Shown here: positions 1 through 64,000 of the stretch, piece after piece
How positions within the stretch are numbered: position 1 is the stretch's first letter
How the letters are laid out: each line of letters begins with the position of its first letter
Assembly (NCBI GenBank): GCA_947095585.1
Contig: OX352762.1
Location: 46,500,829-46,564,828, forward strand
Source of the DNA: Nephrocerus scutellatus
Taxonomy: Eukaryota > Arthropoda > Insecta > Diptera > Pipunculidae
DNA length: 64,000 nt
Direction: 5' to 3'
Made by a program: the position numbers and the translations under genes
Notes under the pieces: generated by a model
Databases searched by the model: none
What the model saw: only the letters and a program-made list of their open reading frames with translations
Told to the model about the DNA's origin: nothing

Positions 1-405
1 TGGATGGGGCGCTGAAGAACAACTAAATTCTCTAATCCTGGTGTCGAGGGGCAAGGCGGATGATGTAATGCAAATGATTCCAGAGGCCGAGATGAGTTAC
101 GGAGGAATATTGAAACAGTTGGACCTGCTTTATGGACAGTCTCACACACAGGAGCTAGGCAAACAGGCTACAGATGAAGAAACAACAGCGAGGAGAACGG
201 CTTCAAGAATTAGAACGGGAGATAACTAGGCTAGCAAGAAAGGCCTATTGTGGGGTTCCGGCTGGTATCTTGGGCGGATTGGTAGTGGATGCGTTCATCA
301 ATGCTATTCGAAATGAACAGTTGAAGCTTCATTTGAGGACAACAGCCAAAGGAAAGTCGATGAATGAAGTGTTGGCATCGGCTTTTCAAAAATTAAGTGA
401 ATTAT
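1..405 (+). pseudogene. Gag fragment, G1 copy A
   Basis: Capsid-type Gag piece split over two frames (reading 41-229, then 174-467). Visible text such as GKADDVMQMIPEAE and YGGILKQLDLLYG matches the helical capsid region of insect Ty3/gypsy Gag proteins, followed by LARKAYCGVPAGI and a helical stretch. It runs straight into RT sequence near position 405, so the zinc-knuckle part is lost. Copy B (6713-7360) preserves more of the N-terminal side. Non-functional. Confidence 0.7.
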
Positions 406-1000
406 TTGGGCCACATTGTATCCAGTCAAGGAGTACGCACGGATCCCAAGAAGTTGGAAGCTGTTAACGAATGGCCAGTACCAAAGAATTTTCATGAGCT
501 GGGAATTTTTCTGTGGCTATGCTCCTACTATCGACGGTCTATGGCTAACTTCGCAGATGTTGCACGAAGTCTTCATCGCCTTACCGAGAAGAACCAACAA
601 TTCTAATGATCGAGCGAGTACCAAAAATCATTCAAATTGCCGAAGTGAAAGCTGTGCAGTTCTCTAATTTTGGCGTATCCACAGGCAGAAGAACTCTTCA
701 TCCTGGACACTGACGCGAGCAATACGGGAATAGGAGCGGTTCTGTCGCATAATCAAGAAAGGAGCGTATAATAGCGTACTACAGCCGTTCGCTTTCTAAG
801 CCCGAGAAGAACTACTGCGTGACGCGAAGGGAATTGATAGCTGTTGTCGATAGCGTCAAACACTTCCACAAGTACCTATACGGTCAGGAATTTCTTCTTC
901 GAACTGGAACCAGAAGGTCAAGCGGCCAGATGGATCGAACGACTCCAGGAATGCCGCACAATAATGCCGATGGGTTATCCAGAAGACCTTGTGCACCCCA
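397..1000 (+). pseudogene. RT thumb and RNase H fragment, G1 copy A
   Basis: Starts inside the RT thumb/connection region (YLGHIVSSQGVRTDP, then VPKNFHELGIFLWLCSYYRR), the part that follows YxDD in gypsy polymerases; the YxDD itself is deleted. RNase H follows around 690-900 (LDTDASNTGIGAVLSH, then YYSRSLSKPEKNY, then TRRELIAVV), recognisable but frame-broken by a stop near 770. The ORF from 819 is this RNase H read into the NADGLSRRPC motif, the last catalytic Asp region. Non-functional. Confidence 0.7.
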
Positions 1001-1503
1001 ATGCAAACACTGCATAAGGCAAGAAAACAAGAAGTGCTCTGAAGTAATGATCTCTAATGATCGAGCGAGTACCAAAAATCATTCAAATTGCCGAAGTGAA
1101 AGCTGTGCAGTTCTCTAATTTTGGCGTATCCACAGGCAGAAGAACTCTTCATCCTGGACACTGACGCGAGCAATACGGGAATAGGAGCGGTTCTGTCGCA
1201 TAATCAAGAAAGGAGCGTATAATAGCGTACTACAGCCGTTCGCTTTCTAAGCCCGAGAAGAACTACTGCGTGACGCGAAGGGAATTGATAGCTGTTGTCG
1301 ATAGCGTCAAACACTTCCACAAGTACCTATACGGTCAGGAATTTCTTCTTCGAACTGGAACCAGAAGGTCAAGCGGCCAGATGGATCGAACGACTCCAGG
1401 AATGCCGCACAATAATGCCGATGGGTTATCCAGAAGACCTTGTGCACCCCAATGCAAACACTGCATAAGGCAAGAAAACAAGAAGTGCTCTGAAGTAGTT
1501 CCA
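602..1503 (+). repeat. 451-bp tandem duplication inside G1 copy A
   Basis: Bases 602-1046 reappear at 1053-1497, separated by a 6-nt filler (ATGATC). The unit covers the end of RT and RNase H. Copy B has a single unit, so the duplication arose in copy A after the segments separated. Few differences are visible between the two units. Confidence 0.85.
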
Positions 1504-2082
1504 CAAATAAGACTACAAGTTAAAGATTGCTGGACAAAAGAGCAGTTAAGGGAGAAACAAGTGCGCGATGATTCGATTGCTCCAATATTTCAAAAGATGG
1601 AGCAAGGTGAAAGACCGGAGTTGCACGATATTGCAACAGCAAGTCCCACAGTACAAATTTACTGGGCTCAATGGCAGTCATTGAGATTGGAAGATGAACT
1701 ACAGGTAAGGCAATGGGAATCGGCTGATGGTCGAAACACAAAATCACAGATTGTGCTACCAACGAACCGATTCAAATAAGTCCTGCAAAAATTACATGGT
1801 GGTACATCAGGAGCGCATTTTGGCGTTAACACAACGCTAGATAATGTAAGGAATCGCTTTTTATTGGGTAGATGTGTGAAGACTGGTGAAATGTGCGCAG
1901 AAAGCAAAGGACCGCAACCAATAACTAGAGGAAAAATGTACTACAATGTACAACAGAACAATGTTGGCGCACCGTTTGAGCGGGTGGCAACGGACACAGC
2001 TGGTCCGTTCCCAGAAACAAGAGATGGAAATCGCTATATACTCGTGTGCATTGATTACATCAGTAAATGGGCAGTGTTCTGA
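1270..2082 (+). pseudogene. RNase H end and integrase N-terminal part, G1 copy A
   Basis: After the RNase H end (NADGLSRRPC) the reading continues through a linker into the integrase zinc-binding region (ELHGGTSGAHFGVN in copy B; stop-interrupted here near 1777) and the start of the integrase core (TAGPFPETRDGNRYILVCIDYISKW, here shortened), which contains the first acidic catalytic position. Sequence breaks off after YISKWAVF with a stop at 2080; the second Asp and the Glu of the DDE core are absent. In copy B the equivalent reads DIAGPIP, so copy A carries extra substitutions. Non-functional. Confidence 0.7.
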
Positions 2083-2299
2083 TTTCCACTTACTATAAAT
2101 AAATTAATGGCCGAAGTCCTGTCCCACTTTCAATAAATTTGTTTGTGATCAATTTGTGAACTTGTAAAAAGATATTTGAAATAAAATAATAATATGTAAT
2201 TAAAAATAGTTTTGTTTTGCGATTTTGAGTCACAGTATTGATCACATTATTGTGCTAAATGTTTAAATTTTGGGAACTAAGTAATTTCTCCACCGATTT

Positions 2300-2715
2300 G
2301 TATGAAATTCGGTATGGTCTTTTGGGGGACTTTTGATGGTCTTTTTAGGTCTTTTGAGGGTCTTCTGAGGGTCTTTTGAGGTTTTTTAGAGGGTCTTTTA
2401 AGGATCTTTTGAAGGTCTTTAGAGGAGTCTTTTGAGGGTCTTTTGTGGGTCTTTTTAGGGTCTTGGGGGTATTTTTGGGAGTATTTTGGAGGTCCTTTCA
2501 GGGTCCTTTAAAGGTTTTTGGTCTTTTGTGGTATTTCGGGGAGTCTTTTGAGAGTCTTTTGTGGGTCTTTTGAGGGTCTTTTGTGGTTCTTTTGGGGATA
2601 TTTTGATGATCTTTTGGGGATTTTGAGGGACTTTCGGAGGCCTTTTTTTGATTCCTTTGGGGGTCTTAGGGGCCTTTTGATGGTCTTTTGGGGTCTTTTG
2701 GAGATCTTTTTGCCC
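2300..2715 (+). repeat. GT-rich minisatellite, copy A
   Basis: Array of degenerate units built on GGTCTTTTG, often with an alternating longer period near 20 bp (GAGGGTCTTTTGTGGGTCTTTT). The + strand is almost free of long A runs and strongly G/T skewed. Long ORFs on both strands are by-products of the repeat. The same array follows G1 copy B at 8860-9258. Confidence 0.9.
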
Positions 2716-2924
2716 ACTACATCAAATAAGTTTCATTCCAATTGCGCGTTAAACACGCGCACTGTTTTTTTTGTTGACTTGCGCGTAAGCAAACGACGCT
2801 GATAGTTTGGATTTGTAGCGGACACCTTGTTTTGGTTGTATCTTTTGGGAAAATCCTGGCGACCCTACTCGGATTGAACAAATTTCGTATTTATGTTTAA
2901 TAATATTACTCATGTAAATTAGTA

Positions 2925-3290
2925 TATATGGCTCTATGCTTTTGGGTTGTGGCGTCACTCCCCATCATTTTCTTGTATGGTAATTTGTCTCGCCAAATCA
3001 TGCGATGTCAATTGTAGCATTTTCTTCAGACCTAATAATATTATACACCCAAAATTTTATATATATATTTCTCTATGCTTTGGGGTTGCGGCGTCACTCC
3101 CCATCCCACTTTTTAACATTAACAACCGTCTCGCCAAATCAGGCGATATCAATTGTTTTTCATATATGATAATGTTGTATGCACAAAATTATTATATATA
3201 CTATATTTCTTTCGTCTGTGGTTTCGTGGCGTCACTGCCCATCCCCTTTTCTCGTATGTATGGTTGTGCGTCTCAAGAAATCATACGATG
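2925..3290 (+). repeat. Three direct repeats of about 130 bp
   Basis: Three degenerate units, each with TATGCTTT(T/G)GGGTTG (third unit degenerate), GGCGTCACT(C/G)CCCATC, a CTCGCCAAATCA-like stretch and GATATCAATTG or GATGTCAATTG. Repeated equivalently at 35383-35750. The position in the presumed U3 suggests repeated regulatory elements; that is inference. Confidence 0.75.
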
Positions 3291-3594
3291 TCGTCAACAC
3301 ACGCTTGTAATAAATGGATATCATGAAACCGGTAACGACACCGCAAATCACCCCATTCTAGGTGCCGTTTGAGAGATGCGCAAAAATCAGCCGAAGTGCA
3401 ACCTTTAATTGTTTTTGTTGTTGGCCTTGTAGCCAAAAATTTCTTTGATGCGACATTGAAGTCGGCAGTCGACACGAATACCTCCAATCGCCCGGATGTC
3501 CAAGTGGTGGCTACCGCGCAACCGTCTAGTATTGATTATTGCTTTTGTCGGCATTTTGTTTGGTTCAAGCATCGCTTGCGGCTCGATTGATTAG

Positions 3595-3840
3595 TAAATT
3601 TAAATCGTGTCATTTTATTTGAACTTGGTCATAAAGACATTAAGCCTAATAAAATTCTGGCATTAAATATAGTATTTGCTAAAATCGTATCATTTGCATA
3701 AAGTCAGTCTTAAAGACAATAAAATTAGCAGAATCCTGCGGGAAAATAAAATATTTGTTTAAATAGTGCAATTAGTTTAAAGTCGGTCTTAAAGACGATA
3801 AACTTAATACTTAATAAAATCCTAGTGGAGAACATAGAAT
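3595..3840 (+). repeat. Three direct repeats of about 85 bp
   Basis: Units share AAATCGT(G/A)(T/C)CATTT, a TC(A/T)TAAAGAC motif and TAATAAAAT. Matched at 36055-36290 in copy B. Non-coding. Confidence 0.6.
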
Positions 3841-5056
3841 TGGGTTTTAACTAGTGTCATTTACTTAAAAGTGCGACGAAAGACGCCAGGAAAAGCGTCA
3901 GAAGTCGAAAGCAGTATAGTGGGCAGCGACGCCAATGAAAATGTCATACGAGTTTTTTTTTGACGATTGGAATGCAAGTGCGCTAAGGTTGAACAACGTG
4001 GCAGTCACCTCGCTTCCAACAAATTCCGACAAATTGTTAAAAGGATGTAGTCGTTCGTCTGCGTGGAGAAAAAAAAATTTAAATCGTTTGAAGTTCGTTG
4101 CCTCGTTTTGAGTGGCCAGCACCGGCGATTACTCGTGATTGACCGTATTCCAACGTGCGCCGCCGCTACGCATTGTTACCGAGAAAAGAAAAACTTCCCA
4201 GTGGTTGCATCATCATCAAGGGACTCGAAATTCCCTCCAGATCCATAGACACTGGCATCATAGTACACATCTGTGTCAAACACAACCATATCACCGTCCA
4301 GTCCATTACACGCATTGTCCATCACGCCGCAGTCGAGCCTTGGCTCCCCCTTACGGAAAAGAAGACATCCACTAAAAGGCTTTGGAGCTTGTCTGACCGA
4401 TCGTTCTCATTTCTGTGGAAAATTGTTTTTTTTATCAAACGTTAAAATTTTTGTTCGCATCGGAATTTAATTGATATATATATATGGATATAGTTGTTTT
4501 TTTTTTGGCGAAATTCATTTAAAAATTGAAATTTAAAATGTCTTCCCAATCCTAAGATGGATTTCTCCTCTTTCTTTCTCCGAGAAGGGCATACGTTTTT
4601 TCTTCAGTGTTTCCTTGCGAGCCTAGTCCGTATTGCTCCCGCGCGTTTTGAAAGAGAGAAATTTTTAATTTGCCTTACTATTTCGCTTAATATACCTTAA
4701 CTTGCAAAATGCATATATTTTAACTATATGTATGAGCAAGTAAGTTAAAAATTTTGTTAATATAATCTAAAGGCGTACACCGTAAGAATTTTCTTTACTT
4801 GTCGGGTTTTTTTTCTCGGTATATTGGACCCTACTTTTAGTTCAAAAGTATGCTAATAAGGGGTATCCGGTCCTCCCTACCGTTATATGGATATAAGTAT
4901 ATATATAAAGATATGTTTTCATTTATTTAACAAATTTTTTTTCTCGTACCTAGGAACGAAAAGTAATCGTTTATTTTCTTGATTTTCTTATTAAATTTAA
5001 ATTATTTAATACATATATATGTATATAAATATGTAAGATAAATTCTGGATTGTTTT

Positions 5057-5060
<4 letters not shown>

Positions 5061-5090
<30 letters not shown>
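5061..5090. repeat. (TA)n microsatellite
   Basis: An ATG-TATA run of about 30 bp. The same microsatellite is at about 44120-44148 and 60260-60292 in the other copies of the LTR-like block. Confidence 0.9.
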
Positions 5091-5094
<4 letters not shown>

Positions 5095-5225
5095 GCATGC
5101 ATATGATAAATTTAAGATGTTTAATACGGATATACCCGGTATATAATATGCAAATTTAAATAAAAAAAATATTCATATCAATTTTATAAATTTTTATTCG
5201 ATGAATTATACTGTTATGAAAAGTA

Positions 5226-6228
5226 ATGGGTGTTTTTTTAGGAGGTTTGTTTTTCCGATAGATGTCGTTTTATTTTATGACAGTTGTTTTGACAGCTCAA
5301 AGTGGCATTTCTACTCAGTATTGTTTGGCAAATCATTATGAATAGGTTAACTCCAGAACAACGTTTTCAAATCGTGGAAATTTATTTTCAAAATCAGTGT
5401 TCAATTAAAAATGTTTATAGAGCACTTCGTGAATTTTATGGTGCACATAATCGTCCGTCAGAGACCACCATAAAGAACGTAATTACCAAATTTCGGTCTA
5501 CATTCACTCTTTTGGATGCCAAGCCACCGACAAGAATGAGAAGAAATGGATACGTCAACAAACAAAATTGTCGCATTTGGAGCAAAGATAATCCACACGC
5601 CGTTCAAGAATTACCAATGCATCCTGATAAATGTACTGTTTGGTGCGGTCTATGGGCTGGTGGGATCATCGGTCCATATTTCTTTAAAAATGAGGAAGGA
5701 CGACGCGTTACCGTGAATGGAAATCGATGCAGAACCATGTTAAATGAGTTTTTGTTGTCAAATCTTGAAGATATGGATATGGATGAAATGTGGTTTCAAC
5801 AAGATGGTGCCACTTGCCATACAGCACGTGAAACAATCGACTTATTGAAAGAAACTTTCAACGACAACATTATTTCGAGAAATGGTCCGGTGAATTGGCC
5901 TCCGCGTTCGACGCCACTCGATTACTTTTTGTGGGGATACGTGAAGTCATTGGTTTATGTGGATAAACCTCAATCGATTGACGCTTTGGAAACCAATATT
6001 CAACGTGTCATTGCTGACATACGCCCTCAAATGCTTGAAAAAGTGCTGGAAAATTGGACCTCCAGAATGACATTTGTGAAAAATAGTCGTAGTAGCCATA
6101 TGCCAGAAATTGTGTTTAAATGTTAAATGCCAAAAAATTATCTACCAAATAAAAAAAAATTCATTTCATAATTTTATATGTGTTTTATTCAAAAAAAAAA
6201 ATCGGCAACCTCTTAAAAAAACACCCGT
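5226..6228 (+). mobile_element. mariner-like transposon (rosa/DD41D-type), internally deleted
   Basis: About 1 kb DNA transposon. Inverted ends: A(T/C)GGGTGTTTTTTTA(G/A)GAGGTT at 5226 and, reversed, at 6228. They are flanked by TA at 5224-5225 and TA at 6229-6230, the expected Tc1/mariner target duplication. It sits between segment copy A and segment copy B and is absent from the other LTR-like copies. The single ORF lacks part of the catalytic domain, so the copy is non-autonomous, though its ends look intact enough to be mobilised in trans. Confidence 0.88.
5338..6126 (+). pseudogene. mariner transposase with internal deletion
   Basis: 262 codons from ATG 5338, chosen because MNRLTPEQRFQIVE is the usual start of this family; the upstream 12 codons lack an ATG-based reason. 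Residues 1-60 form the helix-turn-helix DNA-binding region. At about residue 69 the sequence jumps straight to NGYVNKQNCRIW, so the segment with the first catalytic Asp is missing (roughly 70-80 residues compared with the usual 340-350). The second Asp is D156 (QQDGATCH) and the third D195 (STPLDYF), 38 residues apart. Family members I know have a longer PPRS-to-TPLD stretch giving 41, so three residues also seem lost. No in-frame stop. It should bind ends but not cut. Confidence 0.85.
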
Positions 6229-6712
6229 TAGTTAGTAGTGCAGATAATGGAGTTCGAATCCTAGATAAATCGAAATGTACAGACTCGCCCAAAAATAATT
6301 ACTAAAATTAGAATACGACTTATTAGATTATTTAAAATTTGAAATGTAACCGCCTGTTAGTTTGAATCATTATGTACTGGTCAAAAATGTAGTCAAACCG
6401 GTTTGTGCGGTTTGCCCTTATGAATGAACATGTAGTTTACTTTTAGAAGATGGCTCATTGCATAAAAGTATCGGTATTGGTAAATAAGGGAATAAGGCTA
6501 CAATTTTCTGGTCTTTTCTCAGACCCTCTCAACAGCAGAGCAAAGAACTGAAGCAGGAATTAAATTCCAAATTCGATCAATAAAAGCAGGAATTGAATTC
6601 CAATTTCGACCAGCAAAATGAAAAGCTAGATGTCATTCAAGAAAGACTAAGAGGTGAAATCAGCGGAATTCAAGAAACGCTAAAAGGTGAAATAAATGAA
6701 ATCTGAGAAGAA

Positions 6713-7380
6713 GTGAAATCTCGCGAGACAAACATGACAGAAAAAGTCAGTGGTTTGGAAAGTAAAATTAAATTTGAGACCCGGCTGGACAATCGTACCC
6801 AATTTGTTAGAGAGAACACTCAACGAAGCAGTACCACAGTAATTCCAGAACTTTCTAGCAAACAGAAAGGAATATTGAAGCCTCCTGCGTTCGATGGCGA
6901 GACAGCATTTGAAAATTTAAAAGTCCAGTTTGGAGCTGCGGTACATCATAATGGATGGGGCGCTGAAGAACAACTAAATTCTCTAATCCTGGTGTCGAGG
7001 GGCAAGGCGGATGATGTAATGCAAATGATTCCAGAGGCCGAGATGAGTTACGGAGGAATATTGAAACAGTTGGACCTGCTTTATGGACAGTCTCACACAC
7101 AGGAGCTAGGCAAACAGGCTACAGATGAAGAAACAACAGCGAGGAGAACGGCTTCAAGAATTAGAACGGGAGATAACTAGGCTAGCAAGAAAGGCCTATT
7201 GTGGGGTTCCGGCTGGTATCTTGGGCGGATTGGTAGTGGATGCGTTCATCAATGCTATTCGAAATGAACAGTTGAAGCTTCATTTGAGGACAACAGCCAA
7301 AGGAAAGTCGATGAATGAAGTGTTGGCATCGGCTTTTCAAAAATTAAGTGAATTATTTGGGCCACATTGTATCCAGTCAA
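6713..7380 (+). pseudogene. Gag fragment, G1 copy B
   Basis: Reading 6713-7180 then 7125-7418 in another frame. The N-terminal part is charged and helical; then ILKPPAFDGETAFENLKVQF and HHNGWGAEEQLNSL, the start of the capsid domain of insect gypsy Gag proteins. Frame break near 7130. Joined directly to RT sequence near 7356. No zinc knuckle remains. Confidence 0.75.
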
Positions 7381-7960
7381 GGAGTACGCACGGATCCCAA
7401 GAAGTTGGAAGCTGTTAACGAATGGCCAGTACCAAAGAATTTTCATGAGCTGGGAATTTTTCTGTGGCTATGCTCCTACTATCGACGGTCTATGGCTAAC
7501 TTCGCAGATGTTGCACGAAGTCTTCATCGCCTTACCGAGAAGAACCAACAATTCTAATGATCGAGCGAGTACCAAAAATCATTCAAATTGCCGAAGTGAA
7601 AACTGTGCAGTTCTCTAATTTTGGCGTATCCACAGGCAGAAGAACTCTTCATCCTGGACACTGACGCGAGCAATACGGGAATAGGAGCGGTTCTGTCGCA
7701 TAATCAAGAAAGGAGCGTATAATAGCGTACTACAGCCGTTCGCTTTCTAAGCCCGAGAAGAACTACTGCGTGACGCGAAGGGAATTGATAGCTGTTGTCG
7801 ATAGCGTCAAACACTTCCACAAGTACCTATACGGTCAGGAATTTCTTCTTCGAACTGGAACCAGAAGGTCAAGCGGCCAGATGGATCGAACGACTCCAGG
7901 AATGCCGCACAATAATGCCGATGGGTTATCCAGAAGACCTTGTGCACCCCAATGCAAACA
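7348..7960 (+). pseudogene. RT thumb and RNase H fragment, G1 copy B
   Basis: Same content as 397-1000: YLGHIVSSQGVRTDP thumb sequence, a stop region around 7555-7620, then RNase H (LDTDASNTGIGAVLSH; SKPEKNYCVTRREL). YxDD is deleted and there are stops near 7556 and 7722. Non-functional. Confidence 0.7.
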
Positions 7961-8582
7961 CTGCATAAGGCAAGAAAACAAGAAGTGCTCTGAAGTAGTT
8001 CCACAAATAAGACTACAAGTTAAAGATTGCTGGACAAAAGAGCAGTTAAGGGAGAAACAAGTGCGCGATGATTCGATTGCTCCAATATTTCAAAAGATGG
8101 AGCAAGGTGAAAGACCGGAGTTGCACGATATTGCAACAGCAAGTCCCACAGTACAAATTTACTGGGCTCAATGGCAGTCATTGAGATTGGAAGATGAACT
8201 ACAGGTAAGGCAATGGGAATCGGCTGATGGTCGAAGCACATAATCACAGATTGTGCTACCAACGAACCGATTCAAAGAAGTCCTGCAAGAATTACATGGT
8301 GGTACATCAGGAGCGCATTTTGGCGTTAACACAACGCTAGATAATGTAGGGAATCGCTTTTTATTGGGTAGATATGTGAAGACTGGTGAAATGTGCGCAG
8401 AAAGCAAAGGACCGCAACCAATAACTAGAGGAAAAATGTACTACAATGTACAACAGTACAATGTTGGCGCACCGTTTGAGCGGGTGGCAATGGACATAGC
8501 TGGTCCGATCCCAGAAACAAGAGATGGAAATCGCTATATACTCGTGTGCATTGATTACATCAGTAAATGGGCAGTGTTCTGA
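7770..8582 (+). pseudogene. RNase H end and integrase N-terminal part, G1 copy B
   Basis: Reads 7770-8243 to a stop, then 8253-8582: RNase H end (NADGLSRRPC), linker, integrase zinc-binding region (LQELHGGTSGAHFGVN with the two His-type positions; only one clear Cys after) and the start of the core (MDIAGPIPETRDGNRYILVCIDYISKW). The ORF stops before the second catalytic Asp. This copy is a little less damaged than copy A. Confidence 0.7.
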
Positions 8583-8859
8583 TTTCCACTTACTATAAAT
8601 AAATTAATGGCCGAAGCTGACAACTATTATACATTACTAGCTAACCGGACAAACGTTGTCCTGTCCCACTTTCAATAAATTTGTTTGTGATCAATTTGTG
8701 AACTTGTGAAAAGATATTTGAAATAAAATAATAATATTTAATTAAAAATAGTTTTGTTTTGCGATTTTGAGTCACAGTATTGATCACATTATTGTGCTAA
8801 ATGTTTAAATTTTGGAAACTAAGTAATTTCTCCACCGATTTGTATGAAATTCGGTATGG

Positions 8860-9258
8860 TCTTTTGGGGGACTTTTGATGGTCTTTTTGGGTCTTTTGAG
8901 GGTCTTCTGAGGGTCTTTTGAGGTTTTTTAGAGGGTCTTTTAAGGGTCTTTTGAAGGTCTTTAGAGGAGTCTTTTGAGGGTCTTTTGTGGTTCTTTTTAG
9001 GGTCTTGGGGGTATTTTTGGGAGTATTTTGGAGGTCCTTTCAGGGTCCTTTAAAGGTTTTTGGGGGTCTTTTGAGGGTCTTTTGTGGTATTTCAGGGAGT
9101 CTTTTGAGAGTCTTTTGTGGGTCTTTTGAGGGTCTTTTGTGGTTCTTTTGGGGATATTTTGATGATCTTTTGGGGATTTTGAGGGACTTTCGGAGGCCTT
9201 TTTGTGATTCTTTTCGGGGTCTTAGGGGCCTTTTGTTGGTCTTTTGGGGTCTTTTGGA
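8860..9258 (+). repeat. GT-rich minisatellite, copy B
   Basis: Same GGTCTTTTG-based array as at 2300-2715, slightly different in unit number. Followed by a T run and the R1 insertion site (ACTT, 9337-9340). Confidence 0.9.
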
Positions 9259-9954
9259 GATCTTTTTGCCCACTACATCAAATAAGTTTCATTCCAATTG
9301 CGCGATAAACACGCGCACTGTTTTTTTTTTTTTTTGACTTTGTGATGGTAGAACTTATTCAAAATTTGATTTTTTTTACTTTTCCTAGTCGGAATTGTAA
9401 ACGAAAAAAAAAAAGAAATCGAATTTTCGGTCGCATCACACCCTGTGTACAATAACATCTTGCGGTGCACTTACACCATCAATAGCTAATTTTTCGAAAA
9501 TTTAGCTTGGTTATAGGTGCCGTAAAATTGCAAAAAGGATATATTGACCCGTCTGATTGGTCACCGAAATCGGATGATTTCAATTTTACTCGAATATCAA
9601 ATACCGACCTGCCACGCAAGCAGAAGCGCAAGTGGTTTAGTTAGGCAAATAGGTATTCAACCGATATTACTGTAGGATGGGTCGATATACCTGATGCATG
9701 AGCAGTGACACTGTGGGGGTATGTCTAATGCACCCATACCAACACAGGGAGTCAGCTCACCAGTTCACATGATGCGATGATAAAAGATAAAAGGCAGTCG
9801 AAGGGTCAACTCGTCTCGCTGCGCATTTTTCTGTTGGGGGTTTCTTTTGTCTGACCGCGCTGTCGCCGGTATTTGTTATTCGGTGGAGCAAGGTGTTTTT
9901 ATTTTTGAACCTCCTGGAAAGTACCCTGTGTTTGTAATTTTAATAAATTCAATT

Positions 9955-10450
9955 AAATGTGGCTACTCCGGAAATAAATTCGAAAAAGAAAATCGACTAC
10001 CAATGGGTCCTCAAAATTAATAATTTAAACGGTGGTTGAGTGCTTCTTTTCGAAAGTAAATTCGCTAAAGCCAGCTACAAATGGCGTCCTTAAAATTGTA
10101 ATTGTTTTATAATTTCACCTAAATGTGGCTACTCCGGAAATAAATTCGGAAAAGAAAATCGACTACCAATGGAGTCCTCAAAATTAATAATTTAAACGGT
10201 GGTTGAGTGCTTCTTTTCGAAAGTAAATTCGCTAAAGCCAGCTACAAATGGCGTCCTACAAATTGTAATTTTTTTTTTTATAATTTCACTTAAATGTGGC
10301 TACTCCGGAAATAAATTCGAAAAAGAAAATCGACTGCTAAGGGAGTCCTCAAAATTTATAATTAAATTGTGGTTGAGTGCTCTGTTCGAAAGTAAATTCG
10401 CTAAAGCCAACTACAAATGGCAGCCTACAAATCGTAATTTTTTTGTCTGC
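9955..10450 (+). repeat. Three direct repeats of about 168 bp in the R1 LTR
   Basis: Units start at about 9959, 10125 and 10296, each with GTGGCTACTCCGGAAATAAA, AAAGAAAATCGACT, a GAGTCCTCAAAAT-like stretch and GGTTGAGTGCT. The same block is in the 3' LTR (about 19889-20380). Likely U3 repeats; function not known. Confidence 0.85.
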
Positions 10451-10842
10451 AATGGCAGTCAGAAGCCAAAGAATATTGGCAGTTCAATTGAAAGTGCAAG
10501 GTATTTGCCCCGCTGCGGTCTACTAAGCACGTGCAGAACTAACGACGCAATCGAGAACTTTGTGCAACATGGTATTTCGCATGCGAGAACAACAACAACC
10601 TAAAGGAGAAGGTCGAAACGAGATTAGGAATCACCAGGCAAGCCCAAGGCGTATATTCTGGGAACTCAGCAACATCATCACTCACCCAACGGAATAAAAG
10701 AAAGGAAACCATCTCCGGTTGGACTAGGAGTTCATCAGACAGTGTCTGATAGCCTGTAGAAAGTAGATTGTTTGGATTGAAGCCCATCAACTGTAGGTTC
10801 TTGTACGCGGACACGTAGCCCCGGGGTAACTCGCGGTTCGTC

Positions 10843-10926
10843 TTAATATATAAAATTTTTTTTCCTAGCAGGTAGTTTTCTTCATCGACAGCGCTGGCGA
10901 CGACGAAGGTACCTGAAAAGGAAAAG
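10843..10926 (+). promoter_or_regulatory. Candidate R1 LTR promoter and first exon
   Basis: A TATA-like run (TTAATATATAAAA, 10843-10855) is followed about 30 bases later by TTCTTCATCGACAGCGCTGG and then a consensus splice donor. A related segment (TTCTTCGACAGCGCTGCCGACGG) lies after a TTAATATACC stretch in the R2-type LTR at 37550-37575. Conservation between otherwise diverged LTRs suggests a transcription start/leader; this is inference. Confidence 0.4.
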
Positions 10927-11939
10927 GTAAGTGAAGATTCATAATTCCTTAGTATTCATTTTGCGTACAATACCGCCATGTATATGGGCTCTTGGCGAAC
11001 GTGTCCGTCGTCAGGAATCGCTCTGTAGACAGACCATGTAATAAAATGTTTTAAATTATGCCCGGTGGCAATATATTTTTTATAAATAATTGATTTAAAT
11101 TATGCCCGATGGCAACACCTTTCTATAGCCTTAACGTTTATGCCCGTTGGCTCTATACTTTTTATAACTAATCGATTTAAATTACGCCCGTTGGCAATAT
11201 ACTTTTTATAAATAATCGATTTAGATTATGCCATTGGCAATATACTTTTTTACAAATAATTGATTTAAATTATGCCGTTGGCAATATACTTTTTATAAAT
11301 ATATGATTTAAATTATGCCCGTTGGCAATATACTTTTTTGCAAATAATTGATTTAAATTATGTCGTTGGCAATATACTTTTTTATAAATAAATGATTTAA
11401 ATTATGCCCGTTGGCAATATACTTTTTGCAAATAGTGGATTTAAATTATGCCCATTGGCACTATACTTTTTTATAAATAATTGATTTAAATTATGCCCGG
11501 TGGCAATATATTTTTTATAAATAATTGATTTAAATTACGCCCGATGGCAACACCTTTCTATAGCCTTAACGTTTATGCCCGTTGGCTCTATACTTTTTAT
11601 AACTAATCGATTTAAATTACGCCCGTTGGCAATATACTTTTTATAAATAATCGATTTAGATTATGCCGTTGGCAATATACTTTTTGCAAATAATTGATTT
11701 AAACTATGCCGTTGGCAATAAACTTTTTTTTTTGCAAATAGTTAATTTAAATTATGCCCGTTGGCAATACATTTTTTTTATAATTTTATATGATTTAACT
11801 CATTAAATTATGCCCGCTGGCAGCACCTTTTTTTTGTAAAAGAAAAAAAAAAAACAAAACAAAAGTTTTTATTGGTTTGAATAAAAATAGCAGTAATTAC
11901 TACCTGATTTCGGCAGTCTAATCACTGTTTTTTTTGTAG
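10927..11939 (+). other. Candidate intron inside the R1 LTR
   Basis: Donor GAAAAG/GTAAGTG at 10926/10927 and acceptor TTTTTTTTGTAG/GTCAG at 11939/11940, with a CTAAT branch-point match at 11918-11922, 18 nt before the AG. All three signals recur in the 3' LTR (20850-21879) and in the duplicated LTR (donor 22810, acceptor 34459). The interval holds the whole 44-bp minisatellite. Splicing is not shown by the sequence alone. Confidence 0.55.
11040..11830 (+). repeat. 44-bp minisatellite in the R1 LTR (about 17 units)
   Basis: Units of the type ATGCCCGTTGGCAATATACTTTTTATAAATAATTGATTTAAATT (given here in short: CCCGTTGGCAATATAC core plus TGATTTAAATTATG). Unit length varies from 39 to 50 bp. Also at 21065-21765, 23037-23494 and 34193-34345. 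U1 inserted in one of these arrays. Confidence 0.92.
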
Positions 11940-12485
11940 GTCAGTAAGAATACTCCGGCATGGGGTTTAGTTGGGTCTGAGTAAGTTCTGAGTGAGTAGA
12001 GATGGGTGGGGTGGGGCTTGAGTTCCTTCGGTCCGCGGTCGATCAAGTGATCTGATTTGGCCGCGAGTTAAAGAGGGGGTTCCAAACTATGGACCCATGG
12101 TAGGGCGGGTTCAGACGCCTGAGGTGATAATAACACCCGATCCACTAGTCAGACATCATCGACGGGAAGGCTTTCCCTACCGGATGTGCTGGGCAGCACT
12201 TCCGTTTTCTTCTCATTTTAAATTTACTATTGAATAGCACCCACAACTTTTTTTTTGTATATGTAAGTCGGGGAAAATTTGAGCGGTCCGCCTAATCAAG
12301 GACCCACCCCATATACGACGAGCTGGCGAAGGTATCCTATTGCGTGCGAAACCGATAGGCAGCTGCTCAACCTGGAATTCGGCGGTGACCTCGATCATCG
12401 CTGAAATTCCTGAATTCCCTTATGGCCACGCTATGAGCTAGAGCATTGTTGGCAACAAATAGACTCAAAACTGAACATTACAAAA

Positions 12486-12503
12486 TGGCGCCCAATGTGG
12501 GGC
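12486..12503 (+). promoter_or_regulatory. tRNA-Lys(CUU) primer-binding site of R1
   Basis: TGGCGCCCAATGTGGGGC, complementary to the 3' end of tRNA-Lys(CUU) with one mismatch (T for C). It lies 3 bp after the LTR end, the usual place for minus-strand priming. Confidence 0.85.
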
Positions 12504-14159
12504 CCGAAAGAGGTCAGTTCTTCGGCTTTCTTTTGGGTTCCGCAAACTAATTTCATTTTAAATTTTCCTTTGTAGATAAATATGGTATGTCTGTAGGACA
12601 TTATTTTGATTGTTTTGGAATAGTATCTGAGTGGCTTGCTTGTGAATCGTAGGTGATTTGGACTTTTCGAATACCCGACTTGGCATAACCACTTAGTTTA
12701 CTGTCTCAAATCCCTTCTCTATCTTTTGGGTTCTGCCGCGTTCAATAGATGAAGTTGGATCGACCTATGGAATTGCAGACTTCTTGCTCGTAGCGGAAGT
12801 TCTGACCAAGGGGTTCTAGGTTTGTCGTGAGTTCGTGGTAGTTCACAACAACTTCACCTATCAAATTATTACTTTGTGCTCGGTTATTACTTTCGTTTAG
12901 ATTGATATTCTGTCCATAGGACATTAGCTTGTGTTTGGAGGAGACCATCGGTCAGACTCTTTGGAATTGCGGATTTATTTGACTCTTTTACGAATTTCCG
13001 ACTAAAGATCTGTCTGATAAACGCTTAACACAGTGCTAGTGCTAAGAGGGTACTACACCAAAAATCTTATTCTATCTTCTATTTGTTTGACCATGAGCGT
13101 CGTTTTCCCTTTGGAATCGCAGGAGTCTGCCAAAGGCGGACGTCTTGACCAAAGAACCAACGGTTCGCTTGGTAAGTGAACAGTATCTCTCGTTTCAACT
13201 TTTATTTCCTTTTCAAATAACCTTCGGCGGTCTCGTTTGTAGTTATGGAAGTCATTCGGAAACGCGGGTGTTCAGTACTGATCGTTAAGTAACAACGGCA
13301 CCTGACCAATGCTTCCTCATGAAGGATTATTTGCGTATTGTCGGAAAAATTTTCGTCTCATTCCTTAACTACACACAGACTTACTTCAACAGAATGAGGA
13401 ATGATTCGGATTTCGTGGAATAACCGTAGTGTTCGTACAGTACGACTCTCTGACCGAAAAGCTTACGGATTATGCCATTAAGTGAAGGGCTCGAACATTA
13501 CTCATGGAACTGCTTGTCATTTTGCTTCGTGCAAATGCAGACCAGCGTAAGTACAGTAGCCTTTGAACTATCGGTCATTAGTTCTTTCTCTATCTCAAAC
13601 TATGTTCTTGCCGCGATGATGTTATACGACTTAAGACTCAGGTCCTTGTGAGAAGGAACTCAGCCCAAATCTCACCCCCATATATATATATATATTGTAT
13701 TTCGTATAAAAACGTATTTTGTTAGTAATCGGTATCGTGAATTATTTCAGTCACGGAGGATTGTTCACGATTCAAGCTGCCGAAATTTAAATTAAAGTAT
13801 CTTTAGCAACTTGACCATTCTCCATGGAGAATGGTAGGTACCTTTATTTGTATATTCTACAAAGTTTTGTTGAACTTCCTTTTTTTTTGCTTCTTCATTA
13901 ACCTCACGGTTGTACCTCGATCCTAAAGGTAATAAATTCCCGTCTTTAGCGGCTAACAGCTTAACTACAGGTATAGTGATAGCTGTTGATTTTGTTTTAA
14001 CCCCGCTTGGTAAAGCGTTCGTAATTTGTTTGAAGCTTGTTTGTCTGAGTACCGCTCAGAGGTAGTCGATTATTTCTGCTCGCCTGAATTGCTGATTGCT
14101 CCTAAGGGAACGTGCCTGACTGTGAGTGTCAAATTAGGCTCGTAAGTATAGTTGTACAA
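12504..14159 (+). other. R1 untranslated leader
   Basis: 1.65 kb between PBS and Gag without a credible ORF. It holds degenerate internal repeats (GGAATTGC(A/G)GA and TTGACC-type stretches) and a short TA run at 13680. Donor-like and acceptor-like motifs occur, but no pair stands out. Confidence 0.6.
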
Positions 14160-15803
14160 ATGGCTACGGTTCGAAGTACGGAGGATTTGATGCGCCTAAA
14201 TCCTAGTGTGGTCTGTCATGTATGCAAAACGGAGTTGACTTCTGATATCGAAAGTCTAATTTCGGAATGCGAACATGTCTTCCACAACGTATGTATCACC
14301 GAATTTCTGAAGACGTCGACCAAGTGTCCCGTCTGCAAAAGGGAATGCTTGGGCGAAAGTTTGAAGCCAATTGAGATATCGGTGTTACCAACTCCCAGTG
14401 CGATGGTGGAAAGAAGAAGAGTTACCAAACGTACTCCGACCGCAAAGGGAGCAATCCCGAAGCCTATGAACACTCGCAGTGTAAGTGCCGGCAGGAAAGG
14501 TAATGGCAGGAGACGTAATCCGTTAGACTGGTCCATGAATCGCAGTTCAGAAGACACCGGGGTCAACCCTAATGCGAACCGAAGTCTTGTGGATGACGGT
14601 ATCTTTTTCGACGATACTCGGCGAATGTCTGGAGTACATCCTATAGGGACTACTGTCAAAAGCCTTTCAGTAGATGAAGTTAAGGACCTAATAAGCGCCT
14701 CCTTGGAGCGACAGCAGTCCGAAACCATCGACTGCCTGACTAATAGACTAACCGACCTGGTTATCTCCAACGTGCAGCGATGTTTCGAACAATGGAATCC
14801 TCAAGCCAATCTAGCTCTTATTAGTCAACCAAGTGCCTATCAACCTCGTCTTGAAGACTTCTCTCGTATACCCTCTTTGACAGTCACTAATGGACTCAGC
14901 GACCCAGCACTGCAATCTAATTTGCGTAGCGTGTCATTCGCACCGGATCTTCCATCAGCAAACGGTCGTTCTTTGGACCTGTGAAAGTCAGATCGCGTCA
15001 CAAGTATCATACAAAAGTGGCAGTTTCGATACGATGGATCTTCGGACGGTCTCCCTGTTGATGAATTCCTATATCACGTTCAAGTCCTGACGAACCAGAC
15101 TTTAAATGGTGATTTCTCGTTAATTTGCAACCACTTTCACATGCTACTTCATGGGAAAGCACGTGAATGGTTCTGGCGATACCATCGCAGTGTGTTAAAT
15201 TGCAACTGGTTCGATCTTTGCGAATCCCTGCGAACGCAATATAAAGATTGTCGCACGGATTACGATTTATTGGAGAGCATTCGGTCGAGGAAACAGAAGG
15301 AGCGCGAATCTTTTGATCAATATTTCGATTCGGTTTCGGTGATAACCAACCGATTGAATAATTCATTGACCGAGAAGGAGTTAATCGAGCTCTTATCACG
15401 CAACCTACGACCGGATGTTCGTCACGAAATCTTGTACCTTAACATCAATTCTGTTGCGCAACTGCGAGATATTTGCCGGAAACGCGAACGTTTCTTGGAG
15501 GAAGTCAGCCGTGGTTTTCCTGGATGGAGAAATCCTCAACCGCGACGTAACATATCTGAAGTGGACGTTGCGTACAGTCCTCCAAAGGAAAATGGTCCGA
15601 TACCACACATTAGGAATGAAAGTGGGGCTATGGCTGAAGGTGTTGGCCTGGTTTGTTGGAATTGCGATGAACCTGGTCATATATACTTGGATTGTCTACA
15701 AGTAAGACGAATTTTCTGTTACGGATGCGGTACTGTAAACGTTTTCAACCCGAACTGTTTAAAATGTAGGGCGTCGGGAAACTCCCGACCGGGTGTGGCG
15801 TAG
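14160..15803 (+). pseudogene. RING-Gag polyprotein of R1 (one in-frame stop)
   Basis: Start ATG 14160 has a good context (ACAAATGG); an upstream in-frame ATG lies at 14112. From 14160, residues 19-59 form a RING-H2 finger: C19-x2-C22-x14-C37-x-H39-x2-H42-x2-C45-x10-C56-P-x-C59. A basic linker follows, then a helical region, then a TGA at 14982-14984. The frame continues past it into a capsid-like domain (GKAREWFWRYHR, DLLESIRSRKQKERESF) and a CCHC zinc knuckle (CWNCDEPGHIYLDC) plus a second Cys-rich motif, ending TAG 15801. R2 has the same domain order. RING-type fingers usually act as E3 ligases; whether this one does is inference. The TGA may be a nonsense mutation. Confidence 0.82.
15776..15782 (+). 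promoter_or_regulatory. Candidate -1 frameshift site in R1
   Basis: GGGAAAC reads G GGA AAC in the Gag frame, the X XXY YYZ slippery form. Slipping by -1 enters the open Pol frame, which is open across the Gag stop (TAG 15801). U1 has the same heptamer, in the same phase, at its Gag end. Confidence 0.7.
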
Positions 15804-16621
15804 TTTCGTCAGCGGAACCCACACCCCAAGTAGATACAACCTCGGATGATGTTCCACCAGAAGTCCAGAAGCCCTATGATAATGATGATGAACCGGAAGT
15901 TCCTAAAAGCACGCATGTCAAAAATCTAAACAATACCCAATCCAAACCTCAGGCTACGAAATCCGTCGTATGGCCAATTCTTCCTTATCATGTTCGTCTG
16001 GAAAATTACCAGAAAGCCCGAGCTCGGATCTTTGGAGGGACCAACCCAACAGTGGAGAGGAAGAGTAAGCGCTCCACGCTCAGGATGCGAACATTTTGGA
16101 GATCGGTATTGCAAAGTCGTCGGAGGTTTGTCAATGCAATCCTCAGCAGAGGAGACGACGTTCGTTCGTATGCGGAGGTCAAATTCTTGAATCGGACTAT
16201 GCTAGGTCTACTCGATAGTGGGGCCACCATAAGTTGCATAGGCTCAGGGGTTGCAAAGGAGATTTTGAGTGGTGGTCACAACGTGATTAGGTTTTCCAGT
16301 AGTATCAGAACAGCTGATGGGAATCGACAACCAGTTAAGGGGAAAGTTAAAGTTGATATTGAGTTTCGAGGGCAATTCCGAGAAATCGAATTGTACCTCA
16401 TCCCGAACCTTTCACAGGAGTTATATCTTGGCATTAATTTCTGGAGAGCGTTTAACCTAGCCCCGGGAATCATTAGGGAACTACACCAAGGTTCAGAAGG
16501 CGATTTGGATAAGGATGGAAACAGTAAAGCACTAGTTTTGTCGGACTGCACAGCAAGTAGATTGGAAGCAGTTAAGTCACGTTTTCCTTCTTTCGAAAAA
16601 GACATTATTGGGAAAGACTAA
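15803..16621 (+). pseudogene. Protease part of R1 Pol
   Basis: Open in the -1 frame relative to Gag. An acidic/proline-rich linker leads to an aspartic protease with LLDSGATISCIGS (the active-site D-S-G triplet near 16214) and a typical flap/terminal region (LYLGINFWRAFNL). A single-base insertion around 16600 moves RT into another frame; R2 reads through this point (SFEEEGL-RTNL), which shows the shift is damage. Confidence 0.8.
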
Positions 16622-17783
16622 TTTGGTTGAACACGTCATCGATGTTCAAGATGCAAGGGCAATTAAGCAGCGTCATTATCCAGTTTCCCCGGCGGTCGAG
16701 AAATTGATTTTCGCGGAACTGGATGAAATGTTGGGTCTTGGTTTCATCGAGGAATCCAAAAATTCTTGGAGTTCCCCGGTCGTATTAGTACGTCAACCAG
16801 GGAAGGTTCGACTCTGTCTAGACTCGCGGAAGGTCAACGCAGTAACGGTCAGGGACGCCTATCCCTTACCACACATAAATGGGATTCTAGGTCGATTACC
16901 ACCGGCGGAGATTATCTCGAGCCTAGATTTGAAGAAGGCCTTCCACCAAATTCCCTTGGAATTAGGTTCTCGTGACAAAACTGCTTTCACTGTTCCAAAC
17001 CGACCACTGTACCAATATAAAGTGATGCCTTTCGGGTTATGTAATGCCCCCCAGACGCTCTGCCGTTTGATGGATCAAGTAATTCCTCCTCAGCTAAGAA
17101 ATTTTGTTTTCGTCTATCTGGACGACCTACTCGTCATCACAGACACATTAGACAAGCACATGGTGGTCCTGGAAGAAGTCGCAACACACTTACGGAAGGC
17201 CGGTCTGACTATTAATGTGAACAAAAGTAAATTCTGTTTGAAAGAAGTTAAGTACCTGGGATACATTGTCGGTAACGGGGTGTTGAAGGCTGACCCAGAT
17301 AAACTCGTTGCGATAACGGAGTTTCCCATACCAGCGACTGTTCGACAACTGAGACGCTTTCTCGGAATGGCGGGTTGGTACCGGCGCTTCATAGCCAACT
17401 TCTCGATAGTAACCCATCCCCTCACAGATTTACTCAAAAAGGCAAAATCATTTAATTGGTCGGATGAAGCCAACAAGGCTTTTAACGAATTGAAAGAAAA
17501 ATTGACTTCCGCACCTGTGTTGGCGAATCCGGATTTTGGTCGACCATTTCTCGTGCAATGTGACGCATGTCAGGACGGAATCGGTGGCATTCTTGTCCAA
17601 ATTACGGACGATGGTGTTGAAATACCGGTGGCTTTCATGTCCCAAAAGTTTAACAAGGCGCAAAGAAACTATAGCGTTACGGAACAGGAATGCTTGGCCG
17701 TGGTCCTCTGTATAAATTTCGTGCGTACATTGAGGGGCAAGAGTTTACTGTTATCACTGACCACGCAAGTCTTCAGTGGCTGA
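16608..17783 (+). pseudogene. Reverse transcriptase part of R1 Pol
   Basis: Complete RT fingers-palm-thumb in one frame: PVVLVRQPGKVRLCLDSR, first catalytic Asp in SSLDLKKAF (residue 107), PFGLCNAPQT, and YLDD (residues 170-173), then thumb (KYLGYIVGNGVLKADPDKL) and the start of RNase H (VQCDACQDGIGGIL; QNYSVTEQECLAVV-like). A one-base deletion near 17713 breaks the frame inside RNase H. Confidence 0.88.
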
Positions 17784-18070
17784 TGAGACAAACGGATCTG
17801 AACGGTAGGTTAGCGCGATGGGCCCTGAAACTGCAAGGTTTCCAGTTTTCGATAAAGCATCGGAAAGGGTCCGAGAACGTTGTTCCAGATGCCCTGTCTC
17901 GATTACATTCAAATGAATTATGTGATTTAAGCATGGTAGGACCGGAGGTTGATCTAGATTCCTCGGAGTCTAGCCTCGAATATATGGAAATCAAGGGCAA
18001 GGTAATCGCTAACCAAAATCGGTTACCCGATCTCAAAATTGTGGGTAAACACCTGTTCAAGCGCATCTAA
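17690..18070 (+). pseudogene. RNase H end of R1 Pol
   Basis: Continues RNase H after the -1 shift: YIEGQEFTVITDHASLQWL with a catalytic Asp, then RLARWALKLQGFQFSIKHRKG and VVPDALSRL with the last one. Ends at TAA 18068; a second in-frame TAA follows near 18092 before integrase. Confidence 0.8.
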
Positions 18071-18097
18071 AATTCTGGGGATAATGTAAATTAAGTC

Positions 18098-19185
18098 AAT
18101 GGCAATTGGAAGCTTTGGATTCCGAATTCGCTAACTACGGAGGTAATTTGTCAAGCTTATTGCGGCCCAACTAGTGCTCACGTTGGCATAGGCAATACCC
18201 TTGAGAAGATTAAGCGTCACTTCTTCTGGCCACACATGTTCAAAGAGGTCAAAGACTATATATCGAATTGCGAAACGTGCAAATGCACCAAACCCTCTAA
18301 CGTCATCTTACGCCCACCTATGGGTAAACAGGTATATTCAGCCCGACCGTTCCAACGGTTGTATATCGATTTGTTAGGTCCGTACCTAAGATCTAGATCT
18401 GGAGCAATAGGCATTTTAATCGTGGTCGATCACCATTCGAAATTCAACTTCTTGAAGCCCATGAAGAAGTTTTGCGCCTCAACTATTGTAGAATACCTGG
18501 AGGAATACATTTTTCTTACGTTCGGAGTGCCCGAAGTGATTGTGTCCGATAACGGCGTACAATTCAGTTCTTCTAAGTTCAATTCACTCCTTTCAAAGTA
18601 CGGTATACAGCACGTATACACCGCCTTGTATTCGCCACAGTCCAACGCTTCTGAGCGAGTGAATCGCTCGGTCATCGCGGCTATACGGGCTTACGTCAAG
18701 GACGATCAAAGAGACTGGGATAAAAGTCTTAGCAGCATAAGTTGTTCGTTGCGGAGCTCGTATCACTCGTCAATCGGATTTGCTCCCTATTATGTTCTGT
18801 TTGGTTTTCACATGGTACACCATGCTATGGATTATGAATTGCTTAGGAATCTGAAGTTGTTGGAGGATCACGATGTGAGCATATCGCCCCAAGACAAATT
18901 ATTGGCAATTCGAGATAAAGTTGGAGAATATTTGACCCGTGCTTACGAGACGAATAAGCGTACGTATGACACACGAAGTCGCAGCGTTTTTTTTTTAAAG
19001 TAGGGCAAGAGGTTTTCAAACGAAACTTCGTGCAAAGTAATTTTGCCAAAGGTTTTAGCGCCAAGCTGGCTCCATTGTTTTCACCGGCTAGAATCCGCGA
19101 GAAAAGAGGAAACTCTTATTACTTCCTCGAAGATAGAGCAGGTAAACCACTGGGAGTCTTTCACGCCAAAGATATTCGGCATTAA
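18098..19185 (+). pseudogene. Integrase part of R1 Pol
   Basis: Same frame as the RNase H end. The zinc domain has H in SAHVGIG, H in KRHFFW and C-x2-C in NCETCKC. The core has D (YIDLLGP), D (VSDNGVQF) and E (NASERVNR), with 34 residues between the last two. A T-run at about 18988 causes a frameshift; the C-terminal part (FAKGFSAKLAPLFSPARI, then DIRH) lies beyond it in another frame to about 19185. No chromodomain seen. Confidence 0.82.
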
Positions 19186-19263
19186 ATAATTTAGCTCATT
19201 CTACCTTTTTCAATTGATATCCCGATTTGGAATTTGCGAAGAAATTCGGTCTATCACTTGTTT

Positions 19264-22200
19264 TGTGATGGTAGAACTTATTCAAAATTTGATTTTTTTT
19301 ACTTTTCCTAGTCGGAATTGTAAACGAAAAAAAAAATCGAATTTTCGGTCGCATCACACCCTGTGTACAATAACATATTGCGGTGCACTTACACCATCAA
19401 TAGCTAATTTTTCGAAAATTTAGCTTGGTTATAGGTGCCGTAAAATTGCAAAAAGGATATATTGACCCGTCTGATTGGTCACCGAAATCGGATGATTTCA
19501 ATTTTACTTGAATATCAAATACCGACCTGCCACGCAAGCAGGAGCGCAAGTGGTTTAGTTAGGCAAATAGGTATTCAACCGATATTACTGTAGGATGGGT
19601 CGATATACCTGATGCATGAGCAGTGACACTGTGGGGGTATGTCTAATGCACCCATACCAACACAGGGAGTCAGCTCACCAGTTCACATGATGCGATGATA
19701 AAAGAGAAAACTTATTAAGTTACTGGCAGTCGAAGGGTCAACTCGTCTCGCTGCGCATTTTTCTGTTGGGGTTTTTTTTTCTGACCGCGCTGTCGCCGGT
19801 ATTTGTTATTCGGTGGAGCAAGGTGTTTTTATTTTTGAACCTCCTGGAAAGTACCCTGTGTTTGTAATTTTAATAAATTCAATTAAATGTGGCTACTCCG
19901 GAAATAAATTCGAAAAAGAAAATCGACTACCAATGGAGTCCTCAAAATTAATAATTTATACGGTGGTTGAGTGCTTCTTTTCGAAAGTAAATTCGCTAAA
20001 GCCAGCTACAAATGGCGTCCTACAAATTGTAATTGTTTTATAATTTCACCTGAATGTGGATACTCCGGAAGTAAATTCGAAAAAGAAAATCGACTACCAA
20101 TGGAGTCCTCAAAATTAATAATTTAAACGGTGGTTGAGTGCTTCTTTTCGAAAGTAAATTCGCTAAAGCCAGCTACAAATGGCGTCCTACAAATTGTAAT
20201 TTTTTTTTATAATTTCACTTAAATGTGGCTACTCCGGAAATAAATTCGAAAAAGAAAATCGACTGCTAAGGGAGTCCTCAAAATTTATAATTTAAATTGT
20301 GGTTGAGTGCTCTGTTCGAAAGTAAATTCGCTAAAGCCAACTACAAATGGCAGCCTACAAATCGTAATTTTTTTGTCTGCAATGGCAGTCAGAAGCCAAA
20401 GAATATTGGCAGTTCAATTGAAAGTGCAAGGTATTTGCCCCGCTGCGGTCTACTAAGCACGTGCAGAACTAACGACGCAATCGAGAACTTTGTGCAACAT
20501 GGTATTTCGCATGCGAGAACAACAACAACCTAAAGGAGAAGGTCGAAACGAGATTAGGAATCACCAGGCAAGCCCAAGGCGTATATTCTGGGAACTCAGC
20601 AACATCATCACTCACCCAACGGAATAAAAGAAAGGAAACCATCTCCGGTTGGACTAGGAGTTCATCAGACAGTGTCTGATAGCCTGTAGAAAGTAGATTG
20701 TTTGGATTGAAGCCCATCAACTGTAGGTTCTTGACACGTAGCCACGGGGTAACTCGCGGTTCGTCTTAATATATAAAATTTTTTTTCCTAGTAGGTAGTT
20801 TTCTTCATCGACAGCGCTGGCGACGACGGAGGTACCTGAAAAGGAAAAGGTAAGTGAAGATTCATAATTCCTTACTATTCATTTTGCGTACAATACCGCC
20901 ATGTATATGGGCTCTTGGCGAACGTGTCCGTCGTCAGGAATCGCTCTGTAGACAGAGCGAATTTTTTTGCTTATAAAGATCGAAGAAAAAAAAAAGAAAA
21001 AATGAAATTGGGCTATATATGTATATATATATATATATATACATACCTCTGTATCCATATCCCCATGTAATAAAATGTTTTAAATTATGCCCGTTGGCAA
21101 TATATTTTTTATAAATTATTGATTTAAATTATGCCCGATGGCAACACCTTTCTATAGCCTTAACGTTTATGCCCGTTGGCTCTATACTTTTTATAACTAA
21201 TCGATTTAAATTACGCCCGTTGGCAATATACTTTTTATAAATAATCGATTTAGATTATGCCGTTGGCAATATACTTTTTTGCAAATAATTGATGTAAATT
21301 ATGCCGTTGGCAATATACTTTTTTATAAATAAATGATTTAAATTGTGCCCGTTGGCAATATACTTTTTGCAAATAGTGGATTTAAATTATGCCCGTTGGC
21401 ACTATACTTTTTTATGAATAATTGATTTAAATTATGCCCGGTGGCAATATATTTTTTATAAATAATTGATTTAAATTACGCCCGATGGCAACACCTTTTT
21501 ATAGCCTTAACGTTTATGCCCGTTGGCTCTATACTTTTTATAACTAAACGATTTAAATTACGCCCGTTGGCAATATACTTTTTATAAATAATCGATTTAG
21601 ATAATGCCGTTGGCAATATACTTTTTGCAAATAATTGATTTAAATTATGCCGTTGGCAATATACTTTTTTTTTGCAAATAGTTAATTTAAATTATGCCCG
21701 TTGGCAATACATTTTTTTTACAATTTTATATGATTTAACTCATTAAATTATACTCGCTGGCAGCACCTTTTTTTTGTAAAAGAAAAAAAAAACAAAACAA
21801 AAGTTTTTATTGGTTTGAATAAAAATAGCAGTAATTACTACCTGATTTCGGCAGTCTAATCACTGTTTTTTTTTTGTAGGTCAGTAAGAATACTCCGGCA
21901 TGGGGTTTAGTTGGGTCTGAGTGAGTAGAGATGGGTGGGTGGGGCTTGAGTTCCTTCGGTCCGCGGTCGATCAAGTGATCTGATTTGGCCGCGAGTTAAA
22001 GAGGGGGTTCCGAACTATGGACCCATGGTAGGGCGGGTTCAGACGCCTGAGGGGATAATAACACCCGATCCACTAGTCAGACATCATCGAGGGGAAGGCT
22101 TTCCCTACCGGATGTGCTGGGCAGCACTTCCGTTTTCTTCTCATTTTAAATTTACTATTGAATAGCACGCAAAACTTTTTTTTTGTATATGTAAGTCGGG

Positions 22201-22643
22201 GAAAATTTGAGCGGTCCGCCTAATCAAAGACCCACCCCATATACGACGAGCTGGCGAAGGTATCCTATTGCGTGCGAAACCGATAGGCAGCTGCTCAACC
22301 TGGAATTCGGCGGTGACCTCGATCATCGCTGAAATTCCTGAATTCCCTTATGGCCACGCCCCTTTTTGTGGGCTAGAGCATTGTTGGCAACAAATAGACT
22401 CAAAACTGAACATTACAAAATGGCGCCCAACGTGGGGCACGAAAGCTTTAGGCCTTGCTGCATCATGGTGGGACGTTCTATAGTAATGTCGGTCCGGCAT
22501 TAAAGACCAACAACAAAACTGAACATTACAAAATGGCGCCCAACGTGGGGCACGAAAGCTTTAGGCCTTGCTGCATCATGGTGGGACGTTCTATAGTAAT
22601 GTTGGTCCGGAATTGAAGACCAACAACAAAACTGAACATTACA
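19264..22643 (+). repeat. 3' LTR of R1 with extra PBS units
   Basis: TGTGATGG start; matches the 5' LTR to 22417, with an indel at 19705 and others. After the first ATTACA it continues with two 113-bp units, each with a full TGGCGCCCAACGTGGGGC site (22421-22438 and 22534-22551), ending ATTACA at 22643 just before the target duplication. Contains the candidate intron 20850-21879 and the 44-bp array 21065-21765. Confidence 0.85.
22421..22643 (+). repeat. Two 113-bp units, each with a tRNA-Lys PBS
   Basis: Each unit runs TGGCGCCCAACGTGGGGC, ACGAAAGCTTTAGGCC, a TGCTGCATCATGGTGGGACG stretch, then AACAAAACTGAACATTACA. Because they lie before the TSD, they are part of the integrated LTR end. Same pair at 35013-35235. 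Confidence 0.9.
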
Positions 22644-22666
22644 ACTTGCGCGTAAGCAAACGACGC
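22644..22666 (+). other. 23-bp piece of R1 flank caught in a tandem duplication
   Basis: ACTTGCGCGTAAGCAAACGA plus CGC is the genomic flank that also follows the second LTR copy at 35236. At 22667 the sequence jumps back into the LTR (CCATCAACTG, as at 10786). Junction microhomology GC/CC. Confidence 0.85.
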
Positions 22667-23494
22667 CCATCAACTGTAGGTTCTTGTACGCGGACACGTA
22701 GCCCCGGGATAACTCGCGGTTCGTCTTAATATATAAAAAATTTTTTCCTATCAGGTAGTTTTCTTCATCGACAGCGCTGGCGACGACGGAGGTACCTGAA
22801 AAGGAAAAGGTAAGTGAAGATTCATAATTCCTTAGTATTCATTTTGCGTACAATACCGCCATGTATATGGGCTCTTGGCGAACGTGTCCGTCGTCAGGAA
22901 TCGCTCTGTAGACAGAGCGAATTTTTTTGCTTATATATAGATCGGAGAAAAAAAAAAGAAAAAATGAAATTGGGCTATATATGTATATATATATATATAT
23001 ACATACCTCTGTATCCATATCCCCATGTAATAAAATGTTTTAAATTATGCCCGGTGGCAATATATTTTTTATACCTAATCGATTTAAATTACGCCCGTTG
23101 GCAATATACTTTTTATAAATAATCGATTTAGATTATGCCGTTGGCAATATACTTTTTTACAAATAATTGATTTAAATTATGCCGTTGGCAATATACTTTT
23201 TATAAATAAATGATTTAAATTATGCCCGTTGGCAATATACTTTTTTGCAAATAATTGATGTAAATTATGCCGTTGGTAATATACTTTTTTATAAATAAAT
23301 GATTTAAATTATGCCCGTTGGCAATATACTTTTTGCAAATAGTGGATTTAAATTATGCCCGTTGGCACTATACTTTTTTATAAATAATTGATTTAAATTA
23401 TGCCCGGTGGCAATATATTTTTTATAAATAATTGATTTAAATTACGCCCGATGGCAACACCTTTCTATAGCCTTAACGTTTATGCCCAATATAC
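22667..23494 (+). repeat. Duplicated R1 LTR fragment, left half
   Basis: LTR sequence from the CCATCAACTG point through the splice donor (22810) and into the 44-bp minisatellite, interrupted by U1 at 23495. Continues at 34193. Confidence 0.88.
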
Positions 23495-23734
23495 TGTAAC
23501 GAGGTTTTCCCAGCCGGGGTAGAACTCAGTGTGACCAGGGTTCCTTCTATTAGGGTCGTTACAATAAAAAGAATTTGTTTTTAGTTGGGAATGGAATTCA
23601 ATCGTTCTTTATTTGTTCTTCGCTTAATCTGTACACTTAAAATTATCGGTTGTTTAAAGCTATATATTATTTTACTGTATAAGTTTCAATTATGATTAAA
23701 GGAGACCGACGTATCTCCAGGCGGGATGATAGTC

Positions 23735-24640
23735 TGTTCTCGCGTAGAGCGTGGATTTGAAGGCGAGGACTTCGCTCTTGAACCTCCAATAGTGTGGATA
23801 ATGTCTAGCGTTAGGCGTGGGCGTGAAGGCAAGGACTTCGCTCTTGAACCTCCAATCTAGCGTAAAGTGTGGATAATGTCTAGCGTAAAGCGTGGGCGTG
23901 AAGGCAAGGACTTCGCTCTTGAACCTTCAATCTAGCGTAAAGCGTGGGTAATGTCTAGCGTAAAGCGTGGGCGTGAAGGCAAGGACTTCGCTCTTGAACC
24001 TCCAATCTAGCGTAAAGCGTGGGTAATGTCTAGCGTAAAGCGTGGGCGTGAAGGCAAGGACTTCGCTCTTGAACCTCCAATCTAGCGTAAAGCGTGGGTA
24101 ATGTCTAGCGTAAAGCGTGGGCGTGAAGGCAAGGACTTCGCTCTTGAACCTCCAATCTAGCGTAAAGCGTGGGCAATGTCTAGCGTAAAGCGTGGGCGGG
24201 AAGGCAAGGACTTCGCTCTTGAACCTCCAATTAGCGTAAAGCGTGGATATTGTCTAGCGTAAAGCGTGGGCGTGAAGGCAAGGACTTCGCTCTTGAACCT
24301 CCAATCTAGCGTAAAGCGTGGATACTGTCTAGCGTAAAGCGTGGGCGTGAAGGCAAGGACTTCGCTCTTGAACCTCCAGTCTAGCGTAAAGCGTGGATAC
24401 TGTCTAGCGTAAAGCGTGGGCGTGAAGGCAAGGACTTCGCTCTTGAACCTCCAATCTAGCGTAAAGCGTGGATACTGTCTAGCGTAAAGCGTGGGCGTGA
24501 AGGCAAGGACTTCGCTCTTGAACCTCCAATCTAGCGTAAAGCGTGGATACTGTCTAGCGTAAAGCGTGGGCGTGAAGGCAAGGACTTCGCTCTTGAACCT
24601 CCAATCTTTAGGATAACTACTGGCGTAAAGTGTAAAGTGA
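23735..24640 (-). repeat. 75-bp tandem array in the U1 LTR (about 12 units)
   Basis: Units carry GGCAAGGACTTCGCTCTTGA-ACC and two copies of CTAGCGTAAAGCGTGG. Because 75 is divisible by 3 it gives a false 169-codon ORF. Same array in the other LTR at 32189-33094. The CTCTTGAAC core also repeats in the N1 LTR. Confidence 0.93.
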
Positions 24641-24759
24641 AGGCAAGGACTTCGCTCTTGAACCATTCACTCTGACTTGTTGCCGGGAAGAGGGATTTCT
24701 AGGAAAGAAGACCGATTGTTAGGACTGCTGGCCTTTTATAGTCCTCCATCGAGTGTAGA

Positions 24760-25060
24760 AATCCCGTTGTTGCAACGATCGTGAAATCCGCTAACTCGCC
24801 TGATGGTGTGCTGTTGTTGTTGTTTCCTTTGATGTGATATGGTTGTTGTTGTTTTGTCCGGCCGGTCAGTATTGCTGCGCTCGGCGGTCTATTGGTTCGT
24901 GATCCCGTTGGTGCAACGATAGGGAAATCCGCTACGTCACATGATCGGTGGGACTTGGTAGTGTTGTTGTTGCCTCTTTGATGTTTGTTAGTTCCAAGAT
25001 CCCGTTGATGCAAAATTAGGGAACTCCGCTACATCGCATGATAGGTGTAGTGTTGTTGTT
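24760..25060 (-). repeat. Three degenerate direct repeats in the U1 LTR
   Basis: Units start ATCCCGTTG(T/G/A)TGCAA and continue with a GGGAAATCCGCTA-like stretch, then TTG runs. Matched at 33214-33514. Antisense reading gives Q/N-rich ORFs that I do not consider genes. Confidence 0.7.
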
Positions 25061-25729
25061 GGTTTGCCTCGAAAATGCGTGCTGTCGTACATTGTGTGTT
25101 GTTTGTTGTTGTTTTTTTTTCTTTTGGTTGTCTAATGATGCTGCAGACTTCTGATTGTCCGCTATCATATTTTGCATGCTGTTTGTTGTTGCCTTTTACG
25201 TGGGTCTGCGCCGTCTTACACTGCATGCTTTGTTGTTGTTGTTCTCCTTGACTTGTCTGATGCAAAATGTATGCATGTTGTTTGTTGTTGTTTTGAATAT
25301 TGGTCGGGTATTCTGTGTCTGTGGTGCTGTATGCCTGCTGTTGTTGTTTTCTCCGATGATGCTGTGTGCTTCTGCATGTATTGTGAGTCACGAGCGGGGT
25401 ATCCCTAGTCTGTGTGGTCTGGTGCTGTATGTGTGTCGTCATTCTCTCACTCAGCTGCTTGATGATGGCGTGCATTGGTTGTGCGTGGTGAATTTACGCG
25501 TTGTGAAATATAGAGAACCTGTGTATCATAAGCCGAGAGTAATTTCGGCGAGTAATTTACCACTTAAAAGAGTGGGAAACATGTTGCTAGGTTTAAGAAC
25601 ATTATGGTAAACGTTTCTTTGTAATGTGTATGCAAGTTTTTATTAAATTCAAAAGAAAGTGTTGTTTACAAAAAGATGGTTGCGTACCAAAAATAATGTG
25701 TGGAAAAAATTGTGTGGCAAATTTTCCCT

Positions 25730-27094
25730 TCACACCTCCCCCTTACTTCGACGGATGCTGATCTTTCCCTTCCTGGTGACTAGCACTCCAAGTCGGGTCT
25801 TGTCCTGCACATGGAAGAAATGTATCCTTCGTAGTTCTCCCGCTTGTACTCTCGCCTTTGCCGTATCTATCTTGGCCTGGAGTTCATGGGATACGGTTTC
25901 GCTCATGGTCTCTTCTTTGTGCACTATGCCTGTGAGTGACAGGACATCTTCCTGTCGTCGGGTCGTCGCGGTTTTTGGTGGGTTGTTCCTGTCTGGTCCG
26001 GGTTCGAGGAGGCCTGTCGGCGGGGTGAAACTTTTTTCCCTCGGTTTGTTGTTGTGGCTGCCACTGCTACTACTGCTGCTACTACGGTTGCTGCTGTTGC
26101 TCCCACTACTGCTACTGCTGCGGGTACTGTTGCTACTACTGTCACTGCTGCTGCTACTGCTATCGTGTCTGCTGCGACTGCGGTAGCGGTGGCGAGTGCG
26201 GCGCGGAGTTTTTGGCCTGCTGCGGTTGACTCTTTCTCGGATGTTACAGTCTATGTCGTCATCGCCTAATCCGAGATCTGGAAACTTAATCGCTGGGTCG
26301 GCGCTTCTTTGGATGAGGTTGGCAAGCATTCTCCGTTTCTTGCTGGCGCTGTCCGGCGACATCCTCTGGCCTGGCGAGTCGGGTCCTGACAGTCCCCAGG
26401 TGAGGACTTTCTCCGCTGCTTCCAGTAAAAATGCGCCACAATCCACCCCATTTCGCTGTTGTGGCATCTCCATGTGTCGGCCTGGGTATGAGTCCTGGAA
26501 CTCTGCCCACGTCCAGTGATGTCCCTTCGATAGGTGCTGTTGCACGACGTAGCCGCGAATTACCTCAATGGCCTCGTTCCTTGGTGTTTTGGCCCACGAA
26601 TCGTACACATCAATGGTGGCACGGTGAGGTCTCCCCGGGTTGGTAACCACCACGAGGTACCAATGGTTGCCGTCGCAAATGGGCACTAAAACCAGGTCTT
26701 TCCTGATGAGGTCCTTGTGCCGGTCCCACCTGCTCACTAGTGCGTGTCGCCTAATGGCCGTTGACTCGGGGCTCTCCTGCTGATCTGGCTGGTACTGCTG
26801 CATCCGTGAGAAGAGGAATGTGCTGCAGATCTTGATTCTCTCCCGGTGGCTTTCCTCCATCCTTCTCTCTAACCACCTGAGTCCGACTCCCACCAGAACG
26901 TCGTTGAAGTATACCCCTTTCTTTAGTCGGCAGTAGTCGGCCATTCGCACATCGATGCCACCTGGCCCTGGAGGAAAACTTCCGATCACCTGGTTTAACT
27001 CGGCGTCTCCGGATGCGTGAATCGTGTTTGTGGCTTCCATGCAGATGCGTTGTATGGCTTCGTTGTCTATCTTGGGTGTCCTCTGGGTATTCAT
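25730..27094 (-). CDS. ORF3 of U1: Ulp1/SENP-like cysteine protease with RS-rich tail
   Basis: 454 residues in the env position. The Ulp1 (C48) catalytic set is complete: KKGVYFNDVLVGVGLRWL (residues 58-75) fits the substrate-side motif, H144 in GNHWYLVVV, D165 in DVYDSW, Q213 and C219 in PQQRNGVDCGAF, with Gln six before Cys as in Ulp1 proteins. Such enzymes process SUMO or related modifiers. Residues 285-345 are RS- and Ser-rich, then Pro-rich, then a helical end. No signal peptide or membrane segment is seen, so it is not Env. The start ATG has A at -3; the stop overlaps the 3' LTR by its TGA. It lies 290 bp after Pol, so it needs its own mRNA or reinitiation. Substrate (SUMO, ubiquitin, NEDD8) is unknown. 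Confidence 0.85.
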   Translation of the reverse strand: MNTQRTPKIDNEAIQRICMEATNTIHASGDAELNQVIGSFPPGPGGIDVRMADYCRLKKGVYFNDVLVGVGLRWLERRMEESHRERIKICSTFLFSRMQQYQPDQQESPESTAIRRHALVSRWDRHKDLIRKDLVLVPICDGNHWYLVVVTNPGRPHRATIDVYDSWAKTPRNEAIEVIRGYVVQQHLSKGHHWTWAEFQDSYPGRHMEMPQQRNGVDCGAFLLEAAEKVLTWGLSGPDSPGQRMSPDSASKKRRMLANLIQRSADPAIKFPDLGLGDDDIDCNIRERVNRSRPKTPRRTRHRYRSRSRHDSSSSSSDSSSNSTRSSSSSGSNSSNRSSSSSSSGSHNNKPREKSFTPPTGLLEPGPDRNNPPKTATTRRQEDVLSLTGIVHKEETMSETVSHELQAKIDTAKARVQAGELRRIHFFHVQDKTRLGVLVTRKGKISIRRSKGEV

Positions 27095-27384
27095 CTTTTA
27101 AAAATTTTGTTGGTTTTGGTTTTGTTTACGATGTCTGGATACACTGAGTAATCACTTGAGACTAATTTTTACTTGTTGTGTGTACTTGAAACGAAAACAA
27201 GTTGCGGGACCTGTACTCCGTTATTTTCTTCTTCTGGTGTAGTTTACTTCGTTGTTTCAGCATTGGGGTGTCGTGGTGTTACTTTGGATGTGTTGTCTTT
27301 TCTTTCTTTTCCCAAGTTGATATCATAGTTTCTGTAATTTAACTCTTTTGGTTACAGATGGGATCGTCAAATGCCGTTTCAGTG
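27095..27384 (-). other. Pol-ORF3 spacer of U1
   Basis: 290 bp without an ORF. No strong splice acceptor with a polypyrimidine tract is visible on the minus strand; ACTCAG and TCCAG near 27135-27145 are weak candidates. Confidence 0.4.
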
Positions 27385-30300
27385 TCAGTGTGTTGCTGAC
27401 GTATTGCTCTGGATTTCGATGATGATGCTATTGATCGCTGTCGCATTTTCGTCATGCCTCTGACTTCTCTCTCCCGCTTGTGTTCTTTTGTGTGGTCGTC
27501 TTGAGGTTTGTTGCCGATTGTTTTGTCTTATGGTTTTTAATGGAACGATGTTCTGTTCATGGTTCCCCGTCCCAGACCGCCAGTTGCGCGGGTGATTATA
27601 CCATTCGTGCTGATGTTTGCTGCCGTGTTGTATCACTGTGGGCTCGTTAGAGTGTTGGGTGTGGGGTGTCACTGTTATTGCGATGCGGTTTGTCTTCTCT
27701 GGTTCGGGTGGGGAGTTTCCGTGGAAGTCTTTCAACTCATTGACGTGGGCTGTGCGCTCCTTGTTTTGCCCATGTTTCCTTAGCCTTACTATGACAGGTG
27801 AGACGAAGCTCATCACTAAGTATGGCCCGTCGTATCGTGGTGCTAGTTTACTAGCGAACCCTTCCACTGCCTTTGATAGGTGGTGCTGTTTGACCAGCAC
27901 CAGCTTCCCGATCTCGGGCTTCCAAGGACGTCGTCTGAGGTTGTAGTGGCGGGCTTGATCCTTCGCAGCTCGTTCTAAGTTTCGTCGCACGATCTCGAAG
28001 ATCTCGTTCATCTGGGTCTTTCGGTCCTCTGGTTTTTTACCTAGTGTACCCGTCCCAGGAGTGATCTCGTCGTACAGCGTGTTCGGGAGGCGGGGTTCTC
28101 GGCCCTGTGTCAGGAATGCCGGGCTGTATCCTGTTGAGTCCTGTACGCTTGAATTTATTGCTAGCATAACTTCGGGCAGCTTCTCGTCCCAAGTGCGTTG
28201 TTGCGTTCCCGCTAGTTGTGCAATTATTGTTTTAGCGGTGCGGTTGACCCTTTCAGTGGGATTTTCTTGGGGGGTATATGGCGCTGTAAATTGCTGGCGT
28301 ATGCCCATGGTCTCCAAGAATCGACGAAATGCCCTGCTACTGAATTGCGCCCCGTTGTCTGTTATCAGGATCTTGGGTACGCCGTATCGGGCCAGTATAC
28401 GTTCGCGAAAAGCCCGTTGGACTCCTTCGGTCGTTGCCCTTCGCATTGGAATCAGTTCGACCCATTTCGAAAACCGATCAAAGAAAACCAGTAACATGGT
28501 ATTTCCGTGTTTCGATCTAGGGAGTGGCCCAACGAAGTCACTACACAATGTGGCCCATGGTTCGTCGGCCACCTGGGTAAGCATTTTACCTGCTGCTTGC
28601 TGTTGGCTGGGTTTGTAGCACTGGCAGCTTTCACATTTCTTTACATACTGACGAATGTCACGAAACATACCCGGCCAATAGTAGCGACCGCATATTCTCG
28701 CCGTGGTCTTCCGGATCCCCAGGTGCCCTGCTGATGCGCTGTCATGGTTTTCCTGCAGTACCCGACTTCGAAGGTTACTCGGCACACACAGTTTCCACGG
28801 TGTTGAGTCCTCGTCTCCGGCTCGATGCCCTATGTGTCGATACAGCTGCTGGCCTTCGATCACGTAGTCGGGGAATTTGGCTGGGTTCTCTGTGACCTGC
28901 TGGACCTTCTTTTGCAGCCAGTGGCACTTCTGTTGCTCTACGTGTTCCTCGGAGGTTGCCATCAGTGTTTCTTGCGGTTGTCTTGATAGAGCGTCTGCAA
29001 CGACGTTGAGTTTGCCCCGCCTGTACTGTATGTCGTATGTATACTGCTGTAGTTCTAGCGCCCACCGTGCGATCCGGCCGGACGGGCTGGATATCGAGTT
29101 TAGCCATTTGAGCGAGAGGTGGTCTGTTATTACTGTATACCTATACCCTTCGATGTATGCCCGTATCTTCCTTATTCCCCATACGATGGCCAGGCATTCC
29201 TTTTCGGTCGGCGAGTAGTTCTTCTCTGCGGGGTTTAGGTGTCGACTGGCATACGCTATGACCCGTTCACTGTCGTCTATCTCCTGGGTGAGGACTGCTC
29301 CTAAACCATAATCGCTGGCATCCGTCTGGAGTGTGAACTTCTTAGAGAAATCGGGGCAGGCCAGGATTGGGGCCTCGGTAAGTTTAACTTTGAGTGCTTC
29401 GAATGCTTGCTGCTGCTCTTCTCCCCACTTCCAGTGCTTGCCTTTCTTGAGGAGGCTCGTCATCGGTCGCACGGTCTCGGCGAAATCTGGAACAAATCGG
29501 CGGTACCATGAAGCGATGCCCAGGTACCGGCGTACCTCTCGTACATTACTCGGGGGTTGGAGCTCTTTGATGGCCGCTATTTTGTCGGGGTCAGTGTGTA
29601 TGCCTTTGTTACTGACCACGTGTCCCAAGTACCGTATTTCCGTTTTGCAGAACTCACATTTTTCCGGGTTAATTTTTAGGTTAGCCATCTGCAATCGCCT
29701 GAACACCTTGCGCAGATTTCCCATGTGTTCGTCAAACGTTCTCCCGATGACGACTATGTCGTCAAGATATGCAAACGCATGGGGCTCCATCTCTGGTCCG
29801 ATGACTTGATCGAGCGCTCGCTGGAAGGTCGCAGGGGCCGAATGTAGCCCGAACGGCATCACGCGCCATTGGAACAAGCCACGGCCGGGTACCGTGAAGG
29901 CGGTGTACTGCTTACTCTTCTCCTCCATGGGGATTTGCCAATATCCATTTCTCAGGTCCAGACTACTGATGAATTTGGCACCGCGAAGCTTTTCTAGAAT
30001 GTGTTGGATTCGTGGCAGGGGGTATGCGTCGGGCACTGATCGTGCATTCAGTTCTCGATAGTCGATACATAGTCTCCATTTGCCCGTCTTCTTTCGCACG
30101 AGAACTATGGGCGCGCTGTGGGGGCTATGTGAAGGCTCGATACATCCTTTTTCCAACAACTCGTCGATCTCTGTATTTATTATTTCCTGCATGGCTGGAT
30201 TACGGGGGAAGTAGCGCTGCTTTATTGGGCGTTCGTCGTGCATGATGATTCTGTGTTCCGTGATGTTGGAAACGGTGGGTAGTTGATCAAATTTCTTGAA

Positions 30301-30888
30301 TTCTTGTTGCAGAAACGCTGAAAGCTGTTCCTGTTCTGTCCGTGGTGTTTCTTGCGTGGTGGTGCATTGTCGGATGTGTTCTGCGGGCGTGGTTCTGTGC
30401 TGTAATTTTATGGTCTGGCCACCGCAGCTTAGACGGGCCTCCACCCGTGACAAAAAGTCCAGACCTAAGATTACTTCATCCATTGCATCTGGGAGAATCA
30501 AGAATGGAAACTGTATCTCCCTATTACCTATCTCGACATCTAGCTGTAGGGCCTCTCGGATTAACTTGGGTGTCCCTTCGGCCATCCGTACGGTCACATC
30601 CATGGGTAGACTCTTTGTTGTCCCCCTTTTGTCTTCTGCAAAACGTTCGCTCACAAAACTCCTAGTAGCCCCTGTGTCAATCGTAGCTTTTACCGGCGTC
30701 CCTCCTAGAGTGATGGTGGCGAGGATCCGGTTAGAATCGTAGGCAAGGAAGTTTACTGGGCCCGGGGTGTCGGTCTTGGGGTTTCCGTCGCACCACGGTT
30801 TCGGCGGTCCCCTTGCTCGTTTCCCGGTCGTTCGACGCGTTTCCGGCAGCATTCCACGGTCCGAACATTTCGAAGGCCGCAGTCCCAA
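27385..30888 (-). CDS. pol: Pol polyprotein of U1 (PR-RT-RNaseH-IN)
   Basis: 1167 codons open; translated product starts at the frameshift (30819-30825), so about the first 22 codons are not used. Protease D71-T-G (ATIDTGATRSFV). RT: KTGKWRLCIDYREL, D311 in SSLDLRNGYWQIP, PFGLHSAPATF, YLDD 374-377. RNase H: D523, E564, D589, D632. Integrase: H715-x6-H722-x29-C752-x2-C755, core D784, D844, E879 (34 residues between the last two). A GPY-type module (RYDGPYLVMSFVSPVIVRL) follows; a basic Gln-rich tail ends the protein. No chromodomain. All catalytic residues I checked are present, and no stop or shift occurs. Related to but clearly distinct from R1/R2 Pol. Confidence 0.95.
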   Translation of the reverse strand: MGLRPSKCSDRGMLPETRRTTGKRARGPPKPWCDGNPKTDTPGPVNFLAYDSNRILATITLGGTPVKATIDTGATRSFVSERFAEDKRGTTKSLPMDVTVRMAEGTPKLIREALQLDVEIGNREIQFPFLILPDAMDEVILGLDFLSRVEARLSCGGQTIKLQHRTTPAEHIRQCTTTQETPRTEQEQLSAFLQQEFKKFDQLPTVSNITEHRIIMHDERPIKQRYFPRNPAMQEIINTEIDELLEKGCIEPSHSPHSAPIVLVRKKTGKWRLCIDYRELNARSVPDAYPLPRIQHILEKLRGAKFISSLDLRNGYWQIPMEEKSKQYTAFTVPGRGLFQWRVMPFGLHSAPATFQRALDQVIGPEMEPHAFAYLDDIVVIGRTFDEHMGNLRKVFRRLQMANLKINPEKCEFCKTEIRYLGHVVSNKGIHTDPDKIAAIKELQPPSNVREVRRYLGIASWYRRFVPDFAETVRPMTSLLKKGKHWKWGEEQQQAFEALKVKLTEAPILACPDFSKKFTLQTDASDYGLGAVLTQEIDDSERVIAYASRHLNPAEKNYSPTEKECLAIVWGIRKIRAYIEGYRYTVITDHLSLKWLNSISSPSGRIARWALELQQYTYDIQYRRGKLNVVADALSRQPQETLMATSEEHVEQQKCHWLQKKVQQVTENPAKFPDYVIEGQQLYRHIGHRAGDEDSTPWKLCVPSNLRSRVLQENHDSASAGHLGIRKTTARICGRYYWPGMFRDIRQYVKKCESCQCYKPSQQQAAGKMLTQVADEPWATLCSDFVGPLPRSKHGNTMLLVFFDRFSKWVELIPMRRATTEGVQRAFRERILARYGVPKILITDNGAQFSSRAFRRFLETMGIRQQFTAPYTPQENPTERVNRTAKTIIAQLAGTQQRTWDEKLPEVMLAINSSVQDSTGYSPAFLTQGREPRLPNTLYDEITPGTGTLGKKPEDRKTQMNEIFEIVRRNLERAAKDQARHYNLRRRPWKPEIGKLVLVKQHHLSKAVEGFASKLAPRYDGPYLVMSFVSPVIVRLRKHGQNKERTAHVNELKDFHGNSPPEPEKTNRIAITVTPHTQHSNEPTVIQHGSKHQHEWYNHPRNWRSGTGNHEQNIVPLKTIRQNNRQQTSRRPHKRTQAGERSQRHDENATAINSIIIEIQSNTSATH

Positions 30889-31862
30889 CAGAAGATGGTT
30901 TGGGGGTTACGACAGTCCCGCCTCATGTGTCCGTCCTGGCCACATCGCAGGCAAGCCGTCCTTACATTTATTCGCGCTTCCATATTTTGTGCTACCATGA
31001 AATTCCTTTCGGGTTGTCTGGGTCGGGGCGAGGGTTTGATAGGTTCTGCTGCACCAGCGATGCCTTCGAAATCTTCTGCCAGACTGATGAGTTCGTGGAG
31101 GTCTCTAAAATCCTTCCTCCGGATATAGTACTGGTACTCTTGGCGACAGTTTCGGAAGATCCTTTCGACCTGTTGTGTACCGGTGTAGTTTGCGTGCCTC
31201 ATGAGGTTCTGCATTATGATTACGAAATCCTTGAAGCGCTCCTTTGGCTTTTGCTGGCGTTGACGAATTTCGTCTTCTAGATGTTCCCAGTACCTGGAGG
31301 GCAGGAAGAACTGTAGAAAATCTGTCGTGAAGGCGTTCCAGGTCTCCCATTTTCGGTTGTTGTTTCGGTACCATAATAACGCGCGGTCACGGAGTAGTTC
31401 CGGCATGGTTCTGGGTAGAAGGTCCCTGTTTAAACAGTAGGCATCCGCAAGTTCTTCTAGCCTTTCGATGAATAGGAGAGGCTCCTTACCACCATCGTAC
31501 TTCACCGACCACTTCCTCACCTGGTCCATTATTTGAGCGTACGACGTAACTGTCGTGTCCGTACTGCTTCGCGTTGGAACCACTTCCGGTGGTGCCGGAG
31601 AGATTGCCCTGATGGTTGCCTTTGGGTCGTCGCGTACCGTGGCTTCAGATGGATTCAAGGCTGGTGATGGGCTGCGTCTATGCTTCTCCTCGAGCTCACT
31701 TAGGCGTATCTCGTCCTCCGACGTAACGTCTCGTCCGGAAACAAAGCTGGAAAACCTTTTCCTTAAATCTTCCACTGCGCCGTTGCTGTCGATTCGGAAC
31801 TCGCTCATGTAGCTCTTCAGCTCCTCTTTCGACAGTGTATAAATCCAACTGGTCTTAACCAT
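30753..31862 (-). CDS. gag: Gag of U1 with SAP-like N-terminus
   Basis: 369 residues. ATG in strong context (ACG ATG G). Residues 9-41 (LSKEELKSYMSEFRI, then GAVEDLRKRF) resemble a SAP helix-loop-helix. A Ser/Pro linker follows, then a retrotransposon capsid domain (about 110-270: QVRKWSVKYDGGKEPLLFIERL, LLWYRNNNRKWETW). CCHC zinc knuckle C304-x2-C307-x4-H312-x4-C317 is followed by a second Cys motif (C325-x2-C328, C338, C339) lacking the His. It overlaps Pol by 136 bp. It would form the particle and bind RNA. Confidence 0.93.
   Translation of the reverse strand: MVKTSWIYTLSKEELKSYMSEFRIDSNGAVEDLRKRFSSFVSGRDVTSEDEIRLSELEEKHRRSPSPALNPSEATVRDDPKATIRAISPAPPEVVPTRSSTDTTVTSYAQIMDQVRKWSVKYDGGKEPLLFIERLEELADAYCLNRDLLPRTMPELLRDRALLWYRNNNRKWETWNAFTTDFLQFFLPSRYWEHLEDEIRQRQQKPKERFKDFVIIMQNLMRHANYTGTQQVERIFRNCRQEYQYYIRRKDFRDLHELISLAEDFEGIAGAAEPIKPSPRPRQPERNFMVAQNMEARINVRTACLRCGQDGHMRRDCRNPQTIFCWDCGLRNVRTVECCRKRVERPGNEQGDRRNRGATETPRPTPRAQ
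30819..30825 (-). promoter_or_regulatory. -1 frameshift site GGGAAAC of U1
   Basis: On the minus strand the Gag codons are CCG GGA AAC GAG (P-G-N-E), giving G GGA AAC in slippery phase. After slipping, the reading is GGG AAA CGA GCA, which is the open Pol frame (G-K-R-A). The site lies inside the Gag/Pol overlap. Downstream G/C-rich sequence could pair, but I did not fold it. Confidence 0.8.
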
Positions 31863-31927
31863 CGTGGTTATCTAATTGTGTTCTTTCTTTATTGGTATAT
31901 TTTTTTTTTTTCTCTATCAAATTCCAG

Positions 31928-31946
31928 GGTCCCTGCTCGGGCGCCA
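31928..31946 (-). promoter_or_regulatory. tRNA-Lys(UUU)-type primer-binding site of U1
   Basis: Minus strand TGGCGCCCGAGCAGGGACC, matching the complement of the 3' end of tRNA-Lys(UUU) with one G for A. Two bases (AT) separate it from the LTR end. Confidence 0.88.
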
Positions 31947-31948
31947 AT

Positions 31949-34188
31949 TGTAACGAGGTTTTCCCAGCCGGGGTAGAACTCAGTGTGACCAGGGTTCCTT
32001 CTATTAGGGTCGTTACAATAAAAAGAATTTGTTTTTAGTTGGGAATGGAATTCAATCGTTCTTTATTTGTTCTTCGCTTAATCTGTACACTTAAAGTTAT
32101 CGTTTGTTTAAAGCTATATATTATTTTACTGTATAAGTTTCAATTATGATTAAAGGAGACCGACGTATCTCCAGGCGGGATGATAGTCTGTTCTCGCGTA
32201 GAGCGTGGATTTGAAGGCGAGGACTTCGCTCTTGAACCTCCAATAGTGTGGATAATGTCTAGCGTTAGGCGTGGGCGTGAAGGCAAGGACTTCGCTCTTG
32301 AACCTCCAATCTAGCGTAAAGTGTGGATAATGTCTAGCGTAAAGCGTGGGCGTGAAGGCAAGGACTTCGCTCTTGAACCTTCAATCTAGCGTAAAGCGTG
32401 GGTAATGTCTAGCGTAAAGCGTGGGCGTGAAGGCAAGGACTTCGCTCTTGAACCTCCAATCTAGCGTAAAGCGTGGGTAATGTCTAGCGTAAAGCGTGGG
32501 CGTGAAGGCAAGGACTTCGCTCTTGAACCTCCAATCTAGCGTAAAGCGTGGGTAATGTCTAGCGTAAAGCGTGGGCGTGAAGGCAAGGACTTCGCTCTTG
32601 AACCTCCAATCTAGCGTAAAGCGTGGGCAATGTCTAGCGTAAAGCGTGGGCGTGAAGGCAAGGACTTCGCTCTTGAACCTCCAATTAGCGTAAAGCGTGG
32701 ATATTGTCTAGCGTAAAGCGTGGGCGTGAAGGCAAGGACTTCGCTCTTGAACCTCCAATCTAGCGTAAAGCGTGGATACTGTCTAGCGTAAAGCGTGGGC
32801 GTGAAGGCAAGGACTTCGCTCTTGAACCTCCAGTCTAGCGTAAAGCGTGGATACTGTCTAGCGTAAAGCGTGGGCGTGAAGGCAAGGACTTCGCTCTTGA
32901 ACCTCCAATCTAGCGTAAAGCGTGGATACTGTCTAGCGTAAAGCGTGGGCGTGAAGGCAAGGACTTCGCTCTTGAACCTCCAATCTAGCGTAAAGCGTGG
33001 ATACTGTCTAGCGTAAAGCGTGGGCGTGAAGGCAAGGACTTCGCTCTTGAACCTCCAATCTTTAGGATAACTACTGGCGTAAAGTGTAAAGTGAAGGCAA
33101 GGACTTCGCTCTTGAACCATTCACTCTGACTTGTTGCCGGGAAGAGGGATTTCTAGGAAAGAAGACCGATTGTTAGGACTGCTGGCCTTTTATAGTCCTC
33201 CATCGAGTGTAGAAATCCCGTTGTTGCAACGATCGTGAAATCCGCTAACTCGCCTGATGGTGTGCTGTTGTTGTTGTTTCCTTTGATGTGATATGGTTGT
33301 TGTTGTTTTGTCCGGCCGGTCAGTATTGCTGCGCTCGGCGGTCTATTGGTTCGTGATCCCGTTGGTGCAACGATAGGGAAATCCGCTACGTCACATGATC
33401 GGTGGGACTTGGTAGTGTTGTTGTTGCCTCTTTGATGTTTGTTAGTTCCAAGATCCCGTTGATGCAAAATTAGGGAACTCCGCTACATCGCATGATAGGT
33501 GTAGTGTTGTTGTTGGTTTGCCTCGAAAATGCGTGCTGTCGTACATTGTGTGTTGTTTGTTGTTGTTTTTTTTTCTTTTGGTTGTCTAATGATGCTGCAG
33601 ACTTCTGATTGTCCGCTATCATATTTTGCATGCTGTTTGTTGTTGCCTTTTACGTGGGTCTGCGCCGTCTTACACTGCATGCTTTGTTGTTGTTGTTCTC
33701 CTTGACTTGTCTGATGCAAAATGTATGCATGTTGTTTGTTGTTGTTTTGAATATTGGTCGGGTATTCTGTGTCTGTGGTGCTGTATGCCTGCTGTTGTTG
33801 TTTTCTCCGATGATGCTGTGTGCTTCTGCATGTATTGTGAGTCACGAGCGGGGTATCCCTAGTCTGTGTGGTCTGGTGCTGTATGTGTGTCGTCATTCTC
33901 TCACTCAGCTGCTTGATGATGGCGTGCATTGGTTGTGCGTGGTGAATTTACGCGTTGTGAAATATAGAGAACCTGTGTATCATAAGCCGAGAGTAATTTC
34001 GGCGAGTAATTTACCACTTAAAAGAGTGGGAAACATGTTGCTAGGTTTAAGAACATTATGGTAAACGTTTCTTTGTAATGTGTATGCAAGTTTTTATTAA
34101 ATTCAAAAGAAAGTGTTGTTTACAAAAAGATGGTTGCGTACCAAAAATAATGTGTGGAAAAAATTGTGTGGCAAATTTTCCCTTCACA
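31949..34188 (-). repeat. 5' LTR of U1
   Basis: 2240 bp, same length as the other LTR at constant offset 8454. Differences noticed: two near 32100 (AAGTTATCGTTTG against AAATTATCGGTTG) and one near 32652. Same internal repeats. Confidence 0.93.
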
Positions 34189-34192
34189 ATAC

Positions 34193-35235
34193 TTTGGCAA
34201 TATACTTTTTGCAAATAATTGATTTAAATTATGCCGTTGGCAATATACTTTTTTTTGCAAATAGTTAATTTAAATTATGCCCGTTGGCAATACATTTTTT
34301 TTATAATTTTATATGATTTAACTCATTAAATTATGCCCGCTGGCAGCACCTTTTTTTGTAAAAGAAAAAAAAAACAAAACAAAAGTTTTTATTGGTTTGA
34401 ATAAAAATAGCAGTAATTACTACCTGATTTCGGCAGTCTAATCACTGTTTTTTTTGTAGGTCAGTAAGAATACTCCGGCATGGGGTTTAGTTGGGTCTGA
34501 GTGAGTTCTGAGTGAGTAGAGATGGGTGGGGTGGGGCTTGAGTTCCTTCGGTCCGCGGTCGATCAAGTGATCTGATTTGGTCGCGAGTTAAAGAGGGGGT
34601 TCCAAACTATGGACCCATGGTAGGGCGGGTTCAGACGCCTGAGGGGATAATAACACCCGATCCACTAGTCAGACATCATCGAGGGGAAGGCTTTCCCTAC
34701 CGGATGTGCTGGGCAGCACTTCCGTTTTCTTCTCATTTTAAATTTACTATTGAATAGGACGCACAACTTTTTTTTTGTATATGTAAGTCGGGGAAAATTT
34801 GAGCGGTCCGCCTAATCAAGGACCCACCCCATATACGACGAGCTGGCGAAGGTATCCTATTGCGTGCGAAACCGATAGGCAGCTGCTCAACCTGGAATTC
34901 GGCGGTGACCTCGATCATCGCTGAAATTCCTGAATTTCCTTATGGCCACGCCCCTTTTTGTGGGCTAGAGCATTGTTGGCAACAAATAGACTCAAAACTG
35001 AACATTACAAAATGGCGCCCAACGTGGGGCACGAAAGCTTTAGGCCTTGCTGCATCATGGTAGGACGTTCTATAGTAATGTCGGTCCGGCATTGAAGACC
35101 AACAACAAAACTGAACATTACAAAATGGCGCCCAACGTGGGGCACGAAAGCTTTAGGCCTTGCTGCATCATGGTGGGACGTTCTATAGTAATGTCGGTCC
35201 GGCATTGAAGACCAACAACAAAACTGAACATTACA
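34193..35235 (+). repeat. Duplicated R1 LTR fragment, right half, with two PBS units
   Basis: Continues the LTR interrupted by U1: end of the 44-bp array, splice acceptor (34459), terminal third ending ATTACA at 35009, then PBS sites 35013-35030 and 35126-35143, ending ATTACA at 35235 before ACTT. Confidence 0.88.
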
Positions 35236-37914
35236 ACTTGCGCGTAAGGAAACGACGCTGATAGTTTGGATTTGTAGCGGACACCTTGTTTTGGTTGTAT
35301 CTTTTTGGGAAACTCCTGGCAACCCTACTCGGATTGAACAATTATCGTATTTATGTATAATAATATTACTCATGTAAATTATTATATATGGCTCTATGCT
35401 TTTGGGTTGTGGCGTCACTCCCCATCATTTTCTTGTATGGTAATTTGTCTCGCCAAATCATGCGATGTCAATTGTAGCATTTTCTTCAGACCTAATAATA
35501 TTATACACCCAAAATTTTATATATATATTTCTCTATGCTTTGGGGTTGCGGCGTCACTCCCCATCCCACTTTTTCACATTAACAACCGTTTCGCCAAATC
35601 AGGCGATATCAATTGTTTTTCATATATGATAATGTTGTATGCACAAAATTATTATATATACTATATTTCTTTTGTCTGTGGTTTCGTGGCGTCACTCCCC
35701 ATCCCCTTTTCTCGTATGTATGGTTGTGCGTCTCAAGAAATCATACGATGTCGTCAACACACGCTTGTAATAAATGTATATCATGAAACCGGTAACGACA
35801 CCGCAAATCACCCCATTCTAGGTGCCGTTTGAGAGATGCGCAAAAATCAGCCGAAGTGCAACCTTTAATCGTTTTTGTTGTTGGCCTTGTAGCCAAAAAT
35901 TTCTTTGATGTGACATTGAAGTCGGCAGTCGACACGAATACCTCCAATCGCCCGGATGTCCAAGTGGTGGCTACCGCGCAACCGTCTAGTATTGATTATT
36001 GCTTTTGTCGGCATTTTGTTTGGTTCAAGCATCGCTTGCGGCTCGATTGATTAGTAAATTTAAATCGTGTCATTTTATTTGAACTTGGTCATAAAGACAT
36101 TAGGCCTAATAAAATTCTGGCATTAAATATAGTATTTGCTAAAATCGTATCATTTGCATAAAGTCAGTCTTAAGGACAATAAAATTAGCAGAATCCTGCG
36201 GGAAAATAAAATATTTGTTTAAATCGTGCAATTAGTCAATCTTAAAGACGATAAACTTAATACTTAATAAAATCCTAGTGGAGAACATAGAATTGGGTTT
36301 TAACTAGTGTCATTTACTTAAAAGTGCGACGAAAGACGCCAGGAAAAGCGTCAGAAGTCGAAAGCAGTATAGTGGGCAGCGACGCCAATGAAAATGTCAT
36401 ACGAGTTTTTTTTGACGATTAGAATGCAAGTGCGCTAAGGTTGAACAACGTGGCAGTCAAAAAAAAAAAAAAATTTGTTTATCAGTATTTTTTATATTTT
36501 TTAAATATTTGTAATATTTTCTTGGTCAAGGTTTTTTGTAGTTTTCCCTGACCATGATTCATTGATAAAAGTATTTGGACTCGCGTCGTTCTAAATTCGT
36601 GTTTGTTTTTCGTATTGCTTTTCCAATGAATCAGGGAGAATTCTGAGAAAATAAATTGAAACCGGCTACAAACGTGAGGAATGTGATATATTGTAAATTA
36701 CATTCCTTCGATTTTTATTTTATTTCGAATTTAATAAAGGGCTTAGCCCAACTTATTGCCGTGACGTAAGTCATTCAGGGAGTCATCCCTTGGCAATAAG
36801 TCTCTATATAAACAAAAAAACAAAAAAAAAACAAAGTCCGACAAATTGTTAAAAGGTTGTAGTCGTTCGTCTGCGTGGAGAAAAAAAAAATTAAATCGTT
36901 TGAAGTTCGTTGCCTCGTTTTGAGTGGCCAGCACCGGCGATTACTCGTGATTGAGGAGATCCATTTCACCACCGTATTCCAACGTGCGCCGCCGCTGCGC
37001 ACTGTTACCGAGAAAAGAAAAACTTCCCAGTGGTTGCATCATCATCAAGGGACTCGAAATTCCCTCCAGATCCATAGACACTGGCATCATACTACACATC
37101 TGTGTCAAACACAACCATATCACCGTCTAGTCTATTACACGCATCACGCCGGAGTCGAGCCTTGGCTCCCCCTTACGGAAAAGAAGACATCCCACTAAAA
37201 GGCTTTGGAGCTTGTCTGACCGATCGTTCTCATTTCTGTGGAAAAATTGTTTTTTTTATCAAACGTTAAAATTTTTGTTCGCATCGGAATTTAATTGATA
37301 TATATATATATATGTATATAGTTGTTTTTTTTGTCGAAATTCATTTAAAAATTGAAATTTAAAATGTCTTCCTAATCCTAAGATGGATTTCTCCTCTTTC
37401 TTTCTCCGAGAAGGGCATACGTTTTTTTCTTCAGTGTTTCCTTGCGAGCCTCGTCCGTATTGCTCCCGCGCGTTTTGAAAGAGAGAAATTTTTAATTTGC
37501 CTTACTATTTCGCTTAATATACCTTAACTTGCAGAGATACCTCATCGCATGTTCTTCGACAGCGCTGCCGACGGAAATGCCGAGGAGGCAACAACAAAAA
37601 TGCATATATTTTAACTATATGTATGAGCAAGTAAGTTAAAAATGTTGTTAATATAATCTAAAGGCGTACACCGTAAGAATTTTATCTACTTGTCGGGTTT
37701 TTTTTCTCGGTATTTTCGACCCTACTTTTAGTTCAAAAGTACGCTTATAAGGGGTATCCGGTCCTCCCTACCGTTATATGGATATAAGTATATTATATAT
37801 ATATAGATATGTTTTCATTTATTTAACAAATTTTTTTTCTCGTACCTAAGAACGAAAAGTAATCGTTTCTTTTCTTGATTTTCTTATTAAATTTAAATTA
37901 TTTAATACATATAT
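35236..37914 (+). repeat. AT-rich LTR-like block, copy B, first part
   Basis: Matches 2777-5028 of copy A. Two additions relative to copy A: a LINE 3'-end insert (36459-36833) and a 64-bp segment at 37534-37597 that copy A lacks. No gene. Interrupted by N1 at 37919. Confidence 0.75.
36459..36833 (+). mobile_element. LINE 3'-tail insertion (J1 3'UTR only)
   Basis: A-run, then TTTGTTTATCAG to TCTCTATATAAAC and an A-rich tail. The same about 375 bp forms the 3' end of J1 (52616-53001, reverse strand). Copy A has 19 other bases at this place, so the insert replaced or deleted them. It starts at the internal A-run, with no ORF2 sequence. A SINE using the J1 tail is an alternative. Confidence 0.7.
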
Positions 37915-37918
37915 ATGT

Positions 37919-39643
37919 TGTAACGGAGTTTCCCAGCCGGGGTAGAACTCAGTGTGACCAGGGTTCAATAAGGGGGGTCGTTACAATAAAATTTATGGTT
38001 TTGGGTTTGTGGAAAATTAAATGAATCTCTTTATTATTTCAAAAATTGTTTGTGTTTGTTTCAATCATTGGATTTACATTCGTTAAAACAATTGTAAAAA
38101 TTGTAAAGTAAAAGTACAAAGTGTCCTTTATTCCTAGGAAAAGAATGGGTTAATCGTAGTGGCAAGGTAGCACTCTTGAACCACTGTAGCTGAAAGAAAG
38201 TTTATGGGTTAACGATGGGTTTAAGTACAAAGTACTTGTACCCCTTGGCTCCTAGAATTGGGAGAGAACGGGTTAATCGTAGTGGCAAGGTAGCACTCTT
38301 GAAGCACTGTAGCTGAAAGAAAGTTTATGGGTTAACGATGGGTTGAAGTACAAAGTACTTGTACCCCTTGGCTCCTAGAATTGGGAGAGAACGGGTTAAT
38401 CGTAGTGGCAAGGTAGCACTCTTGAACTACTTTAGCTGAAAGAAAGTTTATGGGTTAACGATGGGTTTAAGTACAAAGTACTTGTACCCCTTGGCTCCTA
38501 GAATTGGGAGAAAACGGGTTAATCGTAGTGGCAAGATAGCACTCTTGAACCACTGTAGCTGAAAGAAAGTTTAGTCGAGGATTTGGGTTTTCGGCAGGAT
38601 GTAGTTCAACAATAATAGTAAGGTAGTACTCTTGAACTATTTGTTGTGAACAGTGGAAGGAACTCAGAAAGAAAAGCAAGGTAGTACTCTTGAACTATTA
38701 GGTGTGGACAGTTGAAGGAACTCAGGAAGAATAGCAAGGTAGTACTCTTGAACTATTAGGTGTGGACAGTGGAAGGAACTCAGGAAGAATAGACCTTTTG
38801 CTTGAGCTGCGTACTCCTTTTATACTATTTCCCTGCGGTTGGTTTTCCGTTGGCTTCTTGTTTTCATCGTGTTCGTTGTTGTTGTGCTGGATTTCCATAA
38901 ATTCAGACGCATGTATGCGCGTTTGACATATACATGTTCTTCGTAGGATGTTTCCTTTGAAGAACAACATGTATGGAATACATGTTTCTGGCCTTGCAAC
39001 GTGTGTGTGTACGCATAAATTCTTCATTGCTCAGTTGCGAATATGCATGTAGTTGTCTGCCTTACACCGTGTGTGTGTGTGTGTATGCATAAATCCATCA
39101 TTGCTCAGTTTCGAATAAGCATGTTGTTGTCTGCATTCGTTGGCGAGCCCACTTGGTAGTTTTTTTTTGCCTGAGCGGTGCTCAGGTCATTGACACCGCC
39201 AACCGTTACATGGTATTTTGATTCTTGGCTGCTGTGCGCGGGAGTACGTCTGCACCTACTGCCTGAGTGCGAGGGGGACAGATGTTTTTCTCCGGCAAAT
39301 TCGCTGCTGTGTGCCGTAGTGGTCTACTGATGTCGTGACAGAGACCATGCGTTGTGCATCTGCGTGGTGGTAGTTTTGTTAAATGCGCGATGATCTCTTA
39401 ATCGCCTATTGCTCGTAATAGGAAAAGAAAGAAACGAGGAGAAACGAAATTTCGCCGCCAATTGAGTGACTTTTGCTTAATATTTTTAGAGAGTGCGTTG
39501 GTAACTATGAATGATTGTTAAAAACTACATTTTGAGTTTTTTTTTTATTTATTTAATTTTATGTTTATGACAAAAGGCTTGGAAATTATTTCCAGACATT
39601 TTGTGTGGGAAAAATTCTAATGTGGAGAATTTTGTTCCTCACA
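37919..39643 (-). repeat. 3' LTR of N1, left arm
   Basis: + strand TGTAACGGAG to CCTCACA. The first 60 bp resemble the U1 LTR end (CCCAGCCGGGGTAGAACTCA). Internal arrays at 38150-38570 (about 123 bp, four units) and 38605-38790 (about 60 bp, three units). The empty MITE site GTAGTGGT is near 39315. The adjoining purine tract on the minus strand is AACGGGGGAG. Confidence 0.9.
38150..38790 (-). repeat. Tandem arrays in the N1 LTR
   Basis: Four units of about 123 bp with GGCAAGGTAGCACTCTTGAA and TTAAGTACAAAGTACTTGTA, then three units of about 60 bp with GCAAGGTAGTACTCTTGAAC. The second unit type keeps the CTCTTGAAC core also found in the U1 array. GTACAAAGTACTTGTAC is partly palindromic. Confidence 0.88.
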
Positions 39644-39680
39644 CTCCCCCGTTGCTTCGGCGGGCAAGTACTTACCCTTC

Positions 39681-41060
39681 CTAATAGTTAGTACTTTGAA
39701 ACGGACGCTCTGTTGGAGGTGCACGAAACCTGGTTTTGATTGTCATACGGCTCCTTGTCGTTTTGAGTCTTCTGGGGACTGCGTTAGTTATTGTCGGCGG
39801 TAGGTGTTGTGAGGTTCCAGACGACTGCGGCGACTGGGATGGCTGTGGCTTCTGCGATGAATATTGTATCTTTAGCGATGTTTGCGGCGATTTTGAACGC
39901 TTTTGATTAAGTTTCTGGCAACAGTGATAATTCCTAAGGGCTGCTTTGGTTCTTGAGGGCTGGTTTTCTGACTGCGACGACAGGGACGGCTGTGGCGAAT
40001 GTAACTGCTGTGGCGGCTGTAACTGCTGTGGCGAATGTGACTGCTGTGGCGACTGTGACTGCTGTGGCGACTGTGACTGCTGTGGCAGCTGTGAAGGCTG
40101 TGGCTTCTGTGATAAATATGATGTCTGTAGCGACGTTTGTGGCGACTTCGACAGCTTTTGATCAAGTTGAAGTTCATGGCGACGGTGATGATTCCTACAA
40201 GCTGATTTGGTTTTTGACGATGGGTTTTCTGGCTGCTGGTGGTTTAGAGTAACGGAAGTACTCGTCAACCATGACGATTGTTGAGCTTTTGTAGGCGACT
40301 TCTGGTAATGCTGATTGCTAAGACGTCTGTGACAATCTTTGGCCAGAGTCCTGACTGCAGTATGTCCAAACGGATGTGGGAATCCTTGAACACTATAGTG
40401 TCTCTCGTCAATTCCTGGACTGCGTTGTTTTGGACAGAGGTAACTTTCGTCAACTCTTGCCCTTGCTGTTACCTTAGGCTGTGACGACTTTTGATGCCTT
40501 GGAAGCGTAGATGTTGTGACGTTTGGCGCCTGTAATTGTTTTGGGCGGCTGTGACGTCTTCTTCTGAACGGTGTGACTAACACGAAGTCTGACTTCAGCG
40601 GCTGTTGGGTCTTTGGCAATTGTGGTTGTTTAACTTCTCGGAATGTGTTGCATGTCAGACGTTTAACCGGACCTGCTGATAAAGTTTGAAGTGTTAAGTA
40701 CTCACCTCCGAGACAAAAAGTGGCTCTGGTTCTTGTAAGGAAGTCCATTCCTAGTGTAAGATTATCAGCGGCGTTCGGCAACACTAGCAGGCGCAGTGAA
40801 CATAAGGATTCCCCAAACCGAATGTTGACGCTTAACTCCTGACGGACAGTTGTCTGAATTCCGTCAGCCATTTGGATTGGGATCTGCACGGGGGTGGCGT
40901 TGTCCAAATTTCGAAACTTTTCAGCCAAAGCTTCGCTGATGAAACTGCGGGATGCGCCAGTGTCAATAGTGGCCTGAACGGGTTCGTGGTTGATGATGAT
41001 GCGCGCGAGAATTCTGTGTTTATCCTGGATCACGGCTGATTTCTCGCCAGACAGGGGCAA
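39681..41060 (-). CDS. Protease with long Q/S/P-rich tail (N1)
   Basis: 459 residues. Residues 15-125 are a retropepsin (VQATIDTGASRSFISEALAEKF with D33-T34-G35, and LTLGMDFLTRTRATFCLGG), close to the U1 protease. After about residue 150 no RT follows; instead there is a basic, Gln/Ser/Pro-rich region with a repeated module (KSPQTSLQTSYLSQKPQPSQ near 295 and KSPQTSLKIQYSSQKPQPSQ near 400) and QQSQSP runs from a 15-bp DNA repeat. It stays open to 38 bp before the LTR. The upstream Gag is in the same frame, separated by a TAA. Role of the tail is unknown. Confidence 0.65.
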   Translation of the reverse strand: MPLSGEKSAVIQDKHRILARIIINHEPVQATIDTGASRSFISEALAEKFRNLDNATPVQIPIQMADGIQTTVRQELSVNIRFGESLCSLRLLVLPNAADNLTLGMDFLTRTRATFCLGGEYLTLQTLSAGPVKRLTCNTFREVKQPQLPKTQQPLKSDFVLVTPFRRRRHSRPKQLQAPNVTTSTLPRHQKSSQPKVTARARVDESYLCPKQRSPGIDERHYSVQGFPHPFGHTAVRTLAKDCHRRLSNQHYQKSPTKAQQSSWLTSTSVTLNHQQPENPSSKTKSACRNHHRRHELQLDQKLSKSPQTSLQTSYLSQKPQPSQLPQQSQSPQQSQSPQQSHSPQQLQPPQQLHSPQPSLSSQSENQPSRTKAALRNYHCCQKLNQKRSKSPQTSLKIQYSSQKPQPSQSPQSSGTSQHLPPTITNAVPRRLKTTRSRMTIKTRFRAPPTERPFQSTNY

Positions 41061-42055
41061 ATGACGATGCTCAGCGTGTGAGTTACGTTGACGGCAGCAG
41101 TCAATTGTCCTGATTCTCTGTTATCCACAGTCCCAGCAGAAAATCACTCGAGGGTTAGTGCATTCTTTTTGAAAGTGGCCTTCCTGTCGGCACCATCGAC
41201 AAGTCATTCGAGGATTGTATGGTCCTTCTTCAGGCTGACTCACCATACAATGCCTCTCCTGTGGTCTTCTTCGAGGTGTCGTTGTTGCGCTCTCCTGGTT
41301 TGCCTGGATACCTTCGTAGTCCTCTGCTAGATCAATGAGCTCGCGGAGATTTCCGAAGTCTTTTCTTCGGATATAATATTGATATTCTTGGCGGCTGTTC
41401 CGGAAGATCCTTTCCACCTGTTCTTCTTCGGGGTAATTTGCGTGCCTCATCATATTCTGCATCACAATTACGAAGTCTTTAAATTGTTTCTGTTGTTTGT
41501 GTCGTCTTTAGCGAATCTCATCGTCCAGACGTTCCCAGTACCTTGTGGGCAAGAATAATTGCAGGAAGTCTGCTTTGAAACTGTTCCAGTCCTGCCACTT
41601 CAGGTTATTATTGCGGAACCACAGTAGGGATCGGTCGCGAAGTAACTCGGGCATAGTCCTTGGAAGGAGGTCTTTGTTTAACGATTAGGCGTCAGCGAGC
41701 TCTTCCAGCCTCTCGATAAATAAAAGAGGTTCCTTGCCACCATCGTACCGCACTGACCACTTTCGTACCTGGTCTATAAACATGGGATATGTTGTCCCTG
41801 GTGTTTCTGATGGAGTTCGAGTGGCTGTTGCCTCTCGTATGGCTGGGGACGCTGTCCTGCTTATAGCCCCCTTTGGTTCATCGTGGTCCACTGGATCCGG
41901 AGGGTTCAGGGATATATGGGGCCGCGGTGATTGGCTACGAGTGTGTATTCGTTCTAATTCGGTGAGACGCGTTTCGTCCTCCGACGTAACGTCTCGCCCG
42001 GTGATGTAATTGGAGAAACGTTTCCTCAATTCATCGAGTGCTTAGTTTTTTTTTT
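41061..42055 (-). pseudogene. Gag of N1, left arm
   Basis: Capsid and zinc-knuckle Gag similar to U1 (QVRKWSVRYDGGKEPLLFIERLEELADA; CRWCRQEGHFQKEC, a CCHC motif). It begins at the equivalent of U1 residue 30, so the SAP-like part is lost; a long T-run (A-run on this strand) replaces it. Stops: TAA at 41685-41687 (Tyr codon in the right-arm copy), TAA at 41508-41510 (shared by both arms) and a TAA after FCWDCG (shared). Confidence 0.85.
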
Positions 42056-42066
42056 TTTAAATTCAG

Positions 42067-42085
42067 GGTCCCTGCTCGGGCGCCA
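42067..42085 (-). promoter_or_regulatory. tRNA-Lys(UUU)-type primer-binding site of N1
   Basis: Same 19 bases on the minus strand as in U1, two bases from the LTR end. Confidence 0.88.
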
Positions 42086-42087
42086 AT

Positions 42088-44078
42088 TGTAACGGAGTTT
42101 CCCAGCCGGGGTAGAACTCAGTGTGACCAGGGTTCAATAAGGGGGGTCGTTACAATAGAATTTATGGTTTTGGGTTTGTGGAAAATTAAATGAATCTCTT
42201 TATTATTTCAAAAATTGTTTGTGTTTGTTTCAATCATTGGATTTACATTCGTTAAAAAAATTGTAAAAATTGTAAAGTAAAAGTACAAAGTGTCCTTTAT
42301 TCCTAGGAAAAGAATGGGTTAATCGTAGTGGCAAGGTAGCACTCTTGAACCACTGTAGCTGAAAGAAAGTTTATGGGTTAACGATGGGTTTAAGTACAAA
42401 GTACTTGTACCCCTTGGCTCCTAGAATTGGGAGAGAACGGGTTAATCGTAGTTGCAAGGTAGCACTCTTGAACCACTGTAGCTGAAAGACAGTTTATGGG
42501 TTTAAGTACAAAGTTCTTGTACCCCTTGGCTCCTAGAATTGGGAGAGAACGGGTTAATCGTAGTGGCAAGGTAGCACTCTTGAACCACTGTAGCTGAAAG
42601 AAAGTTTATGGGTTAAGGATGGGTTTAAGTACAAAGTACTTGTACCCCTTGGCTCCTAGAATTGGGAGAAAACGGGTTAATCGTAGTGGCAAGGTAGCAC
42701 TCTTGAACCACTGTAGCTGAAAGAAAGTTTAGTCAAGGATTTGGGTTTTCGGCAGGATGTAGTTCAACAATAATAGTAAGGTAGTACTCTTGAACTATTT
42801 GTTGTGAACAGTGGAAGGAACTCAGGAAGAATAGCAAGGTAGTACTCTTGAACTATTAGGTGTGGACAGTGGAAGGAACTCAGGAAGAATAGCAAGGTAG
42901 TACTCTTGAACTATTAGGTGTGGACAGTGGAAGGAACTCAGGAAGAATAGACCTTTTGCTTGAGCTGCGTACTCCTTTTAAACTGTTTCCCTGCGGTTGG
43001 TTTTCCGTTGGCTTCTTGTTTTCATCGTGTTTGTTGTTGTTGTGCTGGATTTCCATTAATTCAGACGCATGTATGCGCGTTTGACATATACATGTTCTTC
43101 GTAGGATGTTTCCTTTGAAGAACAACATGTATGGTATACATGTTTCTGGCCTTGCAACGTGTGTGTGTACGCATAAATTATTCATTGCTCAGTTGCGAAT
43201 ATGCATGTAGTTGTCTGCCTTACACCGTGTGTGTGTGTGTGTATGCATAAATCCATCATTGCTCAGTTTCGAATAAGCATGTTGTTGCCTGCATTCGTTG
43301 GCGAGCCCACTTGGTAGTTTTTTTGCCTGAGCGGTGCTCAGGTCATTGACACCACCAGCCGTTACATGGTATTTTGATTCTTGGCTGCTGTGCGCGGGAG
43401 TACGTCTGCACCTACTGCCTGAGTGCGAGTGGGACAGATGTTTTTTTCTCCGGCGAATTCGCCGTAGTGGTCAAAACCTTCTCTATAGAAAGCCCAACTG
43501 TTCCGATCGTACACAGATACATGCTTAGATTGAGACCAAACGTATTTGTATTAGTAATCAACTAAAGAGCAAAATCCATATAAAATATTTCTGTTTCCCA
43601 CTACCACATCTTACGTTTCTCGCTCTTTGCGACTTCTTATTTTTTGTACACTGTATTCACATCCCACAAACACACATGCGTTTGGTCTTGGTTTACAGCA
43701 TTAGTATGCGTAGAGTTGGGCTTTCTATAGAGAAGGTTTTGGTAGTGGTCTACTGATGTCGTGACAGAGACCATGCGCTGTGCATCTGCGTGGTGGTAGT
43801 TTTGTTAAATGCGCGATGATCTCTTAATCGCCTATTGCTCGTAATAGGAAAAGAAAGAAACGAGGAGAAACGAAATATTGCCCATTTCGCCGCCAATTGA
43901 GTGACTTTTGCTTAATATTTGTAGAGAGTGCGTTGGTAACTATGAATGATTGTTAAAAACTACATTTTGAGTTTTTTTTTTATTTCTTTAATTTTATGTT
44001 TATGACAAAAGGCTTGCAAATTATTTCCAGACATTTTGCGTGGGAAAAATTCTAATGTGGAGAATTTTGTTCCTCACA
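42088..44078 (-). repeat. 5' LTR of N1, left arm, with MITE
   Basis: Matches 37919-39643 apart from the 270-bp MITE, one shortened 123-bp unit (near 42490) and scattered changes. It keeps the same array order. Confidence 0.9.
43472..43741. mobile_element. hAT-type MITE
   Basis: 270 bp with perfect 28-bp terminal inverted repeats (CAAAACCTTCTCTATAGAAA and so on to CCCAACT). 8-bp target duplication GTAGTGGT at 43464-43471 and 43742-43749; the other N1 LTR shows the empty site with one GTAGTGGT. Both the CA start and the 8-bp TSD fit hAT. No coding capacity. Confidence 0.92.
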
Positions 44079-44082
44079 ATGT

Positions 44083-44116
44083 ATATAAATATGTAAGATA
44101 AATTCTGAATTGTTTT

Positions 44117-44148
<32 letters not shown>

Positions 44149-45773
44149 TTGTGCATGCATATGATAAATTTAAGATGTTTAATACAAATGCATATGTATG
44201 TATGTATGATGAATTTGACTTGGTTAAGACCGGAAAGTAATCGTTTCTGTGACTATTGGATAAATTTAAATTTGAAGAATATATCTATCGGTACATAAAC
44301 GATTTGTTTTTGGTGTTCATAGAAATGAAAAGTATTCATTGCTAACGACTTAATAAATTTAAATTTAAGAATATATATCCTCTACACATTGTCGTTATAT
44401 ATACATATCTATATATTTATATATAAGTTTTTTTTTTTTAATAGAAACGAAAATACGTTTTCTTTTTGTAGCTTAGTTAATATTCATGCGAAAGTGCATA
44501 CGCTATGCCACCCGGTCATGTACATGTGTTCTTACTACATAAAGGCTATCGTTGTCGCGTAGAAGAAAAAAGGAGACATTTACTCGATTGTTAAGCTAGT
44601 TTCTATCTATAGCACGTTATAATCTATGATAATACAAGCTGTACTTGTACATTTAAAGCAATTCCCATAAATTTACATTTATATTTTTCGTCCTATAAGG
44701 GACTAAAATAAGGAACTCCTTGGAACCCTTTTTAATTGATATAATCAAATGATGCGTTATTTTTTTTTCTTAAGAAAAAGAAAGGAGGTTCCTTTATCAT
44801 TTATTTAAATAACCGTGACGGTTATATACTTCAAACATACTTGTAAGAAGATTTTTGCATATACATTAACTTTAACGGTAATAAACCGCATACATATCCA
44901 TGTTGGTAACTGTCTTTATATTTTTAAATTGACGTGATTCAACCATACTTGTATGAATATTTCTTATATATATATTAACTTAAACGGTAATAAACCGAAT
45001 ACATATTCATATTGGAAATTTTTTTTTAAATTAACTTGATTCAAACATACTCGTATGAATATTTCTTATATATTTATATTAACTTAAATGGTAATAAGCC
45101 GCATACATATTCATGTTGGTAATCCTTTTTATATTAAACTTAATTTATTTCAAACATACGTGTATGGATATTCTTTGCGTATATCTATTAACCTAAACGG
45201 TGATAAACCGTATACCTATCCATGCTGATAATTCTTATATATATTTAAATAAACTTGATCAGTTATAGACCTTGCTTTTATGAATATAGATAAAATTATT
45301 TAAAAGTCATTAAAGAATAAATTTAGAAATATATAATTTGACCGTTTTTTCGTCAATTAAAGAAATTAAAGAAAAAAAAAACAACAACAAAAACGTGCTT
45401 ATTGTTTTCTATCGTAACGATAGGCAAGGAAGCCCTTTGTTCGAATATCTAGATTAAAACTACAAATCTGAGAAATGTTTTATTTTGATTGCGCATGAAG
45501 TTCTCCAGGTAAGAGTCGTGAGGGTTCATTGGTAACCCATATGGGAAGCAACCGTCTTTAGTTTCCTTTCTCCCTCTTTCCTTTTTTTTCGCACCCCGCT
45601 ATGTGCACGCAAATTTTTTTTGTAATGGTGGTCGAGTGGTCCAGAAGCAAGACCCCACCCCCCGCTAGGCGTGCACCCCGCTGAAGGAACCACTTCGTAA
45701 ATAAGACAGCACCCCGCTGTCTAGCATAACAGCAGCAACCAGAACCACAATATCGTAACACCAGCACATTACA
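44083..45773 (+). repeat. AT-rich LTR-like block, copy B, second part (end of presumed R2 LTR)
   Basis: Continues the block after N1. Very AT-rich, a TA microsatellite at 44120, four repeats of about 105 bp (44815-45250), then a GC-richer end (GCACCCCGCT repeated) and ATTACA just before the first PBS. No gene seen. Mirrored at 58630-60331. Confidence 0.65.
44815..45250 (+). repeat. Four direct repeats of about 105 bp
   Basis: Units contain TTCAAACATAC(T/G)(T/C)GTA, an AACGGTAATAAACCG inner palindrome (CGGT-ACCG) and TACATATCCATG. Mirrored at about 59165-59590. Confidence 0.85.
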
Positions 45774-45778
45774 TAAAA

Positions 45779-46054
45779 TGGCACCCAACGTGGGGCCAGA
45801 AAAATGTTGGCATTGCGCTAATTTTTTTTTGAGTCCACCCCAATTCAGTGTGATGACCACGTTGATGCGTTCCATTTTATTACATAAAATGGCGCCCAAC
45901 GTGGGGCCCGAAAAGAGTTTGCATTCAGCAGATTATTTTCGTGTTCCACACACATTCGCTTTCTAATCATCTTGATTAATTTCCACTCAATTCAGAGTGA
46001 TGACCACGTTGATGCGTTCCATTTTATTACATAAAATGGCGCCCAACGTGGGGC
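45779..46054 (+). promoter_or_regulatory. Triple tRNA-Lys PBS array of R2
   Basis: Sites at 45779-45796 (TGGCACCCAACGTGGGGC, one change), 45890-45907 and 46037-46054 (both TGGCGCCCAACGTGGGGC), each preceded by ATTACATAAAA, the LTR-end-like sequence. Spacing 111 and 147 bp. The unit between sites includes GATGACCACGTTGATGCGTT. The last site is followed by CCCGAAAGAAGTTCAG, as at the R1 5' PBS. Confidence 0.88.
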
Positions 46055-47022
46055 CCGAAAGAAGTTCAGTATCTTCTGATTTCCTTTACGGGTCCCACAC
46101 TCTTGCTTGTCTCCCTTTTTCCTAATTTTAACCCCTGTTTATTCGGTTCGAGATTCAGTCGTCGACTTGCGCTATCCTCGTCACTTCATTAAGTCGTTCG
46201 TCTCCTTTGAACTTCGATGACTTATCTCTGTTTGATAACATCGACCAAAGACAAACGTTCATTTAATTTGGTGTGCTCGTTTGACGCAGTGGATAACGAA
46301 AATCAGGCGTATAACTTGTAAATGGATGGTACTTGGAAGGACCACGTGTACGACTCCGATAGATTACCTATTGTAGGAATTCACTCAAAATTTCTTTTCT
46401 TTTTGAATTCTGAGACCATTTGGTTCTAAACTAATCGAAAGTGATGCACAGGCCCAACTAATACCTGATCGATAATTTTTTTTGTGCTTTAACTAAAGTT
46501 GTTACTTTTCAATCGTTTTACCCTAATAAGGATTTTGTTTTGGGAATGCTATTTGTCAGCCTTCATCATGTTCACGCGTCGATATGGCGTTCGTCTCTTT
46601 TGGAATTTGATGATATATCTCTAATTGGTAACATCAACCCAAGATCAACGGTCGTTTCATTTGTCATGATTGGTTAAGTGGTGGAGCATTTCCTGCGATT
46701 AAGTTTATATCTGGACAGGCTTAGGTCGAATTCTCATTGGCTCCAATGAAATGTCTTTTCAGAATTCGTATAATTTCCTTGGTGGAGATTTTACGACCTT
46801 TGGTTTTACATATCTATTTGGAGCACGTTTTTATAGACTTTAAGTCCTCATCCAGAACTACGTAGCCTGTTTAAAAATAAAGATATTATTCCCGATATCA
46901 TCCAACTTTTTTTGTTGCTTCAAACGAACCCTCCGGCTCTGACCTGGGGAGAAACTTCAACTATTCTTGTTAAACCGTATCTTATATATATTCGCTATAT
47001 TACCGTATCGAATTTTTTTTTG
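46055..47022 (+). other. R2 untranslated leader
   Basis: No credible ORF. Two degenerate copies of a roughly 390-bp unit (GTTCGTCTC(C/T)TTTGAACTTCG at 46197 and the similar stretch at 46588). The right arm lacks about 265 bp corresponding to 46575-46840. Confidence 0.6.
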
Positions 47023-48395
47023 CTCTCGTATCTTAGGATCCTGTGTAGTTTGTCGGGATATCTTGGATGATCAACAGATCCTAGTCGTAACCAAGTGTCA
47101 GCACACTTTTCACGAAAATTGTATACTTGACTGGTTAAAATCTTCCAAAAGGAAAAGGTGCAATATCGAAACCTTCTACGATTGCCAGATCGACTAGATC
47201 AAACAAAGAACGAAATGTTGTAGACTGGTCTTTGAATGATTCTAGTATCTTGGACCAACGCGTTAGATTTACCAGCCCTACAGCTGCACACGATTCTGCT
47301 TCGGCAAACAGGCCTCCGCCTCCTTCTAGCTTCCTCGCTCAAGATAATTCGCCTATGTCAAGGAAAGAACTCCTAGGATTGGTTCAAGCCGCAATTCGCG
47401 AAGAGCAGAGACCATTTCGTGATGAGTTAGCTTCGTTCATCAATGAAATGATAACAACTTCTGTACAGCGACAGCCGTAACCCCTGATTGGCCTCAAGAC
47501 ATGCTTCCACGCTTATTAAACCCGAGTGAGCGACTGGCTGGAGAACAGTCTCGTGCTAGCTACAGCAATTCAATGCATCCACCCTGACAATCTTATCAGT
47601 TTCCAGAAAATCTAAGCCGTAATAGTCTCCATTCCCAACTCGTGAATAACCCTAATAAACTAACCAGCATAATTATGAGTTGGAATATTCATTTCGATGG
47701 TTCATCGAAAGGAATGCTTGTCGAAGAGTTTATATATCGAATCAGGGCAATGACTGATCAAAACCTGAATAGCGATTATAATCTACTCTGCGACAATGTT
47801 CACTTACTGTTTACGGGAAAAGCACGAGATTGGTTTTGGAGGTTTCATAGAGTCAGTCGACAATTTAACTGGAACCAGCTGTGTTGCGAACTCAAGCGAC
47901 AATATCAAGACATGCGAACTGATTTTGACGTTATGGAATTAATCCGAAATAGCAAACAAAAAGACCGCGAAGATTTTGATGAATTCTACCTGTCAATTGT
48001 CGAATTGACTGATAGATTGCGAACTTCCTTTGAATGAACCGGAACTCGTAGAAATGTTGATTAGAAATCTGAAGACTGACGTGCGTTACGGAATCTTGCA
48101 TTTAAACATTCGTACGATCGAAAAATTGCGCGAAACAGTTCGTCGTCACGATCTTTTCTTTTCCGAAACCCCGCGTACCACGCAACCTTCTAAGTTGAAT
48201 CCATTTCGTCGGAATATTTCCGAAATAGCTCGTTCATTTGACAGTGATTTTGTCGAACCAGAATCGATTTCAGAGGTAGATCGAAATCGTTCGGATCTGA
48301 AACTCGTATGCTGGAATTGTGAAGGCACTGGTCACACGTACACGTACCTGACAAAACGCGCGAGCGAATTTTCAATGGCAACCCGATCGATAATC
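47023..48395 (+). pseudogene. RING-Gag of R2, left arm
   Basis: Readable in pieces: 47023-47197, 47200-47480, 47642-48037 and 48030-48395. The first has the RING ligands C-x2-C-x14-C-x-H-x2-H-x2-C (CVVCRDIL to CQHTFHENC), the same spacing as R1; the final C-P-x-C is damaged (only one Cys remains). A helical region follows (MSRKELLGLVQAAIREEQ), then capsid-like sequence (MSWNIHFDGSSKGMLVEEFIYRI, FTGKARDWFWRFHRV) and CWNCEGTGHTYTY, a broken knuckle. A splice-acceptor-like TTTTTGCTCTCGTATCTTAG lies just before the RING. Confidence 0.78.
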
Positions 48396-48427
48396 TGAAA
48401 ATCCCACACAGACGAAAACGATCCACG

Positions 48428-48691
48428 GTGCGTATGAGAAACTTTTATCGACAGATCAAGAACACCCACAAATTGTTGCTTTCGGCTGTGTTTTCCCATT
48501 CAGATATAAGACCGTATGCTGAAGTTTGTATTTTCGGCAAGAGTCATAGTGGACTTCTTGATTCCGGTGCCTCTATTAGCTGTTGCGGTTCGAAACTTGC
48601 AACTGAATTGTTAAACTCAATTAACAATATTAAAAAAGTTCTGTTAGTACCGCTGAGGGAAAACGACAACCAGTACTATGCTATATCTTGA
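48428..48691 (+). pseudogene. Protease start of R2, left arm
   Basis: Aspartic protease N-terminal half: RPYAEVCIFGK then GLLDSGASISCCGSKLATEL with the D-S-G active site. Ends at a stop at 48689; the rest of protease is in the next frame. Confidence 0.8.
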
Positions 48692-49758
48692 CCGATGTTA
48701 CTTTTCGCGAAAAAACGCATAAAATAAAACTTTTCCTTGTTCCGACTTTATCGCAAAACTTGTACTTGGGAGTCGATTTCTGGAGAGCCTTCCAGCTAGT
48801 TCCAAACATTATCTCGGAGATTAACGCGAGTGAACCAGTCCAAAAAGATCAAATGGCTCTGCACGGCTTATCGGAAATCCAGACGCAAAAGTTGGAAAAC
48901 GTCAAGAGAATGTTTCCATCTTTCGAAGAGGAAGGACTTGTTAGAACGAACCTAATGAAACATGTAATCGATGTCGGCAACGCGAAGCCTATTAAACAAC
49001 GCTTTTATCCTATTTCTCCAAACGTGGAAAAGGAAATGTTTAAAGAAATCGATCGCATGCTTCAACTAGAAATAATCGAAGAATCCAGTAGTCCTTGGAG
49101 TTCACCAGTCGTCCTAGTCAGGAAACCTGGAAAAGTCAGATTGTGTCTGGATTCTCGCAAAGTCAACTCCGTTACATTGAAGGATGCATACCCATTGCCT
49201 CATATAGATGGAATGCTGAGCCGACTACCGAAGGCAAGATTCATTTGTAGCTTGGATCTAAAGGATGCCTTCTGGCAAATACCTTTAGAGAAAAACTCTC
49301 GTTGTCTGACTACGTTCATAGTACCGAACCGGCCCCTTTACCAATATAAGGTAATGCCTTTCAGACTGTGCAATGCACCACAAACCATGTCAAGACTAAT
49401 GGATCGTGTCATTCCGAATACCTTGCGTGAAAAAGTCTTTGTCTACCTGGACGATCTGCTCGTGTTGTCTGAAACTTTCGACGAACATCTGTGTCTGTTA
49501 CAAGAAGTTACATTCCTGATAAAAAAGGCTGGCCTTACGATTAATATCAGCAAAAGTAAGTTTTGCATGAAAGAGGTCAAATATTTAGGTTTTATTATAG
49601 GGAATGGAACTTTGAAAACTGACACAGATAAGATTACCGCAATTTCTGACTTTCCTGTCCCCACCTCAGTTCGGCAAATGCGTCGTTTCCTAGGACTAGC
49701 AGGGTGGTACAGACGATTTATTCCTAACTTTTCGACTGTCCGCTCACCGATCTTTTGA
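48688..49758 (+). pseudogene. Protease end and RT of R2, first RT copy
   Basis: LYLGVDFWRAFQLVPN (protease end), then RT: PVVLVRKPGKVRLCLDSR, CSLDLKDAFWQIP with the first Asp, YLDDLLVLS, thumb to NFSTVRSPIF. The conserved PFGL reads PFRL here, whereas the second RT copy and the right arm keep Gly. Frame lost after the 754-bp duplication. Confidence 0.82.
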
Positions 49759-50575
49759 AAAAGAGCAGAAAGTTTGAATGGAATCCGCAAGCTCAAATTG
49801 CTTTTGATGAATTAAAATCGTTAAAATAATCGAAGAATCCAGTAGTCCTTGGAGTTCACCAGTCGTCCTAGTCAGGAAACCTGGAAAAGTCAGATTGTGT
49901 CTGGATTCTCGCAAAGTCAACTCCGTTACATTGAAGGATGCATACCCATTGCCTCATATAGATGGAATGCTGAGCCGACTACCGAAGGCAAGATTCATTT
50001 GTAGCTTGGATCTAAAGGATGCCTTCTGGCAAATACCTTTAGAGAAAAACTCTCGTTGTCTGACTGCGTTCATAGTACCGAACCGGCCCCTTTACCAATA
50101 TAAGGTAATGCCTTTCGGACTGTGCAATGCACCACAAACCATGTCAAGACTAATGGATCGTGTCATTCCGAATACCTTGCGTGAAAAAGTCTTTGTCTAC
50201 CTGGACGATCTGCTCGTGTTGTCTGAAACTTTCGACGAACATCTGTGTCTGTTACAAGAAGTTGGATTCCTGATAAAAAAGGCTGGCCTTACGATTAATA
50301 TCAGCAAAAGTAAGTTTTGCATGAAAGAGGTCAAATATTTAGGTTTTATTATAGGGAATGGAACTTTGAAAACTGACACAGATAAGATTACCGCAATTTC
50401 TGACTTTCCTGTCCCCACCTCAGTTCGGCAAATGCGTCGTTTCCTAGGACTAGCAGGGTGGTACAGACGATTTATTCCTAACTTTTCGACTGTCCGCACA
50501 CCGATCTTTTGAAAAAGAGCAGAAAGTTTGAATGGAATCCGCAAGCTCAAATTGCTTTTGATGAATTAAAATCGT
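49068..50575 (+). repeat. 754-bp tandem duplication of RT in R2
   Basis: Sequence from AATAATCGAAGAATCCAG at 49070 returns at 49824 (offset 754, seen also as 49141 against 49895). 754 is not a multiple of 3, so it breaks Pol. The right-arm copy matches the first unit (ACATTCCTGAT) and ends inside it. Confidence 0.88.
49850..50512 (+). pseudogene. Second RT copy of R2
   Basis: Fingers, palm and thumb again (LCLDSRKVN, CSLDLKDAFWQIP, PFGLCNAP, YLDDLLVLS), ending at a TGA after the TVRTPIF motif. Product of the tandem duplication. Confidence 0.82.
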
Positions 50576-51246
50576 TGCTGACTACAGCCCCTGTTCTGGC
50601 CACTCCAGATTATTCTCGTCCTTTTACAATTATCTGCGATGCAAGTCAATGGGGAATCGGAAGCGTCCTCGCCCAATTAAACGATGAAGGCATCGAAGCA
50701 CCGATTGTGTATTTTTCGCAAAAATTGAATAAGGCACAGAGAAATTACTCCGTGACCGAGCAGGAATGCCTTGCAGCTGTTTAAAGCGTAAAGAAATTTC
50801 GTTGCTATGTCGAAGGACAAGAGTTTTCGATCACAACCGATCACGCTAGCCTTCAACGGTTAATGAACCAAAAAGATCTCAGTGGCAGACTCGCTAGATG
50901 GGCGCTTAAGCTCCAGGGATTTGTCTTTTCAATAAAACACTGTCGTGGCTCAGAAAACGTTGTTGCCGATGCCCTATCGCGCAAGGGTTACGAAATGAAT
51001 GCAATAGAAAATGTAGAACCGATGATTGACTTGTCCTCTGATCAATTCTCCTCTGTTGAGTACAACGAGTTGAAAAAGAAGATCGTTGAAAATCAATCAA
51101 AGCTTCCTGACTTAAAGATTGTCGATAACTACATCTACAAACGCAATGAGTATGCTACTGGACATGTGGACCAAGACTCGAACTCATGGAAATTGTGGGT
51201 GCCAGCAAGTTTAACGGCTGAAGTTTTGAGTCATGCGCATAAGTCC
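50509..51246 (+). pseudogene. RNase H and integrase start of R2
   Basis: RNase H: IICDASQWGIGSVLAQL, NYSVTEQECLAAV, a TAA at 50782, then FRCYVEGQEFSITTDHASLQRL, RLARWALKLQG, VVADALSRKG. A linker follows and the start of the integrase zinc domain (SHAHKSI), where the inversion junction cuts it. Confidence 0.8.
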
Positions 51247-51266
51247 ATTCCCTATAATAAAACCTA
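51240..51266. other. Inversion junction
   Basis: Left-arm integrase sequence (CATGCGCATAAGTCCATT) passes into reversed RT sequence (CCATTCCCTATAATAAAACC). Up to six bases (TCCATT) could belong to either side, compatible with microhomology. Confidence 0.75.
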
Positions 51267-52164
51267 AATATTTGACCTCTTTCATGCAAAACTTACTTTT
51301 GCTGATATTAATCGTAAGGCCAGCCTTTTTTATCAGGAATGTAACTTCTTGTAACAGACACAGATGTTCGTCGAAAGTTTCAGACAACACGAGCAGATCG
51401 TCCAGGTAGACAAAGACTTTTTCACGCAAGGTATTCGGAATGACACGATCCATTAGTCTTGACATGGTTTGTGGTGCATTGCACAGTCCGAAAGGCATTA
51501 CCTTATATTGGTAAAGGGGCCGGTTCGGTACTATGAACGTAGTCAGACAACGAGAGTTTTTCTCTAAAAGTATTTGCCAGAAGGCATCCTTTAGATCCAA
51601 GCTACAAATGAATCTTGCCTTCGGTAGTCGGCTCAGCATTCCATCTATATGAGGCAATGGGTATGCATCCTTCAATGTAACGGAGTTGACTTTGCGAGAA
51701 TCCAGACACAATCTGACTTTTCCAGGTTTCCTGACTAGGACGACTGGTGAACTCCAAGGACTACTGGATTCTTCGATTATTTCCAGTTGAAGCATGCGAT
51801 CGATTTCTTTAAACATTTCCTTTTCCACGTTTGGAGAAATAGGATAAAAGCGTTGTTTAATAGGCTTCGCGTTGCCGACATCGATTACATGTTTCATTAG
51901 GTTCGTTCTACCAAGTCCTTCCTCTTCGAAAGATGGAAACATTCTCTTGACGTTTTCCAACTTTTGCGTCTGGATTTCCGATAAGTCGTGCAGAGCCATT
52001 TGATCTTTTTGGACTGGTTCACTCGCGTTAATCTCCGAGATAATGTTTGGAACTAGCTGGAAGGCTCTCCAGAAATCGACTCCCAAGTACAAGTTTTGCG
52101 ATAAAGTCGGGACAAGGAAAAGTTTTATTTTATGCGTTTCTTCGCGAAAAGCAACATCGGTCAA
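51247..52164 (-). pseudogene. Protease end and RT of R2, right arm
   Basis: On the minus strand it reads the protease end (LYLGVDFWRAFQ), connecting region and RT with CSLDLKDAFWQIL, PFGLCNAP and YLDDLLVLS, to KYLGFIIGNG, where it is cut by the junction. Open in one frame over this stretch, less damaged than the left arm. Confidence 0.82.
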
Positions 52165-52430
52165 GATATAGCATAGTACTGGTTGTCGTTTTCCCTCAGC
52201 GGTACTAACAGAACTAGAACTTTTTTAATATTGTCAATTGAGTTTAACAATTCAGTTGCAAGTTTCGAACCGCAACAGCTAATAGAGGCACCGGAATCAA
52301 GAAGTCCGCTATTACTCTTGCCGAAAATACAAACTTCAGCATACGGTCTTATATCTGAATGGGAAAACACAGCCGAAAGCAACAATTTGTGGGTGTTCTT
52401 GATCTGTCGATAAAAGTTTCTCATACGCAC
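52161..52430 (-). pseudogene. Protease start of R2, right arm
   Basis: RPYAEVCIFGKSNSGLLDSGASISCCGS, same as the left arm with two extra residues (VLVL). Followed (to 52614) by the damaged Gag zinc-knuckle part. Confidence 0.8.
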
Positions 52431-52615
52431 CGTGGATCGTTTTCGTCTGTGTGGGATTTTCAGATTATCGATCGGGTTGCCATTGAAAATTCGCTCGCGC
52501 GTTTTGTCAGGTACGTGTACGTGTGACCAGTGCCTTCACAATTCCAGCATACGAGTTTCAGATCCGAACGATTTCGATCTACCTCTGAAATCGATTCTGG
52601 TTCGACAAAATCACT

Positions 52616-53025
52616 TTTTTTTTTTTTTTTTTTTTTTATATAGAGACTTATTGCCAAGGGATGACTCCCTGAATGACTTACGTCACGGCAATAAGTTGGG
52701 CTAAGCCCTTTATTAAATTCAAAATAAAAAAAAAATCGAAAGAATGTGATTTACAATATATCACATTCCTCACGTTTGTAGCCGGTTTCAATTTATTTTC
52801 TCAGAATTCTCCCTGATTCATTGGAAAAGCAATACGAAAAACGAACACGAATTTAGAACGACGCGAGTCCAAATACTTTTATCAATGAATCATGGTCAGG
52901 GAAAACTACAAAAAACCTTGACCAAGAAAATATTACAAATTATAAAAATAATTTAAAAAATACTGATAAACAATTTTTTTTTTTTTTTTTTTTTTTTATA
53001 TATTAAGAAACAACTTATGAATACT
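52616..53025 (-). other. J1 3' untranslated region with internal A-run
   Basis: ORF2 stop at 53026, then about 25 bp, an A-run (52975-52999), about 335 bp of unique sequence and the terminal A-run. The unique part with its A-run stands alone at 36459-36833. Either the 3'UTR contains an A-run, or J1 sits next to a SINE-like copy. Confidence 0.65.
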
Positions 53026-55905
53026 TTAACCATCATCCTTCAAGAACTTGTTAACGGCTAATTTGAACGCCTGCAGATTATAAGATTCTGGAAACACGTG
53101 TTCGACCAATTGATTCCACATCGAAGATACTCTAGGAAAAAAGGAGGATTTAAAGTGTTGGGTTCTACATGAAAAAAGTTTTAAGGCAAATCTATGTTGA
53201 TTGCACCTTACGTTACTGAGAAAAGGCCCAGGAACTAGAGAACGGGTTTCTAAAGAACATTTACCGTTGTAAAATTTATAGAAAACAGATAAAGCTTCTA
53301 CATTTCGTCTGTGCTCCAAAGTATCAAGAGACGAAGTAATGGTTACATCGTTTATCAAACGGATAACTCTATTCTGAACACCATCAAGATGAACCAAATG
53401 CGATCTTGGAGCACCACCCCACACATATGAATTAAATTCTAAAATTGGTCTAACATAAGATTTATATAATCTTAACACTTCAGAGGGAGTGAAGTAGAAG
53501 TTACAACGTCTTATGAAGCCTAAACATTGGCTAGCTCTTTTTGAAATTTCATAAATATGTTCTTTCCAAGAAAGATCACTTGATACTTTTAAACCTAACA
53601 ACTTAAGTGAATCAGATCTCGCAATAGAGGTACCATTAATAACAGGAGGAACATAATGTTGAGTTGTCTTCTGAGAAAAAAGGCAAGACTGGAATTTATT
53701 TGGGTTAAATTCTACTCTGTTAGAAATGCCCCAATCAAGAATGATTTGAATATTAGACAGAATAGTCAAATTCATTTTTTCACGCGAACCATTCAAGCGA
53801 GAATTGCATTCTTTTTGATTGTCAAACTCAATGGAGGCCGATAGTGTTGTATCATCAGCAAATGAATGGATATCACAGGTTGTAGAAGACAATAGGTCGT
53901 TGATATATATCAAGAAGAGCGTGGGAGACGAGGATGATCCTTGAGGCACGCCAGCATTGATCCCATGTGAATCTGAAGATATACCATTTAATACAACTTT
54001 TATTTTACGGTTCCATAAATAATTCTCAATCCATGTAATGAGAGAGGAGTGTAAATTCAGCGCACGAATCTTATTAATAAGACAATCATGCCATACTCTA
54101 TCAAAAGCTTTAGCAATATCTAAGGAAACAACGCTTGATTCACCTAGGTTTTCAATGCTTCGCTCCAAACAATGAGTCATGCACGTCATTAGTTCGCCTG
54201 AAGATCGATTTTTACGAAATCCATACTGAACATCGGATAAAAGAACATTCGAATCCAGATAGTTCATTAGTCTGAAATTAACGATAGATTCCATTACCTT
54301 CGATAGAACCGACAACAAAGCAATAGGTCGGTAGTTCGTAGGTGCCGATTTATCACCTTTTTTCGGAACGGGTTGAATAATTGCTATTTTCCAAAGTGAT
54401 GGAAAAACACCTGTCTTCATTGAGAGATGAAACAATTTGCTAAGCGGTTTTGCCAAAGTATGATGACAACTTTTCAATACTAATGGCGGAATACCGTCGG
54501 GGCCAGTCGCTTTATTGGGGTCAAGTTCTTTCAGAATCTTTGAAACAACCCGTTTCCGAAAATAGATTTTAGACATACCTGGGCCTAGATTCGGGAGAAT
54601 TGGGGGGCTTTGATTAGTTAAAGGAAGAGTAGACGCACCAGCGAAATGAGAAGCTAAGAGATTAGATTTCTCAATATTAGTTCTATAATGAATACCATTA
54701 TGAAATAAAGAAGGAATAGACGAAGTATTGTCTGCAAAGTTTCTTTTAACCAATGCAGCAAACGACCAAAAGCTTCGACTGTTTGAATCAGAATCCAATA
54801 TTTTTCGCATGCTATCTCGAATCTTAAGGTCATATATTATTTTGGACCTTTTCAATATAGCGTTTGATCTGTTTCTAGCTATTCGAAACTTTACAAGGTT
54901 TTCTTCAGAAGTGCAATTAACGTAGTCCAAATGGGCTGCTTTTTTACACGCGACTGCTGACCTGCAATGTTCGTTAAACCATTTATTTTTATGAGTATTT
55001 TTCTTTTTAAATGAAGAAGGAATGCAATTTTTCATTCCTAGCAAAATGGTTGACGTGATAAGTTGTGATGCTTCATTAGCATTATTGCTGGAAAAACAGG
55101 TTGACCAATCAAATGAGCTATAAAATTGGTTCAGGAGCTCCCAGTTAGCATTTTTATAGTACCAGAGTAGCCTTTTACTTGTAGTCTCTATAAGGGCTGG
55201 TGATATTGAAAATTTGGCAACTATCAAAGCATGGTCAGAAAGACCTAATGGAGCAGATACATCAATTGAATATTTATCAGGCATAGTTGTAAGAAATAAA
55301 TCTAAAAGGTGAGGTGATTGACCAGTAGTATCCGGATACCTAGTTGGCTTATCAACGAGTTGGGTGAAAAGATTAACATTTGAAAATAGTTCTGCGGTTT
55401 CACCTGATCGATCTCTACCATTCGAATAGGTCAACCATGAATCATTGTGGACATTAAAATCACCCAAGACTACCAATTCTGATGTTGGTGATGATTTGTA
55501 AATCTTGTCTATTGTGTCTGATAAGTAATTAAACTCAATATTAGTGTCATCAGGTGACAAATTAGGACTACGATAAAGGGAACAAATAAATATCGAATGG
55601 TTTGAAATTACAATTTCAATCCATATCGTATTGAACATTGGATTACTGTTTGGAATATTAAAATTAGGTACACTAAAACTGATGTCTTCTCGTATAAATA
55701 AAATAACCCCACGATGAGGAACCAAACAGTCGACACGAGAATACCCCTGACATTGAAAATCATTTGGGGTACCCATATAAGAGTCCTGCGTTTCACATAA
55801 ACTTAGAACCGCAGGTTTATTCGCGTCAAGATGTGCTACGATCGAATTGAAATTTCTTTTAATGCCGCGAATATTTGTGAAATGAATTTCAAAATAAGAG
55901 TTCAT
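53026..55905 (-). CDS. J1 ORF2: endonuclease-reverse transcriptase
   Basis: 959 residues from ATG 55905 (ATG 55935 is an alternative start; 55905 has A at -3 and starts right at the endonuclease). AP-type endonuclease about 1-235: FTNIRGIKRNF, LSLCETQ, CSLYRSP, VLGDFNVHNDSW, GLSDHALIVAKF. RT about 470-740: PNKATGPDGIPPLVLKS, PVPKKGDKSAPTNYRPIALL, SLDIAKAFDRVWH, NAGVPQGSSSSPTLFLIYINDLL and FADD. The C-terminal part (LKLLGLKVSSDLSWKEHI, YKSYVRPILEF) is typical of Jockey/CR1-like ORF2. No stop or shift, so it is recent and may be active. Confidence 0.93.
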   Translation of the reverse strand: MNSYFEIHFTNIRGIKRNFNSIVAHLDANKPAVLSLCETQDSYMGTPNDFQCQGYSRVDCLVPHRGVILFIREDISFSVPNFNIPNSNPMFNTIWIEIVISNHSIFICSLYRSPNLSPDDTNIEFNYLSDTIDKIYKSSPTSELVVLGDFNVHNDSWLTYSNGRDRSGETAELFSNVNLFTQLVDKPTRYPDTTGQSPHLLDLFLTTMPDKYSIDVSAPLGLSDHALIVAKFSISPALIETTSKRLLWYYKNANWELLNQFYSSFDWSTCFSSNNANEASQLITSTILLGMKNCIPSSFKKKNTHKNKWFNEHCRSAVACKKAAHLDYVNCTSEENLVKFRIARNRSNAILKRSKIIYDLKIRDSMRKILDSDSNSRSFWSFAALVKRNFADNTSSIPSLFHNGIHYRTNIEKSNLLASHFAGASTLPLTNQSPPILPNLGPGMSKIYFRKRVVSKILKELDPNKATGPDGIPPLVLKSCHHTLAKPLSKLFHLSMKTGVFPSLWKIAIIQPVPKKGDKSAPTNYRPIALLSVLSKVMESIVNFRLMNYLDSNVLLSDVQYGFRKNRSSGELMTCMTHCLERSIENLGESSVVSLDIAKAFDRVWHDCLINKIRALNLHSSLITWIENYLWNRKIKVVLNGISSDSHGINAGVPQGSSSSPTLFLIYINDLLSSTTCDIHSFADDTTLSASIEFDNQKECNSRLNGSREKMNLTILSNIQIILDWGISNRVEFNPNKFQSCLFSQKTTQHYVPPVINGTSIARSDSLKLLGLKVSSDLSWKEHIYEISKRASQCLGFIRRCNFYFTPSEVLRLYKSYVRPILEFNSYVWGGAPRSHLVHLDGVQNRVIRLINDVTITSSLDTLEHRRNVEALSVFYKFYNGKCSLETRSLVPGPFLSNVRCNQHRFALKLFSCRTQHFKSSFFPRVSSMWNQLVEHVFPESYNLQAFKLAVNKFLKDDG

Positions 55906-56145
55906 TTTACAAATTAAAAATACCGAACCCGTCAAGATGATGAAAATATACGTAAAATAAGATAATAATAATATAAAAAATCAAAAAATATTATAAATAA
56001 CAATAATAAGAAGAATTTCTACGAACCAACCACTCAACAGTGAAAACGTTACTTATTCGTTTGTAGTACCAGGCCTAACAAACGAAAAAGGCACGCTCAG
56101 CTACTGAGACAGAAAGTCAATAAAAATTCTACTTCTGAAAACTAC

Positions 56146-56400
56146 TCAAATAAAATAAAAACTTGAATAACAATACTTTTTAACGTAACTGCTTTTTTGT
56201 GTCTGATTCTTTGGTAACGTTACGATATGATGTCTTTGTTTTGATGGTATTGCTATCAGCAGTATCCACGCTTGATGAACAATATTGGAAAACACCTGTA
56301 ACCGCTTTTCGAGTTCAGCAATTTTTGTCGTTTGGATTTTATTTGACTTCTTTTGTTGATTCAGTGTGATGATCTTGTCGTTTAAATTATCCAACAGCAC
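56146..56400 (-). pseudogene. J1 ORF1 remnant
   Basis: 84 residues. A coiled-coil-like start (LLDNLNDKIITLNQQKKSNK, IAELEKRLQVF) then a short tail. Truncated by the insertion end at about 56423. 210 bp separate it from ORF2. Confidence 0.55.
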
Positions 56401-56423
56401 CAGACTCTGCGATTATTAATTGG

Positions 56424-57640
56424 CTGTCAAATGAACGAGCTATTTCGGAAATATTCCGACGAAATGGATTCAACTTAGAAGGTTGCGTGGTACGCGGGGT
56501 TTCGGAAAAGAAAAGTTCGTGACGACGAACTGTTTCGCGCAATTTTTCGATCGTACGAATGTTTAAATGCAAGATTCCGTAACGCACGTCAGTCTTCAGA
56601 TTTCTAATCAACATTTCTACGAGTTCCGGTTCATTCAAAGGAAGTTCGCAATCTATCAGTCAATTCGACAATTGACAGGTAGAATTCATCAAAATCTTCG
56701 CGGTCTTTTTGTTTGCTATTTCGGATTAATTCCATAACGTCAAAATCAGTTCGCATGTCTTGATATTGTCGCTTGAGTTCGCAACACAGCTGGTTCCAGT
56801 TAAATTGTCGACTGACTCTATGAAACCTCCAAAACCAATCTCGTGCTTTTCCCGTAAACAGTAAGTGAACATTGTCGCAGAGTAGATTATAATCGCTATT
56901 CAGGTTTTGATCAGTCATTGCCCTGATTCGATATATAAACTCTTCGACAAGCATTCCTTTCGATGAACCATCGAAATGAATATTCCAACTCATAATTATG
57001 CTGGTTAGTTTATTAGGGTTATTCAAGAGTTGGGAATGGAGACTATTACGGCTTAGATTTTCTGGAAACTGATAAGATTGTCAGGGTGAATGCATTGAAT
57101 TGCTGTAGCTAGCACGAGACTGTTCTCCAGCCAGTCGCTCACTCGGGTTTAATAAGCGTGGAGGCATGTCTTGAGGCCAATCAGGGGTTACGGCTGTCGC
57201 TGTACAGAAGTTGTTATCATTTCATTGATGAACGAAGCTAACTCATCACGAAATGGTCTCTGCTCTTCGCGAATTGCGGCTTGAACCAATCCTAGGAGTT
57301 CTTTCCTTGACATAGGCGAATTATCTTGAGCAAGGAAGCTAGAAGGAGGCGGAGGCCTGTTTGCCGAAGCAGAATCGAGTGCAGCTGTAGGGCTGGTAAA
57401 TCTAACGCGTTGGTCCAAGATACTAGAATCATTCAAAGACCAGTCTACAACATTTCGTTCTTTGTTTGATCTAGTCGATCTGGCAATCGTAGAAGGTTTC
57501 GATATTGCACCTTTTCCTTTTGGAAGATTTTAACCAGTCAAGTATACAATTTTCGTGAAAAGTGTGCTGGCACTTGGTTACGACTAGGATCTGTTGATCA
57601 TCCAAGATATCCCGACAAACTACACAGAATCCTAAGATAC
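56424..57640 (-). pseudogene. RING-Gag of R2, right arm
   Basis: Mirror of 47040-48246, cut by J1 at 56424. The RING starts at about 57640 going down (CVVCRDIL, CQHTFHENC; preceded by RILGF, Ser in the left arm), then the helical region (57188-57436), then the capsid (56631-57026), then NEPELVEMLIRNLK in a shifted frame (from 56638). The frame breaks are the same as in the left arm, so they predate the inversion. Confidence 0.8.
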
Positions 57641-58353
57641 GAGAGCAAAAAAAAAAATTCGATACGGTAATATAGCGAATATATATAAGATACGGTTTAA
57701 CAAGAATAGTTGAAGTTTCTCCCCAGGTCAGAGCCGGAGGGTTCGTTTGAAGCAACAAAAAAAGTTGGATGATATCGGGAATAATATCTTTATTTTTAAA
57801 CAGGCTACGTAGTGCTGGATGAGGACTTAAAGTCGAACATGACGAAGGCTGACAAATAGCATTCCCAAAACAAAATCCTTATTAGGGTAAAACGATTGAA
57901 AAGTAACAACTTTAGTTAAAGCACAAAAAAAATTATCGATCAGGTATTAGTTGGGCCTGTGCATCACTTTCGATTAGTTTAGAACCAAATGGTCTCAGAA
58001 TTCAAAAAGAAAAGAAATTTTGAGTGAATTCCTACAATAGGTAATCTATCGGAGTCGTACACGTGGTCCTTCCAAGTACCATCCATTTACAAGTTATACG
58101 CCTGATTTTCGTTATCCACTGCGTCATACGAGCACACCAAATTAAATGAACGTTTGTCTTTGGTCGATGTTATCAAACAGAGATAAGTCATCGAAGTTCA
58201 AAGGAGACGAACGACTTAATGAAGTGACGAGGATAGCGCAAGTCGACGACTGAATCTCGAACCGAATAAACAGGGGTTAAAATTAGGAAAAAGGGAGACA
58301 AGCAAGAGTGTGGGACCCGTAAAGGAAATCAGAAGATACTGAACTTCTTTCGG
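57641..58353 (-). other. R2 leader, right arm
   Basis: Mirror of 46055-47022, about 265 bp shorter. No ORF. Confidence 0.6.
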
Positions 58354-58629
58354 GCCCCACGTTGGGCGCCATTTTATGTAATAAAATGGAACGCATCAAC
58401 GTGGTCATCACTCTGAATTGAGTGGAAATTAATCAAGATGATTAGAAAGCGAATGTGTGTGGAACACGAAAATAATCTGCTGAATGCAAACTCTTTTCGG
58501 GCCCCACGTTGGGCGCCATTTTATGTAATAAAATGGAACGCATCAACGTGGTCATCACACTGAATTGGGGTGGACTCAAAAAAAAATTAGCGCAATGCCA
58601 ACATTTTTCTGGCCCCACGTTGGGTGCCA
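58354..58629 (-). promoter_or_regulatory. Triple tRNA-Lys PBS array of R2, right arm
   Basis: Reverse-strand sites at 58354-58371, 58501-58518 and 58612-58629, with spacings of 147 and 111 bp as in the left arm. The outer one keeps the same G-to-A change. Confidence 0.88.
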
Positions 58630-60255
58630 TTTTATGTAATGTGCTGGTGTTACGATATTGTGGTTCTGGTTGCTGCTGTTATGCTAGACAGCGGGGTGCT
58701 GTCTTATTTACGAAGTGGTTCCTTCAGCGGGGTGCACGCCTAGCGGGGGGTGGGGTCTTGCTTCTGGACCACTCGACCACCATTACAAAAAAAATTTGTG
58801 TGCACATAGCGGGGTGCGAAAAAAAAGGAAAGAGGGAGAAAGGAAACTAAAGACGGTTGCTTCCCATATGGGTTACCAATGAACCCTCACGACTCTTACC
58901 TGGAGAACTTCATGCGCAATCAAAATAAAACATTTCTCAGATTTGTAGTTTTAATCTAGATATTCGAACAAAGGGCTTCCTTGCCTATCGTTACGATAGA
59001 AAACAATAAGCACGTTTTTGTTGTTGTTTTTTTTTTCTTTAATTTCTTTAATTGACGAAAAAACGGTCAAATTATATATTTCTAAATTTATTCTTTAATT
59101 ACTTTTAAATAATTTTATCTATATTCATAAAAGCAAGGTCTATAACTGATCAAGTTTATTTAAATATATATAAGAATTATCAGCATGGATAGGTATACGG
59201 TTTATCACCGTTTAGGTTAATAGATATACGCAAAGAATATCCATACACGTATGTTTGAAATAAATTAAGTTTAATATAAAAAGGATTACCAACATGAATA
59301 TGTATGCGGCTTATTACCATTTAAGTTAATATAAATATATAAGAAATATTCATACGAGTATGTTTGAATCAAGTTAATTTAAAAAAAAATTTCCAATATG
59401 AATATGTATTCGGTTTATTACCGTTTAAGTTAATATATATATAAGAAATATTCATACAAGTATGGTTGAATCACGTCAATTTAAAAATATAAAGACAGTT
59501 ACCAACATGGATATGTATGCGGTTTATTACCGTTAAAGTTAATGTATATGCAAAAATCTTCTTACAAGTATGTTTGAAGTATATAACCGTCACGGTTATT
59601 TAAATAAATGATAAAGGAACCTCCTTTCTTTTTCTTAAGAAAAAAAAATAACGCATCATTTGATTATATCAATTAAAAAGGGTTCCAAGGAGTTCCTTAT
59701 TTTAGTCCCTTATAGGACGAAAAATATAAATCTAAATTTATGGGAATTGCTTTAAATGTACAAGTACAGCTTGTATTATCATAGATTATAACGTGCTATA
59801 GATAGAAACTAGCTTAACAATCGAGTAAATGTCTCCTTTTTTCTTCTACGCGACAACGATAGCCTTTATGTAGTAAGAACACATGTACATGACCGGGTGG
59901 CATAGCGTATGCACTTTCGCATGAATATTAACTAAGCTACCAAAAGAAAACGTATTTTCGTTTCTATTAAAAAAAAAAAACTTATATATAAATATATAGA
60001 TATGTATATATAACGACAATGTGTAGAGGATATATATTCTTAAATTTAAATTTATTAAGTCGTTAGCAATGAATACTTTTCATTTCTATGAACACCAAAA
60101 ACAAATCGTTTATGTACCGATAGATATATTCTTCAAATTTAAATTTATCCAATAGTCACAGAAACGATTACTTTCCGGTCTTAACCAAGTCAAATTCATC
60201 ATACATACATACATATGCATTTGTATTAAACATCTTAAATTTATCATATGCATGC

Positions 60256-60293
<38 letters not shown>

Positions 60294-60331
60294 GTTTAAA
60301 ACAATTCAGAATTTATCTTACATATTTATAT
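58630..60331 (-). repeat. AT-rich LTR-like block, right arm
   Basis: Mirror of 44083-45773, including the four repeats of about 105 bp (59165-59590) and the TA microsatellite (60260-60292). No gene. Confidence 0.8.
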
Positions 60332-60335
60332 ACAT

Positions 60336-62355
60336 TGTGAGGAACAAAATTCTCCACATTAGAATTTTTCCCACGCAAAATGTCTGGAAATAATTTGCAA
60401 GCCTTTTGTCATAAACATAAAATTAAAGAAATAAAAAAAAAACTCAATATGTAGTTTTTAACAATCATTCATAGTTACCAACGCACTCTCTACAATTATT
60501 AAGCAAAAGTCACTCAATTGGCGGCGAAATGGGCAATATTTCGTTTCTCCTTGTTTCTTTCTTTTCCTATTACGAGCAATAGGCGATTAAGAGATCATCG
60601 CGCATTTAACAAAACTACCACCACGCAGATGCACAGCGCATGGTCTCTGTCACGACATCAGTAGACCACTACCAAAACCTTCTCTATAGAAAGCAAAACC
60701 TTCTCTATAGAAAGCCCAACTCTACGCATACTAATGCTGTAAACCAAGACCAAACGCATGTGTGTTTGTGGGATGTGAATACAGTGTACAAAAAATAAGA
60801 AGTCGCAAAGAGCGAGAAACGTAAGATGTGGTAGTGGGAAACAGAAATATTTTATATGGATTTTGCTCTTTAGTTGATTACTAATACAAATACGTTTGGT
60901 CTCAATCTAAGCATGTATCTGTGTACGATCGGAACAGTTGGGCTTTCTATAGAGAAGGTTTTGACCACTACGGCACACAGCGGCGAATTCGCCGGAGAAA
61001 AAAACATCTGTCCCCCTCGCACTCAGGCAGTAGGTGCAGACGTACTCCCGCGCACAGCAGCCAAGAATCAAAATACCATGTAACGGCTGGTGGTGTCAAT
61101 GACCTGAGCACCGCTCAGGCAAAAAAACTACCAAGTGGGCTCGCCAACGAATGCAGACAACAACATGCTTATTCGAAACTGAGCAATGATGGATTTATGC
61201 ATACACACACACACACGGTGTAAGGCAGACAACTACATGCATATTCGCAACTGAGCAATGAAGAATTTATGCGTACACACACACGTTGCAAGGCCAGAAA
61301 CATGTATACCATACATGTTGTTCTTCAAAGGAAACATCCTACGAAGAACATGTATATGTCAAACGCGCATACATGCGTCTGAATTAATGGAAATCCAGCA
61401 CAACAACAACAAACACGATGAAAACAAGAAGCCAACGGAAAACCAACCGCAGGGAAACAGTTTAAAAGGAGTACGCAGCTCAAGCAAAAGGTCTATTCTT
61501 CCTGAGTTCCTTCCACTGTCCACACCTAATAGTTCAAGAGTACTACCTTGCTATTCTTCCTGAGTTCCTTCCACTGTCCACACCTAATAGTTCAAGAGTA
61601 CTACCTTGCTATTCTTCCTGAGTTCCTTCCACTGTTCACAACAAATAGTTCAAGAGTACTACCTTACTATTATTGTTGAACTACATCCTGCCGAAAACCC
61701 AAATCCTTGACTAAACTTTCTTTCAGCTACAGTGGTTCAAGAGTGCTACCTTGCCACTACGATTAACCCGTTTTCTCCCAATTCTAGGAGCCAAGGGGTA
61801 CAAGTACTTTGTACTTAAACCCATCCTTAACCCATAAACTTTCTTTCAGCTACAGTGGTTCAAGAGTGCTACCTTGCCACTACGATTAACCCGTTCTCTC
61901 CCAATTCTAGGAGCCAAGGGGTACAAGAACTTTGTACTTAAACCCATAAACTGTCTTTCAGCTACAGTGGTTCAAGAGTGCTACCTTGCCACTACGATTA
62001 ACCCGTTCTCTCCCAATTCTAGGAGCCAAGGGGTACAAGTACTTTGTACTTAAACCCATCGTTAACCCATAAACTTTCTTTCAGCTACAGTGGTTCAAGA
62101 GTGCTACCTTGCCACTACGATTAACCCATTCTTTTCCTAGGAATAAAGGACACTTTGTACTTTTACTTTACAATTTTTACAATTTTTTTAACGAATGTAA
62201 ATCCAATGATTGAAACAAACACAAACAATTTTTGAAATAATAAAGAGATTCATTTAATTTTCCACAAACCCAAAACCATAAATTCTATTGTAACGACCCC
62301 CCTTATTGAACCCTGGTCACACTGAGTTCTACCCCGGCTGGGAAACTCCGTTACA
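60336..62355 (+). repeat. 5' LTR of N1, right arm
   Basis: TGTGAGGAAC to GTTACA, 2020 bp including the 291-bp MITE. Arrays with GTTCAAGAG cores at about 61510-61680 (60-bp type) and 61725-62130 (123-bp type). Confidence 0.9.
60673..60963. mobile_element. hAT-type MITE, right arm, with a 21-bp end duplication
   Basis: Mirror of the left MITE, flanked by ACCACTAC at 60665-60672 and 60964-60971. 291 bp, which is 270 plus one extra copy of the terminal 21 bp (CAAAACCTTCTCTATAGAAAG given twice in a row). Confidence 0.92.
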
Positions 62356-62357
62356 AT

Positions 62358-62376
62358 TGGCGCCCGAGCAGGGACC
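62358..62376 (+). promoter_or_regulatory. tRNA-Lys(UUU)-type PBS of N1, right arm
   Basis: TGGCGCCCGAGCAGGGACC, two bases after the LTR end. Confidence 0.88.
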
Positions 62377-62401
62377 CTGAATTTAAAAAAAAAAAAACTA
62401 A

Positions 62402-63322
62402 GCACTCGATGAATTGAGGAAACGTTTCTCCAATTACATCACCGGGCGAGACGTTACGTCGGAGGACGAAACGCGTCTCACCGAATTAGAACGAATACAC
62501 ACTCGTAGCCAATCACCGCGGCCCCATATATCCCTGAACCCTCCGGATCTAGTGGACCACGATGAACCAAAGGGGGCTATAAGCAGGACAGCGTCCCCAG
62601 CCATACGAGAGGCAACAGCCACTCGAACTCCATCAGAAACACCAGGGACAACATATCCCATGTTTATAGACCAGGTACGAAAGTGGTCAGTGCGGTACGA
62701 CGGTGGCAAGGAACCTCTTTTATTTATCGAGAGGCTGGAAGAGCTCGCTGACGCCTACTCGTTAAACAAAGACCTCCTTCCAAGGACTATGCCCGAGTTA
62801 CTTCGCGACCGATCCCTACTGTGGTTCCGCAATAATAACCTGAAGTGGCAGGACTGGAACAGTTTCAAAGCAGACTTCCTGCAATTATTCTTGCCCACAA
62901 GGTACTGGGAACGTCTGGACGATGAGATTCGCTAAAGACGACACAAACAACAGGAACAATTTAAAGACTTCGTAATTGTGATGCAGAATATGATGAGGCA
63001 CGCAAATTACCCCGAAGAAGAATAGGTGGAAAGGATCTTCCGGAACAGCCGCCAAGAATATCAATATTATATCCGAAGAAAAGACTTCGGAAATCTCCGC
63101 GAGCTCATTGATCTAGCAGAGGACTACGAAGGTATCCAGGCAAACCAGGAGAGCGCAACAACGACACCTCGAAGAAGACCACAGGAGAGGCATTGTATGG
63201 TGAGTCAGCCTGAAGAAGGACCATACAATCCTCGAATGACTTGTCGATGGTGCCGACAGGAAGGCCACTTTCAAAAAGAATGCACTAACCCTCGAGTGAT
63301 TTTCTGCTGGGACTGTGGATAA
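62402..63322 (+). pseudogene. Gag of N1, right arm
   Basis: Starts at ALDELRKRF, following an A-run, without the SAP-like beginning. Open 62414-62935 to the shared TAA, then capsid end and CCHC knuckle (CRWCRQEGHFQKEC). A private TAG near 63024 replaces the Gln codon of the left arm; ends at the shared TAA after FCWDCG. Confidence 0.85.
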
Positions 63323-64000
63323 CAGAGAATCAGGACAATTGACTGCTGCCGTCAACGTAACTCACACGCTGAGCATCGTCATTTGCCCCTGTCTGGCGAG
63401 AAATCAGCCGTGATCCAGGATAAACACAGAATTCTCGCGCGCATCATCATCAACCACGAACCCGTTCAGGCCACTATTGACACTGGCGCATCCCGCAGTT
63501 TCATCAGCGAAGCTTTGGCTGAAAAGTTTCGAAATTTGGACAACGCCACCCCCGTGCAGATCCCAATCCAAATGGCTGACGGAATTCAGACAACTGTCCG
63601 TCAGGAGTTAAGCGTCAACATTCGGTTTGGGGAATCCTTATGTTCACTGCGCCTGCTAGTGTTGCCGAACGCCGCTGATAATCTTACACTAGGAATGGAC
63701 TTCCTTACAAGAACCAGAGCCACTTTTTGTCTCGGAGGTGAGTACTTAACACTTCAAACTTTATCAGCAGGTCCGGTTAAACGACTGACATGCAACACAT
63801 TCCGAGAAGTTAAACAACCACAATTGCCAAAGACCCAACAGCCGCTGAAGTCAGACTTCGTGTTAGTCACACCGTTCAGAAGAAGACGTCACAGCCGCCC
63901 AAAACAATTACAGGCGCCAAACGTCACAACATCTACGCTTCCAAGGCATCAAAAGTCGTCACAGCCTAAGGTAACAGCAAGGGCAAGAGTTGACGAAAGT
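63323..64000 (+). CDS. Protease and start of Q/S/P tail of N1, right arm (partial)
   Basis: Open from after the Gag TAA to the window end. It has the same retropepsin (ATIDTGASRSF) and the basic start of the tail (FRRRRHSRPKQLQAPN) as 39681-41060. Truncated by the window. Confidence 0.7.

What the first reader, a model, noticed from the sequence alone, without database searches (positions are those of the whole stretch)
25730..27094. Retrotransposon with a Ulp1/SENP-like protease in the env position
Seen: intact 454-codon ORF between pol and the 3' LTR of a complete element, with H144, D165, Q213 and C219 in Ulp1-type motifs and Gln six before Cys. Known: C48 peptidases process SUMO-like modifiers, and SUMO ligation takes part in piRNA-guided silencing in Drosophila. 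Inferred: the element may counter SUMO-dependent silencing or process its own proteins. A third ORF of this kind is unusual for Ty3/gypsy. The near-identical LTRs show the ORF was kept open until recently.
Basis: partly seen in the sequence, partly recalled or inferred. Interest (0 to 1): 0.92.

Follow-up and report, generated by a model that had tools for sequence, protein, structure and literature searches.

The report
Fly retrotransposon carrying a SUMO protease
A jumping gene in an insect genome, probably a fly, carries in the place where related elements keep an envelope gene a well-preserved copy of an enzyme type that strips the SUMO tag from proteins; several related element families in the same genome carry it too, so it may help such elements cope with the SUMO-dependent machinery that silences them.

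The parts
23491..23494 (.). target site duplication ATAC (left)
34189..34192 (.). target site duplication ATAC (right)
31949..34188 (-). 5' LTR (element reads on the minus strand)
   Evidence: 99.866% identical to the other LTR
23495..25734 (-). 3' LTR; holds a tandem array of 75-bp period, as does the 5' LTR
31929..31946 (-). primer binding site, 2 bases after the 5' LTR; of the tRNA-Lys type (tRNA assignment recalled, not computed)
   Evidence: sequence; for Lys PBS in Osvaldo-like elements
30753..31862 (-). gag, 369 aa: Retrotrans_gag and one CCHC knuckle (the knuckle below Pfam's cut-off)
27385..30888 (-). pol, open 1167 aa: aspartic protease, RT, RNase H, integrase; overlaps gag in the -1 frame
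25730..27094 (-). ORF3, 454 aa, SENP6/7-like C48 protease protein
26297..26959 (-). C48 catalytic domain, residues 46-266; H144 at 26663-26665, D165 at 26600-26602, Q213 at 26456-26458, C219 at 26438-26440
25898..26296 (-). Ser-rich variable linker, residues 267-399
25733..25897 (-). C-terminal module, residues 400-454: helix plus three strands in the model (pLDDT 81-85 for 401-450), ends over the polypurine tract
25735..25744 (-). polypurine tract AAGGGGGAGG, also coding for the end of ORF3

Best explanation
ORF3 is an accessory gene of an Osvaldo-type Ty3/gypsy retrotransposon that encodes a SENP6/7-like (ULP2-type) SUMO protease: a C48 domain, a variable linker and a small C-terminal module. 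SHOWN: the gene, its fold class, its intact catalytic residues, its recurrence behind pol in seven related families, and purifying selection. INFERRED: it is made from a separate, probably spliced, mRNA, since every frame between pol and ORF3 has stops; it removes SUMO from host nuclear proteins; the most likely useful targets are SUMO-dependent silencing factors of the piRNA/heterochromatin pathway (Panoramix needs SUMO to silence in Drosophila), so that the element transcribes and spreads despite silencing. In some families a SIM-like stretch would bring the enzyme to SUMO-rich sites.
Against: No activity, expression or target data. The window copy matches none of the three SIM patterns tried; its sister copy L003 matches one weak pattern, which shuffles reach in 98 of 2000. 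C48 evolves faster than RT (omega 0.11-0.23 against 0.03-0.08), which fits an arms race but also weaker constraint. In yeast, host Ulp1 at the nuclear pore helps REPRESS Ty1 (PMC8585004, abstract), so deSUMOylation need not favour an element. The piRNA step is known from Drosophila; the host species here is unnamed.
Confidence: 0.5

Rival explanations
1. The enzyme acts on the element's own proteins: it removes SUMO from Gag, integrase or capsids (or trims a polyprotein), as cysteine proteases of some viruses in the same clan do (recalled), so as to regulate assembly or nuclear entry.
For: It is encoded beside pol and, in P0020, fused to it; poxvirus and ASFV proteases of the same fold appear lower in the fold list.
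Against: The element has its own aspartic protease. The nearest relatives are SUMO deconjugases, not viral maturation proteases. Lineage members without C48 in the pol-tail protein exist (P0015, P0034, P0037, P0067), so it seems not to be needed for maturation in general.
Confidence: 0.25
2. The protease works on ubiquitin, NEDD8 or another modifier, not SUMO.
Against: SENP8 is about 40 orders of magnitude weaker than SENP7 in E-value for family D and for the seven-family profile and is not listed for ORF3 itself at E up to 10. SIM-like stretches beside C48 in family E and one F locus.
Confidence: 0.1
3. A captured host gene carried as a passenger, without use to the element.
For: Gene capture by mobile elements is known; the linker is highly variable.
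Against: Omega well below 1 between diverged families, catalytic residues kept in 12 of 12 rows, and pol and C48 trees that group families alike.
Confidence: 0.06
4. An env gene: a divergent envelope, misread as protease.
For: Position between pol and the 3' LTR.
Against: No transmembrane-like stretch (highest 19-residue hydropathy 0.72-1.26 in 7 family rows), no Pfam envelope match, strong C48 match.
Confidence: 0.01

Closest known systems
SENP6/SENP7 (ULP2-type) SUMO proteases
   Same: C48 domain, catalytic H-D-Q-C; best structural and sequence match is SENP7
   Different: Encoded by a retrotransposon as a short stand-alone protein with a Ser-rich linker and a C-terminal module; activity unknown
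Kaonashi/VANDAL Mutator-like transposons of plants (Ulp1 domain with VANC anti-silencing protein)
   Same: Mobile element that keeps a Ulp1-type domain, linked there to escape from silencing (PMC13317346, passages read)
   Different: DNA transposon of plants with DNA methylation as the target; different protein context
Ginger1 DNA transposons with C-terminal Ulp1 or OTU domain
   Same: Ulp1 domain after a gypsy-like integrase (PMC2836005, passages)
   Different: Cut-and-paste DNA transposons; the listed Ulp1 ones are from Hydra; domain fused to the transposase
NeSL/Utopia non-LTR retrotransposons with N-terminal Ulp1-like protease
   Same: Retroelement with Ulp1-like domain (PMC4640811, passages)
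   Different: Non-LTR elements of nematodes; domain at the N terminus of the protein
Bdelloid rotifer LTR elements with enzymatic ORF3 (GDSL esterase, DEDDy exonuclease)
   Same: Non-envelope enzyme in the ORF3 position (PMC5408684, passages)
   Different: Other enzymes; the word Ulp1 does not occur in the main text
Osvaldo lineage of Ty3/gypsy (Drosophila, mosquitoes)
   Same: Long LTRs (997-2137 bp in the Culex table, most 4-bp TSDs), Lys PBS (PMC3286476, passages)
   Different: No C48 in the passages seen; Culex elements are tabled with 1-2 ORFs or fragmented; in a 2025 survey of insect endogenous retroviruses third ORFs were found only in the gypsy/gypsy clade (PMC12992720, passages)

Membership tests
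Peptidase C48 (Ulp1/SENP) | Match to the family profile over its curated cut-off | tested here: met
   PF02902 88.9 bits, cut-off 20.7
Peptidase C48 (Ulp1/SENP) | Catalytic His-Asp-Cys and oxyanion Gln | tested here: met
   Aligned with SENP1 rows
Peptidase C48 (Ulp1/SENP) | SENP fold | tested here: met
Peptidase C48 (Ulp1/SENP) | Cleaves SUMO precursor or conjugates | not testable with these tools
   needs an assay
SENP6/7 (ULP2) subfamily | Closer to SENP6/7 than to SENP1/2/3/5/8 | tested here: met
   SENP7 first (no SENP6 chain is listed); no tree with a host SENP6/7 gene could be made
SENP6/7 (ULP2) subfamily | SUMO-interacting motif outside the catalytic domain (feature recalled) | tested here: inconclusive
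   Family E 4 of 4 loci, family F 1 of 3; not in the window copy
Osvaldo lineage | Long LTRs (about 1-2 kb), short TSD | tested here: met
   2,240 bp, 4 bp; range from PMC3286476
Osvaldo lineage | PBS complementary to tRNA-Lys | tested here: inconclusive
   PBS found, tRNA assignment from memory
Osvaldo lineage | pol groups with Osvaldo in a tree | not tested
   No named Osvaldo sequence among the 120 listed hits
Errantivirus (gypsy with env) | Envelope gene with transmembrane segment as third ORF | tested here: not met
   No Pfam envelope match; no hydrophobic stretch
Kaonashi/VANDAL | Mutator-type transposase, no RT | tested here: not met
   RT, RNase H, integrase in pol

The most novel reading that the evidence does not exclude
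A whole lineage of animal LTR retrotransposons is equipped with its own deSUMOylating counter-defence: a SENP6/7-type enzyme, in some families with a SUMO-binding motif, with a C-terminal module shared with C48-less relatives, used to strip SUMO from piRNA/heterochromatin silencing factors. The C48-less relatives may use SUMO-binding tails instead. It would be an animal counterpart of the plant VANC/Kaonashi anti-silencing proteins.
Probability: 0.35. Interest if true: 0.92.

Novelty: new variant of a known kind. Interest (0 to 1): 0.76.

Why it matters
Ulp1-type domains recur in unrelated mobile elements, and a 2026 review calls the precise function of the plant ones unknown (PMC13317346, passages). 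Here the domain is a stand-alone, recent, conserved gene in insect elements. SUMO-dependent transposon silencing is described in Drosophila and can be assayed there (PMC13195609, passages). That makes the question 'do transposons fight silencing by removing SUMO?' directly testable in an animal.

Tried and rejected
Protein database: ORF3 whole gave 1 hit, a vole SENP1 (only the 7,987 candidates sharing most words were scored); ORF3 1-275 gave none at E 0.01; pol gave 6,852 hits, 120 listed, of which 1 (P0020) carries PF02902. A separate ORF3 would not show in that list. Viral and genome contig scans found no relative.

Direct pairwise test of the ORF3 tail against P0020's tail was not significant (652 of 2000 shuffles as good). 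A profile of four C48-less relatives, chosen by eye, matched the tails of D, E, F and P0020 (0-2 of 500 shuffles as good) but not A, B, C, G (A window copy 62, A_L003 91, B 64, C 474, G_L055 466, G_L057 223 of 500). An earlier, shorter test gave 10 of 2000 for A and 1 of 2000 for P0020. So homology of the window's tail rests on its likeness to the other families by eye; I call it likely, not shown.

SIM patterns: the acidic pattern was drawn up after seeing two examples. In tails of pol relatives: acidic pattern 4 of 20 tails, 0 of 1000 shuffles as many; recalled strict pattern 2 of 20, 30 of 1000; reverse pattern 0 of 20. In ORF3s of 8 representatives: acidic 4 of 8, 1 of 2000 shuffles as many, but the D hit lies inside the C48 domain and the B hit in the linker and I count neither as a SIM; strict 0 of 8; third pattern 1 of 8, 98 of 2000. 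Shuffles ignore acidic runs. Three tails (P0004, P0108, P0114) were dropped before counting as chimeric gene models; only P0004 was checked with Pfam.

Single origin of C48 in the lineage: not shown. Two changes on the best tree, 1% of 200 bootstrap trees hold the C48 rows on one side of a branch, and holding them together is not rejected (p-AU 0.0975). Two rows with 200 residues or fewer (C_L009, P0067) were left out there.

The first structure model (single sequence, pLDDT 37) was useless; the viral fold library gave weak matches only. How many pol copies lack C48 could not be learnt: that genome search did not complete.

Full report
Observation. The ORF is real and lies on the minus strand, 27094 to 25730. 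It is the third gene of a complete element: 5' LTR 31949-34188, gag, pol, ORF3, 3' LTR 23495-25734. The LTRs are 2,240 bp with 3 mismatches and the 4-bp TSD is ATAC. Gag and pol are open and overlap in the -1 frame. The polypurine tract codes for the end of ORF3, and the stop codon lies in the LTR, so the ORF belongs to the element and is not a host gene beside it. All three frames between pol and ORF3 hold stops, so ORF3 needs its own message or re-initiation.

Other copies. The window's assembly, 613 Mb in 9 contigs, was searched once with ORF3: 97 matches, a lower bound, since 93 of 1,748 candidates were scored. 52 are full-length, 40 of these without stop. By identity, stop-free of full-length: 95% or more 32 of 39; 80-95% 0 of 4; 60-80% 5 of 6; 40-60% 3 of 3. 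A search with PF02902 listed 150 matches, all over the cut-off; 150 of 487 candidates were scored. Ten further C48 loci were fetched to sample other groups. Of 56 fetched loci with a C48 hit (one host SENP1-like locus, L019, and the window's own copy, L002, left out), 53 have the end of a related integrase on the same strand within 3 kb upstream; L036, L054 and L056 do not. The fetched loci are the best-scoring ones or ones I picked, not a random sample.

Families. My labels, by sequence: A (window), B (L012-L016), C (L009-L011, L018), D (L020-L037 and L041), E (L049-L051, L054), F (L052, L053, L056), G (L055, L057). H, D, Q, C are kept in 12 of 12 representative rows: 11 from this genome and P0020. 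In the single loci a motif scan of the best match found H-W in 55, D-S in 53 and the Cys motif in 53 of 56; the exceptions are L010 (cut off by its stretch), L015 (Asn for Asp165), L032 (no D-S) and L035 and L041 (no Cys motif in the best match). P0020, a 1,483-residue record from another source, joins a pol 58% identical over 87% of the query to C48 in one protein.

Selection. Nei-Gojobori omega of the C48 domain: A against B 0.124 (0.076-0.184), A against L017 0.22 (0.131-0.354), A against C 0.217 (0.105-0.318; dS about 1.4, near saturation). RT-RNase H is 0.03-0.08 for the same kinds of pair. C48 is constrained, but less than RT. The tail (residues 400-454) is constrained in A against B (0.148, 0-0.344) but its interval reaches 1.14 for L017. 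Between A and B (L013), dS rises from gag (0.27) and RT (0.45) to the integrase end (0.92) and ORF3 (0.96): the 5' parts of these families look exchanged by recombination.

Lineage. Long LTRs, 4-bp TSD and a PBS of the Lys type fit the Osvaldo lineage as described for Culex (PMC3286476, passages). The closest named pol relatives are from Drosophila, Eurosta and Musca; further down the list come bees, an ant and a pseudoscorpion. No Osvaldo reference was in hand. In the integrase tree A, B, C, G group together, D joins them with P0002 (support 86/82), E groups with F, and P0020 stands apart; the C48 tree gives the groups A-B-C-G, D, E-F and P0020 without resolving their order. This suggests that C48 has travelled with pol. 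One origin is not shown: 1% of 200 bootstrap trees keep the C48 rows on one side, while the test does not reject it (p-AU 0.0975).

How it probably works. Shown: gene, fold class, intact catalytic residues, constraint, recurrence. Inferred: deSUMOylation of host proteins, most usefully silencing factors. In Drosophila ovarian cells Panoramix needs SUMO to silence, and a SUMO fusion to it is cut by cell deSUMOylases (PMC13195609, passages). In plants, VANDAL elements carry VANC anti-silencing proteins, some with a Ulp1 domain whose function is unknown (PMC13317346, passages). Against: in yeast, Ulp1 held at the pore restrains Ty1 (PMC8585004, abstract), so the sign of the effect cannot be assumed.

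Novelty. Ulp1 domains are known in Mutator-like, Ginger1 and NeSL/Utopia elements. Ten literature searches in an open-licence library showed no Ty3/gypsy element with a C48 third ORF; I saw their listings, which are capped, and passages or abstracts of eleven papers. Repbase reports and subscription journals are not held, so prior mention is possible.

Noticed in passing
window 14112-15800 (+): Another Ty3/gypsy element has a RING-H2 finger ORF (Pfam zf-rbx1 4.3e-9) in the same frame as, and directly ahead of, its gag, parted from it by one stop codon: a possible RING-Gag fusion.
   Followed up: partly
window 37918-43462 (-) and 60963-64000 (+, cut by window end): Two copies of a related element with gag 62% identical to this one and the aspartic protease; the first goes on, without RT or integrase, to a Gln/Ser-rich stretch before the LTR: a non-autonomous relative without C48.
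   Followed up: partly
window 40443-46573 and 57835-64000: 6.1-kb inverted duplication, 99.0% identical.
   Followed up: no
P0015, P0034, P0037, P0067 (C-terminal 60 residues): pol proteins of C48-less relatives end in a common small module after a Ser/Pro-rich or acidic linker, matched by the ends of families D, E, F and P0020.
   Followed up: partly
G000 C2:56345592-56464724: A cluster of C48 domains with open frames up to 1,482 codons within about 120 kb; not examined.
   Followed up: no
window ORF3 residue about 388: The window copy and L001 lack two residues (SD) of a stretch TGSD that the other rows of families A, B and C keep inside a fast-changing linker.
   Followed up: no
window 23708-24681 and 32162-33135: Tandem array of 75-bp period, nearly 1 kb long, inside both LTRs.
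   Followed up: no
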